In this document: in pieces, positions 1 through 64,000 of the stretch
How positions within the stretch are numbered: the first letter of the stretch is position 1
How the letters are laid out: every line of letters begins with the position of its first letter
From: Chroococcidiopsis sp. CCMEE 29
GTDB lineage: Bacteria > Cyanobacteriota > Cyanobacteriia > Cyanobacteriales > Chroococcidiopsidaceae
Direction: 5' to 3'
Length of the DNA: 64,000 nt
Assembly (NCBI RefSeq): GCF_023558375.1
Contig: NZ_CP083761.1
Location: 5,411,001 to 5,475,000, forward strand
Made by a program: the position numbers and the translations under genes
Notes under the pieces: model-generated
What the model was told of the DNA's origin: nothing
The model's database searches: none
Seen by the model: only the letters and a program-made list of their open reading frames with translations

Positions 1-362
1 ACTTCGACATCGCCAAATACATGAGGATGACGGCGAATCAATTTTTGAGTAATGCCTTGGGTTACTTCCGTGAGGCTGAATGTACCTGATTCTGAGGCAA
101 TCTGCGCCTGTAGCACAACTTGTAATAGTAGATCTCCCAATTCTTCAGCGATCGCACGTGTATCTCCACTGCGAATCGCATCTACCACTTCATAAGCTTC
201 TTCAATTACATAGGGAGTTAGGGTTTGGAGCGTTTGAGCCAGATCCCAGGGACAACCGCCTTCAGGCGATCGCAATTGGGCAACCACATCAATCAGCTGT
301 TGCAGTGCTGCTAACATGGCGGTACGAGACTCGCTTTGGTTTGATTCTTCAAGGTCAGTCAT
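1..362 (-). CDS. mazG: Nucleoside triphosphate pyrophosphohydrolase MazG (partial)
   Basis: The gene runs off the left edge, so only the N-terminal ~120 residues are present. The reverse strand from the ATG at 362 reads a MazG N-terminal domain: [13 protein letters not shown], then [16 protein letters not shown] and [11 protein letters not shown], the helical motifs that carry the metal-binding Glu/Asp residues. MazG hydrolyses nucleoside triphosphates to monophosphates and pyrophosphate in the cytosol. No frame break is seen in the visible part. It is followed on the same strand, upstream, by the DUF2227 gene at 392-1003. The family call is firm; the C-terminal half is not visible. Confidence 0.9.
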
Positions 363-391
363 TCTGGAAAACTGCTAAACAACTGCTGCAA

Positions 392-1003
392 TCAATGCTT
401 GGGGCGCCTTTTAACAACTGCCGATCTGGAGCGGCGGGTGCTGCGAGGAGGTAATTTACGTTTCTTCATTTTGCCACGAGGCAGCAAGCCCCGGCTGCCC
501 TGCTTCTGAAAACGTTTATATACAGAACTGCCCCAGTCACTTACTGCATGGCTCATTGCACCTAGTTCCAGTCCTAGATAAAGAGCGAGCCATTCGCCAG
601 TGTGTTGAGTTAGCGATTGCTGAACCGACTTAACTAACAACTGCCAACTCCACCCCACATCCCACACTAACTGGGCTATCCCCAATAAGAAAATCCCTAA
701 TATTCCTAGCCAGCAACCTAGATACAGTATCCGCAGTGTTGTCCCTATAATTAGTCCGTGAGACAGCAGTGAACGATGCCGCAGAGTTTTTTGGTAGGGT
801 ATCCAAACCCACCGCAAGTAACCCCAACGCTTGTATTGAACCGAATAAATATCTAAATCAGGACCAAACATCAGCCCGCTGAATAAGAATGCTCCCGAAA
901 CGATTAAAGTGATATTGCCACTTTGAGTGTGTCCAAAGGTAAGAGCAGTTAGAAAGGGCAAACCCCATAGAGTAATGCGATCGTGTGTCCGACCAGAGGG
1001 CAT
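392..1003 (-). CDS. DUF2227-type putative metal-binding membrane protein
   Basis: 203-residue protein beginning MPSGRTHDRITLW. It has conserved His/Asp positions (THD near the start, GPDLDIYS, KTLRHRSLLSHG, AMSHAVSDW) and several hydrophobic stretches at about residues 15-45 and 85-125. The C-terminus is very basic (GKMKKRKLPPRSTRRSR). This pattern matches the cyanobacterial family annotated as metal-binding protein DUF2227, related to YdjM-like inner-membrane hydrolases. The reaction is unknown. It sits upstream of mazG on the same strand with about 30 bp between them, so they may be co-transcribed. Confidence 0.7.
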   Translation of the reverse strand: MPSGRTHDRITLWGLPFLTALTFGHTQSGNITLIVSGAFLFSGLMFGPDLDIYSVQYKRWGYLRWVWIPYQKTLRHRSLLSHGLIIGTTLRILYLGCWLGILGIFLLGIAQLVWDVGWSWQLLVKSVQQSLTQHTGEWLALYLGLELGAMSHAVSDWGSSVYKRFQKQGSRGLLPRGKMKKRKLPPRSTRRSRSAVVKRRPKH

Positions 1004-1107
1004 TAAGTTTAAGTATCTTCAGCAGACTATTCCCAAAGAATCGTAGCTCTTTTCGTTAAAACTTGCAGCGAAGGATACTCTGTTTCAGCGTGACCAAAGC
1101 TCTAACC

Positions 1108-1180
1108 GGATTTTAGATTTTAGATTGGGGGTGATTTGAGCGATTTTGGATTTTGGATTTTAGATTTTAGATTGGGGGTG
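1108..1180. repeat. Heptamer tandem repeats (TTTTAGA / TTTTGGA)
   Basis: Two blocks of the 7-base units TTTTAGA and TTTTGGA, each ending in TTGGGGGTG. Related units occur at 55971-55996 (opposite strand) and 62745-62800. Short heptanucleotide tandem repeats of this sort are known from filamentous and related cyanobacteria. I see no gene in 1004-1320. Confidence 0.7.
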
Positions 1181-1320
1181 GTTTATTTGAATCCAAAATC
1201 ATCCGAGTCCTTACTTAATTGTTCATGGTTAATCGCTAGTAGTAAATCAACTATTAACTTTCTTTTATCACTCTGGAGAGATTATAATAGGAACAAAGCT
1301 CTCAAACCTTTGTGCTAGCT

Positions 1321-2510
1321 ATGGTAGAGCCTCGCACACCACATCCTACAGTACAATTTGTCGATACTTACTGTCAGATGTATCGACATTTATTTCCAGA
1401 AGTGAGAAGTTTTGAGGCATTTAAGTATCTTCATGTTGGACTAATTTCCGATATCAAACGCAAAACTCTACCCGCAATTGCAAAAGTTGTTGGATTGGAG
1501 AACGAACAATCCTTACATCATTTTCTGACCGAGTCGCCTTGGAAAGCAAAGGATTTAAAACAGCAGAGATTAGAAATCATTTTGAGAGTTTTGTCAGGAC
1601 GCTCAATCATCATGATTATTGATGATACCGGCGATAAAAAGCAGGGACATACGACTGATTACGTTAAACGACAATATATTGGAAACTTAGGCAAGACTGA
1701 AAATGGCATAGTAGCAGTTACTGCTTATGGATATGTAAAAGGCATAACGTTACCGCTGACATTTGAAGTTTATAAACCAAAAGAAAGACTGAAAGAGGAT
1801 AAGTATCTAACGCGCACCAGAAATAGCAGCTTGCTGTTGCTATTCGGAGTAACCATGCAGTCCTACTACTCCCAGGGCAAAAAGTTAGAAGCAATAGATG
1901 GCGAAAATTTGAACGAGTTTTTAGCAACGGAAGCAAGGAGGTTAGATATGTAAAAGAAATTATCTTTGGTAATCGTTGCTTGGAACAGTATTGGCAAGTT
2001 ACTACTGATACTGAAAAGTCACCTGCGAATTCAACTACGTACTTAATGACACATATACCAGGCATCAAATATCATGAGGTTGGTAATATTTATGGAATCA
2101 GAACTTGGGTAGAGTATGGATTGAAATAAAGTAAAAATGAACTGGGATGGGCTGACTTTCGGATGACTGATTACGCTCAAATTGAGAAATGGTGGGAACT
2201 CGTTATGAGTGCCTACCTCATGGTTAGCCTTCATTCAGATAGTCTCAATCATTCTCTACTTCCAGTTTCTAATAAGTTTTAATCTCATCCCAGCTTTGAT
2301 GAGAACAAAGGCTGGAAAAATCTCTTGAATAATCTGCGCCTAATTCTGCAACCTTTTGTTTGCTTTAACTTGCTCACTCCTTGGCTAAAAGTATTTCCCA
2401 TTCCACAACTATCTCTTGGTTTTCCTCGCCTACTCCTTATCATGAATCAGTTTAATTGTCTTCAACCCCTGAGTGAGCTTTGGAGCAATTTCTATTTTTC
2501 CTCTGCCTAG
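1321..2510 (+). pseudogene. IS701-type transposase remnant, frameshifted and internally deleted
   Basis: The first frame from the ATG at 1321 gives VEPRTPHPTVQFVDTYCQMY and the DDE-transposase segment IIMIIDDTGDKKQG as far as PKERLKEDK. After that the expected middle is missing. The family reading resumes in other frames: AIRSNH around 1840, RWRKFERVFSNGSKEVRY around 1900-1950, IPGIKYHEVGNIYG, and after an in-frame stop NELGWADFRMTDYAQIEKWW at about 2135. The C-terminal tail (HSDSLNHS, then NLLNNLRLILQPFVCFNLL) extends to about 2470. At least one deletion, two frameshifts and stops make it inactive. I did not find clear terminal inverted repeats. Confidence 0.85.
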
Positions 2511-2525
2511 AGTGGTAAAAGAAAG

Positions 2526-2992
2526 TTACCAGGGGCGATTGGATTCATATTCGATCGAGAAGATCGCTCTCAAAAAGAGCGGGAGGATCTTGAGCGCCAA
2601 AGCAATGGCAAGGTGTTTTTCCTGAAAGGAAAAATGTATGAAAACTACCTGCTAAACCTAAATGCCATGAGCTTTGTTCTATCGCAAGCTGATTCGTCAG
2701 GGCTAACTTCTGTTACTCCTGAAGATGTTTTAATTGGCTACAAAGTAATGGTCACGATAAGAGATACATTCAGGCGTATGCAGCAGCACCACTAACTCTA
2801 GAGTGGCAAGAAAACGTACATGGAACACGAATTCTAGAGGAGCTTTTCAGCAGCCTGTCTGAAAACCGTGTAAGCTTTGATAAAGTCAAGCACGGCGTGG
2901 AGCTGACAGAATGGATCGTTAACAATTCTCCACGTGACCTTGATGAGCTTACCGACCTAATTAGGAATGTACTGGCTCAAAAGAATCCTTGA
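2526..2992 (+). pseudogene. Remnant of an AAA/TOPRIM (OLD-like) ATPase C-terminus
   Basis: The forward frame from about 2526 reads GAIGFIFDREDRSQKEREDL and then FLKGKMYENYLLN. This resembles the TOPRIM-like C-terminal part of OLD-family or DUF4435-type AAA proteins (an acidic IFDRDER motif followed by ENYLL). The frame ends at 2795, but a shift near 2755 restores RYIQAYAAAPLTLEWQENV and on to QKNP with a stop at 2992. No start codon or Walker A half is present. So this is a 5'-truncated, frameshifted fragment lying between the dead IS701 copy and tRNA-Ser. The family is my best guess; that it is broken is clear. Confidence 0.5.
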
Positions 2993-3013
2993 TCCATAAA
3001 CGCCTAGTGTAAA

Positions 3014-3098
3014 CGGAGAGGGGGAGATTCGAACTCCCGGTACCTTTCGGTACATCCGATTTCAAGTCGGACGCAATCGACCACTCTGCCACCTCTCC
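3014..3098 (-). tRNA. tRNA-Ser (UGA anticodon)
   Basis: The reverse strand gives an 85-nt class II tRNA: acceptor GGAGAGG paired with CCTCTCC, anticodon loop CTTGAAA (anticodon UGA), an extra arm with GTACCGAAAGGTAC, and the T-loop GTTCGAATC. The discriminator base is G. No CCA is encoded. It flanks the degraded mobile DNA at 1.3-3.0 kb, consistent with a tRNA-adjacent insertion hotspot. Confidence 0.95.
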
Positions 3099-3150
3099 AG
3101 CAAAGTTGTCAGCTGATAAAAGCCGACAAATAAATAATATATCTCATTAT

Positions 3151-4077
3151 CTAAGCAGGCTGCACCACCCGCCGGGTCCGCTGGTAAAGAATTTGCTCAG
3201 ATACCACTGTAAAATCTTTCCCCAGCCAAACCAGGGAAATTTGGGACACAACATCACCTTGCAAAGAGACAATTGAGAAATTACGGCAGCGATCACTTCC
3301 ACTTTGCACAATCCGAGGCACGCGCGCCGCATTCAAATAGATTGTTTCTGGACTCACATAAATTGCCTGCCGCAAATGCTGATTGGTGTGCCGCAGTTTA
3401 TGGTGCATATGACCAAATGTAACCAAGGGAATTCTTTTGCCAGCAGCGCGAGTCTGCGCGATCGCCGCTGCTAAATCTGGATCGCCATAGTCGCCGCCGA
3501 TCGGTTGCCAATCTTTGCCGCAAGGATCTTCTGCGCGATCGCCTAACCCAGTCGGACCATTGTGACCCATAAAAATAATCGTCTCATATGCCGCATTGTT
3601 CGCTGCCGCTACAATTCGAGCTGTGGATTCCTCAAAATTCGTCACCCCGAACCGCTGTTGATAGAACTCGGCATTTTTCCATAATTCTCCACCCCAGCTA
3701 AATGGACGGCTGCCGACAACGGTTAAATTCAGTTCTGGGAAGTCGAGCTTACCATAGCCTACATGGGTTTCCCCCAGCAAATCCATCTGTTGCTGCACCC
3801 AGTCTTCTTTCTCTCGGTTGTAGGGACACTTCTTGCGACCCCACTCTGAGGCAGAGTACCAAGCATCATGGTTGCCGAAAATCGCTGCCTTAGGAATGTC
3901 GAGGCTGGCGATCGCGCGAACCACCTCCACCGATTCATTGCCAAAATCCCCTACAAACAGCACTAAATCAACACCCAGCTGCTGTAGGGCAATGCCATCG
4001 TCCGCTTCCCATTGGTCGTGAATATCCCCAACAATAGCGATTGTAATCAGTTGCTCGTAATTTCTCTGACTGGTCAT
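3151..4077 (-). CDS. Calcineurin-like metallophosphoesterase (cyanobacterial type)
   Basis: 308 residues from the ATG at 4077, chosen because AGGAAG lies 6-8 bases upstream; a longer frame to 4173 exists but has no comparable site. Metallophosphoesterase motifs appear in order: GDIHDQW, FVGDFGNES, IFGNHDAWY, GHNGPTG and FGHMHHKLR. These are the Asp/His/Asn ligands for a two-metal centre. A cyanobacteria/plant-specific family of this kind exists; its substrate is not known to me. No signal peptide is seen, so it is probably cytosolic. It is divergent from nadA. Confidence 0.85.
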   Translation of the reverse strand: MTSQRNYEQLITIAIVGDIHDQWEADDGIALQQLGVDLVLFVGDFGNESVEVVRAIASLDIPKAAIFGNHDAWYSASEWGRKKCPYNREKEDWVQQQMDLLGETHVGYGKLDFPELNLTVVGSRPFSWGGELWKNAEFYQQRFGVTNFEESTARIVAAANNAAYETIIFMGHNGPTGLGDRAEDPCGKDWQPIGGDYGDPDLAAAIAQTRAAGKRIPLVTFGHMHHKLRHTNQHLRQAIYVSPETIYLNAARVPRIVQSGSDRCRNFSIVSLQGDVVSQISLVWLGKDFTVVSEQILYQRTRRVVQPA

Positions 4078-4241
4078 GCCATCTTCCTTGCCGGTCTTTT
4101 TCCAAGATAGGAAAGCATGAACTATTTTGACACTTCCGTTGGTTGAGTGGAAAACCAATCTTAGCCTAACCAATTGATTTTGGTAAAAAATACTATAATT
4201 ACAACTAGGTAACTACTTCCAACTGCCAGGTAATCCTAACT

Positions 4242-5219
4242 GTGTTTACAACTGCACTTGCTCAAAGAAAACTCACTCAAACTGCGGAACCCCCACTAGA
4301 CCTATTTGAAGCTATTCAAGCGCTCAAACGGGAACTGAACGCTATAATTCTGGCACATTACTACCAAGAGCCAGATATTCAGGATATCGCCGACTACATT
4401 GGCGACTCGCTAGGGCTTTCTCGACAGGCAGCTAACACAGATGCTGATGTGATCGTCTTTGCCGGCGTCCACTTCATGGCAGAGACTGCTAAAATTCTCA
4501 ATCCCAACAAGCTAGTGTTATTACCGGATTTGGCGGCAGGTTGCTCTTTGGCAGATAGTTGTCCCCCAGAGGCATTTGCTGCTTTTAAGGCAGCTCACCC
4601 GGATCATCTGGTGGTTTCCTACATCAACTGCACTGCTGAAATTAAAGCGATGAGCGATATCATCTGCACCAGCTCCAACGCTGTCCAGATTGTGCGTCAG
4701 ATTCCAGAGGAGCAGCCGATTATTTTTGCTCCAGATCGGAATTTGGGGCGGTATGTGATGGAGCAGACTGGACGAAACTTGGTGCTATGGCAAGGCAGCT
4801 GCATTGTGCACGAAACTTTCTCTGAAAAGAAGATTGTCCAGCTAAAAATTTCACATCCAGAAGCAGAGGTACTTGCTCATCCAGAATGCGAACCAGCTGT
4901 ATTGCGTCACGCCACCTACATTGGCTCTACCACCGCCCTTTTGAATTATTGCCAACGAAGTTCCGCAAGTACTTTCATTGTCGCTACAGAGCCAGGGATT
5001 ATTCACCAAATGCAAAAGGAGGCTCCCCAGAAACATTTTATTCCAGCACCGCCAATGAACAGTTGCAATTGCAACGAGTGTCCTTACATGAGGTTAAATA
5101 CACTGGAAAAGCTTTACTGGGCAATGAAAAATCGTACCCCACAAATTACGATGTCAGAAGAAATTCGCTTAGCCGCACTGCAACCAATCCAACGCATGCT
5201 GGAGATGAGCCCTTCTTAA
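4242..5219 (+). CDS. nadA: Quinolinate synthase A
   Basis: 325 residues with a GTG start ([10 protein letters not shown]). NadA condenses iminoaspartate with dihydroxyacetone phosphate to quinolinate in de novo NAD synthesis. The family landmarks are present: [70 protein letters not shown] and [14 protein letters not shown]. The conserved Cys in the second, fourth and last regions hold the [4Fe-4S] cluster. Length fits the family. The upstream gene is divergent, so the promoter should lie in 4078-4241. Confidence 0.97.
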
Positions 5220-5260
5220 TACCTCGTCTCTAACCAACAGGTATTTCTAGTAATCAAAAT

Positions 5261-6880
5261 TCAAATCACAAACGGCTCAATTTTGCTATTGCTCCACTGG
5301 TGTTGCGACCACTCAGCGATAAACGGTCGGACCATGAACTTGGGTGGGCAACCATCCTGAACATCAATCCGTAAAAATGAGTAGGGTCGTCGCTTTTGTG
5401 ACCCACGACCACTCCGACCAATATAAAGCAGCGATCGCGCTACTTTACGGGTGCTATCTTCATTGCCATCAAAAGTTTCCATCAATTCCGGTCCTTCACG
5501 TCGCTGACGGCGGAGGCTGAAACCACTGCCACCGCAGATAATCCAGTTAATGTGAGAGTCTGCGTGTCCGGTATTGCCAGTGCGAAGATATTCCAAGCAG
5601 TGAGCATGACCACTCAGAACCAAATCAACTAATGGACGCCCCTCTGGCAGTGAGCCGATTACTTCACACACCTGATCGAAAACCTGTCGGAGGCGGCGAC
5701 GAATTGCTAAGGTTTGCGCTTGGTTCCACTTGGTCGCCTCAGTAACATAAGGGGGATGGTGGAGATAAATGATTCGTCCACGCACTTCTGCAGTATGCCA
5801 AGATTCGATTAGCCTTTGCCGCAGCCAATCAAGTTGCTCGGTGTCAGTTACAGTCTTTCCATCGGATGCTAATTGTTTGTCAATGTCAAGCTGGACTTCT
5901 TCAAGCTGCTCCAACTTGGTATGCAGATCGTCGAGTTGTTCAGCTTCTTCCGGTAGATTTGGGTTAAGCTGGGCAGAGGTTTCAATAATTTGCAGCTTTT
6001 CCTGCTCCAACTCATTCCAACGTTTTTCCAGCAGGCGGCGATCAGCTTCCCCTTCTCCAGTAGCAGGTAGCGGCAGTGGATCGTTGAAGGTATTCGAGTC
6101 AAGGGCGAAAAAGTCGATGCCGCCGCTACGGAACGTGTAATATCGGTTGGGTAAACGAGTAAAGCTTCCAGGTTCGTATCGCAGGCAGCGACCCGTGTCA
6201 GTCTGGCCGACGTAGTGGCGATCCAGATGACCGCTTAGCTTCTCCTTCGTATCGAATTGCTTAAGGTAGTCAAGAAATGCCCGTGCATATGCCTTGCCTT
6301 GACCTGAACCATGCCAGCCAATGTCTACATACAACTTCGACCGGAGTAGGCGGCGGAGTGGTCGTGTGGTTCCTGCTATCAAACCAAAGAATAACGGCAG
6401 GTCATAATAATCATGATTACCTGGCACGGGAAGGAACGGCAGAGTAAAGGACATCTGGTCATAGGCAATACGCTGAGGGTGATCGCCTCCCACCAGAAAC
6501 TCTCGGTAAGGCTTAATAAAGTTGTCCGGGTAGTACTCGCTCGATCCCACTAAGTAGATCACGTCGCCTGTGTGTAATATGAAGCGGCTCTGGTCTTGAT
6601 GTGCCAGCATCATTTCTGCAAGCTGGCGTTGAGGGTTGTGTCCTCGATGGCTTCCCGAACCACTATCACCCACAACTAAAAACGAGAACTCAGGACTGTC
6701 TGCCCAGCTATCTTCAAATACCATTCGGGTTTGATCAATTCCCCGCTCGACAATCAGCGGCTCTTGCCACCGCACCCGTTGCTTCATCTTCCGGATTTTG
6801 ACGGTGATCGGTGGATCGGATACGAATTTCATAGCTATATTGCCCCTGAATTCCGAACTAGATTCGGTCAACTCTGCCAA
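5261..6880 (-). CDS. Large metallophosphoesterase
   Basis: 539 residues. Motifs: VVGDSGSGSHRG, HTGDVIY, PVPGNHDYYDLP, YLHHPPYV and LSGHAHCLEYL, a calcineurin-like two-metal site. A coiled-coil-like Glu/Gln-rich insert lies at about residues 280-350. I see no signal peptide or membrane segment. An in-frame Met 16 codons downstream (6835), preceded by AGGGG, is a possible alternative start. The substrate is unknown. It is not closely similar to the shorter phosphoesterase at 3151-4077. Confidence 0.8.
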   Translation of the reverse strand: MAELTESSSEFRGNIAMKFVSDPPITVKIRKMKQRVRWQEPLIVERGIDQTRMVFEDSWADSPEFSFLVVGDSGSGSHRGHNPQRQLAEMMLAHQDQSRFILHTGDVIYLVGSSEYYPDNFIKPYREFLVGGDHPQRIAYDQMSFTLPFLPVPGNHDYYDLPLFFGLIAGTTRPLRRLLRSKLYVDIGWHGSGQGKAYARAFLDYLKQFDTKEKLSGHLDRHYVGQTDTGRCLRYEPGSFTRLPNRYYTFRSGGIDFFALDSNTFNDPLPLPATGEGEADRRLLEKRWNELEQEKLQIIETSAQLNPNLPEEAEQLDDLHTKLEQLEEVQLDIDKQLASDGKTVTDTEQLDWLRQRLIESWHTAEVRGRIIYLHHPPYVTEATKWNQAQTLAIRRRLRQVFDQVCEVIGSLPEGRPLVDLVLSGHAHCLEYLRTGNTGHADSHINWIICGGSGFSLRRQRREGPELMETFDGNEDSTRKVARSLLYIGRSGRGSQKRRPYSFLRIDVQDGCPPKFMVRPFIAEWSQHQWSNSKIEPFVI

Positions 6881-6983
6881 TGCAAGCCGATTTTACCCAA
6901 CTACTCCACCCATTCAGCATCTACCTTAGTAGGTTTATTGTGCGCTAACTGAGCAACTTAAGAAGCACCCAGTGACCAAGAAA

Positions 6984-7017
6984 GGGGTCAGGGGTTAGGG
7001 GTTAGGGGTTAGGGGGG
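6984..7017. repeat. GGGGTTA heptamer repeats in a gene-free stretch
   Basis: Three tandem GGGGTTA units followed by a G-run. The surrounding gap 6881-7254 holds no coding frame I trust. It also carries an inverted trace (GACCCCTGACCCC near 7160) and ATCCTTC heptamers at 7226-7260 that run into the end of tldD. Related GGGGTTA/GTGGTTA units recur at 62717-62745. Confidence 0.7.
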
Positions 7018-7254
7018 TACACAAAGATCCTCGACCCCAAAGTGGATACAACAAGAGCGAATTTATTCATGCAGAAAAAAGAAGGATTTGTGTCGAGACC
7101 GCTTGCGGCAAGACACAAGGTGTCCATATTAAATCCCCCCATTTATGCGTGGGGATTTCCCTGACCCCTGACCCCTCTTAAGCGGCGATGGAAGAACACA
7201 AGCAACTCTCAGTGTCCCCACCTCCTCTTCAATTCATCCTTCATCCTTCATCCT

Positions 7255-8658
7255 TTATCCTTCAGGTGCTTCCCCACCAACCACTACATTACGGATTCGC
7301 AGACTAGGACCGCCGCAACCCACAGGCAAACCATTTTGTCCGCCCTTGCCACAGCCACCGGATTCATCCCAGTAGAAGTCATCACCGATCGCTTCAATAT
7401 CAGCCAGTGTTTGGAAGACATTTCCAGAGAGTGTGACATCTCTTACAGGTTCGGCAATTCGCCCGTTGCGAATCATCCAAGCTTCACCAGCACTGAAAGT
7501 GAACATTTCTCCATTCGTCATGCCACCTAGCCAGTTACGGGCATAAACTCCTTCTTTAATCCCGTTAATCAAGTCAGCTACCGGCGTTTTTCCCCGCTCA
7601 ATCCAAGTATTAGTCATGCGAACTATAGGCGCATAGTGGTAATTGAGACTTCGAGCATTCCCGGTGGGGGCTTCGCCTAACTTTCCAGCCGTTTCGCGGG
7701 AGTGCAGCCGTCCTACTAAAACACCATCTTTAATCAACTGAGTCGTGGTAGCAAGGGTGCCTTCATCGTCATAAAAGTAGCTGCCGCGATGACCCTCGGG
7801 TGCTGCTCCATCAAAAATTTGCAGTTCTTTTGGTCCAAACCGCCGCCCAATACTCATCACTTCCAGCAGATCGGGGTTTTCGTAAGCCATATCTGCTTCT
7901 GAAAGATGACCAAAGGCTTCATGGACAAATAAACCACTGAGAATCGGGTCTATGACTACAGTGTACGTACTTCCTTTGACCGATGGTAGGGATAATGCAG
8001 CAACAGCTCTTTGAGCAGCACTACGAACTTGTTCATCTAAACCAGTTAAATCTTCATAAGCTTTGCGGGAGCCAGTAGTTTCCCGTCCAGTTTGCACTGT
8101 GTCACTATTACGAGCAGTGGCAGCAAAGCGCATTTCCATGTCAACCCATGATTGGTCAATTAATGTGCCTTCTGAACTGGCGATGATTACCCGTTGCCAA
8201 GTGTCGCCATAACGCACTGAGGTGGTCGTAACTTGGCGGTCAACGCTTTTGAGGATTTCACTGTAGCGATCGCACAGTTCCTTTTTTCTCGTTAGTGAAA
8301 TTTGGCGGGGGTCAGTGCCAGTCAAGGGTACAAAGCAGGTGGCTTGAACTGGATCGATGGGCGCTAGCTGAGTTTCCCCATCGCCAACTATCCGGGCGGC
8401 AGCGATCGCTTCTTCTATGCGTTCATTAATCGTTGCCAGATGGTTAAAGCTACTCAGCCCCCAACCACCTTTATAACAAGCCCGGACTTGCCCACCAATC
8501 GAGATGCCTTCGCTGAGGGTTTCTACCTTGTTACCACGCAATAAGATATCAGTCCCTTCTGCTTCTTCAAGTCGAATGACAAGATAGTCTACCTGAGAAC
8601 TATATCGGGCAATCAGGTCAGAGAGTACGTTTTTGGTATCAGGAATTACGGTTGACAT
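7255..8658 (-). CDS. tldD: TldD metalloprotease
   Basis: 467 residues. TldD with TldE forms a metalloprotease that trims peptides and is known from microcin B17 and CcdA processing. The signature HEAFGHLSEAD (HExxxH zinc site) is present, with VVIDPILSGLFVHE before it and the GGTNGEMFTFS-type region (GGMTNGEMFTFSAGEAW) near the C-terminus. Length is normal for TldD. No tldE partner is next to it. The only hint of a link with the peptide island 9 kb away is functional, so I treat it as housekeeping. Confidence 0.95.
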   Translation of the reverse strand: MSTVIPDTKNVLSDLIARYSSQVDYLVIRLEEAEGTDILLRGNKVETLSEGISIGGQVRACYKGGWGLSSFNHLATINERIEEAIAAARIVGDGETQLAPIDPVQATCFVPLTGTDPRQISLTRKKELCDRYSEILKSVDRQVTTTSVRYGDTWQRVIIASSEGTLIDQSWVDMEMRFAATARNSDTVQTGRETTGSRKAYEDLTGLDEQVRSAAQRAVAALSLPSVKGSTYTVVIDPILSGLFVHEAFGHLSEADMAYENPDLLEVMSIGRRFGPKELQIFDGAAPEGHRGSYFYDDEGTLATTTQLIKDGVLVGRLHSRETAGKLGEAPTGNARSLNYHYAPIVRMTNTWIERGKTPVADLINGIKEGVYARNWLGGMTNGEMFTFSAGEAWMIRNGRIAEPVRDVTLSGNVFQTLADIEAIGDDFYWDESGGCGKGGQNGLPVGCGGPSLRIRNVVVGGEAPEG

Positions 8659-8801
8659 GGCGGGCTAAAACTGGGATTAACTGCCTTAATTTTGCAATTA
8701 ATCTGCCTAGTTTTGCTAGTGAGTATTAGCAGAACAAACCGAAAACGTTACTATGCCACATCTCACAATTTATTTAGAATTGCTATAAATGGGAGTAGCG
8801 C

Positions 8802-9254
8802 TCAGTCTTGCCAAAATTTTGCCGATAAAATTGTCTCTACATCACGGCGAAACTGCCACTCATCGGGGAACTCGATTTTCGGATAATCTTGCCGAAGATC
8901 GCCTAAGGCAACTTGCCAAATGTCGTTAAAGACTTCAGATAAGTAATTTTGCAGGCTGGGAGATTGCTTGAGCAATCTTTGCAATTGTTTTCGTTGCTCT
9001 CTAATCGTTAGCTCCCATCCTTGATAGTTTTCAGGGGTGTGAATATAGCACCGTTTCAGCAAATGGTTCAGGAGCACGTCTAAACGGCTTTCCAATTCCC
9101 GCTGCTCCCGTCCTGCCAAACTCTCAATCTCCTCAATTAAGTTCTCCAGATCTAAATCATCAAAATTTCGCACTTTTAACTTGGCAACGGTATCTGCTAC
9201 CCACAGGCAAAAGTCACGTTCGTATAGCTTGCTTGGTACTACAGCCTGACTCAT
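8802..9254 (-). CDS. DUF29 domain protein
   Basis: 150 residues, beginning MSQAVVPSKLYERDFCLWV. It follows the DUF29 pattern: YERDFxLWxxxTVxxLKxxxF, DLENLIEEIESLAGREQRELESRL, LLNHLLKRCY, and ending FRRDVETIL. DUF29 proteins are small, helical and very numerous in cyanobacteria; their function is unknown. It stands alone between tldD and a divergent DUF2079 gene. Confidence 0.85.
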   Translation of the reverse strand: MSQAVVPSKLYERDFCLWVADTVAKLKVRNFDDLDLENLIEEIESLAGREQRELESRLDVLLNHLLKRCYIHTPENYQGWELTIREQRKQLQRLLKQSPSLQNYLSEVFNDIWQVALGDLRQDYPKIEFPDEWQFRRDVETILSAKFWQD

Positions 9255-9462
9255 TTCCGTTGTTTCTCCTGAGCCTGTATCTTTAATTATCTATTAGTTA
9301 ATGTTTGCAGCAAAATTTTTGCTCTTTAAGCTGGGATCTTTCCAGCCAAACGTTCGTCAACCTCCAGAGATAAGTTAGTAACTTGCTATTAGTCCACAAC
9401 CATCGGGTTTTACAATACACTTTGAAGCTTTCCCTGCTTTCATAAATGAGTGTGAGTGAGTG

Positions 9463-11094
9463 ATGTTGTTGAAATTGCAGAAACAGCTGGGGCTAAAGTT
9501 AGTGTTGGGTGCAGCGATCGCCTTCTTTGTTCTGGGCTTAGTCCTCACCCTCCATCGCTATTACAGCTTTTACGCCTCTTTTGATCAAGGAATCTTTAAC
9601 CAAGTATTTTGGAATAATCTCCACGGTCGATTCTTTCAGAGTTCCCTTTCTTCCAGTCTGTCAACTAACGTCGTCCATAGTGGTGAAGTTCCAGACGTGT
9701 TTTATCGCCGTTTGGGACAGCACTTCACTCCAGCTTTGTTACTCTGGCTACCGCTGTATGCCCTGTTTCCTTATCCAGCCACTCTGACTGTTTTGCAAGT
9801 CACTTTAGTTACTGCAGCGGGATTAGTTCTATATGCCCTGGCGCGACACTATTTAGAACCGCCACTGGCAGCGATGATTACAGTTAGTTATTACGCGGCG
9901 ATCACTGTCATTGGTCCGACGTTATCCAACTTCCACGACATCAGCCAAATTCCGCTGTTTATGTTTGGGCTATTGCTAGCAATGGAAAAGCGCCAGTGGT
10001 GGCTGTTTTGGCTGCTAGCAATTTTCATTTTGGCAGTGCGTGAAGATAGCGGTGTGTCGCTATTTGGTATCGGTTTCTACATGGTTGTGAGCCAACGCTA
10101 TCCCCGAATTGGTCTTGCGGTTTGCAGCCTCAGCTTTGGCTATATGCTGGTTCTAACTAATCTGATCATGCCGCTATTTTCTGAGGATATTTCCCGGCGG
10201 TTTATGATTGAGCAATTTGGGCAGTATGCAGATGGTGATGAAGCTTCTACTCTAGACATTATTTGGGGAATCGTCAGCAATCCTTGGCGCTTGCTGCTCG
10301 AGCTATTTTCACCCTTTTTTGCTACCCTGAAGTATCTTCTGGGTCAATGGTTGCCCTTAGCTTTTGTCCCTGCTGTTTCTCCAACGGCTTGGATAGTGGC
10401 TGGTTTTCCCCTGCTGAAACTGTTTTTGGGTCAGGGCGAGTCTTTGCTTGCAATTACAATTCGCTATGCCATGACTGTAGTTCCGGGGTTATTTTACGGA
10501 GCAATCCTTTGGTGGTCCCAGCATCCCAATGCTTTTAAACCATCTTTTCGGCGCTTTTGGGTAGTTTGCATCTGTATTTCCCTGTTGTTTACTTTCACAG
10601 CCAACCCAAACCGGACTTTGTACTTTTTGATTCCCGATTCTATTCAGCCTTGGGTTTATGTGCCACTAACTAGGCAATGGGAACATGTAGGGCAGATGCG
10701 ATCGCTACTGAATCAGATTCCTCCGAATGCAAGTGTGTCGGCAACAACATATATCGTTCCCCATCTTTCCGGTCGTCGTGAGATTGTTCGGTTGCCTGCA
10801 TTGCAACTACGCAATGATGCTAGGGAAATAGTGAACGTAGAGTATGTGATCGCTGACCTGTGGCATCTGCAGCAGTATCAAGTCGCCTTCAAGCATGATC
10901 GGTGGCTATTACAGGACAACGTGACTTTAATCGACCAGCTATTTAGTAAAGGAGAATACGGAATTGTTGGCTTTCAAGATGGCGTAATTTTAATGCACAA
11001 AGGCGTAACTTCTATTCCTGAAGTAACTGCTTCCTGGTTGACGTTCCATCGCGAACTGGAGCCACTTTTGAAGCAACGAGAGAGTAGGGAGTAG
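9463..11094 (+). CDS. DUF2079 polytopic membrane protein
   Basis: 543 residues from the ATG at 9463 (a GTG lies one codon earlier). About ten hydrophobic segments. DUF2079 features: an RYYSFYASFDQGIFNQVFWN region near residues 30-50, HFTPALLLWLPLYALFP, SNFHDISQIPLFMFGLLLA and REDSGVSLFGIG. The N-terminal half resembles GT-C-fold membrane glycosyltransferases; the C-terminal soluble part has VSATTYIVPHLSGR. It probably uses a lipid-linked sugar, but this is inferred from the fold only. The GT4 gene 200 bp downstream is on the same strand. Confidence 0.8.
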   Translation: MLLKLQKQLGLKLVLGAAIAFFVLGLVLTLHRYYSFYASFDQGIFNQVFWNNLHGRFFQSSLSSSLSTNVVHSGEVPDVFYRRLGQHFTPALLLWLPLYALFPYPATLTVLQVTLVTAAGLVLYALARHYLEPPLAAMITVSYYAAITVIGPTLSNFHDISQIPLFMFGLLLAMEKRQWWLFWLLAIFILAVREDSGVSLFGIGFYMVVSQRYPRIGLAVCSLSFGYMLVLTNLIMPLFSEDISRRFMIEQFGQYADGDEASTLDIIWGIVSNPWRLLLELFSPFFATLKYLLGQWLPLAFVPAVSPTAWIVAGFPLLKLFLGQGESLLAITIRYAMTVVPGLFYGAILWWSQHPNAFKPSFRRFWVVCICISLLFTFTANPNRTLYFLIPDSIQPWVYVPLTRQWEHVGQMRSLLNQIPPNASVSATTYIVPHLSGRREIVRLPALQLRNDAREIVNVEYVIADLWHLQQYQVAFKHDRWLLQDNVTLIDQLFSKGEYGIVGFQDGVILMHKGVTSIPEVTASWLTFHRELEPLLKQRESRE

Positions 11095-11156
11095 GGACGG
11101 GTCGATCAGACATAACTGATAGTAAACAGATAATTCAGTCAAACCCGTCCGTACCC
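11094..11156. repeat. Dispersed imperfect inverted repeat, copy 1
   Basis: Begins GGGACGGGT and ends AAACCCGTCCGTACCC, with CAGATAATTCAGTCAAACCC inside. Similar sequences at 40344-40403 and 51493-51553 share the GC-rich ends and the CAGATAATT...GTCAAACCCG part with this copy. It resembles a small non-autonomous repeat family. Confidence 0.6.
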
Positions 11157-11295
11157 TTTGTTTCCTAACATGTATATTTTAGTACTATTAAAATATATTA
11201 ATATTTAAGTAGTTATACCAGTTGAATTTCCAAATTTATATCCTTAGATAGATCTAATTGTGTAGAGAAATGTAAAGTCTTGGGGATTGGGGCTG

Positions 11296-12486
11296 ATGAA
11301 GATTCTAGTGCTGACTTGGGAGTTTCCGCCTCGGATTGTGGGTGGCATAGCGCGCCATGTAGGGGAGTTGTATCCTGAGCTAGTAAAGCTGGGGCATGAA
11401 GTTCACCTAATTACGGTGGAGTTTGGGCAAGCGCCGATGTATGAGGTAGTCGATGGGGTGCAGGTGCATCGAGTACCAGTTGCTGCGAGTAACGACTTTT
11501 TCCACTGGATAGTGAACTTGAATGAGAGCATAGGTTACCACGGAGCCAAGCTAATTTTGGAAGAGGGTCCGTTTGACATTATTCATGCTCATGATTGGCT
11601 AGTAGGAGATGCAGCGATCGCGCTCAAGCACAACTTCAAGGTGCCAATGATTGCCACGTTCCACGCTACCGAATTTGGTCGCTATAACGGTATTTACAAC
11701 GACAACCATCGCTACATCAATGGCAAAGAGAATCTTCTGGCTTATAACGCTTGGCGAGTTATTGTTTGTACTGACTATATGCGGCGCGAGGTGGAACGGG
11801 CGCTAGCAACCCCTTGGGACAAAATTGACGTAATTTATAACGGGATTCGACCGGAGAAGAAAAAGCACCAAATTGACTTTGACTATTGGAACTTCCGCCG
11901 CCTGTTTGCTAAGGATGGCGAGAAGATAGTTTACTATGTCGGTCGCATGACCTACGAGAAGGGTATTTCAGTGTTACTGAATGCAGCTCCCAAGGTACTG
12001 TGGGAAATGGGAGGTGATACCAAGTTTGTCTTTGTCGGTGGCGGCAATACTGACCATCTGAAGCGTCAAGCGTGGGACTTGGGCATTTGGGACAAATGCT
12101 ATTTCACTGGCTTTATGTCCGATGAACCCCTGGATAAGTTCCAAACCGTTGCTGATTGTGCCGTTTTCCCCAGTCTTTACGAGCCCTTTGGCATTGTAGC
12201 TCTGGAAAGTTTTGCTGCTCGTGTCCCGGTCGTAGTTTCAGATACAGGCGGTTTTCCAGAAGTCGTGCAACACACCAAGACAGGGGTGGTTACCTGGACT
12301 AACAATGCAGATTCTCTCGCTTGGGGAATTCTGGAAGTATTGAAAAATCCGGGTTATCGGCAGTGGTTGATAGATAATGCTTATGAAGATTTGGAACGCC
12401 GCTTTAGCTGGCCTAAGTTAGCAAAGCAAACTGAGGCAGTTTATCAACGGGTGGTGCAAGAGCGATCGCAAATTATGTGGTTGTAA
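11296..12486 (+). CDS. GT4 glycosyltransferase, glycogen-synthase-like
   Basis: 396 residues from the ATG at 11296; a Met three codons earlier (11287) is possible. GT-B fold features: TWEFPPRIVGGIARHVGEL near the N-terminus, DIIHAHDWLVGDAA, then GRMTYEKGISVLLNAAPKV, VGGGNTDHL, and the catalytic-donor site FPSLYEPFGIVALESFAARV. This places it in GT4 among the cyanobacterial proteins often labelled glycosyltransferase/glycogen synthase. It transfers a sugar from a nucleotide sugar in the cytosol; donor and acceptor are not evident. It is convergent with psbA across a terminator. Confidence 0.85.
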   Translation: MKILVLTWEFPPRIVGGIARHVGELYPELVKLGHEVHLITVEFGQAPMYEVVDGVQVHRVPVAASNDFFHWIVNLNESIGYHGAKLILEEGPFDIIHAHDWLVGDAAIALKHNFKVPMIATFHATEFGRYNGIYNDNHRYINGKENLLAYNAWRVIVCTDYMRREVERALATPWDKIDVIYNGIRPEKKKHQIDFDYWNFRRLFAKDGEKIVYYVGRMTYEKGISVLLNAAPKVLWEMGGDTKFVFVGGGNTDHLKRQAWDLGIWDKCYFTGFMSDEPLDKFQTVADCAVFPSLYEPFGIVALESFAARVPVVVSDTGGFPEVVQHTKTGVVTWTNNADSLAWGILEVLKNPGYRQWLIDNAYEDLERRFSWPKLAKQTEAVYQRVVQERSQIMWL

Positions 12487-12549
12487 ATAGCAGGGAGAGA
12501 GGCAAGTAAAAGAAACAACCTCAATCTCCCGACGCCTACTCCCTATGAC

Positions 12550-12584
12550 ACTAAAAAGCGCCCCCCGCAGGAAGCGCTTTTAGT
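12550..12584. terminator. Bidirectional terminator between GT4 gene and psbA
   Basis: ACTAAAAAGCGC and GCGCTTTTAGT form a stem with a 9-12 nt loop. Flanking A- and T-rich arms let it work on either strand, which suits the convergent genes around it. Confidence 0.75.
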
Positions 12585-12601
12585 TTAGCTAAAGTTTAAG
12601 A

Positions 12602-13684
12602 TTAGCCATGAATAGCGGGAGCAGACAAAGCAACAGGAGTAGCCTCAGCCGCCGCCAAATCGAGTGGGAAGTTGTGAGCATTGCGCTCGTGCATCACTTC
12701 CATCCCCAGATTAGCCCGGTTCAACACATCTGCCCAGGTGTTCACGACTCGCCCTTGGGAGTCTAGTACTGACTGGTTGAAGTTGAAGCCGTTGAGGTTG
12801 AACGCCATTGTGCTGATGCCCAATGATGTAAACCAAATGCCCACCACTGGCCACGCTGCTAGGAAGAAGTGCAACGCACGGCTGTTGTTGAACGAAGCGT
12901 ATTGGAAGATCAACCGACCAAAGTAACCGTGAGCGGCAACAATATTGTAGGTCTCTTCTTCTTGTCCGAATTTGTAGCCGTAGTTTTGGCTCTCACTTTC
13001 GGTTGTTTCCCGCACCAAGCTTGATGTCACCAGTGAACCGTGCATCGCACTGAATAGCGCTCCACCGAATACTCCGGCTACACCCAGTTGGTGGAATGGG
13101 TGCATCAGGATGTTGTGCTCTGCTTGGAACACTAACATGAAGTTAAAGGTGCCAGAGATCCCCAGGGGCATGCCATCACTGAAGGAACCTTGTCCCAACG
13201 GGTAGATCAGGAATACCGCCGTTGCTGCTGCGACTGGAGCTGAGTAAGCTACTGCAATCCATGGACGCATCCCCAACCGGTAGGATAGTTCCCACTCTCT
13301 TCCCATGTAGCAGAATACGCCAATCAGGAAGTGGAAGATTACTAGCTGGTATGGTCCGCCGTTGTACAGCCACTCATCTAATGATGCTGCTTCCCAGATC
13401 GGGTAGAAGTGTAAGCCGATCGCGTTGGAAGAAGGAACTACTGCTCCACTGATGATGTTGTTGCCGTAGATCAATGAGCCTGCTACTGGCTCGCGGATGC
13501 CGTCGATGTCTACGGGGGGGGCGGCGATGAAGGCGATGATGAAGCAAACGGTTGCTGCTAGCAATGTTGGGATCATCAATACGCCGAACCAGCCGATGTA
13601 TAGCCGGTTGTCTGTGCTGGTGATCCAGTTGCAGAACCGTTCCCATACATTGGCGCTTTCGCGTCTTTGTAATGTTGTTGTCAT
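12602..13684 (-). CDS. psbA: Photosystem II D1 protein, Glu130 (high-light) form
   Basis: 360 residues, the standard D1 length. D1 is the thylakoid reaction-centre subunit that carries Tyr-Z and most ligands of the Mn4CaO5 cluster. Visible: His118, Tyr161 (LIYPLGQG), Asp170, Ser264 in the QB pocket ([14 protein letters not shown]), His332/Glu333/His337 ([10 protein letters not shown]), Asp342 and the CtpA cut site after Ala344, with a 16-residue extension ending APAIHG. Position 130 is Glu (MGREWELSY); Glu130 is the form usually linked to high-light D1 isoforms, Gln130 to the low-light form. A monocistronic gene with a terminator behind it. Confidence 0.99.
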
Positions 13685-13753
13685 TGTTCGTATGAGTGCT
13701 TGAATGTATCTCTACATAATTTAAGGATAGGTTATTTACCTACCTATATTCAA

Positions 13754-13782
13754 AGATTAGCTGTATTATTTATTTTTGTAAA
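13754..13782 (-). promoter_or_regulatory. Candidate psbA promoter
   Basis: On the reverse strand TTTACA (13782-13777) and TAATCT (13759-13754) are separated by 17 bp, a good fit to a sigma-70-type promoter. This gives a 5' leader of roughly 65 nt before the D1 start at 13684. Confidence 0.45.
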
Positions 13783-13846
13783 GAGGTTTTTAAGTTTTTT
13801 TATTGTCCTACCCAATAAACTTAGGTTTCGCGATCGCTCCTAACCT

Positions 13847-14812
13847 ATGTCCCAGCTTGTTACCTACAGCCCTGCTTACACGCTCGTACCCACTTACGAG
13901 TGCTTCAATCGCTGTACCTATTGCAACTTTCGGGCTGAGCCTGGCAAAAGTTCCTGGATAACGCTATCAACAGCAGAAACTTTGCTGAAAGAATTACAGA
14001 GCCGAGGTGTGTGTGAAATCCTCATTTTGAGCGGTGAGGTGCATCCGCACTCATCACGGCGTCAAGTATGGTTCCAGTTGATTTATGAATTGTGTGAACT
14101 GGCTCTCTCAATGGGGTTTTTACCACACACGAATGTAGGACCGCTAAGTTTTGTCGAAATGCAACAGCTGAAAATGGTTAATGTGTCGATGGGGCTGATG
14201 CTGGAGCAACTGACACCCCAATTGTTGAAAACAGTTCATCGCCAAGCGCCTAGTAAAGTACCCCAAGTGCGGTTGCAACAACTAACTTGGGCAGGGGAAT
14301 TGCAAATTCCATTTACGACTGGGTTACTTCTGGGGATTGGAGAGACGCAAAATGATTGGTGGGAAACGTTGGAGGCGATCGCACATATTCACGAACAGTG
14401 GGGTCACATTCAAGAAGTAATCCTGCAACCCCATAGTCCAGGCAGCAACCAAACTTGGGACGCGCCAGCTTTTGATCCGCATCAGCTACCGCAGGTAGTA
14501 GCATCTGCCCGTAAGATTCTACCGCCGGAGATTACTCTGCAAATTCCACCTAATTTAGTCCAAGACCCCGATTGGTTACTCGCTTGTTTAGCAGCAGGCG
14601 CAAGGGATTTAGGCGGAATTGGACCAAAAGATGAAGTGAATCCCGATTATCCTCATCCCCATTCCCAAAGATTGGCAAAAATTTTAGAACCTGCTGGTTG
14701 GCAGCTAGTGCCGCGCTTGCCAGTTTATCCGCCGTACTACAACTGGTTGCCAGAGCGATTGCAGAGTGCTATTAATCCCTCAGCATCACCCCACTTCCAA
14801 ATTTTGCGCTAA
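13847..14812 (+). CDS. cofG: CofG subunit of FO (deazariboflavin) synthase
   Basis: 321 residues; a radical-SAM enzyme. The cluster motif CFNRCTYC (CxxxCxxC) is near residue 20, in the context TLVPTYECFNRCTYCNFR. Further CofG features are LSGEVHP, the LEQLTP segment, and TGLLLGIGETQ. With CofH it makes 7,8-didemethyl-8-hydroxy-5-deazariboflavin (FO), the chromophore used by cyanobacterial photolyases. The cofH partner is not in this window, which is common in cyanobacteria. Upstream, psbA is divergent. Confidence 0.93.
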   Translation: MSQLVTYSPAYTLVPTYECFNRCTYCNFRAEPGKSSWITLSTAETLLKELQSRGVCEILILSGEVHPHSSRRQVWFQLIYELCELALSMGFLPHTNVGPLSFVEMQQLKMVNVSMGLMLEQLTPQLLKTVHRQAPSKVPQVRLQQLTWAGELQIPFTTGLLLGIGETQNDWWETLEAIAHIHEQWGHIQEVILQPHSPGSNQTWDAPAFDPHQLPQVVASARKILPPEITLQIPPNLVQDPDWLLACLAAGARDLGGIGPKDEVNPDYPHPHSQRLAKILEPAGWQLVPRLPVYPPYYNWLPERLQSAINPSASPHFQILR

Positions 14813-15690
14813 CTTTCTTTAGAAGTAGCCTCTAAGCCGCGGTTTGACGTGCTATCAATGGTTACCAAAGGTGGCAGATGATTATGGCTAATTTTAGAGC
14901 TAAAATTATTGCAGATTTTAGAAATTTTTATCTTAAAGATTTGAATAAGATTCTCTAAAGTTTAAATTAAGATTGGATGAAGTTTTGATATAGTCTTGAC
15001 AACGCCTTCGAAAGTTTCAGTAATATTACCTAATACAGGACAAACCCTGGTGTGGTGTGAGCAAATTTCCCTTTAAATTCATCTCCTGCAAGTTTCAGGA
15101 GTTAGGGTAATCTATGTAACGTTAGCAATTTTCTCCATAAAACTTCAACTTTTTTTGAATTTTTTTTTCAAACTAAAATTTAGAAACTCAAATATGAGAG
15201 ACTAATTTAATGAATACAAAGCTTAAGAATTTAGGTGCATCTTGAGAATTTAGACTGAAACCCTCTGAGTAGAGGGACATGGAGGCACAGGACGCAGGAA
15301 CGCAGAGATATTCACCTGTTACTCGGCAGATTCCCGCATCTTCCCTCTCTGTGTCACTTGCATGCTGTGTTTAATCCGGTCAGGCTACTTAGCTCTTCCA
15401 ACAGCGTTCCTATCGTCCTATACCTCTTGATGCTAGTTTAAGCAGATATTAACTTAGTCTAATAAGTTAGCAAAGCTTTTGAAATTCCTGAACTTCAAAT
15501 GGCTGAACGCTCTGCTTGATTTCACTTATACCTGCTACATCAAGAATATTGTGTTCAGGATGGACAGAAAGCTGTGTTTTTCAAATGAATCCATTTTGAA
15601 TTTTGGATTATTAGGTTAGGTGACTCGCGATTTACGAAGTCTTGCATTCGTGCACCAACTAAGCTCAATTCAATAAAGTGTCTTTGTACT
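14813..15690. other. Gene-free stretch with weak hairpins
   Basis: No credible coding frame in 878 bp. It is AT-rich in the first half. A perfect CTCCTG/CAGGAG hairpin sits at 15083-15101 without a T-tract. Around 15281-15356 there is a dispersed-repeat-like patch (ACGCAGGAACGCAGAG ... CTCTGTGTCA). Some of the long leader before the response regulator may be regulatory, but nothing specific is recognisable. Confidence 0.4.
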
Positions 15691-16335
15691 ATGGTGTTAC
15701 AAATTCTTGTTGTGGATGACGATCCAGCAGTTCGTCTGTCAGCTACTGATTGTCTAGAGATATCTGGTTACTCAGTCATTCCAGCTGAGAACGGTAAAGA
15801 GGCGCTGAAGATGATTGAGGAGTACCAACCTCATCTTATGGTTACTGATATCACCATGGATCATATGGATGGCTATCAACTCATTCGGTGGGTGCGTCAG
15901 CGTCCAGCATTTCGTCTAATGCCTATAGTTTGTTTGACTACTCAGACAGATAGGTATAAGCGAATTCGAGGCTACCAGCTAGGGGGTGATGCGTACTTAT
16001 CCAAGCCCTTTGAGTCAGATGAACTTTGTGCTGTGATTCGCAACTTGCTGGAGCGATCGCAGCTAATCCAATCTGAGTGGCGCTTACGGGCTGAAGATCA
16101 AATTCATAAAAGGATAAAATTTCAGGTAACTTCAACCCGCCAGGAGCTAACCATGCGGGAACAGCAGGTTCTAAACTTACTCGGGGATGGACTATCGAAT
16201 CCCCAAATTGGCGATCACCTGTACCTCAGCCCTCGAACTATCGAAAAGCATGTCAGCACTTTATTGTGTAAAACGGGAACCAGTAACCGAGTAGAACTTG
16301 TTCGCTTTGCGATGGAGCACGATTTGATTGAGTAG
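15691..16335 (+). CDS. NarL/LuxR-type response regulator
   Basis: 214 residues. The receiver domain (about 3-120) starts LVVDDDPAVR and has the phospho-acceptor Asp53 (LMVTDITM), Thr83 and Lys105 (AYLSKPF). The C-terminal LuxR-type helix-turn-helix is at about 150-212: LTMREQQVLNLLGDGLSNPQ, then LSPRTIEKHVSTLL. It should bind DNA as a phospho-activated dimer. No kinase gene is adjacent. It is the last gene before the peptide-export island and on the same strand, so it is a candidate regulator of it, but only by position. Confidence 0.9.
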   Translation: MVLQILVVDDDPAVRLSATDCLEISGYSVIPAENGKEALKMIEEYQPHLMVTDITMDHMDGYQLIRWVRQRPAFRLMPIVCLTTQTDRYKRIRGYQLGGDAYLSKPFESDELCAVIRNLLERSQLIQSEWRLRAEDQIHKRIKFQVTSTRQELTMREQQVLNLLGDGLSNPQIGDHLYLSPRTIEKHVSTLLCKTGTSNRVELVRFAMEHDLIE

Positions 16336-16596
16336 GGGGTGATACTCGTGACCCTCCTGTAAAATACTCCCGTCTGCGAGCCTATGGCTACAGAGCGAGC
16401 TTCTCCTGACCGATTTGTTCAGGTGTTTATCATCTTTCTTGGGCATTTATAAAGACGTGATACTCACCACTTTGAACAAGTAGAAAAAACACTTCGACTT
16501 TAGGTTCGACTTTAGTAGGACGTTGATGATTTTACCCATCAGACAAATCAGTACAGAATGGCTGATGTCAATAATATAGCTATCAACATTTGGTTC

Positions 16597-16620
16597 AAGT
16601 TGCCAAAATGGCAACTTTTT
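16597..16620 (+). terminator. Terminator-like palindrome containing TGCCAAAATGGCA
   Basis: AAGTTGCCA-AAA-TGGCAACTT is a perfect 9-bp inverted repeat followed by a T-tract (TTTTTATTTTT from 16616). It could end transcripts from the response regulator 260 bp upstream. The core 16601-16613 is also one of the TGCCAN3TGGCA palindromes described for the island, so a terminator and an operator role are both possible. Confidence 0.55.
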
Positions 16621-16722
16621 TATTTTTAAATACCTCTTTAACTGTTTCCTACTAGGTAGGAATTGTTCACCTATCTTCAGTTGTCAAGGTCCAGTAGGTT
16701 GGTCAGCATTTCAGCTTTTCTA

Positions 16723-16777
16723 ATGTACCAACTATATAACGTTTATGTACCAACTATATCGTATCCAATGTACCAAC
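16723..16777 (+). promoter_or_regulatory. Three phased ATGTACCAAC direct repeats
   Basis: ATGTACCAAC occurs exactly at 16723-16732, 16745-16754 and 16768-16777. Spacing is 22 and 23 bp, close to two helical turns. The first two copies continue as TATAT. Phased identical decamers in a gene-free region suggest a binding array for a DNA-binding protein upstream of the next transcript. No known regulator is assigned. Confidence 0.5.
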
Positions 16778-16788
16778 ATTATCACGCC

Positions 16789-16823
16789 CCCCTTAGGAAA
16801 ATACTAGTCTGTTTTCCTAGGGG
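16789..16823. other. Strong hairpin downstream of the decamer array
   Basis: CCCCTTAGGAAAA pairs with TTTTCCTAGGGG around a 10-nt loop, with one bulged T. It lies 11 bp after the third ATGTACCAAC copy. It could be an operator, a transcript terminator or the end of a former mobile element. Confidence 0.4.
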
Positions 16824-17082
16824 CTGACCGTGCTTTTATCCCGTCGCCTCGCTATAGAGGAGCGGGGCTTCCACCAGGGGATAGCTAAATTTTGGTAGGG
16901 ATTGCAGTGGTTCAACTGCTCTACATCCATGACTTGGAAAGGATTATCGCTCGTAGCAGATGGATTGACCGGCTGCTATATCTGATAAATTTGCCTCTTC
17001 TACAAGGGTAGAGGAGCCAGGAACAGAGGAGAGTGTACGTATAGCAGTCTTTTCCGAGAGCAGAGTTGCTCTTGGCTTTTTT
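16824..17082 (+). ncRNA. Candidate structured non-coding RNA upstream of cassette A
   Basis: No coding frame here is convincing, yet the stretch is rich in short stems: CTCTTCTAC/GTAGAGGAG around 17000, the pair CAGTGGTT/AACTGCTC near 16905-16923, and a final stem with T-tract at 17054-17082. The opening GTCGCCTCGC...GAGGAGCGGGGCTTCC also resembles the structured 3' ends of IS200/IS605-type elements, so a transposon-end relic is an alternative. A promoter is not certain. Confidence 0.25.
17054..17082 (+). terminator. Rho-independent terminator in the gap before cassette A
   Basis: CCGAGAGCA and TGCTCTTGG form a 9-bp stem (one G-U pair) with a 4-nt loop, followed by C and six T. No annotated gene ends within 700 bp upstream, so it implies a separate short transcript. 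Confidence 0.55.
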
Positions 17083-17179
17083 ACGGCAGAACATAACTGG
17101 GTGTGAACCCTCGAAAATAATTCTGCCGCTGCTGCCGCTTGCCTCAATCTCGATTGGAAAACTTCAAGAGCGGATGTTG

Positions 17180-17221
17180 TACTAAACTTAATAATATAAA
17201 AAAATATTTTACTAAACTTAA
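17180..17221 (+). promoter_or_regulatory. Direct repeat TACTAAACTTAA x2 before the first peptide gene
   Basis: TACTAAACTTAA occurs at 17180-17191 and 17210-17221, 30 bp apart, with an AT-only spacer. The pair lies 149-190 bp before the first peptide start. Position and AT content fit a promoter/operator region for cassette A. Confidence 0.4.
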
Positions 17222-17369
17222 CAGGCTAAAGAGAGGAAGTATCCCTAGGGAGTTTACCTAGTTTTTGGGGGTACATCCGACTGGATTTAACTGCCAATTT
17301 TCGTAACTTTAAGTTGTAGCTGGAATACAGCAGCTAAAACATAGTTACACGTAAGAGAGGTTTAACAAC

Positions 17370-17639
17370 ATGTCACACGAATTATTCATGGATTTATCTG
17401 AGGAGCAGCAGGAGCTTATCTCTGGCGGGGGCGAACTCGAGACGCTTGAAGAGTTAGATTACACTAACTTCGAGTATCAAGTTGTGGATCTCCAAAAGGA
17501 TATCGGTTCAGGTATAGACGGCTCCAACATTCGCAAGAGATTAAGGACTAACTTTGTTTTCACCGAAGCTTATGAAGATCTCGATCTAACCTTCGAGCCT
17601 CCAACAGCAGCGTACGGTGGCAATGGCGGTAATGGGTGA
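17370..17639 (+). CDS. Double-glycine precursor peptide A1 (CTB bacteriocin-like)
   Basis: 89 residues from an ATG preceded by AGAGAGG. The leader is MSHELFMDLSEEQQELISGG, a classic double-glycine leader (Leu/Glu pattern, then Gly-Gly at 19-20) of the kind cut by C39 peptidases. The ELSEEQQELxxGG form matches what I recall as the cyanobacterial CTB family of bacteriocin-like peptides. The body is acidic in its first half (LETLEELDYTNFEYQ), contains a basic patch (IRKRLR) and ends in Gly/Asn (YGGNGGNG). No Cys is present, so no lanthionine or disulfide. Near-identical to A2 (three residue differences: E4D, D50N, N53Y). Activity is unknown. Confidence 0.8.
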   Translation: MSHELFMDLSEEQQELISGGGELETLEELDYTNFEYQVVDLQKDIGSGIDGSNIRKRLRTNFVFTEAYEDLDLTFEPPTAAYGGNGGNG

Positions 17640-17702
17640 GCTTTAGGCGGAGTCCTGAGGTTGGCTAATTAATTCAACCAACGGCACAAACTCTCCTAAA
17701 AC

Positions 17703-17802
17703 GAATTCCAGAGCTTCCCGAGGAGTTTTCACTTTGCATGAGCTGATTTTCTGGCTCGATGCCTAAGTAAAAACGGAGTGAGGGAGTCAAACTCTGGAAT
17801 TC
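17703..17802 (+). other. Conserved ~100-nt structured intergenic element, copy 1
   Basis: The ends GAATTCCAGAG and CTCTGGAATTC are perfectly complementary (11 bp). Inside, GTTTTCACTTTGCATGAGC pairs with GCTCGATGCCTAAGTAAAAAC to form a long hairpin with loop TGATTTTCTG. Copies 2 (18261-18360) and 3 (31878-31975) keep both stems. It lies 63 bp after the A1 stop codon. It may be an RNA element (transcript stabiliser or attenuator) or a mobile repeat. Confidence 0.6.
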
Positions 17803-17803
17803 T

Positions 17804-17839
17804 CAAGAAGATTCCAGTGAAGGTAGTGGAATCTTCTTG
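17804..17839 (+). other. Perfect 13-bp hairpin; loop inverted relative to copy 2
   Basis: CAAGAAGATTCCA and TGGAATCTTCTTG enclose the loop GTGAAGGTAG. No T-tract follows. The matching hairpin at 18362-18397 has the loop in reverse-complement orientation. Confidence 0.7.
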
Positions 17840-17927
17840 GCACCTCTAGAATCACTAACTCAGCAGTATGAACTGTCCTAAAACAGAATTATCTCGCTCC
17901 GACTTAACCTAAGAGAGGTTTAATGCA

Positions 17928-18197
17928 ATGTCACACGACTTATTCATGGATTTGTCTGAGGAGCAGCAGGAGCTTATCTCTGGCGGGGGCGAACTCGAGA
18001 CGCTTGAAGAGTTAGATTACACTAACTTCGAATATCAAGTTGTGGATCTCCAAAAGGATATCGGTTCAGGTATAAATGGCTCTTACATTCGCAAGAGATT
18101 AAGGACTAACTTTGTTTTCACCGAAGCTTATGAAGATCTCGATCTAACCTTCGAGCCTCCAACAGCAGCGTACGGTGGCAATGGCGGTAATGGGTGA
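17928..18197 (+). CDS. Double-glycine precursor peptide A2 (CTB bacteriocin-like)
   Basis: 89 residues, differing from A1 at positions 4 (Asp), 50 (Asn) and 53 (Tyr). Leader and Gly-Gly site are as in A1. It arose by a direct tandem duplication of about 493 bp (17353-17845 and 17911-18403, offset exactly 558 bp) that copied the ribosome-binding site, the gene and the structured 3' element. AAGAGAGG lies 9 bases before the start. Probably exported by the PCAT/HlyD pair downstream. Confidence 0.8.
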   Translation: MSHDLFMDLSEEQQELISGGGELETLEELDYTNFEYQVVDLQKDIGSGINGSYIRKRLRTNFVFTEAYEDLDLTFEPPTAAYGGNGGNG

Positions 18198-18260
18198 GCT
18201 TTAGGCGGAGTCCTGAGGTTGGCTAATTAATTCAACCAACGGCACAAACTCTCCTAAAAC

Positions 18261-18360
18261 GAATTCCAGAGCTTCCCGAGGAGTTTTCACTTTGCATGAG
18301 CTGATTTTCTGGCTCGATGCCTAAGTAAAAACGGAGTGAGGGAGTCAGGCTCTGGAATTC
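18261..18360 (+). other. Conserved ~100-nt structured intergenic element, copy 2
   Basis: Nearly identical to copy 1: outer stem GAATTCCAGAG/CTCTGGAATTC, inner hairpin with loop TGATTTTCTG. It lies 63 bp after the A2 stop. It was duplicated together with the gene. Confidence 0.6.
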
Positions 18361-18361
18361 T

Positions 18362-18397
18362 CAAGAAGATTCCACTACCTTCACTAAAATCTTCTTG
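18362..18397 (+). other. Hairpin with inverted loop
   Basis: CAAGAAGATT pairs with AATCTTCTTG. The central decamer is CTACCTTCAC, the exact reverse complement of the loop GTGAAGGTAG in the copy at 17804-17839, while the flanking arms keep their orientation. Confidence 0.7.
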
Positions 18398-18524
18398 GAA
18401 CCTCCTCCTCTGCTCTCTCAGCGCCTTCAATTGAAGGAAGGTAAAGAGTTAAAAGCGGGTAGCAGCATAAGCGCGCTCTATGCTCAATCAAAAGCATAGA
18501 CATTATACTCCGCAGGAGGAAAAT

Positions 18525-18782
18525 ATGGCGAGATTAAACGACATTCCCTTACCAGTAGAGGAACTCACCGATGAGTCTGCCGCTGCTATCTCGGGCGGAT
18601 TATCTGAGGGAAGTTTGCGGCCGCTCCCCAGGCTCCTCGGGATTAGTCAGGGGATGAATGTATTGTCGAACGGAGATGGGAATGAGATGGAGAGGAAGAT
18701 CCCTGAAGAATCTATCCAGGAAGCAAGCGAGGAAAAAGAGCACGCCAAAGAATTGATCGCACTCATTAAGGAGACATTCTAG
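18525..18782 (+). CDS. Double-glycine precursor peptide A3
   Basis: 85 residues from the ATG at 18525, chosen because AGGAGG stands 5 bases before it; the longer frame from 18480 has no such site. The leader is MARLNDIPLPVEELTDESAA followed by AISGG, a Gly-Gly leader different from the SEEQQ type. The body is charged: LSEGSLRPLPRLLGISQGMN and a Glu/Lys-rich helical tail ending LIALIKETF. No Cys. It has no counterpart in cassette B. Function unknown; its place in the cluster suggests a substrate of the same exporter. Confidence 0.7.
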   Translation: MARLNDIPLPVEELTDESAAAISGGLSEGSLRPLPRLLGISQGMNVLSNGDGNEMERKIPEESIQEASEEKEHAKELIALIKETF

Positions 18783-18838
18783 GAATAGAATTTGAGCCTT
18801 GAGTTTTTGAAAGCAGAAAGGTTCGCTTAAATGATCCT

Positions 18839-18864
18839 TATGTCTTAACGATCATTAAGACATA
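18839..18864 (+). other. Perfect 10-bp hairpin between peptide genes A3 and A4
   Basis: TATGTCTTAA and TTAAGACATA enclose CGATCA. It lies 40 bp before the A4 start. There is no T-tract, so it is more likely an operator, processing site or mRNA stabiliser than a terminator. Confidence 0.5.
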
Positions 18865-18903
18865 GATAACAGCCAAGTAGGTAGCAATCAGTGAGGTATC
18901 AAT

Positions 18904-19185
18904 ATGTCCTTTCTAGAGATCCCATACTCAGAGTTGCTCATAGAGTTATCTGAGGAGCAACAGGAGTTTGTAGCTGGCGGCGTTTCTGAGGTATACGAAT
19001 ACCACAATTCCTACGAAACCGAAACCTCAGAACATAGCAGAGAAGAAAATGGCGAAAAAGAAGATCAGAATGGCACAGAAGATCCCAGTGATTTTAATGT
19101 TAATGAAATCTCCTTGCTGCCTATTCTTCGTCCTTCCCTTCGTTTTCCTCGGTCTCCCCGCGCAAGCGGAACAATGTTGCTGTAA
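18904..19185 (+). CDS. Double-glycine precursor peptide A4
   Basis: 93 residues. Leader MSFLEIPYSELLIELSEEQQ then EFVAGG, a CTB-type Gly-Gly leader with an N-terminal extension. The part after Gly-Gly is strongly acidic (repeated Glu with His/Tyr) and turns basic and proline-rich at the C-terminus (ILRPSLRFPRSPRASG). The homologue in cassette B (32052-32294) shares the leader and the Glu/Tyr/His stretch but differs at the C-terminus. A gap of 392 bp without a clear gene separates it from the HlyD gene. Confidence 0.75.
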   Translation: MSFLEIPYSELLIELSEEQQEFVAGGVSEVYEYHNSYETETSEHSREENGEKEDQNGTEDPSDFNVNEISLLPILRPSLRFPRSPRASGTMLL

Positions 19186-19577
19186 AGCAAAACTCTAGCC
19201 TTCCCTTAGCCTCTCCTTGAGATGAAAGGGGGGTAGGAGACTTTTGTTACTTTCCCAACGTAAGAGAGGATTTTGAGAAAGTTTATAAGATCTCCTATTT
19301 TCTCTCAATGCATTAAATCAACAGTAAAGAGCCGAGAGAAGGTGCGTCCGCGCGTAGCGTACACTTTTCTTTTTCCCCCTCACCTATTTATAGCGCATTG
19401 CTTTTGCTACTTACGATTGGATTTTGTGCCGTTTCAACCCCTGACACCCACAGATACATTGAGCCAACTTATTTGAATTCTCCAGGATATTACTAGGGTT
19501 TTTCAGTTTCTCAAATAGGAATGACAGAGTGTGACATAAAGCTGACCTGTCATTGTCAATTCTAAGGTTTCGTAACT

Positions 19578-20888
19578 ATGCTGAATACCCCCAATCCAGA
19601 CCAGATCCATCTCGTTCAAGGCGACGAGTTTCTCCCCTCTATCAGCCCATGGACAACAATAGGAGGGATGTTTCTGGTTGGCACTTTTAGCGCAGCAGTT
19701 GCTCTCACAACCGTTCTCAAGTACAGCGTCACAGTCAAAGTACCTGCGACTATTCGTCCTGCCGGAGAATTGCGAATCGTTCAGGCAGCAACTGAGGGAA
19801 TCGTCAAAAGCATTGAAGTGGAAGAGAATCAGGTTCTTACAAAGGGAGATGCGATCGCCTACATTGACGATTCTCAACTCCTGACAAAAAAGAGCCAACT
19901 ACAAGGGAATATCCAGCAGAACCAACTGCAGCTGGCTCAAATTGCTGCTCAGATGGACGCCCTTGAGGCTCAGCGCTTAGCTGAAACCAGCTTGATTAAC
20001 CGCACCATTGCCTCTGCTCAAGCTGACCTCAGTCGCAACCAACGGGTCTATCAAGACCAGCAAATTATAACTCAGGCAGAAGTAAAAGAAGTAGAAGCTG
20101 GCTTGGAGTTAGCAAGGGAGGAGATGAAGCGATATCAGCAGTTAGCTAACACCGGTGCCATTGCTGAGCTGCAAGTCAAGGAGAAAGAACAAGCATTCAT
20201 TGCAGCTCAAGCCAGGCTGGCAAAGTCAAAAGCCACCCTCAATCCCAGTGATGCATCGGTGGCAATAGCGACGGAGCGGATTGCTCAAGAAAGGGCAAGG
20301 GGTGAGGCAACCCTAGCCACATTGAACAAAGAGCGAGAGAACCTGCAAAGCACGCAAATTGAAATTCAAAACCAACTCAACCGCGATGTGAAAGAACTCC
20401 AACAAATCGGGATGGAACTTAGCAAGACATTTATTCTTGCCTCAGAGTCAGGCACAATCCTCAAACTGGAACTGCGAAACGCAGGTCAGGTGGTACAACC
20501 AGGAGAGGCTGTTGCTTACATTGCTCCTCAAAACGCCCCTTTGCTGATCAAGTCCCGTGTAGAGGCTCAAGATATCGACAAGGTGAAACCGGGTCAAAAA
20601 GTCCAGATGCAAGTGTCTGCTTGTCCCTATCCGGACTACGGCACGCTCAAAGGCACTGTCACCACAGTTGCACCAGATGCCCTGCCAGCGGCAAGCAATC
20701 AGGCGGAAGCATCCGCCGCACGTGCCGCCTACGAGGTAACAATTCAGCCCCAAAACCGATTTGTGGGAAGTGAAGCTCACCAGTGTCGTCTGCAATCTGG
20801 GATGGAGGGTACAGCTGATATTATTACGCGCGAGGAGACAGTACTTAAATTCATTCTCCGAAAGGCAAGGTTACTTACGGATCTATGA
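19578..20888 (+). CDS. HlyD-family periplasmic adaptor, cassette A
   Basis: 436 residues. One membrane segment near residues 30-50 (GGMFLVGTFSAAVALTTVL), then the biotinyl/lipoyl-like half (VPATIRPAGELRIVQAATEG), a long coiled-coil hairpin at about 100-270, the second half (LELRNAGQVVQPGEAVAYI) and a beta-barrel (VEAQDIDKVKPGQKVQMQVS). This is the layout of type I secretion adaptors that link an inner-membrane ABC exporter to the outer membrane. It lies directly before the PCAT gene. By eye it is about three-quarters identical to the cassette B copy at 32373-33683. Confidence 0.92.
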   Translation: MLNTPNPDQIHLVQGDEFLPSISPWTTIGGMFLVGTFSAAVALTTVLKYSVTVKVPATIRPAGELRIVQAATEGIVKSIEVEENQVLTKGDAIAYIDDSQLLTKKSQLQGNIQQNQLQLAQIAAQMDALEAQRLAETSLINRTIASAQADLSRNQRVYQDQQIITQAEVKEVEAGLELAREEMKRYQQLANTGAIAELQVKEKEQAFIAAQARLAKSKATLNPSDASVAIATERIAQERARGEATLATLNKERENLQSTQIEIQNQLNRDVKELQQIGMELSKTFILASESGTILKLELRNAGQVVQPGEAVAYIAPQNAPLLIKSRVEAQDIDKVKPGQKVQMQVSACPYPDYGTLKGTVTTVAPDALPAASNQAEASAARAAYEVTIQPQNRFVGSEAHQCRLQSGMEGTADIITREETVLKFILRKARLLTDL

Positions 20889-20890
20889 GA

Positions 20891-20928
20891 GGGGTGAGGG
20901 GCGAGGGGCGAGGGGCGAGGGGCGAGGG
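20891..20928. repeat. GGGGCGA heptamer repeats (four units) between hlyD and PCAT genes
   Basis: One GGGGTGA followed by four GGGGCGA units and a final GGG, starting two bases after the HlyD stop codon. The cassette B equivalent has only two units, so this is a variable-number repeat inside an operon spacer. Confidence 0.8.
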
Positions 20929-20980
20929 AATTATGCTGCGGTAGTTTAATTAAAAAATTGGCGATTACGAGTGATAAACG

Positions 20981-23143
20981 ATGGCTAATCTGCTCAAAAA
21001 AGGTTATCAATGTGTCTTACAGGCGAGTGAGGAAGACTGTGGGGCAGCTTGTCTAGCTGCAATTTCCAGGCACTATGGTCGAACCTTGAGCATCACTCGC
21101 AGTCGGGAAGCAGTAGGGACTGGACAGCTAGGAACAACACTGCTAGGTCTCAAACGTGGCTCTGAGGTTCTGGGGTTCAATGCCCGGTCAGTTAAAGCCT
21201 CAAAGGAAGTAGTAGACAGAATCAAAGAATTACCCCTGCCAGCAGTCATTCATTGGAAAGGCTACCATTGGGTGGTTTTATACGGAAAGCGGGGCAGGAA
21301 GTACATCATTGCCGATCCAGCTGCGGGCATCCGTTATCTCAACAGACAGGAGTTAACGGCAGCTTGGAATGGAATCATGCTCTTGCTGCAGCCAAATCCA
21401 GAGCAGTTTTTTGAACAACCCCAAGAAGATACTGGGGGGGGCTTGGGACGCTTTTTAAGGCGTGTCTGGCCTTATCGGGCGCTGCTGGCTCAAGCTTTAC
21501 TAATCAATATTGTCTTAGGCCTGCTCTCTCTAGCTAGCCCTTTGCTGATCCAAATTCTGACAGATGATGTACTGGTGCGGGGAGACGTTCAGTTACTCAC
21601 GGTTGTGGTGAGTGCCGTTGTTGTGATGACCTTGTTTAGCAGTACCCTGCAACTGTTGCAAACTACAATGATTGCTCATTTTGCTCAACGGTTGCAGTTA
21701 GGGTTAGTCCTGGAATTTGGGCAAAAACTTCTCCACCTGCCCTTAAATTACTTTGAATCTCGTCGCAGCGGTGAAATCGTCAGCCGACTGCGAGATATCA
21801 ATGAAATCAACCAGTTGGTTTCCCAGGTTGTTGTTCGTCTACCCAGTCAGTTTTTTGTTGCAGTGGTTTCTTTTAGCTTCATGGTGTTCTATAGCTGGAA
21901 GCTAACACTCGCGGTAATGCTGGTCGCGATGATCATGACCGTATCAACCCTGCCATTTTTGCCGATTCTACAGCAAAAGACTCGCAGCCTTTTAGTCTTG
22001 GGAGCGGAAAATCAAGGGGTGCTGGTTGAAACTTTCAAAGGCGCACTGGTGATGAAAACAACGACTGCTGCGCCCCAATTCTGGGACGAATTCCAGAGCC
22101 GGTTTGGTCGCCTCGCTAATCTCACCTTTAGCACAATCCAAATCGGCATTATGAACGGCACTTTCACACACCTTATTTCCAGCATCGGCGGCATCACTTT
22201 ACTCGGGTTGGGTAGCCTACTGGTCATAAACAAAGAACTAACCATCGGTCAAGTGCTAGCGTTTAACGGCATGCAGGGTAATGTTCTGGGCTTATTTGGC
22301 TCGCTGATTGGCTTAACAGACGAATATTTTCGCTCTCAAACAGCAATCAATCGTCTCGTAGAAGTGATCGATGCTACACCGGAAGCGGTCGGAGATGCCC
22401 AAAAGCCGTTTGCTCAAATCCCTGGAGGTGCTGACATTTGTTGCACCGAACTCAACTTCCACCATGCTGGCAGAGTTGACTTACTAGAGAATTTTTCCGT
22501 CAATCTGCCTGGAGGGAGAGTCATCGCTCTAATTGGCCAGTCCGGTTGTGGTAAAAGCACGCTAGCTAAGCTGATCGCTGGCTTATATCAGCCGCAGTCT
22601 GGGAATATCCGCATTGGTCTTTATAACTTGCAAGACCTCTCCCTCGATTGCTTGCGACAGCAAGTAGTGCTTGTCCCCCAAGAACCTCACTTTTGGAGTC
22701 GCTCGATTCTGGAGAACTTCCGCTTAGGCAATCCCTACATCTCGTTTGAGCAGATCGTTAAAGCTTGCCAGATTGCCGATGCGGATAGCTTTATCAGTCA
22801 ACTGCCGAATAAATATCAAACTGTGCTAGGGGAATTTGGGGCAAACCTTTCTGGTGGACAACGGCAACGACTAGCGATCGCCAGGGGAATCGTTAACGAT
22901 CCACCAGTACTGATCTTGGATGAAGCGACCGCTGGACTCGATCCAGTCAGTGAATGCCAAGTGCTAGAGCGGCTGTTGGCATCCCGCCAAGGCAAAACCA
23001 CAATTCTGATCACTCACCGTCCTAGCGTGATGAAACGAGCCGATTGGATCGTGCTACTGGATAAAGGTAAGTTGAAAACCCAAGGCACTCTATCTGCTTT
23101 GTCTTCTGTCCCCGGAGACCATTTAAAGTTTTTATCAGCTTGA
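20981..23143 (+). CDS. C39-peptidase ABC exporter (PCAT), cassette A
   Basis: 720 residues. The N-terminal C39 peptidase has catalytic Cys20 (ASEEDCGAACLAAISRH), His96 (WKGYHWVVLYG) and Asp112 (YIIADPA). It is followed by about six membrane segments (roughly 165-450) and a nucleotide-binding domain with Walker A GQSGCGKST (about 519-527), signature LSGGQRQRLAIARG and Walker B PVLILDEAT. Such exporters cut leaders after Gly-Gly and pump the peptide out. All catalytic residues are intact. Likely substrates are peptides A1-A5 on both sides. The cassette B paralogue is also 720 residues and very similar. Confidence 0.96.
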   Translation: MANLLKKGYQCVLQASEEDCGAACLAAISRHYGRTLSITRSREAVGTGQLGTTLLGLKRGSEVLGFNARSVKASKEVVDRIKELPLPAVIHWKGYHWVVLYGKRGRKYIIADPAAGIRYLNRQELTAAWNGIMLLLQPNPEQFFEQPQEDTGGGLGRFLRRVWPYRALLAQALLINIVLGLLSLASPLLIQILTDDVLVRGDVQLLTVVVSAVVVMTLFSSTLQLLQTTMIAHFAQRLQLGLVLEFGQKLLHLPLNYFESRRSGEIVSRLRDINEINQLVSQVVVRLPSQFFVAVVSFSFMVFYSWKLTLAVMLVAMIMTVSTLPFLPILQQKTRSLLVLGAENQGVLVETFKGALVMKTTTAAPQFWDEFQSRFGRLANLTFSTIQIGIMNGTFTHLISSIGGITLLGLGSLLVINKELTIGQVLAFNGMQGNVLGLFGSLIGLTDEYFRSQTAINRLVEVIDATPEAVGDAQKPFAQIPGGADICCTELNFHHAGRVDLLENFSVNLPGGRVIALIGQSGCGKSTLAKLIAGLYQPQSGNIRIGLYNLQDLSLDCLRQQVVLVPQEPHFWSRSILENFRLGNPYISFEQIVKACQIADADSFISQLPNKYQTVLGEFGANLSGGQRQRLAIARGIVNDPPVLILDEATAGLDPVSECQVLERLLASRQGKTTILITHRPSVMKRADWIVLLDKGKLKTQGTLSALSSVPGDHLKFLSA

Positions 23144-23155
23144 AGAGGTATTACG

Positions 23156-23476
23156 ATGTCTGACCCTATTGAGTCAAAAAATCCCGAATTTCTAGTAGAG
23201 TTATCCGAGCCGGAACAGGAGTCTGTAGCTGGCGGATTTGCACTGGAGGATATGTTTGAATCTTTTTTCTTCCAACAAACAGACATCGACACTTTTGCAG
23301 AAGCTAAATTCAATGATTCACAAACTGGTCGTTCTGGCTTACAAAGAACTGGATATAGGTTGTCGCAAATCACTCTAGCGTTTACCTCACCCCGGTTCGG
23401 TGGAGGTCGATCTCGATATCGTCGCTCTCGGCGGATGGGTGGGATTTTCAACCTTCTCCGAGGCTGGGGAATTTAG
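23156..23476 (+). CDS. Double-glycine precursor peptide A5 with Arg-rich tail
   Basis: 106 residues, starting 13 bp after the PCAT stop codon behind GAAGAGG. The leader ends ELSEPEQESVAGG. The body begins FALEDMFESFFFQQTDIDTF, has RTGYRLSQITLAF, and ends in a strongly cationic segment with FGGGRSRYRRSRRMGG and IFNLLRGWGI. The cassette B equivalent (35936-36250) keeps the FFFQQTDI, SPRFGGGR and RRMGGIFN motifs, so these are probably functional. The cationic, amphipathic end suggests membrane activity, but this is inference. No Cys. Confidence 0.78.
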   Translation: MSDPIESKNPEFLVELSEPEQESVAGGFALEDMFESFFFQQTDIDTFAEAKFNDSQTGRSGLQRTGYRLSQITLAFTSPRFGGGRSRYRRSRRMGGIFNLLRGWGI

Positions 23477-23609
23477 GTTACGTATTTTGCGTAACTGGTC
23501 GTTGTTGGGAGTTTCTAACTTTCTTAGTGTCTACTTTAAGTGTGGCGATCGCTACAGAAACTGCCGCCTTTAGACAATGTTAATGATACGTGAGGACTAG
23601 GTAAGTTAT

Positions 23610-24362
23610 ATGAACCACCAATGCCAAACCCTTGATTTTTTTAGGTTATCTACAGCTCCGAATGAAATAGCTAGCTTCCTGCGAAAGAACATGCAATTAA
23701 AGGAAGTATGTCAGAAGATTTTGTATCAAAAAATAATTGAGCAAGCTGCTCAGGAAATGGGTTTAACAGTCACTCCAGAAGAAATTCAGGCTGAGGCGGA
23801 GCGGCGGCGGAAAAAGCATCTAGAGCAGGCTGCTGATACATTTGCTTGGCTAGCTAACCAGATGAGCTCTATAGAAGATTGGGAGGCGGGAATTCGCGAT
23901 CGCCTGCTAGCTCAAAAAGTATCTCAGTCTTTATTTGGTAAAGAGGTAGAAAAATTTTTTACTCAAAATCAAGCTGATTTTGACCAAGTAATACTTTATC
24001 AAATAGTTGTTCCCTACGAAAAGCTAGCTCAGCAACTCTTCTATCAAATTTTGGAAGAAGAAATTAGTTTTTATGAAGTAGCGCATCTTTATGACATTGA
24101 TGATAGCCGCCGCTACCATTGCGGTTATGAAGGAAAGCTTTACCGCTGGAATTTAAAGCCAGAGATCGCAGCCGTTGTATTTGGTGCTGGAGTCGGAGAA
24201 TTAGTTGGTCCGATTACCACCGACCAAGGAGTTCATCTTTTAACAGTTGAAGAGTTTATTCCAGCAGAACTGACTTCTACTAGGTATCAAGACATCTTAA
24301 ATCGGATGTTTATGCAGTGGCTAGAATGTGAACTTAATTATTTGCTTCTTACGAAGTGCTAA
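23610..24362 (+). CDS. PpiC-like (parvulin/SurA-type) protein, cassette A
   Basis: 250 residues. The N-terminal half is helical (FLRKNMQLKEVCQKILYQKI, then EEIQAEAERRRKKH), as in SurA/PrsA chaperone domains. The C-terminal half reads like a degenerate PpiC rotamase domain: FYEVAHLYDIDDSRRYHCGY, PEIAAVVFGAGVGELVGPI and DQGVHLLTVEEF. No signal peptide, so it is likely cytosolic. It may keep precursor peptides unfolded or isomerise prolines, but this is inferred from position. Its duplicate in cassette B (36622-37401) is very similar. The spacer before it ends with the conserved GTTAATGAT...GACTAGGTAAGTTATATGAA. Confidence 0.75.
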   Translation: MNHQCQTLDFFRLSTAPNEIASFLRKNMQLKEVCQKILYQKIIEQAAQEMGLTVTPEEIQAEAERRRKKHLEQAADTFAWLANQMSSIEDWEAGIRDRLLAQKVSQSLFGKEVEKFFTQNQADFDQVILYQIVVPYEKLAQQLFYQILEEEISFYEVAHLYDIDDSRRYHCGYEGKLYRWNLKPEIAAVVFGAGVGELVGPITTDQGVHLLTVEEFIPAELTSTRYQDILNRMFMQWLECELNYLLLTKC

Positions 24363-24942
24363 ATACAAACAAACAAGCTTGTCGTTATTAGCGAAAAGCG
24401 CGAAGCTCAAAGCACTAAACTTGAAGCCCAAGACATATTAAGCTAATCGGCATTTAAATTGTATCGGGGCGTCCCCGCGTCTTCTAGGACGCTGAACATG
24501 CAACTTGAAGGCACATCAGCTAAGCTGGGTTTGCTACTTTATTCAGTCATCAATTATATTGTACTTAGGACAGACTAAATCTTAATTTTTATTACGAATA
24601 CCAGGAAATTCTTTGTGTGAAGATTGAATAAAGTTAAATCAAAGATGTGGTAAAGCTTTGATTAAGAAATTACTTAGGTGTTGACAATAACTAGGGGAAT
24701 TCACTTAATAAAGTTTATAGGGGTGAATAGCCTATAGGGTGGCGTACCACTTTCTCTTGCTTCTTCCCCTGAAATCTGTCAGGAGTATAGACCTATCTGG
24801 AAAGGTAGGGAGCTTCTAATCAGGCAGCATTACTTGTTAAATAGCAATCATAAGCTCGATTTTGCTCCGAGCCGGAGATTACTTTTTTACATAAAACTTA
24901 AAGTTATAAAAATTGAGTTACTCAAATTTGAGGGGCTAAGCG
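24363..24942. other. Gene-free stretch before the hetC-like gene
   Basis: 580 bp without a credible coding frame. Contains a small GC-rich hairpin (CGGGG-CGT-CCCCG near 24466) followed by GCGTC...GACGC. TTGACA near 24681 could be a -35 element. I do not see a match to the known long HetR inverted repeat. The long leader suggests that the hetC-like gene has its own promoter rather than read-through from cassette A. Confidence 0.4.
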
Positions 24943-27900
24943 ATGAATCCGAGCTTAGGAGTTCATAGTCAGAATTTGTCTGAAAGCACAGACAACAGTT
25001 CCCCCTACTTTGAGGTTATTCTTAACTTTTTAAAGTTGATTTTAAAAGATAGTAGCGTAGCCTTAAAGTTTAGTAAAGATTTTGAAATTAGTGATTTTCA
25101 ACTGGGTGATGCGCTTGCAGCCTATAATAATACCCCTGTTTTAGTAAATTCTGTCCACTATGAACAAAGCCAAGGAAATTTTTACATCGTTTGCCAAGGC
25201 CGGGTACGATTGCTTGGCTTTGATCATAAACAACAGCGAGAAGTTTCAACTCTGGTGCTGGAGGCTGGTGAAACATTTGGCACAGAGAATTTATTCGGCA
25301 ATGAACCGCTCCTAACCCGTGCGATCGCCTCTAGTGCCGTTCAAGTAGCACAGATGCCAATTACCAAACTTGAAACTTGGTTGGAGCAGCTGCCAAGTCT
25401 GCGAGAATTTTTGCATCAACAGGCAATGCAGCGACAATGTCTAACTTTCTTCAAAACTTCTACAGAACTGCGATCGCTTCCTAGTTATCAACTGCAACAA
25501 CTATTACCTTATTTTGTAGAAACACAGGTAAAGAGCGGACAGTCGCTAGTAGAGATGGCTTCTCTTAATAATGGTCGCTTTTGGCTGCGTCATGGACAGA
25601 TTCAAAGCCAATTGGGCAATTCACCTCCCACAGTAGGACAAAGTTGGGGATATCCTCAGCCAATTCCGAGCGATTGGATTGCTCGAACTGATTCGCTGGT
25701 TTACCACCTACCGAGAGAACATTGGGAAACAGCCCAAGCGATGTTGCTCCCAGGGGTGTCAGCAGGATCTTCAGCCAACTTGGGCAATAGATACAAACCA
25801 AAATCGGCAACTTTTAAAAAACACTCTCCAGTAGTTGAGCAGCGGGAAAATGACCGGAGTCAAACTCAGTCTGAACCACAGCCTAATATCGATCGAGCTG
25901 AGTCAAAACCAATTGCTTTTCCGCAACCAGCGAGCCGCTGTCGGCGAGGATTTTGGCATTCCCTCCCATTTATTGAGCAGCAAAGTTCTTCCGATTGTGG
26001 TGTAGCGTGTCTAGCAATGATCGGCCAGTACTGGGGAAAACGCTTTAGCCTTAACACCCTGCGGCATTTAGCTGGGGTAGATCGTGCCGGTACTTCACTC
26101 CGAGGTTTAGCCAAAGCTGCCGAAACTTTAGGATTTCACGCTCGACCAGTGCGGGCAAGTTTTAGCCGGTTGGAGTCGCAGACTAACCCCTGGATCGCTC
26201 ACTGGGAAGGAAATCATTATGTAGTTGTCTACCGAGTTAAAGGGGACAAAATTCTGATTGCCGATCCAGCGTTGAACAAGCGATCGCTTTCTCGCCACCA
26301 GTTTCTCGATAGCTGGACTGGATACGCGCTGCTACTAGACCCCACTGAGCGCTTGCAAGCAGCTCAAAGCGAGAAAATTTCCTTAAGTCAATTTTGGGGT
26401 GCTGCTTTACCTTACCATTCCCTAATCGGGCAAATAATCTCGATGTCCTTGCTGCTCCAGCTTTTCGGTCTGAGTACCCCTCTGTTTACCCAGATTATTC
26501 TCGACCATGTAGTGGTGCAGAAAAGCTTTGTCACTCTGAATGCTTTTGTCCTGGGACTGCTGTTGTTTGGCATTTGGCGTATTGGCTTGATTGCTGCGCG
26601 TCAATACCTACTAGATTACTTTTCCAACCGCTTTGACCTGACTTTAATCAGTGGCTTTATCAACCACACTCTCTTGCTGCCGTTAAAGTTTTTTGAATCG
26701 CGCCGTGTGGGGGATATTATTACCCGCGTTCAGGAAAACCGGAAGGTACAGGTGTTTATTACTAGACAGGCAATCTTAGCCTGGTTAGATGCGTTGATGG
26801 CAGTCGTCTATATCGGTCTAATGTTCTACTACAGCTGGCATCTTACCCTACTGGTACTAGCTCTAATTCCGCCGATTGCGATCTTGACCTTGGTGGCAAC
26901 TCCTTGGCTACGGCGGGTATCGAGAGAGATTTTTAATGAAGTAGTGGCGCAAAACTCCTTGCTGGTGGAAATGCTGACCGGTGTAGCTACAGTCAAAGCG
27001 GCTGCTGCTGAACGAGATGTTCGCTGGCGTTGGGAAGACCGCTTTACCAGTGCTCTCAACGCCGAATTTCGCGGTCAGAAACTGGCGAATGGCTTGCAAG
27101 CCACTGGTGGTTTAATCAATACCTTGGGTAGTACAGCTTTGCTATGGTATGGTGCGACGCTGGTAATTCAAGACCAGTTGAGCATCGGTCAGTTTGTGGC
27201 TTTCACCATGATGTTTGGCAGTGTAATTAACCCCATCCTATCAGTGGTGAATCTTTGGGATGAGCTGCAAGAAGTGCTGATCTCAGTGGAACGGCTAAAC
27301 GATGTCTTTAGCTCGCCACTAGAAGCAAGTCCTGGACAACAGATGCTGGTTTTGCCCCAACTAAGGGGGGAGGTACGATTTGAAAATGTTACTTTTCGCT
27401 ACAGTCCCGAGCAGGGGCGGAACACGTTGCAAAACATTACTTTCGAGGTAGGAGTAGGACAAACGATTGGTATTGTCGGTCGCAGTGGTTCTGGCAAGAG
27501 TACCCTGGTGAATCTGCTACAGGGACTGTATCATCCGGACGGAGGTCGCATCCTAGTTGATGGGCATGATATTCGGCATATTTCTCTCCAGTCTCTGCGG
27601 AGTCAAATGGGTGTAGTGCCACAAGAGTGTTTCTTGTTTTCCGCCACGATTCTGGAAAACATCACGCTCTATCGGTCTGATTTCGCTTTAGAGCAAGTAA
27701 TTGAGGTTGCCAAACTTGCAGAAGCTCATGCTTTTATTCAAGCTTTACCTTTGGGATACAACACCCAAGTAGGGGAAAGGGGGATGACGCTTTCTAGTGG
27801 GCAACGGCAGCGGATTGCGATCGCTCGCGCTTTGTTAGGAGCACCCCGCGTTTTAGTGCTAGATGAGGCAACTAGTGCCCTCGATGCTGAGTCAGAACGG

Positions 27901-28098
27901 CACTTGCTACAAAATCTGAGCCACCTCGCCCGCGATCGCACGACTTTCATCATTGCTCATCGGCTGTCAACCGTGCGACATGCCGACTGTATCCTAGTGT
28001 TAGATCGGGGCATTTTGGTTGAGCGCGGCACTCACGAACAACTAATGAATCATGGAAAAGGTCTTTACTACCATCTAGCACAGCAGCTCGATCTTTGA
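24943..28098 (+). CDS. hetC: HetC-like C39-peptidase ABC exporter with cNMP-binding-like N-terminus
   Basis: 1051 residues, close to the ~1040 of Nostoc HetC as I recall it. Order: cyclic-nucleotide-binding-like region (about 60-170: NFYIVCQGRVRLLGF, LEAGETFGTENLFG), a second degenerate copy near 190-260, a linker, then a C39 peptidase with Cys352 (SSSDCGVACLAMIG), His425 (GNHYVVVY) and Asp441 (ILIADP). Then membrane segments (about 480-780) and an ATPase with Walker A GRSGSGKST (846-854), LSSGQRQRIAIARAL and VLVLDEATSALD. HetC is needed for heterocyst differentiation in Nostoc and is thought to export a peptide. The neighbouring hetP-like gene supports the name. Confidence 0.85.
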   Translation: MNPSLGVHSQNLSESTDNSSPYFEVILNFLKLILKDSSVALKFSKDFEISDFQLGDALAAYNNTPVLVNSVHYEQSQGNFYIVCQGRVRLLGFDHKQQREVSTLVLEAGETFGTENLFGNEPLLTRAIASSAVQVAQMPITKLETWLEQLPSLREFLHQQAMQRQCLTFFKTSTELRSLPSYQLQQLLPYFVETQVKSGQSLVEMASLNNGRFWLRHGQIQSQLGNSPPTVGQSWGYPQPIPSDWIARTDSLVYHLPREHWETAQAMLLPGVSAGSSANLGNRYKPKSATFKKHSPVVEQRENDRSQTQSEPQPNIDRAESKPIAFPQPASRCRRGFWHSLPFIEQQSSSDCGVACLAMIGQYWGKRFSLNTLRHLAGVDRAGTSLRGLAKAAETLGFHARPVRASFSRLESQTNPWIAHWEGNHYVVVYRVKGDKILIADPALNKRSLSRHQFLDSWTGYALLLDPTERLQAAQSEKISLSQFWGAALPYHSLIGQIISMSLLLQLFGLSTPLFTQIILDHVVVQKSFVTLNAFVLGLLLFGIWRIGLIAARQYLLDYFSNRFDLTLISGFINHTLLLPLKFFESRRVGDIITRVQENRKVQVFITRQAILAWLDALMAVVYIGLMFYYSWHLTLLVLALIPPIAILTLVATPWLRRVSREIFNEVVAQNSLLVEMLTGVATVKAAAAERDVRWRWEDRFTSALNAEFRGQKLANGLQATGGLINTLGSTALLWYGATLVIQDQLSIGQFVAFTMMFGSVINPILSVVNLWDELQEVLISVERLNDVFSSPLEASPGQQMLVLPQLRGEVRFENVTFRYSPEQGRNTLQNITFEVGVGQTIGIVGRSGSGKSTLVNLLQGLYHPDGGRILVDGHDIRHISLQSLRSQMGVVPQECFLFSATILENITLYRSDFALEQVIEVAKLAEAHAFIQALPLGYNTQVGERGMTLSSGQRQRIAIARALLGAPRVLVLDEATSALDAESERHLLQNLSHLARDRTTFIIAHRLSTVRHADCILVLDRGILVERGTHEQLMNHGKGLYYHLAQQLDL

Positions 28099-28221
28099 AT
28101 TCGCTATCAGTTGATATCTAAGTACAGACTACTGATAAACTTCAGCTTCTAGCCTTTAATAATTCACCATTTTTATGCTCATCTACTGCTGAAATCTCTT
28201 AATAAAAATTGGTAAAAAAAT

Positions 28222-28234
28222 TGCCAAATTGGCA
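28222..28234. promoter_or_regulatory. TGCCAN3TGGCA palindrome (intergenic, after hetC-like gene)
   Basis: TGCCAAATTGGCA, 354 bp before the start of the HlyD adaptor gene at 28588. It is one of six copies in the island. The surrounding 28099-28587 has no coding frame I trust. Confidence 0.45.
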
Positions 28235-28587
28235 GGTCAAATCTTCGGCTAAGAGTAGCATATGCATGTATAGATTTATACGAGTATGAGAGTAAAAGAT
28301 ACTTCAGAAGGCATAGTGCAATTACTTATATCTCGTAGATAGAATAATTGTAATTAGCAGCACTTAAAATCAGGTAAAAGCTTTGTATTAACCTAAATTC
28401 AAGCATTTTTCAATCACATGAACGTGAGCGGAGGTTTTAATTTCGTTGCTAAGCTTGTGCTGAGAGGTGGTAACATTATTAACAATGCTTTTTTGGTAGA
28501 AAATTAAATTTTACCAAGTGAAGCGCGTTTGTCATTACTTTACTTTTAAATCACCAGCTCTGGCTGTTTTAATTTAGGGCTACTGTC

Positions 28588-30186
28588 ATGCCAAAATCAA
28601 TTTTACTGATACCTAACGCTTCACCCGCTGCTCCTAGTTCCAGCACGACAGATCAGTACCCTACTGCTGCTGCCCAGGTTGCCCCTGGCTCAAATTTAGT
28701 TCAAGCAGTGACACAGACAGGCATTCCGGTGCGACATAGCGTGCCTTGTACTACCTCTGAACCAGTAGCTAACAATTGGTCCCCCAGTTTGCAGCATCTG
28801 CTAGATCAACCACCAGCAAATTTTCCTCATCAGCTGCTATTGGGGGGGATGCTTTTTTGTTTCGCCTTTGGCGTGTGGACTTGGCTAGGGAAGATTGAAG
28901 AAATTAGTCATGTACGTGGGCAGCTAGTACCTCAAGCAGAAGTCTATAAAATTAACCCGGTGGAGTCAGGCAAGGTAGCTCGAATCAGCGTTAAAAAAGG
29001 TGATACTATCAAAGCTGGTCAGGTGCTGGTAGAACTAGATACTCAAATTGCTGCCAGTGAAATTGGGCGTTTGCAGGAACTCCTAGCAGCCTACCAAATT
29101 GAATTAAGCCAGAAGCAAAGGCTGATCGATAAAGCTCATCTGGAAGCTAATAGCCGTGCTGCGATCGCGGCAGCTGATATTCAAGCCCAGGAGGCGGCGA
29201 TCGCGGCTGCTAAGGCAAAGGTAGCAACTACCAGAGAGTTGCTTAGATATTTAGAGGCAGCTAAGGTTGCTAGTCAAGCTCGGCTCAAAAGCCTACAACC
29301 GCTCACAGCTATAACCCAGCAGCGACTGAAGGAACTGCAAGCAGATGTTGCTGCTGAGCAAACCCGCATTGCTAAGCTTAAACCACTCGTAGAAACGGGC
29401 GCGATCGCCAGCGTTCATCTACTGACAGCCGAACAAGCATTGCGCGATCGCACGGCAGCAATTACCCAAACTGAATTGCAAGCAGATGCCAGCACCCAGG
29501 AAACACTATTTGCTGCTGAACAGGCAGTGCGCGATCGCGCCTTGGCAATTAGCCAACACCAGGGTGAATTACAACAAGGATTGGCAAAAGTTCAGCGACT
29601 CCAGGCAGAACTGTCTCAGAAGCAAGCAGAGGCTAGCACCACCCAGCTAGGAACCAAGCAGCTAGAAGTTGAAATTACTCAACTGAAAGCCAACATGGTT
29701 GATACGCAAAATTTACTCGACATTGCTAAGGCAAAGCTAAAACAGAGGTTTATCTATGCCCCCGTTGATGGCGTTGTTGCAACCCTTAACATTGATAACC
29801 TAGGCGAAATCATTCAGCCAGGAAAAACAATTGCCGAAATAGTTCCCCAGGATGTACCTGTAATTCTGTCGGCTAGCTTGCCTAACCAAGAAGCTAGCTT
29901 GATTGAGACAGGGATGTCGGTGCAAGTCAAATTAGACGCCTACCCGAATCAGAGTTTAGTTAACTTGACAGGCACTGTCACCTCTATCTTGCCTGATACT
30001 AAAGACGAGCGATATCAAGTAGAAGTGGCGTTAAATCGCAACTATATGACTGCGAATCATCAAAACATCAAGTTTAAGGTCGGTCAAACTGCCACTGCCG
30101 ATATCATTATCCGCAACCGCCGTCGCATTGCCGATGTCCTGTTCGAGCCAATCAAGCAGCTGCAAGCAAGCGGCATCAATTTATAA
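28588..30186 (+). CDS. HlyD-family adaptor paired with the HetC-like exporter
   Basis: 532 residues, longer than the two cassette adaptors and only distantly similar. A ~90-residue Ser/Ala/Pro-rich cytoplasmic N-terminus precedes one membrane segment (LLLGGMLFCFAFGVWTW). Then come the lipoyl-like half (GQLVPQAEVYKINPVESGKV), a very long Ala/Gln-rich coiled coil (about 155-395), the second lipoyl half (VDGVVATLNIDNLGEIIQPG) and a barrel domain. It ends in the usual C-terminal segment (DIIIRNRRRIADVLFEPIKQ). It should complete a type I export complex with the HetC-like protein upstream. Confidence 0.9.
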   Translation: MPKSILLIPNASPAAPSSSTTDQYPTAAAQVAPGSNLVQAVTQTGIPVRHSVPCTTSEPVANNWSPSLQHLLDQPPANFPHQLLLGGMLFCFAFGVWTWLGKIEEISHVRGQLVPQAEVYKINPVESGKVARISVKKGDTIKAGQVLVELDTQIAASEIGRLQELLAAYQIELSQKQRLIDKAHLEANSRAAIAAADIQAQEAAIAAAKAKVATTRELLRYLEAAKVASQARLKSLQPLTAITQQRLKELQADVAAEQTRIAKLKPLVETGAIASVHLLTAEQALRDRTAAITQTELQADASTQETLFAAEQAVRDRALAISQHQGELQQGLAKVQRLQAELSQKQAEASTTQLGTKQLEVEITQLKANMVDTQNLLDIAKAKLKQRFIYAPVDGVVATLNIDNLGEIIQPGKTIAEIVPQDVPVILSASLPNQEASLIETGMSVQVKLDAYPNQSLVNLTGTVTSILPDTKDERYQVEVALNRNYMTANHQNIKFKVGQTATADIIIRNRRRIADVLFEPIKQLQASGINL

Positions 30187-30255
30187 AACCGAGTTTAACT
30201 GCCTACATAATAGGTTTCCAAGTTTGTTTTTGTTTGATACAAGAGAGCGATCGCC

Positions 30256-30690
30256 ATGACTTTGCAATTTCCTGGTTCTAATAGCAAACTTGATAAAGCA
30301 ATGAGTCCTGATCAATTCGATCAGGTAGTCGAAGCCATCCTGGCGGGTAAATATTCTTGGGCTTGTGTTTTAATTCTGCGTTTTGCTGGCTACAATCCTC
30401 TACACTATATTCCCTATCGCACCTACAACCGATTGCTCAAAGAAAACTGCCAACTTGGCAGAGCTAGTAGACAGAGAACTGATAGTATAAAAACCGAAAA
30501 TCAATCCTCTAAAAGTAATTCTGACAGCCCAGAGGCACAGAGGTGCTTAGGCAGCATTTCTGATCTTGATTATTTAGAGGTGGTTCGTGAGCAACAAACA
30601 CAGGTAAAAGGTGGCACGTTTGAGCAATGGCTAGATGATAAAGCTCAAGCATACAGTGCGCTCAAAGTTGTGTTGTTGAAGATAATTTAG
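30256..30690 (+). CDS. hetP: HetP-family protein
   Basis: 144 residues. The region from about residue 15 to 65 matches the HetP family as I remember it: [44 protein letters not shown]. HetP acts in commitment to heterocyst fate in Nostoc, with homologues in non-heterocystous cyanobacteria. After a polar linker, the C-terminus reads [18 protein letters not shown] and then [11 protein letters not shown], superficially like a Gly-Gly leader end. It may simply be the family C-terminus. It follows its HlyD neighbour by 69 bp and ends in a terminator, so hlyD-hetP form one unit. A TGCCAN3TGGCA palindrome lies inside it at 30448-30460. Confidence 0.8.
30448..30460. promoter_or_regulatory. TGCCAN3TGGCA palindrome (inside hetP-like gene)
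   Basis: TGCCAACTTGGCA, extended to CTGCCA...TGGCAG. Because it lies in coding sequence it may be coincidental, but it has the same form as the intergenic copies. Confidence 0.3.
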
Positions 30691-30769
30691 AGTACGGTCT
30701 GCAGGTAACAAATAAAATTATTACCTAATTCTAGTTAGCAGACGCTTTTAAAGTATTCCGTATTGACTT

Positions 30770-30808
30770 ACTGCCTAGTTCATTATTTTGAAGAACAGGC
30801 AGTTTTTT
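30770..30808 (+). terminator. Rho-independent terminator after hetP-like gene
   Basis: ACTGCCT-A-GTTC pairs with GAAC-AGGCAGT (11 bp, one bulged A) around an 11-nt loop, followed by six T. It closes the hetC/hlyD/hetP unit before cassette B. Confidence 0.85.
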
Positions 30809-30877
30809 CGTGTTCACTTACTAAGAAAGGAAGATAATTCCTTTGGAAGAAGGGTTTATATTTTTTATATAAATAAA

Positions 30878-30890
30878 TGCCAATATGGCA
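30878..30890. promoter_or_regulatory. TGCCAN3TGGCA palindrome upstream of cassette B (distal)
   Basis: TGCCAATATGGCA, 243 bp before the start of peptide B1 and just after the terminator at 30770-30808. Together with the copy at 31033-31045 it forms a pair 155 bp apart. Confidence 0.5.
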
Positions 30891-31032
30891 ACATTAATCG
30901 ACAAATTTAGTTTTTTATTCAACTTGATCATCCGAAATGTTTTTAGAATACTGACTAGTAGAAGGTTAAAGATAGGCAAATAATTAACAACACTTTACGC
31001 AGTAAATAAGCCAATAAATTAATTTAGAAACA

Positions 31033-31045
31033 TGCCAAAATGGCA
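31033..31045. promoter_or_regulatory. TGCCAN3TGGCA palindrome upstream of cassette B (proximal)
   Basis: TGCCAAAATGGCA, identical to the copy at 16601-16613. It ends 88 bp before the peptide B1 start, a plausible operator distance from the promoter. Confidence 0.55.
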
Positions 31046-31133
31046 GCTCAAATTTTATCCTAATAGCTATATTAATTACATCAGCCAATCAAGGTTGGAT
31101 CAATCAACAAAGTGAATTTCAAGGAGAACTACA

Positions 31134-31388
31134 ATGTCTCACGAATTATTTATTGAGCTATCTGAAGAGCAACAAGAGCTGGTTGCTGGTGGTGGACAAC
31201 TGATCGAACTAGATCAAATTGCTAAAACCTACTTAAGCCTCGATCAAAAGAAATCTAGTACAGCAGTCGTGAAAAATGTGAACTCTGGTTTGGGTGCCAG
31301 CACAGTAGGCTTCGCTGTCATCAACCAGTACGAAGAGGCTAAATTTAAGACTGGTGCTCTTGAAGATGTCTACTTGAAATTTGACTAA
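31134..31388 (+). CDS. Double-glycine precursor peptide B1 (CTB bacteriocin-like)
   Basis: 84 residues behind AAGGAG. The leader is MSHELFIELSEEQQELVAGG, almost the same as in A1/A2. The body (GQLIELDQIAKTYLSLDQKK and onward) is different from A1 in sequence but similar in length and in the late EEAKF.../EDVYLKFD pattern. No Cys. It is a tandem twin of B2 (offset 401 bp), so B1/B2 and A1/A2 were duplicated independently. Confidence 0.82.
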   Translation: MSHELFIELSEEQQELVAGGGQLIELDQIAKTYLSLDQKKSSTAVVKNVNSGLGASTVGFAVINQYEEAKFKTGALEDVYLKFD

Positions 31389-31434
31389 TTCTAGTTTGAA
31401 TAATGTCGGAAATTCCTCATCATATTTGATGAGA

Positions 31435-31468
31435 TTGAGTAATTTGATTTACAGAGCAAATTACTCAA
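31435..31468 (+). other. Perfect 12-bp hairpin between peptide genes B1 and B2
   Basis: TTGAGTAATTTG and CAAATTACTCAA enclose a 10-nt loop. A weaker relative (TGAGTAATTAG ... AAATTACC) is present after B2 at about 31840-31871. Just 3' the sequence TAGTAGTTTTCA matches part of the ~100-nt element seen after B2, which here looks truncated. Confidence 0.65.
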
Positions 31469-31534
31469 AAGTAGATTTGCAATCTTCCTTAGTAGTTTTC
31501 AAACAACAAAGTGAATTCCAAGGAGAACATTACA

Positions 31535-31789
31535 ATGTCACACGAATTATTCGTTGAGCTATCTGAAGAGCAACAAGAGCTAGTTGCTGGTGGTGGACAA
31601 CTGATCGAACTAGATCAAATTGCTAAAACCTACTTAAGCCTCGATCAAAAGAAATCTAATACAGCAGTCATAAAGAATGTCAAGTCTGATTTGAGTGGTA
31701 GCTCAGTAAGCTTCGGTGTCATTAACCAGTACGAAGAGGCTAAATTTAAGACTGGTGCTCTTGAAGATGTCTACTTAAAATTTGACTAA
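31535..31789 (+). CDS. Double-glycine precursor peptide B2 (CTB bacteriocin-like)
   Basis: 84 residues from the ATG at 31535, preceded by AAGGAGAAC; the frame can be extended to 31511 but only across the ribosome-binding site. The leader is MSHELFVELSEEQQELVAGG. It differs from B1 at some ten positions, clustered in the middle (KNVKSDLSGSSVSFGVINQY). Probably exported by the cassette B PCAT. Confidence 0.82.
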   Translation: MSHELFVELSEEQQELVAGGGQLIELDQIAKTYLSLDQKKSNTAVIKNVKSDLSGSSVSFGVINQYEEAKFKTGALEDVYLKFD

Positions 31790-31877
31790 TTCTAGCTTGA
31801 ACGATGCTCAGAATTCCTCAATAATAGGCTTCACTGAGGTTGAGTAATTAGTTTCACACAACAAATTACCAAAGTTA

Positions 31878-31975
31878 GATTCCAGAGCTTATCTAGTAGT
31901 TTTCATTTTGCATGACTTGATTTTCTGGCTCAATGCCTAATTGAAAACAGTGTGAAGGAGTAAGTCTCTGGAATC
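31878..31975 (+). other. Conserved ~100-nt structured intergenic element, copy 3
   Basis: The outer stem is GATTCCAGAG/CTCTGGAATC: compared with copies 1 and 2 (AATTCCAGAG/CTCTGGAATT) both partners of the terminal pair have changed. The inner hairpin is kept: GTTTTCATTTTGCATGA on the left, loop TGATTTTCTG, GCTCAATGCCTAATTGAAAAC on the right. A C-A mismatch in copy 1 is a C-G pair here. It lies 88 bp after the B2 stop. Confidence 0.65.
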
Positions 31976-32051
31976 TTCCATAATTGATTCTCCTCAAGGA
32001 GTTTCCGAAAGCCAACAAATTTGTTTAGCTGACTATTAGTGAGGTAGCAAG

Positions 32052-32294
32052 ATGTCATTTCCAGAAATCCCATCCTCAGAGTTATTTCTAGAAGAGTTGC
32101 TTGAAGAACAACAGGAGTTCGTAGCGGGCGGCGCTATTGTTTACAAAGAAGAATACCACTACGAAGAGAAAACCGAGCATTCATCAGAAGAAAAAACCGG
32201 AGACCAAGACAAGAAAGAAAATTCTCCCTCAACTAGTCCCTTGTGGTCGTTAAATTTATGGCCCAAAGTTGCGCCTCTGAGGATTAGGTTTTAG
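32052..32294 (+). CDS. Double-glycine precursor peptide B4
   Basis: 80 residues. Homologue of A4: leader MSFPEIPSSELFLEELLEEQ then QEFVAGG, followed by a Glu/Tyr/Lys-rich body (YKEEYHYEEKTEHSSEEKTG) and a basic, proline-containing C-terminus (LWPKVAPLRIRF). The GTGAGGTA motif 8-15 bases before the start is the same as in A4. It lies 78 bp before the HlyD gene, closer than in cassette A. Confidence 0.75.
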   Translation: MSFPEIPSSELFLEELLEEQQEFVAGGAIVYKEEYHYEEKTEHSSEEKTGDQDKKENSPSTSPLWSLNLWPKVAPLRIRF

Positions 32295-32372
32295 GTTTCT
32301 CTCTGCTATTGCCTGACGAGGCTGTTGCGCTGGATGTGGAAGAGCAGTGCTGTAGTGTAAGGGTTCGTAGCC

Positions 32373-33683
32373 ATGGTAAATGAAATCAATCCCGAATCGC
32401 TTCCTCAAGTTCAAAGCGATGAATTTCTCCCCTCTATCAGTCCCTGGACAACATTAGGGGGGGGAATTCTAGTTGTGAGCTTTAGCGCAGCAGTTGCTCT
32501 AGCTTCCGTCCTCAACTACAACGTTACAGTCAAAGTACCTGCAACTATCCGTCCGGCGGGAGAATTGCGAATTGCACAGGCAGCAACTGAGGGAATCGTT
32601 AAAAGCATTGAAGTAAAAGAAAATCAGGTTGTCAGCAAGGGTGAAGCGATCGCTTTTATTGACGATTCCCAACTCCAGACTAAAAAGCTGCAACTGCAAG
32701 GGAATATTCAGCAGAACCAATTACAACAGGCTCAAATCGCGGCTCAGCTCAATTCCCTGGATGCTCAGATAGACGCTGAAACCAGGTTAACGGAGCGCGC
32801 CGTTGCCGCTGCTGAAGCTGAACTGCGTCTTCAACAACAAGACCATCAAGAAAAGCAACTGGTAGCTCAAGCAGAAGTACAGGCAGCGGTAGCCTCCCTA
32901 GATTTAGCGCAGGAGGAGATGAAGCGATATCAGCAGTTGGCAAATACCGGAGCAATTGCTCAATTGCAAGTCAAGACGAAAGAACAAGCTTTCAAAGTAG
33001 CCCAAGCGAAACTCAAACAGGCACAAGCTAGTCTCAATCCGAGTGATGCAACAGTGGCAATAGCGACTGAGCGAATTGCCCAAGAAAAAGCCAGAGGGTT
33101 GGCAACTTTAGCCACGTTGAAAAAAGAGCGAGAAAACCTGCAAAGCACGCAAATTGAAGCCCAAAACGCTCTGAGCCGCGATACGAAAGACCTGCAACAA
33201 ATTGGGATTGAACTGAGCAAGACTTTTATTCTTGCCCCAACGGATGGCACGATCCTTAAACTGGAGCTGCGAAACACTGGTCAGGTGGTGGGAGTGGGAG
33301 GAGCGATCGCTCAAATTGCCCCCAGTAATGCTCCTCTGTTAGTCAAAGCGCGAGTGGCGGCTCAAGATATTGATCGGGTGAAACCAGGACAACAAGTGCA
33401 GATGCAGGTTTCTGCTTGTCCCTATCCAGAGTACGGCACGCTCAAAGGCACTGTGACAACAGTGTCAGCAGATGCTCTACCAATGGCAAGCGATGGGGCA
33501 GCTATGTCCGCATCACCAGCGGCTTATGAGGTGACAATTCAACCCCAAACCCGATTTGTCGGAGACGGCGATCGCCAATGTCAGTTACAAGCCGGAATGG
33601 AGGGTAGAGCTGATATTATTTCGCGCTCTGAAACGGTACTGCAATTCATTCTTCGTAAGGCGAGGTTGCTGACGGATCTGTAA
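32373..33683 (+). CDS. HlyD-family periplasmic adaptor, cassette B
   Basis: 436 residues, same length and domain order as the cassette A copy: membrane segment (about 30-50), lipoyl-like half beginning VPATIRPAGELRIAQAATEG, coiled coil about 95-270 and barrel region with VAAQDIDRVKPGQQVQMQVS. The central coiled coil is the most diverged part, which in these adaptors contacts the outer-membrane channel or matches the partner exporter. It is coupled to the PCAT gene across a 72-bp spacer that carries two GGGGCGA units. Confidence 0.92.
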   Translation: MVNEINPESLPQVQSDEFLPSISPWTTLGGGILVVSFSAAVALASVLNYNVTVKVPATIRPAGELRIAQAATEGIVKSIEVKENQVVSKGEAIAFIDDSQLQTKKLQLQGNIQQNQLQQAQIAAQLNSLDAQIDAETRLTERAVAAAEAELRLQQQDHQEKQLVAQAEVQAAVASLDLAQEEMKRYQQLANTGAIAQLQVKTKEQAFKVAQAKLKQAQASLNPSDATVAIATERIAQEKARGLATLATLKKERENLQSTQIEAQNALSRDTKDLQQIGIELSKTFILAPTDGTILKLELRNTGQVVGVGGAIAQIAPSNAPLLVKARVAAQDIDRVKPGQQVQMQVSACPYPEYGTLKGTVTTVSADALPMASDGAAMSASPAAYEVTIQPQTRFVGDGDRQCQLQAGMEGRADIISRSETVLQFILRKARLLTDL

Positions 33684-33685
33684 GA

Positions 33686-33702
33686 GGGGCGAGGGGCGAG
33701 GG
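33686..33702. repeat. GGGGCGA heptamer repeats (two units)
   Basis: Two GGGGCGA units and a final GGG between the hlyD and PCAT genes, at the same place as the longer array at 20891-20928. Confidence 0.75.
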
Positions 33703-33755
33703 AATCCTGTTGCGGTAGTTTAATCAAAATAATTGGCGATTAAGAGTTACAAACG

Positions 33756-35918
33756 ATGGCTAAACTGCTCAAAAAAGGTTATCAATGCGTCCTACAGGCG
33801 AGTGAAGAAGACTGTGGCGCTGCTTGCCTAGCTGCAATTTCCAGGCACCATGGCAAGATTTTGAGCATCAATCGTAGCCGGGAAGCAGTCGGAACCGGAC
33901 AGCTAGGAACAACCCTGCTGGGGTTAAAGCGAGGCGGTGAATCTCTAGGTTTCAATGCCCGACCCGTCAAAGCCTCAGAGGAAGTCATAGACCGAATTAA
34001 AGAAGTACCCCTGCCAGCAGTCATTCATTGGAAAGGCTACCACTGGGTTGTGTTATACGGCAAGCGAGGCAGGAAGTACGTGATTGCCGATCCAGCTTGT
34101 GGCATTCGTTATCTGAGTAAACGGGAGCTGATGGCAGCCTGGAATGGAATCATGCTGTTACTGGTTCCAGATCCAGAGCAATTTTTTCAGCAGAGTCAAG
34201 AAGAATCGATTGGCGGCTTCGGACGCTTTTTGCAGCGGATCTTGCCGTATCGCCTGCTGCTAGCTGAAGCATTGCTGATCAATATCGTCCTAGGATTACT
34301 CTCGCTTGCTAGCCCATTTCTGATCCAAATTCTCACAGATGATGTCCTGGTGCGGGGAGATCTGCAGTTACTCACGGTTGTGGTGGCTGCCGTTGGGGTG
34401 ACGACGATATTTAGTAGTACCCTGCAACTGTTGCAAACGACGATGATTGCTCACTTTGGGCAACGATTGCAGTTGGGACTCGTCTTGGAATTTGGGCGCA
34501 AACTGCTGCATCTACCCTTAAACTACTTTGAATCTCGTCGCAGCGGTGAAATCATCAGCCGACTGCGAGATATCAATGAAATTAACCAATTGGTCTCCCA
34601 AGTAGTTGCCCATCTGCCTAGCCAATTTTTTGTTGCAGTGGTTTCTTTTAGCTTCATGGTTTTCTATAGCTGGAAGCTGACACTCGCAGTCATGCTAATC
34701 GCGGCGATCATGACCGTATCAGCTCTGCCTTTTTTACCCGTTCTGCAACAAAAGACGCGCAATCTGTTAGTCTTATCAGCGGAAAATCAAGGGGTGCTGG
34801 TTGAAACGTTTAAAGGCGCACTCGTGCTGAAAACAACGACTGCTGCGCCTCAGTTCTGGGATGAATTTCAGAGCCGCTTCGGTCGGCTGGCAAATCTCAC
34901 CTTCAGCACGATCAAAATTGGGATTATCAACAGCACGTTCGCGCAACTAATCAGCAGCATTGGCGGCATTGTTTTACTGGGATACGGTAGCATCCTGGTG
35001 ATTAACAAGGAACTGACTATCGGTCAAGTGCTTGCCTTTAATGGTATGCAGGGGAATGTGATTGGCTTATTTGGCTCGTTGATTAGCTTGACTGATGAAT
35101 ATTTTCGCTCCCAAACCGCAGTCAGTCGTCTTCTAGAAGTGATCGATGCTACACCAGAATCGGTCGGAGATGCCCAAAAGCCGTTTGCTCAAATTCCGAG
35201 TGATGCTGATATCTGTTGCAGCCATCTCAACTTTCACCATCCGGGCAGAATTGACTTACTAGAGAATTTTTCGGTCAATCTGCCGGGAGGAAAAGTAATT
35301 GCGTTGATTGGCCAGTCCGGCTGTGGCAAAAGTACCCTAGCTAAGCTAATAGCAGGTTTATATCAGCCGCAGTCGGGGAATATCCGCATTGGTCTTTATA
35401 ACTTACAAGATCTATCCCTCGATTGCCTGCGACAGCAAGTAGTGCTGATTCCCCAAGAACCCCACTTCTGGAGTCGCTCGATTCTGGAGAACTTCCGCTT
35501 AGGCAATCCTCACATCCCATTTGAGAACATTGTCAGAGCTTGCCAGATTGCGGATGCGGATAGCTTTATCAGTCAACTGCCGAATAAGTATCAAACTGTG
35601 CTAGGGGAATTTGGGGCAAATCTTTCTGGCGGACAACGGCAACGACTGGCGATCGCTCGAGCGATTGTTAACGATCCACCGCTACTGATTTTGGATGAAG
35701 CGACCTCTGGACTCGATCCGGTTAGTGAATTTCAAGTGCTAGAGCGGCTGTTGGCATCTCGCCGCGGTAAAACCACTATTATGATCACTCACCGTCCTAG
35801 CGTGATCAATCGTGCTGATTGGGTGGTGCTACTGGATAAAGGCAAGTTGAAAGTCCAGGGTCCTCTATCTGTTTTGCGTTCTAACCCCGGCGACCATTTA
35901 AAGTTTTTTTTACCTTAA
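33756..35918 (+). CDS. C39-peptidase ABC exporter (PCAT), cassette B
   Basis: 720 residues, collinear with the cassette A exporter and clearly a recent paralogue. C39 residues Cys20 (ASEEDCGAACLA), His96 and Asp112 are conserved; Walker A GQSGCGKST, LSGGQRQRLAIARA and LLILDEATSG are intact. Differences are spread across the membrane domain and the peptidase (for example HHGKILSINRS against HYGRTLSITRS). It should cleave and export B1, B2, B4 and B5, and is also the nearest exporter for the graspetide-like precursor at 38389-38715. Confidence 0.96.
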   Translation: MAKLLKKGYQCVLQASEEDCGAACLAAISRHHGKILSINRSREAVGTGQLGTTLLGLKRGGESLGFNARPVKASEEVIDRIKEVPLPAVIHWKGYHWVVLYGKRGRKYVIADPACGIRYLSKRELMAAWNGIMLLLVPDPEQFFQQSQEESIGGFGRFLQRILPYRLLLAEALLINIVLGLLSLASPFLIQILTDDVLVRGDLQLLTVVVAAVGVTTIFSSTLQLLQTTMIAHFGQRLQLGLVLEFGRKLLHLPLNYFESRRSGEIISRLRDINEINQLVSQVVAHLPSQFFVAVVSFSFMVFYSWKLTLAVMLIAAIMTVSALPFLPVLQQKTRNLLVLSAENQGVLVETFKGALVLKTTTAAPQFWDEFQSRFGRLANLTFSTIKIGIINSTFAQLISSIGGIVLLGYGSILVINKELTIGQVLAFNGMQGNVIGLFGSLISLTDEYFRSQTAVSRLLEVIDATPESVGDAQKPFAQIPSDADICCSHLNFHHPGRIDLLENFSVNLPGGKVIALIGQSGCGKSTLAKLIAGLYQPQSGNIRIGLYNLQDLSLDCLRQQVVLIPQEPHFWSRSILENFRLGNPHIPFENIVRACQIADADSFISQLPNKYQTVLGEFGANLSGGQRQRLAIARAIVNDPPLLILDEATSGLDPVSEFQVLERLLASRRGKTTIMITHRPSVINRADWVVLLDKGKLKVQGPLSVLRSNPGDHLKFFLP

Positions 35919-35935
35919 TAGGAGTAGTTACTACT

Positions 35936-36250
35936 ATGTCAGACCCGATTAAACAAGATGCTCAACTCCTGCAGGAGTTGCCTGAATCAGAACAAGAGTC
36001 TGTAGCTGGCGGATTTGCCATGGATATGTTTGACTCTTTTTTCTTCCAGCAAACAGATATCAGCACTTTCGGCGAGGCTGAATATAATAATCCATCAGAT
36101 GGTGGGTCCTATTCACAAAGAACTGGGTATAAGCTTTCCCAACTCACTCTGGCATTTAGCTCGCCCCGGTTCGGTGGAGGTAGAGCTCGATCTGGTCGCT
36201 CTCGGCGGATGGGCGGTATTTTCAACTTCCTCCGAGGCTGGAGAAATTAG
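35936..36250 (+). CDS. Double-glycine precursor peptide B5 with Arg-rich tail
   Basis: 104 residues, starting 17 bp after the PCAT stop behind AGGAG. The leader ends ELPESEQESVAGG. The body FAMDMFDSFFFQQTDISTF, RTGYKLSQLTLAFSSPRF, GGGRARSGRSRRMGG and IFNFLRGWRN is conserved with A5 at both ends and more variable in the middle (EYNNPSDGGSYSQ). The gene order PCAT-peptide-PpiC is the same in both cassettes. Confidence 0.78.
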   Translation: MSDPIKQDAQLLQELPESEQESVAGGFAMDMFDSFFFQQTDISTFGEAEYNNPSDGGSYSQRTGYKLSQLTLAFSSPRFGGGRARSGRSRRMGGIFNFLRGWRN

Positions 36251-36621
36251 GGTGCTACAAAAGCTTTTTGAGGAGGACACCTTTATCTATGCAGCAAACT
36301 CAAACATTTGGGCATTGAGTTTGACTTAACCCTAAAGTATTCTATCCCCCAACTCATGAATTTGTTCAATTCTGATCATATTCATCATCTTGCCACCTCC
36401 AATAGTGCGCTAGGCAGCGTGGAAGAAGAACCCTAGCCTTGGCTTGATAAGTCTTTTGATTAATCGATGGCTACGCAGATCCACAATGTTGTAGAGATAC
36501 TTAACTAGTCGCCCTTGGCAGGTTTCTGGCTTTCTTTGCGTCTGATTTAAGTGCGTCGTTCGCTTCCGGAACGACCGCATTTTAGTCTACGTTAATGATG
36601 CGTGGAGACTAGTTAAGTTAT

Positions 36622-37401
36622 ATGAATCATCAAGGTCAAGCCATTGATTTTTTCGGGTCATCTATCGATCTGACGGAAATAGTTAACTTCCTGCGAAAAA
36701 ACATGCAATTGAAGGAAGTATGCCAGAAGATTTTGTATCAAAAAATAATTGAGCAATCTGCTCAGGAAACCGGCTTAACAGTCACTCCAGAAGAAATCCA
36801 GGCTGAGGTGGAACACCTGCGGCGGACAAAGCACCTGGAGAAGGCTACTGATACATTTGCTTGGCTAGCTGAGCAAATGCTTGATGTAGAAGATTGGGAA
36901 GTAGGCATTCGCGATCGCCTGCTAGAGCAGAAGTTATCTCAGTCTTTATTTGGCAAAGAAGTAGAAAAGTTTTTTACTCAAAATCAGCTTGATTTTGACC
37001 AGGTATTACTTTATCAATTAATTGTTCCCTACGAGAAACTTTGCCAGGAACTTTTCTATCAAATTTCTGAGCAAGAAATTAGCTTTTATGAAGCGGCTCA
37101 CCTTTATGATATCGACGAGAACCGCCGTTATCATTGCGGTTATGAAGGGAAGCTTTACCGCTGGAATTTAAAGCCAGAAATAGCAACAGTGGTGTTTGGT
37201 GCCAGAGCTGGAGAATTAATTGGTCCGCTTCCTACCGACCAAGGAGTTCATCTTTTAATAGTTGAAGAGTTTATTCCAGCAGAACTTAACTCTACGAGGT
37301 ATCAAGACATTTTAGATCGGATGTTTACGCATTGGTTAGAATGCGAACTTAACTATCTACTACATAGCTACCATCATAATGAAAACAACTCGATTAGATG
37401 A
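36622..37401 (+). CDS. PpiC-like (parvulin/SurA-type) protein, cassette B
   Basis: 259 residues, paralogue of 23610-24362. Shared blocks: FLRKNMQLKEVCQKILYQKI, DRLLEQKLSQSLFGKEVEKF, HLYDIDENRRYHCGYEGKLY and FGARAGELIGPLPTDQGVHL. It is about nine residues longer at the C-terminus. No signal peptide. Its stop codon overlaps the start of the ATP-grasp gene (ATGA at 37398-37401), so the two are probably translationally coupled. The 370-bp gap before it contains no gene; a GTCGTTC/GAACGAC hairpin lies near 36553-36575. Confidence 0.75.
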   Translation: MNHQGQAIDFFGSSIDLTEIVNFLRKNMQLKEVCQKILYQKIIEQSAQETGLTVTPEEIQAEVEHLRRTKHLEKATDTFAWLAEQMLDVEDWEVGIRDRLLEQKLSQSLFGKEVEKFFTQNQLDFDQVLLYQLIVPYEKLCQELFYQISEQEISFYEAAHLYDIDENRRYHCGYEGKLYRWNLKPEIATVVFGARAGELIGPLPTDQGVHLLIVEEFIPAELNSTRYQDILDRMFTHWLECELNYLLHSYHHNENNSIR

Positions 37402-38306
37402 ATATTTTAATTTTGGGAAATGCAGAAGATGCTCATGCTGTCCATCTGCATAATGCACTAACTCAAGCAGGTGCGACAGTAGCTTATTTTGATACTCGTT
37501 TATTTCCTACACAGTTAAAAATATCTTGGCAACCGGACACTCAGGTAGGTAGTTTAACCCTATCTGGAGGAAATAAGTTGCACTTTCAAGACATCAACAG
37601 CGTGTTCTGGCGACAGATTTCTGGGGTTTATATTCCAACATTAAAAGATGCAAATCAGCAAAAAGTTGCCTTTCATGATTCCATGAGTCTGTTGCGATCG
37701 CTCATGCAAGCTTGTCCAGCTTACTGGGTTAACTCTTGGCAAGCATACCAGTTTCATAAAGAAAAACCCCTGCAACTAAGCAAGGCAAAGCAACTAGGAG
37801 TCACAATTCCAGCCACCCTGATCAGCAATAATTCCGAGCAAATTATTGAGTTCGCTCAATATCATAAACGTCTGATCTTTAAACCAGTTTATGGTGGCGC
37901 ACATACCCAGTTTGTCACTGAGTCACACTTAGAACCTCAGCGGCTGGCTTTAGCCTTGAATCTTGCTCCAGTAACGATACAGGAGTACATTCCTGGTACT
38001 AATATTCGTAGCTATGTAGTCGGTGAGTCAGTTTATTCTGCCGAAATTCGCAGTAATTCTTTAGATTTCCGGGAAGATGCACAAGCTGAATTGATGCCAA
38101 TAGAATTGCCAGCATCAGTGCGACAGCAATGTCTAGCGATCGCTAAAGCATTCATGCTGGAGTGGACAGCGATTGATTGGCGTTTAAAGCCAACAGGTGA
38201 ATACGTGTTCCTAGAAGCAAATCCAAGTCCGATGTTTCTACACTTTGAGCAGAAAACTGGTTTTCCGATCACCCAAAGGCTAGTCAGTTTACTAATGGTT
38301 GATTAA
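37398..38306 (+). CDS. ATP-grasp ligase, graspetide macrocyclase-like
   Basis: 302 residues. The pattern is that of RimK/MvdC-MvdD-type ATP-grasp enzymes: N-terminal Rossmann-like MNILILGNAEDAHAVHLHNA, substrate-side FWRQISGVYIP, then LIFKPVYGGAHTQFV (ATP-binding Lys), TIQEYIPGTNIRSYVVG, and the Mg-binding end FMLEWTAIDWRLKPTGEYVF followed by LEANPSPMF. Such enzymes join Thr/Ser/Lys side chains to Asp/Glu carboxylates in precursor peptides. The convergent precursor at 38389-38715, with Thr-rich GEEGG repeats, is the obvious substrate. Overlaps the PpiC-like gene by 4 bases. There is only one ligase, so ester bonds rather than both ester and amide are expected. Confidence 0.8.
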   Translation: MNILILGNAEDAHAVHLHNALTQAGATVAYFDTRLFPTQLKISWQPDTQVGSLTLSGGNKLHFQDINSVFWRQISGVYIPTLKDANQQKVAFHDSMSLLRSLMQACPAYWVNSWQAYQFHKEKPLQLSKAKQLGVTIPATLISNNSEQIIEFAQYHKRLIFKPVYGGAHTQFVTESHLEPQRLALALNLAPVTIQEYIPGTNIRSYVVGESVYSAEIRSNSLDFREDAQAELMPIELPASVRQQCLAIAKAFMLEWTAIDWRLKPTGEYVFLEANPSPMFLHFEQKTGFPITQRLVSLLMVD

Positions 38307-38317
38307 ACCAAATTATG

Positions 38318-38342
38318 GTAGGGTGGGCAACGCCTACCCTAC
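38318..38342. terminator. Inverted repeat between convergent genes
   Basis: GTAGGGTGGGC and GCCTACCCTAC pair with a single mismatch around a 3-nt loop. It sits between the ends of the ATP-grasp gene and the precursor gene. The sequence resembles a common cyanobacterial intergenic repeat and could serve as a terminator on both strands. Confidence 0.5.
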
Positions 38343-38388
38343 TATCATGATTAAATTATTTAGTTTTTCATTCAGCCGAATCCCTGTC

Positions 38389-38715
38389 TTAGATACTTAA
38401 ATCTAAGTACATACCACCTTCTTCACCTACAGCCATAGTTGTAACTTCACCGCCTTCCTCACCTACCGCCAAAGTAGTATAAGTTGGAGATTCTTTAGAA
38501 GGTGATTCTTTACGACCAGGGAATTTAATCCGGGGAAATTCAAAACTTGGATACCCAGTGGAACCTCCTGCTTCACTTCCTGGACATGGAGCAGAGATAC
38601 ACTGGATATGGCCTCCACCTGCAACTATTTCTGCGTCTGCCTCATTAAGTTCTTCGGCGAAACTCAATTCAATGTTTTCTAGAGCAGAAATATCTAAATC
38701 AAAAGGATGGCTCAT
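38389..38715 (-). CDS. Graspetide-like precursor peptide with double-glycine leader
   Basis: 108 residues behind AGGAGA. The N-terminal part has a Gly-Gly leader (ELNEADAEIVAGGG). It continues with a Cys pair (CISAPC), a Gly/Ser stretch and SFEFPRIKFPGRKES, which may be the ligase-recognition segment. The C-terminus carries two near-identical core repeats, TTLAVGEEGGEV and TTMAVGEEGGMY, ending LDLSI. Repeated Thr-Thr plus Glu-Glu cores are typical of omega-ester peptides made by ATP-grasp ligases. Unusually, the Gly-Gly site lies some 40 residues before the first core. It faces the ATP-grasp gene and has a TGCCAN3TGGCA palindrome about 100 bp upstream. Confidence 0.72.
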   Translation of the reverse strand: MSHPFDLDISALENIELSFAEELNEADAEIVAGGGHIQCISAPCPGSEAGGSTGYPSFEFPRIKFPGRKESPSKESPTYTTLAVGEEGGEVTTMAVGEEGGMYLDLSI

Positions 38716-38813
38716 AACATTCTCCTAATTCAAAAAATAAATATGTAGACCCATTACAATGATTGAAGTATGTAATGATGTAACTAACCTAGAATCTAAA
38801 AATTCAGTTGTGC

Positions 38814-38826
38814 TGCCAGGTTGGCA
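38814..38826. promoter_or_regulatory. TGCCAN3TGGCA palindrome upstream of the graspetide-like precursor
   Basis: TGCCAGGTTGGCA, 99 bp upstream of the precursor start (38715) on the reverse strand and only 6 bp beyond the end of the M16-like gene. It marks the right edge of the island. Confidence 0.5.
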
Positions 38827-38831
38827 AATTT

Positions 38832-40316
38832 TTATTTCATTACAAGTTTGGCACCAGGAATCGTAATGTCTATTGGCGTTACTTCTGCTGCTAACTGTGT
38901 AAGCGGCGGTTGAATTGCAGCAGTATTCCCTACAACTAGCGTGACAAGATTCTCTGGCTTGAGATACTCACGCGCCACACGCTGAACATCAGCAGCAGTG
39001 GTTGCCTCTACACTACGCTGGTAGCGAAACAGGAAATCAGCTGGATAGCCGTAATATTCATATCGCATTAGCCGTGTCAGAGTTTGACTGGGGTCTTCAA
39101 AATTGAAGACAAAAGAGTTAAGTACTGAATCTTTGGCATAGGCTAGTTCTGCTGATGCAACTGGTTCAGCTTGGAGCCGTTTGATTTCTGCACTAATGGC
39201 TTGAATAAACGGGACTGTCGTTTCAGAGCGAGTTTGTCCCCCAGCAATAAACACACCTGGGTAATCGTATCTGGGACTCCAAGCACCATAGACTGAATAA
39301 GCAAGACCTTGGCGCGATCGCACAGAATTAAACAACCGTCCCCCAAATCCGTTCAACACTCCATTCAACACATCTAACGCTGCATAGTCAGGGTTATCCA
39401 AGCGTCCGCCTAAATGACCGATCTGGACATAGCTTTGAGTCAACTGTGGCTGATCTACCAAAAAAATTCCACTCTGCTTCGCCTGAGATACCGCTGGCAA
39501 CTGGGGTTGAGCTAGCTTCTGGTTTGGTTTCCAGTCGCCAAACTGCTTTTGGATCAGCGATCGCATTACCTTGGAGTCAAAATCCCCCACAATCCCCAAA
39601 ATCATATTATTGGGATGAAAATATTGCTGATAAAACCCGATCAAATCCTCACGCGAAATATTATCCAAAGTTGCATACTCAACAATCCGGGCATAGGGGC
39701 TACTGTCACCATAGATTAATTTTTGAATTTCCCGCTGAGCAATACCATTAGGATCGTCATTCCGACGGGCAATCCCACCTCTAAGCTGAGTCTTAGCCAA
39801 ATCCAACTTGTCTTGGGCAAACACTGGCTGCCGGATCACCTCCGTAAATAGCCCAAACACAGTTTCCAAATCTTCACTCAGCGCACTAAAACTAGCACTA
39901 CCAGAAGTCGTATTAATTCCCGTTTCCACCGCAGCTGCTCTTTGTTCCAACAGCTGATTTAATTCATCAGCCGCATGCTGTTGAGTTCCCCCAGTCCGCA
40001 TCACCGTCCCCGCCAAGCTAGCTAACCCCACTTGTGCTGACGGTTCCAAGCGATCGCCCGTATGAAACAGTGCCGTCCCTCCCACCAACGGCAATTCCCG
40101 ATCCTCCATCAAATACACCACCATGCCATTCCCCAACACATACCGCTCATAATGCGGCAATTGCACCTCTGGCAACGGTGGAAACTCCAACTGAGTGTAA
40201 TGCCGTGCCGCCGCCGCTAAAGCAGGCAAACGCAACAGCACAACCAACAATATCGATACCACCAACAGCCCCAACCATTTAAACCCCCTCCTATTCCTCA
40301 ACCCAAACCATTCCAT
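38832..40316 (-). CDS. M16-family peptidase-like protein (probably non-catalytic subunit)
   Basis: 494 residues with an N-terminal signal/anchor (WLGLLVVSILLVVLLRLPAL). It has the M16 fold (NGMVVYLMEDRELPLVGGTA; FGGRLFNSVRSRQGLAYSVY) but lacks the HxxEH zinc motif: the equivalent region reads LASLAGTVMRTGG. Such subunits pair with an active M16 partner, here the gene 100 bp upstream on the same strand. Probably periplasmic. Cyanobacteria often carry this pair, so adjacency to the peptide island may be incidental. Confidence 0.85.
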   Translation of the reverse strand: MEWFGLRNRRGFKWLGLLVVSILLVVLLRLPALAAAARHYTQLEFPPLPEVQLPHYERYVLGNGMVVYLMEDRELPLVGGTALFHTGDRLEPSAQVGLASLAGTVMRTGGTQQHAADELNQLLEQRAAAVETGINTTSGSASFSALSEDLETVFGLFTEVIRQPVFAQDKLDLAKTQLRGGIARRNDDPNGIAQREIQKLIYGDSSPYARIVEYATLDNISREDLIGFYQQYFHPNNMILGIVGDFDSKVMRSLIQKQFGDWKPNQKLAQPQLPAVSQAKQSGIFLVDQPQLTQSYVQIGHLGGRLDNPDYAALDVLNGVLNGFGGRLFNSVRSRQGLAYSVYGAWSPRYDYPGVFIAGGQTRSETTVPFIQAISAEIKRLQAEPVASAELAYAKDSVLNSFVFNFEDPSQTLTRLMRYEYYGYPADFLFRYQRSVEATTAADVQRVAREYLKPENLVTLVVGNTAAIQPPLTQLAAEVTPIDITIPGAKLVMK

Positions 40317-40343
40317 AACTATCTCTCCTATTCTCTACTCCTG

Positions 40344-40403
40344 TACGGGCGGGTTTATCAGGCATACTTGCGATCAAATAGAACATTTGTCTAAACCCGC
40401 CCC
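40344..40403. repeat. Dispersed imperfect inverted repeat, copy 2
   Basis: Starts TACGGGCGGGTTTATCAGGC and ends TAAACCCGCCC, between the two M16 genes. It shares the GC-rich termini with copies at 11094-11156 and 51493-51553. Confidence 0.6.
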
Positions 40404-40415
40404 TGCTGCCTATTT

Positions 40416-41993
40416 TCACTGAGACAACAAACGCCCAACTGTTCGATTTTCCACCGTAAAAGTACCTCTAGCCACCCGCTGAACATCAGCTGGCGTTACT
40501 TGCGCGATCGCCTCCAACTGCTTAAACAAATTCCGCCACGAACCCGTTTTCACTTCATACTCCAACAACAGCTGTGCCATCCCCATATTTGACTTCAGCG
40601 ATCGCAATACTCCCGCCCGTACCTGAGTCTTTACCCGCTCCAACTCCTGCGCCGACACTGGCTCAATCTTCAATTTTTCAATTTCCTTACCTAAAGCCAA
40701 GCCCACCTGATCAACCGAGCGACCAGGAGCCGTTAACGCATAAAACAGCATCAAATTTGGATACTTATCCCCTGGGAAACCACTAAAGCCTTGTGCCGAC
40801 AGAGCAATCTGCTGTTGTTCCACCAAAGACTTATACAAGCGCGATGTGCGACCATCACTCAGCAACCGCCCAATAATCTCATAAACCACATGATCTGGAT
40901 CGTTTATCCCTGGACGGTGATATCCCTCCAAATACCAAGGCTGAGAAGGCAACTGCAACGAAACTTCCCGAGTTCCCCTTTGGCTAGGTTCCACTACCTT
41001 TAGATCTGCAGCAGCAGACTTTGCCTTATAGCGACCAAAGTAAACCTGAGCGAGCTGTTTTACTTGAGTTGGGTTGACATCACCCACAACAGCGATCGTC
41101 AAATTGCTGGGCACGTAATACGTATCGAAAAACTGCTGCACATCTTCCCGTGTCAAATTGCGGATATCTTCCTCGTAGCCAATCACGGGACGCTTGTAAG
41201 GATGCACTTGATAAGCAGTATCCAGAAATTTCTCAATCATCTGACCGATGGGAGAATTATCAACCCGCAGCCGCCGCTCCTCCAAAATCACATCTTTCTC
41301 TTTGTAAAACTCTCGAAACACCGGCTCTAGAAACCTCTCAGACTCCAGCGACATCCAAAGCTCTAATTTGTTAGCAGGAAAGCTGTAAAAGTAGCGAGTT
41401 GCCTCAGTGGAGGTATTAGCATTTAGACCAACCCCTCCAGCTTGTTCCACAATCTGCCCCAGCTGATTTTGCTGAACTAACTTAGTTGCCTCCGCTTCAA
41501 TCTGCTCAAACTGGGCTTGCAACCGAATAACTTCTACTGGCTTTTTTGCAGCCCTCGCTGCTTGAATTTGTTCAGCCAGCTGATCTAAACGGGCTAACAG
41601 CGGCTTTTCTGCTTGATAGTCCCTCGTCCCAATCCGTTGAGTACCTTTAAAAGCCAAATGCTCCAAAAAGTGAGCTACACCCGTTTTACCCTCTGGCTCG
41701 TTAACACCGCCTACGTCTGCATAGGTGAGAAAGGAAACAACTGGCGCTTGGTGTCGTTCCAAGACAATGAATTTAATTCCATTTTCCAGCTGAAACTCGC
41801 TCAGCTGTTCAATCACGCGATTTAGATACGGCTGAATTGACTCAGCTGGGGTAAGAGTCTGAGTTCGGGCTAGGGCATTTTCTGGCAGTAAAGCCCAAGA
41901 TAGTCCAGTTATGATCAGAAACGTTACCACCAACCGCTGCCATGCAGCAGGCACGGGTAAACGAAGCAGAATCAAGCGACGCAGTTGGTTCAT
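40416..41993 (-). CDS. M16-family zinc peptidase
   Basis: 525 residues. An N-terminal hydrophobic segment (VTFLIITGLSWALLPENALA) suggests export. The active-site motif HFLEHLAFKGT (HxxEH) is intact, followed downstream by the third ligand region (EATRYFYSFPANKLELWMSL, ERFLEP). The second M16 half has LSDGRTSRLYKSLVEQQQIA. It likely forms a heterodimer with the catalytically dead subunit at 38832-40316. Role is peptide turnover in the periplasm; M16 enzymes also trim some RiPP leaders, but there is no direct sign of that here. Confidence 0.93.
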   Translation of the reverse strand: MNQLRRLILLRLPVPAAWQRLVVTFLIITGLSWALLPENALARTQTLTPAESIQPYLNRVIEQLSEFQLENGIKFIVLERHQAPVVSFLTYADVGGVNEPEGKTGVAHFLEHLAFKGTQRIGTRDYQAEKPLLARLDQLAEQIQAARAAKKPVEVIRLQAQFEQIEAEATKLVQQNQLGQIVEQAGGVGLNANTSTEATRYFYSFPANKLELWMSLESERFLEPVFREFYKEKDVILEERRLRVDNSPIGQMIEKFLDTAYQVHPYKRPVIGYEEDIRNLTREDVQQFFDTYYVPSNLTIAVVGDVNPTQVKQLAQVYFGRYKAKSAAADLKVVEPSQRGTREVSLQLPSQPWYLEGYHRPGINDPDHVVYEIIGRLLSDGRTSRLYKSLVEQQQIALSAQGFSGFPGDKYPNLMLFYALTAPGRSVDQVGLALGKEIEKLKIEPVSAQELERVKTQVRAGVLRSLKSNMGMAQLLLEYEVKTGSWRNLFKQLEAIAQVTPADVQRVARGTFTVENRTVGRLLSQ

Positions 41994-42121
41994 CGGTGAG
42001 GATGGAAGTAGTAGTTCAAGAGCAATCTTTTAAATGATCTATTAAACTGTCAGCAGTGACCAGCCTAATGTTAGACAATATCGCTACAAGTTACATAGCA
42101 GCGATCAAAATATAGGATTCT

Positions 42122-42739
42122 ATGCAAGTTTTTAACCGACCTTCTCAAATAGAAGATTCCTCCCGTACTCGCATTTTGAAAGCGGCGCAGCGGTTGTTTG
42201 CCCGCCAGGGCTTTGATGGTACGACTACCCGCGATTTAGCAGCCGCTGCCAGTGTAGCTGAAGGCACGCTGTTTCGCCATTTTGACAATAAGAAGGCAAT
42301 TTTGATTGAAGTAGCGACACAAGGCTGGATCGAGATTCTCACAGATTTGCTGACGGAATTGAGTGAAATGGGCAGCTATAAAGCTGTTGCCCAGGTGATG
42401 CATCGCCGGATGTGGAATTTTCAGAAAAATGCCGATATGATGCGAGTTTGCTTTATGGAAGCTCAGTTCCACCCAGAGTTACGCGATCGCATTCAATCTG
42501 AAGTGATTGCCAAAATGACGGATGTGGCAGAAGCCTTCTTTCAAACCGCGATGGATAAAGGCATCTATCGCCCGATGAATCCCAAGATAGTTGCTCAGGT
42601 GTTTTTGGGCATGTTTGCGATCGCTGGTTTCAGCCACAACACACTCATGGAACCCGATGCCTCGCCCAAAGTAATGCAGGAAATGGCAGAAGGACTAGCT
42701 GATATTTTTCTCAATGGCGTTTTAGCTACAGAGACATAA
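42122..42739 (+). CDS. TetR-family transcriptional regulator
   Basis: 205 residues. The N-terminal helix-turn-helix is typical: ILKAAQRLFARQGFDGTTTR, DLAAAASVAEGTLFRHFDNK, KAIL. The C-terminal ligand domain is helical with no recognisable signature. It is divergent from the M16 pair and precedes a small lipoprotein gene by 22 bp, so it may regulate either neighbour. Confidence 0.93.
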   Translation: MQVFNRPSQIEDSSRTRILKAAQRLFARQGFDGTTTRDLAAAASVAEGTLFRHFDNKKAILIEVATQGWIEILTDLLTELSEMGSYKAVAQVMHRRMWNFQKNADMMRVCFMEAQFHPELRDRIQSEVIAKMTDVAEAFFQTAMDKGIYRPMNPKIVAQVFLGMFAIAGFSHNTLMEPDASPKVMQEMAEGLADIFLNGVLATET

Positions 42740-42761
42740 TTCTATCTCCAAGGAGTCGTTG

Positions 42762-42941
42762 ATGTTGAACCACAACTGGAATTTGAGAAAAGTGACCGGG
42801 GGCATTCTGAGTGCTGTAGCCTTGCTGAGTATTGCAGGGGGATTAGCCAGCTGTGGCTTTGCAGGAGGAGAAGCAGAAGAAAATGAAACTGAAGAAATTG
42901 AGGAAAACGAAGACAGAGAAGAAGACGACGATAACGACTGA
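42762..42941 (+). CDS. Small lipoprotein with acidic tail
   Basis: 59 residues from the ATG at 42762 (AAGGAG 8 bases upstream). A basic start (NHNWNLRK), a hydrophobic segment (ILSAVALLSIAGG) and the lipobox LASC end at about residue 31, followed by GFAGGEAEENETEE and an almost purely Glu/Asp/Asn tail. So it is a membrane-anchored, highly acidic peptide, perhaps cation-binding. No family recognised. Likely co-transcribed with the TetR gene. Confidence 0.6.
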   Translation: MLNHNWNLRKVTGGILSAVALLSIAGGLASCGFAGGEAEENETEEIEENEDREEDDDND

Positions 42942-42980
42942 GCCTATCGCTACTCATAATCTCGTGCTAACCTCCTAGTT

Positions 42981-44363
42981 ATGGACATGCAGAACGCCAC
43001 TAGAGGCGTCATCGATACCCTACGCAATCGGCGACAGCAACTAGCTGAACTGATTGCTCTGCCGGTAATTCTTTGGTCAGGGTGTAGCAGTCCGCGTAAT
43101 TTTCCTGCCAATACTTTCCCATTTCGTGCTAGTAGTCACTTTCTCTACTTCGCTGGCATCCCTTTAGAACAGGCTGCAATTCGCCTGGAAACTGGGAAAT
43201 TGGCTCTTTTTATGGATGATGCCCAACCAGATAGTGCCCTCTGGCATGGGGAAACGCCAACTAGAGCAGAAATTGCTGAGATGATTGGAGCTGATGCGGC
43301 TTTTCCAATGGCGGAACTAGAGGCAGTAGAGGGAGCCGCCACAATTGCTGTTCAAGATGCTACCACAATGCTGCTGCAGTCGCAGTTGTTGAAAAGGCAA
43401 GTTCCTCCAGCGAATGCGCCACAAGGAATTGACCTGGAGTTAGCACGAGCGATCGCCTCTCTCCGACTGACACACGATACAGTTGCCCTAGCAGAATTGC
43501 GTCAAGCAGCTGCTGTTACTGTGCAAGCTCATATAGCGGGCATGGCAGTCACTCCCAGCGCTCAGATGGAAGCAGAGGTTCGCGCCGCTATGGAGCACGT
43601 CATTATCGCTCATAATATGACTTGTGCCTATCCCAGTATCGTCACGGTTCACGGTGAAGTCCTGCACAACGAACAATATCATCATCCGCTACAACCCGGA
43701 GATTTGCTTTTGGCGGATGTTGGGGCTGAAACAGCAATGGGTTGGGCATCTGATGTAACGCGCACTTGGCCTGTTTCCGGTAAATTCTCTCCTACCCAGC
43801 GGGATCTATATAATGTCGTGCTAGCGGCTCATGATGCCTGCATTGCTAAAACTTGCCCAGGTATGGATTATCAAGACATTCATCTATTGGCGGCAGCTGT
43901 GATTGCCGAAGGATTAGTAGATTTAGGCATTTTGCGCGGTCAACCGGAAGATTTAGTTGAAATGGATGCTCACGCGCTATTCTTTCCTCACGGTGTTGGT
44001 CACCTGCTGGGATTGGATGTGCATGACATGGAGGATTTAGGCGATCTAGCTGGGTATGAGGCAGGACGGGTAAGAAGCGATCGCTTTGGTTTAAATTACC
44101 TGCGCTTAAATCGACCCCTACGTTCTGGAATGCTGGTAACAATTGAACCGGGATTCTATCAAGTTCCAGCAATTTTGAATGATCCAGAGCGCCGTTCAAA
44201 ATATCAGGGTGTAGTGAATTGGGAACGCCTAGCTCAGTTTGCTGATGTGCGCGGCATTCGGATTGAAGATGATGTGTTTGTTACACAAGCAGGTAGCGAA
44301 GTGCTGACAGTTGCATTACCGACTACTGCCGACGATGTTGAGCAGCTAGTTTTGTCTAGCTAA
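42981..44363 (+). CDS. Aminopeptidase P family protein (M24), first copy
   Basis: 460 residues. M24 creatinase/aminopeptidase fold with metal ligands in DVGAETAMGWASDVTRTWP (two Asp), FFPHGVGHLLGLDVHDM (His), VTIEPGFYQ (Glu) and IEDDVFV (Glu). The N-terminal domain (about 1-170) matches the aminopeptidase P N-domain. It removes N-terminal residues before proline. A second family member is at 53095-54402. Its end overlaps the convergent TPR/pentapeptide gene by 4 bases. Confidence 0.92.
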   Translation: MDMQNATRGVIDTLRNRRQQLAELIALPVILWSGCSSPRNFPANTFPFRASSHFLYFAGIPLEQAAIRLETGKLALFMDDAQPDSALWHGETPTRAEIAEMIGADAAFPMAELEAVEGAATIAVQDATTMLLQSQLLKRQVPPANAPQGIDLELARAIASLRLTHDTVALAELRQAAAVTVQAHIAGMAVTPSAQMEAEVRAAMEHVIIAHNMTCAYPSIVTVHGEVLHNEQYHHPLQPGDLLLADVGAETAMGWASDVTRTWPVSGKFSPTQRDLYNVVLAAHDACIAKTCPGMDYQDIHLLAAAVIAEGLVDLGILRGQPEDLVEMDAHALFFPHGVGHLLGLDVHDMEDLGDLAGYEAGRVRSDRFGLNYLRLNRPLRSGMLVTIEPGFYQVPAILNDPERRSKYQGVVNWERLAQFADVRGIRIEDDVFVTQAGSEVLTVALPTTADDVEQLVLSS

Positions 44364-45613
44364 ATTGAAAGGCGATCAGCCGAATCATCCTCAAAAATTG
44401 CCCCCCGCCGTTGCAAGTCACGCTTCATTTCCTCTGAAAGTCCTACAGCTCCGCTAAACTGAGCATTTTCCACTTTCGCATCATTCAGTTCAGCACGGCT
44501 GAGGTTGGCAGCGTGCAGATTTGCACCGATCAGATCGACACTACTTAAATCAGCCTGTTGCAGCAACGCCCCACTCAAGTTGGCACCGCTGAGGTTAGCA
44601 CTCTCTAGGTAAGCACTGCATAAGTTTGCACTGCTCAAATTAGCACGGCTCAAATTGGCACGAGGCAGCATGGTACGTAGATCTGCACAAATCAGGTTAG
44701 CTCCCCGCAGGTCAGCATCACGGAGATTGGCATTAATAAGGCTAGCATGAGCTAAGTCAGCACCACTCAAGTTGGCACGACTCAGATCAGCAAAAGTCAA
44801 GTCAGCACCGCTGGCGATCGCATGAGCTAGGTATGCATGACTCAGATCGGCAAAACTGAGATTGGTACTGCTTAGATTAGCAGCGTGCAGATCTGCACCG
44901 CTAAGAGCAACACGGCTTAAATTAACACCACTCAGGTTAGCTTTAGCAAAGTCTTCAGCCGGATTGAGACCCACCATTTTCGCGCTGATCATCAAGTTAT
45001 CTGCTTTTGCCGTTAGCAATAGTTCCCGTGCCATTGTCTGCTGCTGCTGCTGATACTCGTTTGCCTGGGTTAAGTCTCCTAAGGTAGTGTAAGCCTGTCG
45101 CAATCTTCTCAGCACTTGCCCCTCACCGATAAAGTCTTGGAGTTCTCGTGCGATTACTAAAGACTGCTGAAAGCAAGCGATCGCTTTCGGATAATCCTCT
45201 AATGAATAGTAAGAAAATCCCAGGCTGTAAAGCGTCTGTCCCTCGCTTTGACGATCTTGCATTTCCCGGACAATCGCCAACTGCTGTTGCTGGTACTCAA
45301 TCGCTTTTGTAGCGTCCCCTATCTGATGGTAAAAATTTCCCAAATTTAGCAGTGCATTCCCCTCTCCTTTGCAGTCTTGAATTTGCTGAGCGAGTTCTAG
45401 GTGATGTTGATAGCACTCAATCGCTTTGCTAGATTCACCTAAAGCCTGATAAGCAGCCCCTAGATTTCCTAAAGCTGCTCCCTGCCGCTGCAAGTTTTGG
45501 CTTGTTCGGTAAAGACTCAGTGCCTGTTGCCAAGATTGCAATGCTGCCTCAAACTGGCATGTTTGGTATTGCCCGATTCCTTGTTTCAGCAATTGGTCTG
45601 CTTGATTGGTCAT
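44360..45613 (-). CDS. TPR plus pentapeptide-repeat protein
   Basis: 417 residues. Residues 1-200 contain about five tetratricopeptide repeats (for example EGNALLNLGNFYHQIGDATK, AIEYQQQQLAIVREMQ). Residues about 220-390 contain some thirty A(N/D)Lxx pentapeptides (GADLTFADLSRANLSGADLA). Cytosolic by lack of a signal. Both repeat types are protein-interaction or scaffold folds; no enzyme site is seen. Such fusions are common in cyanobacteria and have no assigned function. Confidence 0.88.
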   Translation of the reverse strand: MTNQADQLLKQGIGQYQTCQFEAALQSWQQALSLYRTSQNLQRQGAALGNLGAAYQALGESSKAIECYQHHLELAQQIQDCKGEGNALLNLGNFYHQIGDATKAIEYQQQQLAIVREMQDRQSEGQTLYSLGFSYYSLEDYPKAIACFQQSLVIARELQDFIGEGQVLRRLRQAYTTLGDLTQANEYQQQQQTMARELLLTAKADNLMISAKMVGLNPAEDFAKANLSGVNLSRVALSGADLHAANLSSTNLSFADLSHAYLAHAIASGADLTFADLSRANLSGADLAHASLINANLRDADLRGANLICADLRTMLPRANLSRANLSSANLCSAYLESANLSGANLSGALLQQADLSSVDLIGANLHAANLSRAELNDAKVENAQFSGAVGLSEEMKRDLQRRGAIFEDDSADRLSI

Positions 45614-45727
45614 ATGGCAACTCTACGCAACTGAGTTTAAGCCATAAAGTTAGCATGAGGTTGACAGGTGTTAGCTGTGTAAACTGACACCTTTCAGAGT
45701 ACTCCGGTTGCCCGTTTAACTGCTCAA

Positions 45728-46822
45728 CTAGGATGGTACTAACAAAGCCTCCTTGATTTCTGTTCGCAAACTGCGGGTTACATAACAAGCGCTATTGAGG
45801 CAATCTAGCACCAACTTGTTGGCATTATAATATTCCTTTAATACTGCTTTCTGCTGGGTGCTGAAAGGGAAATTTTGCAGTTCATGCGCTTTAGGATCGC
45901 TCCAGGCAGGATTATCCTCAAATCTATGGGTATTAAGGATAAATTCAAGGTAGAAAGCTCGAAAAGTGGATGGTCTATAAGCAGTCTTATTTGAATTAGA
46001 TTGTCGGTTTAGCCAAAGTAGGAACTGCTGTAACTCTTCATCTGATGCTACGATAGCATCAGTTTGATGCTTCATTAATCTCAACAGGTAATCGACATCT
46101 TGCAACATTTCAACTACTAGCAAAAATACTTCACGCCAACCAGGCTCAGTTATGTGGCTAACTAACTTTTTTAAAGCCTTTTCTAATGTCTGCGGACTGG
46201 GGCTTTTTACAATTTCTCTAGCTGTGAGATACTGATGAAATTTCAGTTCAGAAAAGCAATAAATTCCTTCTGACAGTTCCACCAATAGCCCATGCTGCGT
46301 CTCAATTGATTTTAGCACTGCTTCACTCTCTAGTTCCAGTACCTCAGGATGAGTCTGGGCATTAGGTAAGTTGCAAATGTAATCAACAATGTGTTGCTCT
46401 AAATCCCTTTTAAGAAAATATTCGCCACCCTCAAAGGTCTTGAAGGCAATTTTACTTAGCAGATCTTGCTTTCGCTGTAAAGATAAGGTTTTGTAAATCT
46501 GATCTCCCTCAATTTGACGCTTATCATCCCATTTCTTCAATAAAATTTCTAACCCTTCTTCATAGACCCGCGAACGATTTGAAGGAATATCGCATGTTTC
46601 CTCAAATACCAAGCAAAGCAGCTTCAGCAGTGGATCGTTAGCAAGGTTTTTGACTAATTCTTTTTCTTGCAGGTTTTGAGCAGCTTTCTTGGCATTGACT
46701 GGCTGTTTAACTTGAACCCATTTTTTAGAAAAATTTATAACCCGCCTATTATCAATTTTGATAATTTCAAAATTCATAGGATCTATGAAATTACATTCAG
46801 AGGCTAAAATGAGGCTTTTCAT
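45728..46822 (-). pseudogene. 5'-truncated NACHT-type NTPase gene
   Basis: 364 residues from the first Met (46822), with no P-loop. The visible part matches the region after the Walker motifs of cyanobacterial NACHT proteins: NLQEKELVKNLANDPLLKLL, CLVFEETCDIPSNRSRVYEE, GLEILLKKWDD, GLLVELSEGIYCFSELKFHQ and YLTAREIV, ending in a helical C-terminus. Complete proteins carry about 300-500 more residues upstream, but only 89 bp separate this frame from sigF. It may still encode a stable fragment. NACHT proteins of this kind include antiphage systems; this copy should lack ATPase activity. Confidence 0.65.
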
Positions 46823-46910
46823 AATTATTTCTAACTAAAATTTGCAGTTTCCACTACATTTTTAATGCTAATACTTTTATGAACATCAAAGTACGAACAA
46901 CCCGAGAATA

Positions 46911-47693
46911 TCAAGCTCCTGTTTGCAAAACCTGCGGTTGCAACACAGATATTAATTGCTTTTTACCCTTTTGTAAGTACCTTGTTACAGTCATTGGGCT
47001 GATACCAATTCGCGTAGCCGCTTCTTTGCGAGAAAGTTCCTTCAAAAATACATATTCAACTGCTGTCCGCGTTTTTTCTTCTAACTGGTTCATCGCACCT
47101 TGCAGTTGTTGCCGATCTTCTTCCTGTTGCTGAAGCGTGGTTGAGCGAGGATCGGGCAGCACATCAGCCAATGTAATTGTGGAATCAACGTGCTGAGCAA
47201 TAGTACTATCCAAACTTAAAGTGATGCGGTTTTGGGCTGCTAACTTGCTATTCAGCCATTCTTGAACTGATACTTCAAGTTTCCGGGCAATCTCAATGTC
47301 TGTAGGGCAGCGACCCAGAGATAAAGTTAATTCTTTGCGAACTCTTTGCCCCTGGTGGTGGAGTTCTTGCCAGCGGCGAGGAATTTTCACTATTCCAGTG
47401 CGATCGCGCAAAAAGTGCAGAATTTCACCGCGAATATAGGGAATAGCAAAGGAGCTAAAAGCATAGCCTTGAGTAGGATTAAATCGTTCAATGGCGCGAA
47501 TCAACCCAAAGTAACCAATTTGTTCTAAATCTTCATAGGGTTCACTACATTGATGGGTGAATTGATGAGCCATCTTCCGTACTAACCCAGCATGTAACCT
47601 TACAAGTTTATTTCGTAGTTCAATTGAAGGATTTTGATAGTAGGAAATTAATAGCTTCATGCTATCAGAGTGAACAGAGTGAGTTGCCGCCAT
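46911..47693 (-). CDS. sigF: SigF-type RNA polymerase sigma factor (group 3)
   Basis: 260 residues from the ATG at 47693 (GAGGA upstream on the reverse strand; the frame extends eight codons further). Sigma region 2: AGLVRKMAHQF, DLEQIGYFGLIRAIERFNPT, GYAFSSFAIPYIRGEILHFL, RDR. Region 3: VKIPRRWQELHHQGQRV. Region 4: ELSRKEAATRIGISPMTVTR, YLQKG. This is the SigF/SigB-like group that in cyanobacteria controls motility, pili and stress. No anti-sigma gene is next to it. Confidence 0.9.
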   Translation of the reverse strand: MAATHSVHSDSMKLLISYYQNPSIELRNKLVRLHAGLVRKMAHQFTHQCSEPYEDLEQIGYFGLIRAIERFNPTQGYAFSSFAIPYIRGEILHFLRDRTGIVKIPRRWQELHHQGQRVRKELTLSLGRCPTDIEIARKLEVSVQEWLNSKLAAQNRITLSLDSTIAQHVDSTITLADVLPDPRSTTLQQQEEDRQQLQGAMNQLEEKTRTAVEYVFLKELSRKEAATRIGISPMTVTRYLQKGKKQLISVLQPQVLQTGA

Positions 47694-48013
47694 AAAAATC
47701 CTCAGCAGTGATAACAACTTCCCTTAGGGGGATTAATTAAGATTTGGGTAAACCTTTATTCAAGCTGAGATTATTTTCCGTAGAGAAAGCGGTAGAAACC
47801 ATCGTTGTTTCACTGAATTTATGAGGAGCCGGACAAGCTGACTCGGCATTTATACGTAAATCTTCGGTTTTCTCAGCCGACTGGTTTAGTTCTTGTAGAG
47901 TTCAGCAGCCAAGACTCCTGCCAATGTACCTCTGGCTAATCAGTGGGTTCTAGGTCACAATAGGCATAAATCGCAATTTGCTTGAACACGACTTGTAAAT
48001 TTGAGAAACTCCT

Positions 48014-48742
48014 ATGAGTAATACCAGCAACTTCCGTAGCGCGATCCGTCAGGCAAAAACTCAAAGTATTATCGGACCCAATGTCATCGCCAACGCCTTA
48101 CCCTACGTAGGCGGTGGACTTGTATTAACGGCACTGGGTACTTACGGCGGCTTAGGAATTATACGAACTAATCCAGGACTGTTCTTTCCCACTTTTATCG
48201 GTGCCTTGATCCTGGAGTTGATTCTTTTCTTTGTCGCCAGTAACGTTGCCCAAAAAGGAAACAACCGTGTTGCTCTGCCGCTGCTCGCAACTTATAGCCT
48301 GCTAACGGGCTATACCCTTAGTGGCATAGTATTTATGGCGCTTAGCACTAAAGGCGTTGGCATTGCCGGAATTGGATTTGCTGCTCTTGGCTGTGGCATT
48401 ACCTTTATTGCTGCTCGTCAAATTGGCTCCAATCTCTCTGAGGAAGACGGCATAGCATTAACAAAAACAATTGGATTAGGAGTCACTGCCCTAATCGTCG
48501 TCATTGTCGGTCAATTATTATTTGCCATGTTTGGTGTCTATACACCAACTTGGTTGGAAATCGGCATCTCTGGTCTGGGAGTGTTTCTGTTTGCTGGTGC
48601 TGCGGTGGTAGATTTCTACATCTTGCCCCGTACCTACAGTAACGAACAGTATCTGCCAGCTGCTTTGTCAATGTACCTAACTTACATCAACTTGTTCATT
48701 TTCATCTTGCGCCTACTGATTGCCCTGAATGGTCGAGACTGA
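48014..48742 (+). CDS. BI-1 (Bax inhibitor-1)/YccA-family membrane protein
   Basis: 242 residues with seven hydrophobic segments. The C-terminal signature AAVVDFYILPRTY and ALSMYLTYINLFIFILRLLI is that of BI-1 proteins, which act as pH-dependent calcium leak channels or membrane-protease partners in bacteria. It is followed by a strong terminator. Confidence 0.88.
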   Translation: MSNTSNFRSAIRQAKTQSIIGPNVIANALPYVGGGLVLTALGTYGGLGIIRTNPGLFFPTFIGALILELILFFVASNVAQKGNNRVALPLLATYSLLTGYTLSGIVFMALSTKGVGIAGIGFAALGCGITFIAARQIGSNLSEEDGIALTKTIGLGVTALIVVIVGQLLFAMFGVYTPTWLEIGISGLGVFLFAGAAVVDFYILPRTYSNEQYLPAALSMYLTYINLFIFILRLLIALNGRD

Positions 48743-48786
48743 GTGAGGTTAGCCTCGCTACAGGTAGAATTTCGTTCAACAAGACA

Positions 48787-48817
48787 CCGTGGTTTGATCG
48801 GCAAACCACGGTTTTTT
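48787..48817 (+). terminator. Rho-independent terminator
   Basis: CCGTGGTTTG and CAAACCACGG form a perfect 10-bp stem around ATCGG, followed by six T. It ends the BI-1 transcript and separates it from prfB. Confidence 0.92.
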
Positions 48818-48927
48818 AATACTGTTGTCGCTACTGCGTATAGTCTCTCGCTAAGATTAAAAATATACATAATTTGTCTAATAGAGAGCGATACTCTTAG
48901 AAAGGCGCAATTACCTCAGCAATCACT

Positions 48928-50050
48928 ATGGAAGCCCTAGAAATCAAACGCGAATTCGAAAAGTTGTCTCAGCGCCTGGGTAAAACTCAGGACTATCTTT
49001 GACGTACCAGCACTGAACGCTAAAATTCAAGACCTGGAGCAAATAGCAGCCCAGCCGGAATTTTGGGAAGACCAAACCGCTGCCCAGCAGACTTTACAAG
49101 AACTCAACGACCTGAAGGCTCACCTCCAGCAATACGACCAGTGGCAAGGAAGCCTGGAAGACACTAAGGCAATTCTAGAGCTACTGGATTTAGAAACTGA
49201 CGAAGCACTACTGCAAGAAGCTCAATCAACCGTTACCCAGCTAAGTCGTGAACTCGATCAGTGGGAGTTAGAACAGTTGTTGTCTGGTCCTTACGACGAC
49301 AAAGGAGCCATTCTCACAATCAACGCTGGGGCTGGAGGGACTGATGCTCAAGACTGGGCAGAAATGCTGCTGCGAATGTACACCCGTTGGGGAGAAAATC
49401 ATGACTACAAGGTACATTTAGCAGAAATCTCCGAGGGGGATGAAGCTGGGATTAAATCTGCCACCTTGGAAATTTCTGGTCGTTATGCCTATGGTTACCT
49501 ACAAGGAGAGAAAGGTACTCATCGGCTGGTGCGAATCTCACCCTTCAATGCTAATGGCAAGCGGCAGACTAGTTTTGCTGGAGTTGAAGTAATGCCACAG
49601 ATAGATAACTCTGTGCAGCTGGAGATTCCAGAGAAGGATCTAGAAATTACCACGTCCCGAGCGGGTGGTAAGGGTGGGCAGAATGTCAACAAGGTAGAAA
49701 CAGCAGTGCGAATTGCCCACATTCCCACGGGAATTGCAGTGCGCTGTACTCAAGAACGCAGTCAGTTGCAAAACAAGGAAAAAGCTCTTGCTATCCTCAA
49801 AGCCAAGCTACTGATTATTGCCCAAGAGCAACGCGCTCAAGAAATTGCCCAGATCCGAGGGGATGCGGTCGAGGCTGCCTGGGGTAACCAGATCCGTAAC
49901 TATGTATTTCATCCATACCAGATGGTGAAGGATCTGCGGACTAATGTTGAAACCACAGCGATTACAGATGTCATGAATGGTGAAATAGATTTATTTATCC
50001 AAACTTATCTGCGCCAGGAAAATCAATTAGTAGGCAGTAACGCTGTTTAA
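48928..50050 (+). CDS. prfB: Peptide chain release factor 2, programmed +1 frameshift
   Basis: The first frame starts at 48928 ([15 protein letters not shown]) and meets UGA at 49000-49002 as codon 25, in the context TATCTTTGAC, the classical prfB shift site. Slipping +1 gives Asp from GAC at 49001 and continues to the TAA at 50048-50050, for a product of about 373 residues. RF2 recognises UAA/UGA and releases the chain: the SPF anticodon-like motif ([10 protein letters not shown]) and the catalytic GGQ ([14 protein letters not shown]) are present. AGGA lies just upstream of the slip site as a weak Shine-Dalgarno-like element. The internal stop is autoregulatory, not a defect. Confidence 0.96.
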
Positions 50051-50129
50051 CATCTACTCAACAAACTGTTACATATGAGAAAATTCATCATTTCAGACTT
50101 CCCCAGGAAAAGCTTATCTTCATCAGATC

Positions 50130-50315
50130 ATGGATAATTCATCTTCCAAACCTGTGGCTGAATCGAAACCAGCTACAACGGAGCCTCAGCCGAGTTACGT
50201 AAAACTTGCCATGCGAAACATGGTACGGAAGCGAGGTACTTCCTTAAAACATTTTGCCCTGACAACGATCGGGTTGTTGGCTGTACTAGTAGGTCTCGCC
50301 TACCTGACTCGGTAA
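50130..50315 (+). CDS. DUF3285 small membrane protein
   Basis: 61 residues: a polar N-terminus, then [20 protein letters not shown] and one C-terminal membrane helix ([19 protein letters not shown]). This is the cyanobacterial DUF3285 family. The order prfB, DUF3285, ybeY, dgkA, trpG is one I recognise from many cyanobacterial genomes. Function unknown. Confidence 0.85.
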
Positions 50316-50347
50316 TGATAAGACGAAGTAGCGGAGGAGATTTAGGT

Positions 50348-50884
50348 GTGCAAGTTGAAGTAAGTGTGCAGGATTATTTCTACGAGTCTTCCCAATCGGA
50401 AGCCTCAAGTTTAGAATTGAGCCAGCATAATACCACTAGCTCGATCGCTCCTGAAACCTGGCAAACCTGGTTTACTCGTTGGTTGGAAATTCTTCAAACT
50501 GAACTCCCACTAGCATCTACCTATGAACTCACCCTACGCTTGACAGATGACGCTGAGATCCAAACACTCAATACCCAGTACCGTCACCAGAACAAACCTA
50601 CGGATGTTTTAGCCTTTGCTGCTTTAGAGGTAGACGTTCCCCAGACCGATGAGATGCGATCGCTACCCCTTTATCTTGGCGATCTTGTGATTTCTGTTGA
50701 TACCGCTCAAAGGCAAGCTCAACAGCAGGGACATCCTCTGCCAACAGAACTAGCTTGGTTAGCAGCTCATGGTTTACTACATCTTTTAGGCTGGGATCAT
50801 CCGGATGAAGAAAGCCTGACTCGCATGCTAAATCAACAAGCCGTCTTGTTGCGTACCATCAGTCTTGCCATCAATACAGCTTAA
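50348..50884 (+). CDS. ybeY: Endoribonuclease YbeY
   Basis: 178 residues from the GTG at 50348, chosen because GGAGGAG stands about 9 bases before it; the frame also opens at an ATG at 50315 that overlaps the previous stop. The zinc site [18 protein letters not shown] (HGxLHLxGxDH) is intact, along with TDVLAFA. YbeY matures the 16S rRNA 3' end and takes part in ribosome quality control. Confidence 0.95.
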
Positions 50885-51039
50885 TTGCGGAGAGAAAGTT
50901 AGTGGAGCTACTCTGTTGGGTTGATAAAATTCCTTTTCGTCTAAATTACACTGTCGTGTAGAGATATAGAATGAGCGGTTAATGTATTAGGAATAGCGAA
51001 GTCTTTGGCTCACTAACTCCTTTTTATGGTTTCCTGTCT

Positions 51040-51492
51040 ATGTCCCAAAACGTTTCGACCTCAATGCCAAGCCGACCAGAAAAAGTGATTCCACTCAAGC
51101 GAGAGTTGTCATGGCAAGTTGCCTCAAATTTGTTTGTTAGCTTCAAGTATGCCTGGTGCGGTATAGGTTACGCCTTTCAAACTCAACGCAACTTTCGGAT
51201 TCACGTGTGTATAGGCATTCTGGCAATTGGCTTGGGTATTCTCTTACATCTACAGGCGGTCGAAATGGCAGTGATTGGGCTAACCAGTGGGCTAGTTCTA
51301 GTGATGGAATTACTGAATACAGCGATCGAGTCAGTTGTTGACTTAACCGTCAAGCAGAATTACCATGAATTAGCAAAAATTGCAAAGGACTGTGCTGCTG
51401 GTGCAGTACTGGTCTCTTCTCTGGCAGCGGTTTTGGTAGCTGGGGTACTTTTGCTACCTCCCCTATTAGTCTTAATTCAGTCCGTTCTTTAG
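51040..51492 (+). CDS. dgkA: Diacylglycerol/undecaprenol kinase family protein
   Basis: 150 residues. FKYAWCGIGYAFQTQRNFRI, then three membrane helices and the active-site segment LVLVMELLNTAIESVVDLTV followed by AKDCAAGAVL are diagnostic of prokaryotic diacylglycerol or undecaprenol kinases. It phosphorylates lipid alcohols at the inner membrane. Confidence 0.94.
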   Translation: MSQNVSTSMPSRPEKVIPLKRELSWQVASNLFVSFKYAWCGIGYAFQTQRNFRIHVCIGILAIGLGILLHLQAVEMAVIGLTSGLVLVMELLNTAIESVVDLTVKQNYHELAKIAKDCAAGAVLVSSLAAVLVAGVLLLPPLLVLIQSVL

Positions 51493-51553
51493 CGGCGGGT
51501 TGAACAGACGTGCCTGTAGGAACACAGATAATTACGGTCAAACCCGCCCGTAT
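51493..51553. repeat. Dispersed imperfect inverted repeat, copy 3
   Basis: GGCGGGTTGAACAGACGTG at the left, CAGATAATTACGGTCAAACC then CGCCCGTATA at the right. It shares its right half with copy 1 at 11094-11156. It lies between dgkA and trpG. Confidence 0.6.
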
Positions 51554-51589
51554 AGGGTTGAGGGGTGAATGAGGATAGGAGTCTGAGTT

Positions 51590-52192
51590 TTGATTATAGT
51601 TATCGACAACTACGACAGCTTTACCTATAACTTAGTACAGTATTTGGGAGAACTAGGGGCAGAGTTTCCAGTAGCAGCTGAAATTCAAGTTTACCGCAAT
51701 GACCAAATCTCGTTAGAGCAGATTCGCCAATTGCAGCCAGCAGGGGTGGTAATTTCACCAGGGCCAGGTCGCCCAGAAGACGCGGGAATTTCTCTAGATT
51801 TGATTCAACAGCTAGGACCTAGCTTGCCGATTCTGGGAGTATGCTTGGGGCATCAAAGCATTGGTCAAGTGTTCGGTGGTAAGGTTGTTTCTGCCACAGA
51901 GTTAATGCATGGTAAAACTTCTCAGGTGAGCCACACTGGAACAGGCGTTTTTCAGGGATTAGAAAATCCAATGACCGCAACCCGGTATCATAGTCTGGTG
52001 ATTGATCGACAAACTTGCCCAGACGTACTGGAAATTACGGCTTGGGTTGACGATGGGACAATCATGGGGGTGCGACACCGGAACTATCCTCACGTTGAGG
52101 GCGTCCAGTTTCACCCGGAGAGTGTGCTGACGACATCAGGAAAGCAGTTACTGCGAAACTTCCTGGAACAACTGCCGTCGTCAGTGGTTTGA
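51590..52192 (+). CDS. trpG: Glutamine amidotransferase of anthranilate/aminodeoxychorismate synthase
   Basis: 200 residues with a TTG start ([20 protein letters not shown]) preceded by AGGAG. Class I amidotransferase triad: Cys in [13 protein letters not shown], His and Glu in [13 protein letters not shown]. Oxyanion motif [12 protein letters not shown]. It supplies ammonia for tryptophan and/or folate synthesis; in cyanobacteria one copy often serves both, so trpG and pabA are equally fair names. Confidence 0.93.
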
Positions 52193-52202
52193 TGGAGAAA
52201 AA

Positions 52203-52979
52203 ATGAAACGGCGACAGTTAATCGGTTACGCTGGGGCAGGGTTGCTGACGACCCTAACTACTATCTTGGCTACAAAATTTCAGGCTGCTGTGGCACAACC
52301 CAGCAGTGGATTATCAGTTCAATGGTTGGGTCATACTTGCTTTCGGTTTACTAGTGGTGGAACACGAATCCTGGTAAATCCGTTTCAGACGCTAGGCTGT
52401 ACAGCAGGATATCGACCACCAACTGTAGAGGCAAATTTAGTGCTGATTAGCAGCCAGCTGTTGGATGAAGGAGCGGTGGAAGGGCTGCCCGGCAATCCCA
52501 GGTTAATCTATGAGCCTGGAGTTTACCAGTTCAATGACATCCAGGTGCAGGGAATTGCTACAGACCACGATCGCCAAGGTGGAAAGCGCTTTGGCACTAA
52601 TGTGGCTTGGCGTTGGAGTCAAGGAGGAATTAACATTCTGCACTTGGGGGGAGCCGCTGCACCGATCACAATGGAGCAAAAAATCCTCATGGGACGTCCT
52701 GATTTGCTATTGGTACCAGTAGGAGGCGGTCCAAAAGCCTATACCCCACAAGAAGCTCAGCAGGCAATTCAAGCTCTGAATCCTAGGTTAGTGATTCCCA
52801 CCCATTACCGTACCCAAGCTGCTGATGCCGCTACCTGCGATCTAGTTTCACTCGATGAATTCCTAGCAGTGATGGGTGGTATGCCAGTGCGCCGTAGTAA
52901 CAGTGACACCATTAATCTCAATCCAGCTGATTTGCCGCAAAGTGGCTCGGCAATTCAAGTATTGAGTTACAAGTTCTAG
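52203..52979 (+). CDS. Exported metallo-beta-lactamase-fold hydrolase
   Basis: 258 residues. The N-terminus MKRRQLIGYAGAGLLTTLTT, followed by a hydrophobic run to AAVAQ, looks like a Tat-like signal. The fold resembles UlaG-type enzymes: WLGHTCFRF, ILVNPF, GIATDHDRQGG, LHLGGAA and IPTHYRT. Several canonical zinc ligands of the HxHxDH motif are not obvious, so activity is uncertain. It follows trpG by 10 bp and may be co-transcribed. Confidence 0.78.
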   Translation: MKRRQLIGYAGAGLLTTLTTILATKFQAAVAQPSSGLSVQWLGHTCFRFTSGGTRILVNPFQTLGCTAGYRPPTVEANLVLISSQLLDEGAVEGLPGNPRLIYEPGVYQFNDIQVQGIATDHDRQGGKRFGTNVAWRWSQGGINILHLGGAAAPITMEQKILMGRPDLLLVPVGGGPKAYTPQEAQQAIQALNPRLVIPTHYRTQAADAATCDLVSLDEFLAVMGGMPVRRSNSDTINLNPADLPQSGSAIQVLSYKF

Positions 52980-53094
52980 ATAGCCGGGTAATTAGTATTA
53001 AACACAGAGAAACGCAGAGGAGCTTGCCTTTATGTCCTTTGTGTCTTGGCGGTTCAATCTAGAATACATTTAAAGGATCGCAAACAGAGTAGCC

Positions 53095-54402
53095 ATGCAA
53101 GCAGAATATCGCCAGCGTCGTCAGCAGTTGATGGCAAAACTTGGCAATGGCACTGCTATATTTCGCAGTGCGCCAATGGCAGTTATGCATAATGATGTCG
53201 AATACACTTTTCGCCAGGACAGTGATTTTTTCTACTTGACCGGGTTTAATGAACCAGAAGCAGTGGCAGTTTTAGCACCGCATCACCAAGAACACCAGTT
53301 TGTCCTATTTGTTCAACCCAAGGAACGGGACAAGGAAGTCTGGACAGGCTATCGGTGTGGGGTAGAAAAGGCAAAGGAAATATTTGGGGCGGATGAGGCT
53401 TACCCAATCGCGGAAATGGATGAAAAGCTGCCTCAGTATTTAGAAAAGGCGGATCGGATTTATTACCATTTGGGACGCGATCGCGCTTTCAATGAAACAA
53501 TCCTCAAACATTGGCAGCGGTTGATGGCAACTTATCCTAAACGTGGCACTGGACCGATTGCCATTGAAGATTCGGGACCGATTCTACACGCCATGCGCCA
53601 GGTTAAAAGCCCAGCGGAGTTGGAGTTAATGCGTAAAGCTGCTGCTATTTCGGTTGAAGCTCACAACCAGGCAAGAGAAATTGCTGCTCCCGGACGCTAC
53701 GAATATGAGGTCCAAGCGGAGATGGAACGAATCTTTCGTCTACAGGGTGGCATGGGACCAGCGTATCCCTCAATTGTCGCTTCTGGCTCGAATGCTTGTG
53801 TGTTGCACTACATCGAGAATAATCGGCAGATGCAGGATAACGAACTTCTGTTAATTGATGCTGGCTGTGCTTATGGTTATTACAACGCCGATATTACCCG
53901 CACGTTCCCAGTGGGTGGCAAGTTTACTCCTGAACAAAAGGCGCTGTATGAAATTGTCCTAGAGGCTCAACTGCAGGCGATCGCGCAAGTTCAACCCGGT
54001 AATCCTTACAATCAATTTCACGACACAGCAGTTCGTGTGATTACAGAAGGTTTAGTTGAACTCGGCATCATCAAAGGTGAAGTTGACAAATTAATCGAGG
54101 AGGAGAAATACAAGCCGTTTTATATGCACCGCACTGGACACTGGTTAGGGTTAGACGTCCATGATGTTGGTGTCTATCAGCACGGCGAGTCGCCGCAAAT
54201 ATTGCAACCCGGTCAAGTTCTAACAGTGGAACCAGGTCTTTATATTGTCCCCGACACTAAACCAGGGGAAGACCAGCCAGAGATTGATCCCCGTTGGAGT
54301 GGGATTGGGATTCGAATTGAGGATGATGTGTTAGTTACCAGCACCGGTCATGAAGTTTTAACGGCTGGAGTGCCCAAGTTAGTTGAAGAACTGAAAGATT
54401 AA
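53095..54402 (+). CDS. pepP: Xaa-Pro aminopeptidase P
   Basis: 435 residues. The N-terminal domain contains RQDSDFFYLTGFNEPEAVAV, the classic AMP_N motif. Catalytic M24 domain: LIDAGCAYGYYNADITRTFP (Asp ligands), FYMHRTGHWLGLDVHDVG (His), LTVEPGLYI and IRIEDDVLV (Glu). It removes N-terminal amino acids preceding proline. It is closer to canonical PepP than the copy at 42981-44363. Confidence 0.94.
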   Translation: MQAEYRQRRQQLMAKLGNGTAIFRSAPMAVMHNDVEYTFRQDSDFFYLTGFNEPEAVAVLAPHHQEHQFVLFVQPKERDKEVWTGYRCGVEKAKEIFGADEAYPIAEMDEKLPQYLEKADRIYYHLGRDRAFNETILKHWQRLMATYPKRGTGPIAIEDSGPILHAMRQVKSPAELELMRKAAAISVEAHNQAREIAAPGRYEYEVQAEMERIFRLQGGMGPAYPSIVASGSNACVLHYIENNRQMQDNELLLIDAGCAYGYYNADITRTFPVGGKFTPEQKALYEIVLEAQLQAIAQVQPGNPYNQFHDTAVRVITEGLVELGIIKGEVDKLIEEEKYKPFYMHRTGHWLGLDVHDVGVYQHGESPQILQPGQVLTVEPGLYIVPDTKPGEDQPEIDPRWSGIGIRIEDDVLVTSTGHEVLTAGVPKLVEELKD

Positions 54403-54445
54403 GAGGGCGAGGGATAATTTGGAAATTCTGCTTTAAGGAGTTCAA

Positions 54446-55861
54446 ATGCAGGCCGATCATTCTTCCCAAGGTGCCACCCGCACTGAAACCGACAGTATGG
54501 GGGCGATTGAGGTACCCGCCGATCGCTACTGGGGCGCTCAGACTCAACGTTCCCTGAGCCACTTCTCGATTGGTAATGACACCATGCCCAGGGAATTAAT
54601 CCGGGCGATCGGCATCCTAAAAAAAGCTGCTGCTGCTGTGAACCAGGACTTGGGCAAACTGCCGGGGGAAAAAGCGGAATTGATCGTGCAGGCAGCCGAG
54701 GAGGTAATTTCTGGCGACTTGGACGCTCACTTTCCTTTACGTATCTGGCAGACAGGTAGTGGCACGCAGACAAATATGAACGCCAATGAAGTGATTGCTA
54801 ACCGGGCAATTGAACTGGCAGGAGGTAGCTTGGGTAGCAAAGTCCCGATTCATCCTAATGACCACGTCAACCTATCCCAGTCCTCTAACGACACTTTCCC
54901 CACGGCAATGCATATTGCTGCTGCCGAGGAGTTCAACCATCAACTAATCCCAGCGATCGCCAAGCTACGGGATGCCCTGGCAGCTAAGTCGGAAGAGTTT
55001 AAAGACATTGTCAAGATAGGTCGTACCCACTTGATGGATGCTGTACCCCTAACGCTGGGACAGGAATTTTCTGGCTATGTTGCCCAACTCGATCAAGACA
55101 TAGAGCGGATCTACGGAACCCTACCGCACCTGTATGAGCTAGCGCTTGGTGGCACTGCAGTGGGTACTGGGCTGAATACCCACCCAGAGTTTGGGGTGCG
55201 GGTTGCCGCTAAAATTGCTGAACTGACCAGTCTGCCTTTTGTGACTGCTGCCAATAAATTTGCAGCTCTCGCTGCCCACGATCCGCTCGTCATGGCGAGT
55301 GGTGTACTCAAGACTTTGGCTTGTTCTTTAATGAAGATTGCCAACGACATCAGCTGGTTGGGTTCTGGTCCCCGTTGCGGTCTGGGTGAACTAATCCTGC
55401 CAGCAAATGAACCGGGTTCCTCAATCATGCCTGGTAAAGTTAACCCGACTCAGTGTGAAGCAATGAGAATGGTCTGTGTGCAGGTGATGGGTAATGATAC
55501 GGCTATTACGATTGCTGGCTCTCAAGGCAACTTTGAATTGAATGTGTTCAAGCCATTGCTGATCCATAACCTGCTGCACTCGATTCGCTTGCTGTTTGGG
55601 GCTTGCTCTTCGTTCACCGACTACCTAGTGGTAGGCATACAGCCAAATCGGCAGCAGATTCAGCATTTTCTCACAAATTCTCTGATGCTAGTTACTGCCC
55701 TTAATCCTCACATCGGCTATGACCATGCTGCCAAAGTGGCAAAGAAAGCTTATGACGAGGGTAAGACCCTGCGAGTAGCCTGCGTTGAACTGGGATTTCT
55801 GACAGGAGAGGAGTTTGACAAACTTGTTCTGCCTGAGCAGATGATTGGTCCTGGATCGTAA
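54446..55861 (+). CDS. fumC: Fumarate hydratase, class II
   Basis: 471 residues. Interconverts fumarate and malate. Signature [15 protein letters not shown], plus [33 protein letters not shown] and [17 protein letters not shown] normal length, soluble tetrameric enzyme without an iron-sulfur cluster. The start follows AAGGAG by 6 bases. A TGCCAN3TGGCA palindrome at 55729-55741 lies inside the coding part and is probably chance. Confidence 0.97.
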
Positions 55862-55970
55862 GTTGGCTTCCTAGAAAAAAATGGAGATGGTATGACCATC
55901 CCCATCGTTGTGCTTTAGCTTGGCTACAAATCGCTATACCGAAACTGGCTCGTGGTAATGATTTGTCAAT

Positions 55971-55996
55971 CCAAAATCCAAAATCTAAAATCCAAA
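55971..55996. repeat. Heptamer repeats (TCCAAAA / TCTAAAA)
   Basis: Complement of the TTTTGGA/TTTTAGA units at 1108-1180 and 62745-62800, in the gap between the convergent fumC and ftsH genes. Confidence 0.65.
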
Positions 55997-56029
55997 GTTG
56001 GTAGCACTGACCTTACAATCTCAAACCTC

Positions 56030-57916
56030 TTACAGAGCCGGAACATACTGCTGCTTTTCTGGTACTTCGGTATACTCAGCAACAATTTGGCGGAATTCTT
56101 CGCCGTCAATGGTTTCTTTCTCGATCAGGAGATCGACTAAGCGATCTGTCACAGTGCGGTTCTCTCGGATCAATCGCTTTGCTAGCTCGTAGCACTCTTC
56201 AACGATCGCCCGAACTTGGACATCAATCCGGGAGGCGATCGCTTCGGAATACTCTGAGCGAGACATCCAATCTCGACCCAAAAACACCTCAGGATTCTGG
56301 CTTTCTAATGACAGTGGACCTAAATCTGACATCCCAAATTTAGTTACCATTTGCCGCGCCATTCCCGTTACTTGTTGTAGGTCATTTCCTGCACCCGTGG
56401 TCACTTCCGCCGAGCCAAAGATGACTGCCTCAGCTGCTCTACCACCTAAGGCACCAGTAATTCGTGCTTTAAGTTGCGAACGGGAAATCAATCCTTGTTC
56501 TTCATTGGGGGTAAACCAAGTCAGTCCCTGTGCTTGTCCCCTTGGCACCAAGGTGACTTTCTGCACCGGGTCATGAGCCTTGATTAAGGTGCCGATTAAA
56601 GCGTGTCCAATTTCGTGGTAAGCAATCAGTCGCTTGCTCTTACTATCTACCAGAGGTGTACCTTCCATCCCGGCAACCACGCGGTCAACCGCATCATCGA
56701 TTTCCAATAGCGTAATCGCGTCTTTGCGGCGTCTAGCAGTCAGAATTGCTGCTTCATTAAGTAAGTTAGCGAGATCAGCTCCTGTAAACCCAGGCGTGCG
56801 TCTGGCGATCGCTTCCAACGATACTGACGGGTCAAGCTTCTTATTCCGCGCGTGGACTTTTAAGATTTCCAGTCGCCCTTTAATGTCAGGCGCATCCACG
56901 ATCACTTGTCGGTCAAACCTTCCCGGTCGTAATAAAGCAGAGTCTAAGACATCCGGACGGTTGGTGGCGGCAATAATAATGATTCCGGTGTTACCCTCAA
57001 ACCCATCCATTTCCGTCAGCAATTGGTTGAGGGTTTGTTCCCTTTCGTCATTACCACCGCCAATGCCAGCACCCCGCTGTCTGCCGACTGCATCAATCTC
57101 ATCAATGAAGATCAGGCAGGGAGCGTTGTCTTTTGCTTTTTTAAACAAATCGCGCACCCGCGAAGCACCCACACCAACGAACATTTCTACAAATTCTGAG
57201 CCGGAGATGCTGAAAAAAGGCACTCCCGCTTCGCCAGCGATCGCCTTAGCCAATAGAGTTTTACCAGTTCCCGGAGGTCCAACTAGCAGAACGCCTTTGG
57301 GAATCCGTGCTCCCACAGCAGTGAAGCGTTCTGGTTGTTTGAGGAATGTTACGACTTCTTGCAGTTCTTCTTTAGCTTCGTCGATGCCAGCAACATCATC
57401 AAACTTAATTCCAGTTTTTGCTTCCATTTGGAAGCGGGCTTTGGACTTACCGAAGTTCATGGCTTGACCTGGACCGCCGGGAATGTTGCTTGAGCGACGG
57501 AATAGGAAGAACAGCCCACCAATCAACAGCAGCGGAAAAATCAGATTGCCAAACAAGCCCCAAATCGCTCCATCATTGCGAAGTGGGTGGGAATCAAAGC
57601 TAATATTTGCATCTCTGAGCTTGGCAATCAGTTCAGGAGCGTTATACGGCAGATCGACTCGCAGTCGTTGTATACGATTGTCAAGTTCTGGATCGATGGC
57701 TTCGACAATTGCCGTGCGACCACTTTCGTAGAGATCCACACTGGTCACTCGACCAGTATCTATATACTCTAGAAAGCGACCATAGGTCATTCGGGTACTG
57801 GCGGTGTTCTTACTCATATCAGCCGGAGCAGCCGCGAATGCTCCTTGCCAGAAGAAAAAGCCAATAACCAGAGCTGGCAATGTCCAAAGTAAGAGTACTC
57901 TCCAGGAAAGTTTCAT
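56030..57916 (-). CDS. ftsH: ATP-dependent zinc metalloprotease FtsH
   Basis: 628 residues. Two N-terminal membrane segments (about 8-27 and 120-140) enclose a lumenal/periplasmic loop. AAA module: Walker A GPPGTGKT, Walker [30 protein letters not shown] (second region of homology). Protease domain with HEIGHA zinc site and [11 protein letters not shown]. Cyanobacterial FtsH proteins degrade damaged D1 and other membrane proteins; this window also carries psbA, but they are 43 kb apart. Which of the several FtsH paralogues it is cannot be decided here. Confidence 0.97.
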
Positions 57917-58244
57917 CAGTTAGTGGCCTCTAGATGCAATTACAACAAATCAGCTTGACTACAGTTGAGTGCTGTCACGCTTTCAGGAAATAGCTTTTAA
58001 ACGGATGTTATTAACTCCCTTTTTCTTCATCCTATGTTTTAGGGGAATACTAGGCGTCTATCCGCAGTACAGGGAATCAATAGAACTTAGCTGTCATCTT
58101 AATTAAATTTAACGTAATTTTAATAACTTACACTAGAACCCTACCAAAATCCTACTTCTGCTTTCAACTCCTCACAGGCTGGAGGGGCAACCGGAACAGC
58201 AACAATGATACTTTCAGGCTGCTGCAGTTTTAGCTCATCCCTAG

Positions 58245-59015
58245 CTACAAACTTGTGTCATGCTGGAGAACGCGATTGATGAACTGCTGCATACGTTCAT
58301 AGTGGGGACCTTTCCAGTAAATTTGACTACATACCTGGCAGACGCGAAATTCGTCGTAGTATTGCCTTGTCTTAGGCAGCAGACGATCGCTGATTAACTT
58401 TTTGCGCACTGGCTGCAACAAACCATTGCAACGCAGACACCGTTGAAAAGGGGCACTCGCCCCGAACAGCTCAAAGCGTCGCAGCACCTCAAACAACTGT
58501 AACCAAGGGTCGCTTTCCCTCACCAAGTAGCCATGCGTTACCATACTGCGCTTCAATAGACCCCGATCCTTGGTCAGCAGAATCCGCCCGTCACTGCTGG
58601 AGAGGTAGGCTAACTCTTCATCCTGGTAATCGTTCCGGTACAGCGTATCAAAGCCTAGCAGACGTAGGTAAGTTGCTAGCTTCCCCAGATGGACATCAAG
58701 GACAAAGCAGGTCTGGCACAGTGGCAGTGGTCGGACATGAGAGACCGACTTGATCTCAATCGAGGTAAACAGCGGATAAACGCTAATGCGATCGCCATCC
58801 TGCACCAAGTAAGAGAAAGCTACTGACTCACCGTTCACTAAAATTAGATCAACTTCAGTATGGGGTACACCTAGAGCTTCAATCACATCTTTAATTGACC
58901 CACGCTCTTTGAAGTGATGGGCAAAACTAACCTGTCTCCTGTTCGGTGGCAGAAGGTCGTTGAGTTCTGCATAGAATCGAAAATAAGCTAGATACACTGA
59001 ATTCATCACGAACAA
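58245..59015 (-). CDS. Mut7-C RNase-domain protein with ubiquitin-like N-terminus
   Basis: 256 residues. The N-terminal ~85 residues form a MoaD/ThiS-like beta-grasp (VYLAYFRFYAELNDLLP, VEALGVPHTEVDLILVNG-like). The C-terminal domain has the Mut7-C pattern: FVLDVHLGKLATYLRLLGFD, ILLTKDRGLLKR, and a zinc-ribbon-like Cys set (CLRCNGLL, CQVCSQIYWKG). This is a PIN-fold-like predicted RNase. The true start may be the Met three codons in (59006). Confidence 0.85.
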   Translation of the reverse strand: MFVMNSVYLAYFRFYAELNDLLPPNRRQVSFAHHFKERGSIKDVIEALGVPHTEVDLILVNGESVAFSYLVQDGDRISVYPLFTSIEIKSVSHVRPLPLCQTCFVLDVHLGKLATYLRLLGFDTLYRNDYQDEELAYLSSSDGRILLTKDRGLLKRSMVTHGYLVRESDPWLQLFEVLRRFELFGASAPFQRCLRCNGLLQPVRKKLISDRLLPKTRQYYDEFRVCQVCSQIYWKGPHYERMQQFINRVLQHDTSL

Positions 59016-59063
59016 AACGCTTTCTTAGTTCAGTCAGGTCATCAAGTTTCTAGGAGAACAGCT

Positions 59064-59321
59064 ATGAAAGCAATCGTTATCAATCAGTATGGCTCCGCTG
59101 AGGTTTTGCGATATGCAGAAGTTGAGGAGCCTAAAATTAAACCGGACCAGATGCTAGTCAAAGTTTATGCTACCAGTGTTAACCCAGTTGACTGGAAGAT
59201 TAGAAACGGCTGGCTGAAAATATTTACAGGCAACAAATTTCCAATCAGCTTGAGGTTTGACCTTTCAGGAGAAACAGAACATGCAGCAGGCAAGATTGTG
59301 ATGACAGTTGGCACTCAGTAG
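59064..59321 (+). pseudogene. Internally deleted zinc-type alcohol dehydrogenase/quinone reductase
   Basis: 85 residues. The N-terminus MKAIVINQYGSAEVLRYAEV, VYATSVNPVDWKIRNGWL up to RFDLSG is the GroES-like domain of MDR oxidoreductases. It then jumps directly to ETEHAAGKIVMTV, the family's last residues. About 230 residues, including the whole NADPH domain, are missing without a frame break. So it is an in-frame deletion product, unlikely to be active. The 260 bp after it have no gene. Confidence 0.75.
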
Positions 59322-59580
59322 AGAAATCAGATAGCTAACAAGTTTGAGGTATGCTTGCAGATATTTGAGGCGATCGCCTGGATACTCACCTTGACTCATT
59401 ACTGGGAAGAAAGCACGAGCTGCCCCTAAATACACTGCATTTTGCTCTATGAAGCACGTTCCTGATTAACGTACTCTTGAGCATCAATGTTTGCTCGCCG
59501 TTACTTGATTAATGCTGGCTCAAGGTGACAAAACCAACGATAGTCATGCGTTCAGCGCTGATTCTTGCTAGTGTAGAGCC

Positions 59581-61062
59581 ATGCTAATCACTGCTAAACT
59601 GCTACTACAATACCACCGCTGTAGAAGGAAGACTTTTCTAGATATTCATGGGGATCTTAGCCAACGAGATGCTCCCAGTGAATTGCTGCTGAAACTGCGA
59701 CAGGATAAGTCTGCTCATCAGCAAACTATTCTAGCACAGCAGCCTTATCAGCAACCAGAGTATCCAAAAGGTAATTGGGCAGCAGGTGCAACGGCTACTC
59801 TGGAATTGATGCAGCAAGGCGTTGAGTGCATTCACAAAGGAGTTCTGCTAGCGAATTCCTCTGAGGAAATTACCCTGCTTAGCTGTCCAGATTTACTAGT
59901 TAAACAGCCCGGAAGATCTTGGTTTGGAGATTGGATTTACGTTCCAGCTCAGATTGAATTGGGTAAGCGTCCCAAACTAGAATATCAGGTTGTAGCAGCA
60001 TTTCATGCTCAGGTATTGGCAACGGTACAGGGAGTTCAACCGGATATAGCTTGGCTACTGTTGCGGCGAAAAGATGCTTATCAGGTGAGTCTGGCGAAAT
60101 GGATGCCCCAGATGCAAAATAGCCTTGAAGAGTGTATTCAAACGTTAGTATCACCGCAACCGCCTGAGGTGTTCATTTCCCGGCAACGGTGCAGCCTTTG
60201 TCGCTGGTTCAATCAGTGTTATGCGATCGCCAAATCCCAACAACACCTCTCTCTTCTACCAGGTGTTTCACCTAACCGCTATATCCAGCTGCAAAACCTG
60301 AATATTATCACCTTGGAATCTCTCGCTCAGGCAAGACCCGCTGAACTAGAAAATTTACCAGGTTTTGATAGTAAAGTAGCACAACAACTAGTTTTACAAG
60401 CCCAGTCTGTAGTCGAAAATCGTCCAATTCTTCTCAGGGGTAATGCTGACCCCATACAAACAAATACTCCCTCTACTCTCAGTTCTACCGCTCCCGTCGA
60501 ACTTTACTTTGATATTGAGGCACAGCCAGATCTGAATTTGGACTATATGCTAGGTGTTTTGGTTGTTGACCATCAAGCCCAAACAAAAACGTTCCATTCC
60601 CTACTGGCAGAACGACCTGAAGAGGAAGAGTTAATCTGGCAGCAATTTCTAGATTTAGTTGGGCAATATCCTCTGGCACCGATTTTTCACTTCTGTGCCT
60701 ACGAACTTGATACTGTTAAAAGATTAGCCAAGCTCTACAATACTCCAACAGAGCGAATTCAACCCTTATTAGAGCGGTTTGTGGATGTGTATGAGAAAGT
60801 CACGCAAACGGTGACGCTGCCAGTCGAAAGCTATGCCCTCAAAGCGATCGCTCGCTGGTTAGGTTTCGAGTGGCGTGACCCTCAAGCTAATGGTTCTAAA
60901 TGCATCTATTGGTATGACCAGTGGTTAGAGACAGGCGATCACACTTTTCTCAACTCGATCCAGTGTTACAACGAAGACGACTGCCGCGCCACCCATCACG
61001 TTAAAGATTGGCTGATAAATTTTGTAGATGCTTACCCTTTGAGCTGTAGAAAGCTTGCCTGA
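59581..61062 (+). CDS. TM0106-family RecB-like nuclease
   Basis: 493 residues. The N-terminal half is RecB/Cas4-like: LLLQYHRCRRKTFLDIHGD, LLSCPDLLV, IQTLVSPQ and a cysteine set CSLCRWFNQC that may hold an iron-sulfur cluster with Cys in HRCRR. A helix-hairpin-helix segment follows (QARPAELENLPGFDSKVAQQ). The C-terminal half is an RNase H-like exonuclease domain: LYFDIEAQPDLNLDYMLGVL and YNEDDCRATHHVKDWL. The role is presumed DNA/RNA repair, not shown. No CRISPR array is nearby. Confidence 0.85.
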   Translation: MLITAKLLLQYHRCRRKTFLDIHGDLSQRDAPSELLLKLRQDKSAHQQTILAQQPYQQPEYPKGNWAAGATATLELMQQGVECIHKGVLLANSSEEITLLSCPDLLVKQPGRSWFGDWIYVPAQIELGKRPKLEYQVVAAFHAQVLATVQGVQPDIAWLLLRRKDAYQVSLAKWMPQMQNSLEECIQTLVSPQPPEVFISRQRCSLCRWFNQCYAIAKSQQHLSLLPGVSPNRYIQLQNLNIITLESLAQARPAELENLPGFDSKVAQQLVLQAQSVVENRPILLRGNADPIQTNTPSTLSSTAPVELYFDIEAQPDLNLDYMLGVLVVDHQAQTKTFHSLLAERPEEEELIWQQFLDLVGQYPLAPIFHFCAYELDTVKRLAKLYNTPTERIQPLLERFVDVYEKVTQTVTLPVESYALKAIARWLGFEWRDPQANGSKCIYWYDQWLETGDHTFLNSIQCYNEDDCRATHHVKDWLINFVDAYPLSCRKLA

Positions 61063-61139
61063 ACAGGATTTGAAACAATCCTAAAAAAAAGTTTGACAAC
61101 CTCAAAAAAACATGACAATATAGAAAACGGTCCAAATAG

Positions 61140-61213
61140 GGGACTGTAGTTCAATTGGTTAGAGCACCGCCCTGTCACGGCGGAAGTTGCGGGTTCGAGC
61201 CCCGTCAGTCCCG
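61140..61213 (+). tRNA. tRNA-Asp (GUC anticodon)
   Basis: 74-nt tRNA: acceptor GGGACTG with CAGTCCC, anticodon arm CCGCC-CTGTCAC-GGCGG (GUC), T-loop GGTTCGAGCC. CCA is not encoded. It precedes gltX on the same strand. A long imperfect inverted repeat built from GGATGA/TCATCC units lies between them (61222-61280). Confidence 0.97.
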
Positions 61214-61286
61214 TTAAAATAAAGGATGAAGGATGAGGGGTAAATAAGCCACCTCATCCTTTATTCATCATCCCTCATCCTTGATT

Positions 61287-62732
61287 ATGACTGTTCGTGT
61301 TCGCATCGCTCCTAGTCCCACTGGCAACTTACATATTGGTACAGCTAGAACCGCTGTATTTAACTGGTTGTTTGCCCGTCATCAGCGTGGTCAGTTTATT
61401 TTACGGATTGAAGACACAGATGAAGAGCGATCGCACCCAGAATACACTCAAAATATCCTTGACGGGCTTAGTTGGTTAGGCTTGAACTGGGATGAAGGAC
61501 CGATTTTTCAATCTAAACGCTTGGATGTTTACAAGCAAAAGGTTCAAACCTTACTAGACAAGGGATTAGCATATCGCTGCTACTCCACTGAAGCAGAACT
61601 AGAAGAAATGCGAGCTGCTCAGAAAGCTAGAGGCGAGGCTCCCCGTTACGATAACCGCCACAGAAATCTAACACCGGAGCAACAGGCAGCTTTTGAAACT
61701 GAAGGTCGTCGCTCCGTAATTCGCTTCAAAATTGAGGACGAGCGTGAGATTGTCTGGAATGATATGGTACGCGACCAGATGGTTTGGCGTGGTAGCGACT
61801 TGGGTGGTGATATGGTCATCGCTCGGGCAGCAGAAAATGGGATCGGTCAGCCTTTGTATAATTTTGCTGTCGTGGTCGATGACATTGATATGAAAATTAC
61901 TCATGTCATTCGAGGAGAGGACCACATTGCCAATACTGCTAAGCAAATTTTGCTGTATGAAGCTTTCAGTACACCAATCCCAGAGTTTGCCCACACGCCT
62001 TTGATTTTAAATATGGAAGGGCGGAAACTATCAAAACGAGATGGTGTCACCTCCATTTCTGATTTTAAGCAAATGGGCTTTGTCGCGGCAGCTCTGGTGA
62101 ATTACATGATTTTGCTGGGTTGGTCGCCGCCAGACTCGACTCAGGAAATATTCACCTTAGAAGAAGCAGCGCAGCTATTTAGCTTTGAGCGGGTGAATAG
62201 AGCTGGAGCAAAGTTTGACTGGGCAAAGCTAGATTGGTTGAATAGCCAATATCTCCACAATATGCCAGTAGCTAAGTTGACTGATTTGCTGATTCCCTAC
62301 TGGCAAGAGGCTGGTTATGAATTTGATCCAGTAAGTGATCGCTCTTGGTTGGAGCAGGTGGCAAGCCTAATCGGTCCTAGTCTAACTCGGCTTCAAGATG
62401 CAATAGAAATGAGTCGGTTGTTTTTTATCAAATCGGTAGATTACAGCAAGGATGCAATTGAGCAGCTGAGCCAAGCAGGAGCTGACACAGTTCTCCAAGG
62501 AATTCTCACCGCTCTAGATGATGCCACTCAGCTAACGGAAGCTAGCACGCAGGAAATCATTAAACAGGTCACAAAAGAGAAAAATGTCAAGAAAGGGTTG
62601 GTGATGCGATCGCTCCGAGCAGCTTTAACTGGAGATATGCATGGTCCCGATCTAGTCCAATCCTGGTTAATCCTCCACCAGCGAGATTTAGATCGGCATC
62701 GCTTGCAGCAGGCATTAAGGGTTAGGGGTTAG
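61287..62732 (+). CDS. gltX: Glutamyl-tRNA synthetase
   Basis: 481 residues from the ATG at 61287 (a TTG two codons earlier is possible). Class I synthetase: HIGH-type motif [28 protein letters not shown], and the KMSKS-type [12 protein letters not shown]. Charges tRNA-Glu, which in cyanobacteria also feeds tetrapyrrole synthesis. Length and motifs are normal. Confidence 0.97.
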
Positions 62733-62800
62733 TGGTTAGTGGTTAGGGGATTTTAGATTTTGGATTTTAGATTTTGGATTTTGGATTTTGGATTACACTC
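62717..62800. repeat. Two kinds of heptamer repeat after gltX
   Basis: GGGTTAG/TGGTTAG units at the gltX stop codon, directly followed by TTTTAGA and TTTTGGA units. After that 62801-62860 is pyrimidine-rich (repeated CTCCCCTG and CTTCCCCTG). No gene between 62733 and 62992. Confidence 0.7.
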
Positions 62801-62992
62801 TTGCTTCCCCTACCTCCCCTGCTCCCTCTGCTTCCCCTGCTCCCCCTGCTATTTTCGAGAAGGGGAACTAGGGTGGTAGCCTTTGAGTCCTCTTGAGAGT
62901 GAGAGGTTCTTAACCAAAAGTAAGTCCTGAATCCTGATTAGACTTAAGGGTTCAGGATTACTGAATGTGCTATTGGAAGGATACACAAACAA

Positions 62993-63469
62993 TTGCTAAG
63001 TCGAGGGGCAGCTTTACAGATCGCTATTGCCGGAGGATTGGGAATGTGTCCTCCAGTTCAAGCGCAGCTAGCTCCACTACCTATCTTCGAGAATGTCACC
63101 ATCAGACCTAACTTTTCCCCAGATCCGATAATCGTTCAAGGTATTAGTGGTGGTTCAGTACCAGGGAAAAAAATAGCAGGACGAGCAGAAACTGCAAATG
63201 GTCCTTGTGTTGGCTTTGTTGATGAAAAACCTAACCACACTCTAGTTTTAAAAGCTTTTTTCAACTACCTAAGTCTCCAGGTGCAAAGCCCTAAAGACAC
63301 TACCATAATTGTGCGTGGTCCTGGCGGTATTTGGTGCAATGATGACTTCAAAGGAAAAAATCCTGGCATCGCTGGTCAGTGGTTACCTGGAACATACAGC
63401 ATTTGGGTGGGTTCCTACGACCAAACTAAATATCATCCCTATGTTCTACGAATCACCGAAAGGCGCTAA
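62993..63469 (+). CDS. Small secreted protein, function unknown
   Basis: 158 residues with a probable TTG start; no ATG lies in the right place. The N-terminus (ALQIAIAGGLGMCPPVQAQL) reads as a signal peptide cut after VQA. The mature part has NVTIRPNFSPDPIIVQGISG, GPCVGFVDEKPNHTLVLKAF, GGIWCNDDFKGKNPGIAGQW and GTYSIWVGSY, a beta-rich pattern like the bacterial pre-peptidase C-terminal domain, with two Cys that may form a disulfide. Periplasmic or outer surface. Confidence 0.7.
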   Translation: MLSRGAALQIAIAGGLGMCPPVQAQLAPLPIFENVTIRPNFSPDPIIVQGISGGSVPGKKIAGRAETANGPCVGFVDEKPNHTLVLKAFFNYLSLQVQSPKDTTIIVRGPGGIWCNDDFKGKNPGIAGQWLPGTYSIWVGSYDQTKYHPYVLRITERR

Positions 63470-63478
63470 CTAGTTTAA

Positions 63479-64000
63479 ATGAAGACAGTTTGTCTACACA
63501 CCAAAGACGAAATTGAGGCGTTTCTCCGTCGTCATCCCTTTCTCCATCTCTACGCGCTGGGAGATCTGGATGACTTCTTTTGGCATCACACAACATGGTA
63601 TGCCCTCAAAGAACACCAACAAATCAAACAGCTTGTTTTGTTCTATACCGGAACTTCTGTGCCTGTTCTACTTGGCATAACTGAGGAATCCACAAAATTG
63701 ATGCACGAGTTACTGTACTCAATCATCCACCTGCTGCCAAAACGGCTTTATGCTCATTTGAGTGGAAATCTAGCGGGTGTGCTTGCTAGTGATTATCAGA
63801 TTCAATCGCACGGTTTGCACCATAAAATGGCTTTGACTGATAGTTCACGCTTAGACGGTATTGACACATCCGGCGTGGTGCAGCTATCAGCATCAAACGT
63901 GAGTGAATTAGAAAAATTATACTACGAGAGCTATCCAGGCAATTGGTTTGAACCACGCATGCTGGAAACTGGCTATTACTACGGTATCCGCCAGGGTGCA
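63479..64000 (+). CDS. GNAT-family acetyltransferase (partial)
   Basis: Open from the ATG at 63479 to the right edge, 174 codons. Begins MKTVCLHTKDEIEAFLRRHP and FLHLYALGDLDDFFWHHTTW, and reaches VSELEKLYYESYPGNWFEPR, LETGYYYGIRQG. This is the N-terminal part of a two-lobed GNAT acetyltransferase of the DUF4081-like/FR47-like type; the acetyl-CoA loop lies beyond the window. The substrate is unknown. It starts 10 bp after the secreted-protein gene. Confidence 0.75.
   Translation, partial: MKTVCLHTKDEIEAFLRRHPFLHLYALGDLDDFFWHHTTWYALKEHQQIKQLVLFYTGTSVPVLLGITEESTKLMHELLYSIIHLLPKRLYAHLSGNLAGVLASDYQIQSHGLHHKMALTDSSRLDGIDTSGVVQLSASNVSELEKLYYESYPGNWFEPRMLETGYYYGIRQGA

What the first reader, a model, noticed from the sequence alone, without database searches (positions are those of the whole stretch)
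38389..38715. Graspetide-like precursor that carries both a double-glycine site and GEEGG cores
The protein has a Gly-Gly leader end (EIVAGGG, residues about 30-36), a middle segment with CISAPC and PRIKFPGRKES, and two C-terminal cores TTLAVGEEGG and TTMAVGEEGG. Known omega-ester peptide precursors usually have a ligase-recognition motif close to the core and no C39 site far upstream. Here PCAT cleavage would release a ~70-residue product containing the recognition segment and both cross-linked rings.
Basis: partly seen in the sequence, partly recalled or inferred. Interest (0 to 1): 0.7.

Follow-up and report, generated by a model that had tools for sequence, protein, structure and literature searches.

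The report
Cyanobacterial plesiocin-type graspetide precursor, PCAT-exported
This small gene encodes a secreted peptide that an adjacent enzyme is predicted to staple into two tiny double-ringed hairpins, probably a protease inhibitor; it is a new member of a peptide class already known, but its wider family re-uses the same N-terminal enzyme tag with several different export signals, including on whole secreted proteins.

Summary
A 108-aa ORF on the MINUS strand (38715 to 38389) has a Gly-Gly leader end and two TTxAVGEEGG cores, the only two such sites in the 6.39-Mb genome. It lies tail-to-tail with the genome's only hit to the graspetide-ligase model TIGR04187 (37398-38306), which follows a C39/ABC exporter (PCAT) and a PpiC-like gene.

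Relatives settle the pairing. Close ligases occur across cyanobacteria, with more distant ones in gammaproteobacteria and planctomycetes. All 46 ORFs found with two or more TTxxxxEE cores lie within 3 kb of the ligase. Core positions 1 and 8 are lost together while 2 and 7 are kept, as expected for nested plesiocin-type rings: two esters per core, four here (-72 Da predicted).

The predicted PCAT product is 73-74 residues with both cores. But GG leaders are ordinary in graspetides (about half of precursors), and the constant element is an N-terminal HPF motif (45 of 46), so the likely ligase tag leaves with the leader. PRIKFPGRKES is not conserved.

Verdict: new member of a known kind. More interesting: HPF and cores stay fixed while the export signal changes (GG leader, Tat-like signal, or a secreted C-terminal domain).

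The parts
38389..38715 (-). Graspetide precursor gene, 108 aa (P0001)
   Evidence: ORF and motifs; homologues beside ligases in many genomes
38695..38709 (-). HPFDL motif, residues 3-7: probable ligase-recognition tag
   Evidence: HPF in 45 of 46 precursors chosen by cores alone; Leu7 94%. Binding to the ligase is inferred
38611..38619 (-). GGG, residues 33-35: C39 cleavage site
   Evidence: Gly 98% and 90% conserved; ELNEADAEIVAGGG matches co-encoded GG peptides at 8-9 of 14 positions. Cleavage inferred
38572..38601 (-). CISAPCPGSE, residues 39-48: conserved segment of unknown role inside the predicted product
   Evidence: In 16 distinct precursors with mostly silent codon changes
38503..38535 (-).
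   Evidence: Not conserved in the alignment of 52 precursors
38449..38478 (-). Core 1 TTLAVGEEGG, residues 80-89
   Evidence: Whole-genome pattern search; covariation of positions 1 and 8 across cores
38413..38442 (-). Core 2 TTMAVGEEGG, residues 92-101
   Evidence: As for core 1
37398..38306 (+). ATP-grasp graspetide ligase, 302 aa
   Evidence: TIGR04187 8.4e-44, MvdD model 9.2e-40; PsnB first in profile search of the PDB; model superposes on MdnC and PsnB; DFR motif invariant; only TIGR04187 hit in the genome
36622..37401 (+). SurA/PpiC-like protein (TIGR04500-related), overlaps ligase start by 4 nt; role in export cassette or as ligase partner
   Evidence: TIGR04500 2.3e-17, PF00639 2e-7; parvulin domain in the model; paralogue at 23610-24362 without ligase
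33756..35918 (+). PCAT: C39 peptidase plus ABC transporter; probable leader peptidase and exporter
   Evidence: PF03412 1.6e-32, PF00664, PF00005
32373..33683 (+). HlyD-type adaptor of the export cassette
   Evidence: TIGR01843 4.3e-45
35936..36250 (+). Small GG peptide of the cassette (CTB-like), not the ligase substrate
   Evidence: NF038167 5.5e-6; no TTxxxxEE; similar peptide at 23156-23476 in the ligase-free cassette

Best explanation
The gene encodes the substrate of the neighbouring ATP-grasp ligase, in a plesiocin-type (TTxxxxEE) graspetide pathway attached to a cyanobacterial bacteriocin export cassette. Inferred mechanism: the ligase binds the N-terminal HPFDL leader region, phosphorylates Glu side chains with ATP and closes two nested Thr-Glu esters in each core (inner T2-E7, outer T1-E8), four in all. 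The C39 domain of the PCAT then cuts after the GG, and the PCAT with HlyD exports a 73-74-residue peptide bearing two bicyclic hairpins. The product most likely inhibits serine proteases, with residue 3 of each core (Leu, Met) as the candidate specificity residue. Shown by sequence: gene content, ligase family, pairing, core pattern, GG leader and HPF conservation. Inferred: cross-linking, leader binding, cleavage and inhibition.
For: Ligase beside the precursor in 19 of 20 order-level loci and all 46 multi-core ORFs within 3 kb of a ligase. Only two core sites in the genome, both here, and one TIGR04187 hit. Positions 1 and 8 of cores co-lost, 2 and 7 kept. Ligase profile hits PsnB first, model superposes on MdnC and PsnB, DFR invariant. 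HPF in 45 of 46. PCAT, HlyD in the cluster; GG leader like that of co-encoded peptides.
Against: No experiment. The precursor is on the opposite strand from the ligase and not in its operon (the same arrangement recurs in L053 and L084). Most ligase loci have no PCAT close by, so PCAT cleavage is best supported here and in the cassette-bearing loci. Some relatives lack a GG. Protease inhibition rests on analogy with characterised graspetides; rosaritide showed no growth inhibition (PMC13097080).
Confidence: 0.85

Rival explanations
1. One reading: the ligase recognises the middle segment (CISAPC to PRIKFPGRKES), which stays in the product, and the N-terminal part serves only C39.
For: CISAPCPGSE is strongly conserved in 16 precursors and lies after the GG.
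Against: Most precursors lack CISAPC, and PRIKFPGRKES is not conserved. HPF is present in nearly all, including types with no GG at all, so it cannot be only a C39 element.
Confidence: 0.07
2. The PpiC-like protein is an obligate partner of this ligase, as MirC is for MirB in rosaritide synthesis.
For: TIGR04500 similarity, 4-nt overlap with the ligase gene, adjacent in about 15 of 80 loci; MirC is essential in vivo (PMC13097080).
Against: Present near only 9 of 46 well-flanked ligases; relatives elsewhere in 19 of 20 genomes; a paralogue sits in a ligase-free cassette in this window; the protein lacks the N-terminal third of the TIGR04500 profile.
Confidence: 0.3
3. The ligase modifies another peptide of the cluster (such as 35936-36250 or the CTB-type peptides) and the 38389 ORF is unrelated to it.
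For: Other GG peptides lie on the ligase's strand, nearer the PCAT.
Against: They lack TTxxxxEE, and a similar peptide occurs in the sister cassette with no ligase. The ligase's relatives track TTxxxxEE precursors.
Confidence: 0.03

Closest known systems
Plesiocin (prototype of group 2 graspetides; PsnA2/PsnB)
   Same: Repeated TTxxxxEE-type cores, one ATP-grasp ligase for all linkages, ring-within-ring hairpins with two esters per repeat (PMC12291112, PMC13097080, PMC8939145; the exact consensus is from my own knowledge). PsnB is the best profile hit in the PDB. Group 2 often co-occurs with NHLM-type transporters (PMC13097080).
   Different: Ligase only about 27% identical to PsnB over the superposition; HPF leader family of its own; two cores instead of four; CISAPC segment; placement in the published group 2 network not tested.
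Rosaritide (group 21; MirA-MirB-MirC-MirD)
   Same: Same gene kinds: precursor with PCAT site, TIGR04187-type ligase, TIGR04500-type PpiC relative, PCAT (PMC13097080).
   Different: Core pattern differs (three interlocking Ser/Thr-Asp esters in MirA); the PpiC-like protein here lacks the N-terminal domain and keeps a recognisable parvulin domain; it is not tied to the ligase in most relatives.
Class II microviridins (AMdnA)
   Same: Several cores on one precursor, GG sites, C39 transporter, cyanobacterial (PMC13039773, PMC7823629).
   Different: Core TxKxPSD with two ligases and a lactam; here TTxxxxEE, one ligase, no Lys in the core.
Cyanobacterial bacteriocin export clusters (groups I and II of PMC3140520)
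   Same: C39/ABC transporter, HlyD, SurA-type rotamase protein and several GG precursors; a long-type C39 transporter at 24943-28098.
   Different: Here one of two adjacent copies of the cassette has an ATP-grasp ligase and a graspetide precursor attached.

Membership tests
Graspetides | ATP-grasp ligase of the graspetide-synthetase family in the locus | tested here: met
   TIGR04187/TIGR04184 (below their curated cut-offs), PF21068 above cut-off, superposition on MdnC and PsnB better than on RimK
Graspetides | Precursor with donor (Ser/Thr/Lys) and acceptor (Asp/Glu) residues in conserved cores, linked to the ligase | tested here: met
Graspetides | Side-chain ester or amide cross-links in the product | not testable with these tools
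   Needs mass spectrometry
Group 2 (plesiocin-type) | TTxxxxEE cores with nested T1-E8 and T2-E7 esters | tested here: inconclusive
   Pattern met; co-loss of positions 1 and 8 fits nested rings; bonds not observed; consensus recalled from memory
Group 2 (plesiocin-type) | Ligase in the group 2 cluster of the published similarity network | not tested
   Network not held. PsnB is the best PDB profile hit
Group 21 (rosaritide-type) | Core with three interlocking Ser/Thr-Asp linkages | tested here: not met
   Cores are TTxxxxEE
Group 21 (rosaritide-type) | Co-occurring TIGR04500 PpiC-like partner | tested here: inconclusive
   Present but below cut-off, partial, and not tied to the ligase in relatives
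Double-glycine (C39/PCAT) substrates | GG-terminated leader with hydrophobic anchor residues, PCAT in the cluster | tested here: met
Double-glycine (C39/PCAT) substrates | Cleavage after GG by the C39 domain | not testable with these tools
   Needs a protease assay

The most novel reading that the evidence does not exclude
The family is a portable modification module: a constant N-terminal HPF tag recruits the ligase to TTxAxGEEGG cores placed in any secreted polypeptide, and the export signal has been exchanged repeatedly. The forms seen are a GG leader for PCAT (this window and most cyanobacteria), a twin-arginine-like signal in planctomycetes, and no GG but a C-terminal domain that looks like that of type I-secreted RTX proteins in Okeania and two further genera, where about 8-12 cores sit on 400-490-aa proteins. 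These would be natural graspetide-decorated proteins rather than leader-cleaved peptides.
Probability: 0.5. Interest if true: 0.7.

Novelty: new member of a known kind. Interest (0 to 1): 0.45.

Why it matters
It gives a cyanobacterial graspetide with a clean one-ligase, one-precursor, two-core set-up that can be tested in E. coli. The family shows from sequence alone which core residues probably pair and which leader residues probably bind the ligase. If the export-swap reading holds, one ligase type serves several secretion routes and decorates whole secreted proteins, which would widen the view of graspetides as small leader-cleaved peptides and suggest a short tag for engineering.

Tried and rejected
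Pfam, NCBIfam and PDB searches with the precursor gave only chance hits. The family-level search found no homologue, so the order was used. Papers were searched for the exact core and leader strings without a relevant hit, and for graspetide plus twin-arginine with none. The HPF count from the 52-sequence alignment is circular because HPF was a selection criterion; it was replaced by a count on precursors chosen by cores alone. Idea weakened: PpiC as a graspetide-specific partner, since copies occur in a ligase-free cassette and elsewhere in most genomes. Idea dropped: the 35936 peptide as the ligase substrate. Pfam found nothing significant in the long or Tat-like precursors, so the RTX-like and Tat-like readings rest on sequence appearance. 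A wider planctomycete search was not possible with the handle rules. The papers that define the graspetide groups (Ramesh 2021, Choi and Link 2023) are not held, so group 2 membership stays open.

Full report
WHAT IS THERE. The ORF is on the minus strand, 38715 to 38389, 108 aa. It has every motif named, shifted by about a residue. It faces the ATP-grasp gene (37398-38306, plus strand) tail to tail. Upstream of the ligase on the plus strand lie HlyD (32373-33683), a PCAT (33756-35918; C39, ABC membrane and ATPase domains), a small GG peptide (35936-36250) and a SurA/PpiC-like gene (36622-37401) whose end overlaps the ligase start by four bases. The core pattern occurs twice in 6.39 Mb, both in this gene, and TIGR04187 has one hit in the genome. 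Shuffles of the protein never give two TTxxxxEE. The two cores differ by four silent codons and one residue.

THE PAIRING. A search of 391 genomes of the order found matches in 41. Twenty neighbourhoods were read: 19 have a full ligase 62-76% identical to this one, or in one case its start at a contig end, beside the precursor. A scan of named genomes with the ligase alignment gave 80 loci, mostly cyanobacteria, with Pleionea, Alteromonadaceae and planctomycetes at 46-51%. ORFs with at least two TTxxxxEE in those loci are all within 3 kb of the ligase, 46 of 46. The precursor usually lies upstream on the same strand (51 of 57); the opposite-strand arrangement of the window recurs in L053 and L084, which also have the PpiC gene next to the ligase.

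THE LIGASE. It matches TIGR04187 and the MvdD/MvdC models well but below all curated cut-offs. With the single sequence MdnC is the first PDB hit; with the alignment profile PsnB, the plesiocin synthetase, is first (1.4e-40) and MdnC second. The AlphaFold model (pLDDT 91) superposes on MdnC (TM 0.87) and PsnB (about 0.84), better than on RimK (0.68-0.76). The DFR motif noted as critical for graspetide synthetases (PMC13097080) is invariant in 18 sequences.

THE CORES. In 81 distinct precursors, cores anchored on T/S2, A4, E7 and G9 show joint loss of the hydroxyl at position 1 and the acid at position 8 (269/3/11/18, Fisher 1e-18; unique cores 52/3/7/14, 8e-8). Examples are YTKAWFEGGG and YTKALHENGG. 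With positions 1 and 8 intact, positions 2 and 7 are lost in at most one case. That is what nested rings T1-E8 and T2-E7 predict, with the inner ring obligatory. Plesiocin has two esters per repeat (PMC12291112) in ring-within-ring connectivity (PMC13097080); the precise TTxxxxEE pairing of plesiocin is from my own knowledge of Lee et al. Shared ancestry of cores inflates the p-values. Position 3 varies most while A4 and G6 are nearly fixed, so it is the candidate protease-contact residue (inference).

THE LEADER. Among precursors chosen by cores alone, 45 of 46 carry HPF and the other has SPF. In the alignment Leu7, Leu12, Leu17 and Leu23 are 80-94% conserved, the first Gly 98% and the second 90%; the middle segment of the window protein is not conserved (HPF itself was a selection criterion in that alignment). 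PF-containing leader motifs are recognition elements elsewhere: PFFARFL in microviridins (PMC8939145) and RPFG in fuscimiditide (PMC13003496). So the ligase tag is most likely in residues 3 to about 20, and it leaves with the leader. The C39 site resembles those of the GG peptides of the same cassette, 8-9 of 14 residues.

GG motifs are found in about half of graspetide precursors (PMC8939145), in class II and III microviridins (PMC13039773), and as a predicted PCAT site in MirA (PMC13097080). A GG leader plus cores is not unusual.

THE PpiC-LIKE GENE. It resembles MirC, the essential partner in rosaritide synthesis (TIGR04500, PMC13097080), but covers only profile positions 97-327 and has a recognisable parvulin domain. 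It is near only 9 of 46 well-flanked ligases. Relatives occur in 19 of 20 genomes, often several. The window carries a second, 80% identical copy at 23610-24362 in a sister cassette without a ligase. Rotamase SurA proteins are standard in cyanobacterial bacteriocin clusters of groups I, II and VI (PMC3140520). It is therefore more likely part of the export cassette than a graspetide-specific partner, though the 4-nt overlap leaves an obligate role possible.

BEYOND THE WINDOW. Ligase relatives show different carriers for the same tag and cores. Planctomycete precursors (4 of 4) have HPF, then an RR-containing hydrophobic signal-like stretch, then cores. Okeania precursors of 405-488 aa have HPF, no GG, 8-12 cores and a shared C-terminal domain beginning FNEEIYRQSYP; similar proteins occur in two more genera (G163/L008, G071/L050). 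Some short precursors (Calothrix, Scytonematopsis, Iningainema) have no GG. On the ligase tree the Tat-like and long types are each one clade, and the GG label needs six changes against 17 in shuffles (quick tree, many weak branches). The secretion routes are read from sequence and were not tested; Pfam gave no significant domain.

WHAT STAYS OPEN. CISAPCPGSE is in 16 precursors with only silent changes but for one residue. It lies inside the predicted product and might be a disulfide loop, an extra cross-link site or a contact surface. Assignment to group 2 cannot be finished without the published network.

Noticed in passing
L090:7987-9252, L092, L094, L096, L099, L103 (Okeania); also L008, L050: Long proteins (405-488 aa) next to the ligase with HPF start, no GG, about 8-12 TTxAxGEEGG cores and a shared C-terminal domain resembling type I-secreted proteins.
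   Followed up: partly
L126:7788-8339, L128:423-1382, L129:9515-9973, L130:8820-9848 (planctomycetes): Precursors with HPF followed by a twin-arginine-like signal and several cores; L128 also has a stretch weakly like peptidase inhibitor I9 (E 0.03).
   Followed up: partly
window 38572-38601 (minus strand) and 15 other precursors: CISAPCPGSE segment conserved with mostly silent codon changes; role unknown.
   Followed up: partly
window 17370-24362 and 31134-37401: Two adjacent copies of one export cassette (GG peptides, HlyD, PCAT, small peptide, PpiC-like); only the second carries the ligase and graspetide precursor.
   Followed up: partly
window 24943-28098: Long-type C39/ABC transporter (1051 aa) with an extended N-terminus, between the two cassettes.
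   Followed up: no
L066, L068, L069, L070 (Rhizonema, Brasilonema): Precursors with wider cores such as TTNYVTATVGEAAEEGG, suggesting larger rings made by the same ligase family.
   Followed up: no
L100, L104, L107, L108, L114 (Acaryochloris, Alkalinema): Precursors with an extra conserved segment TLTAVGP(N/G/H)ESGESG soon after the GG leader.
   Followed up: no
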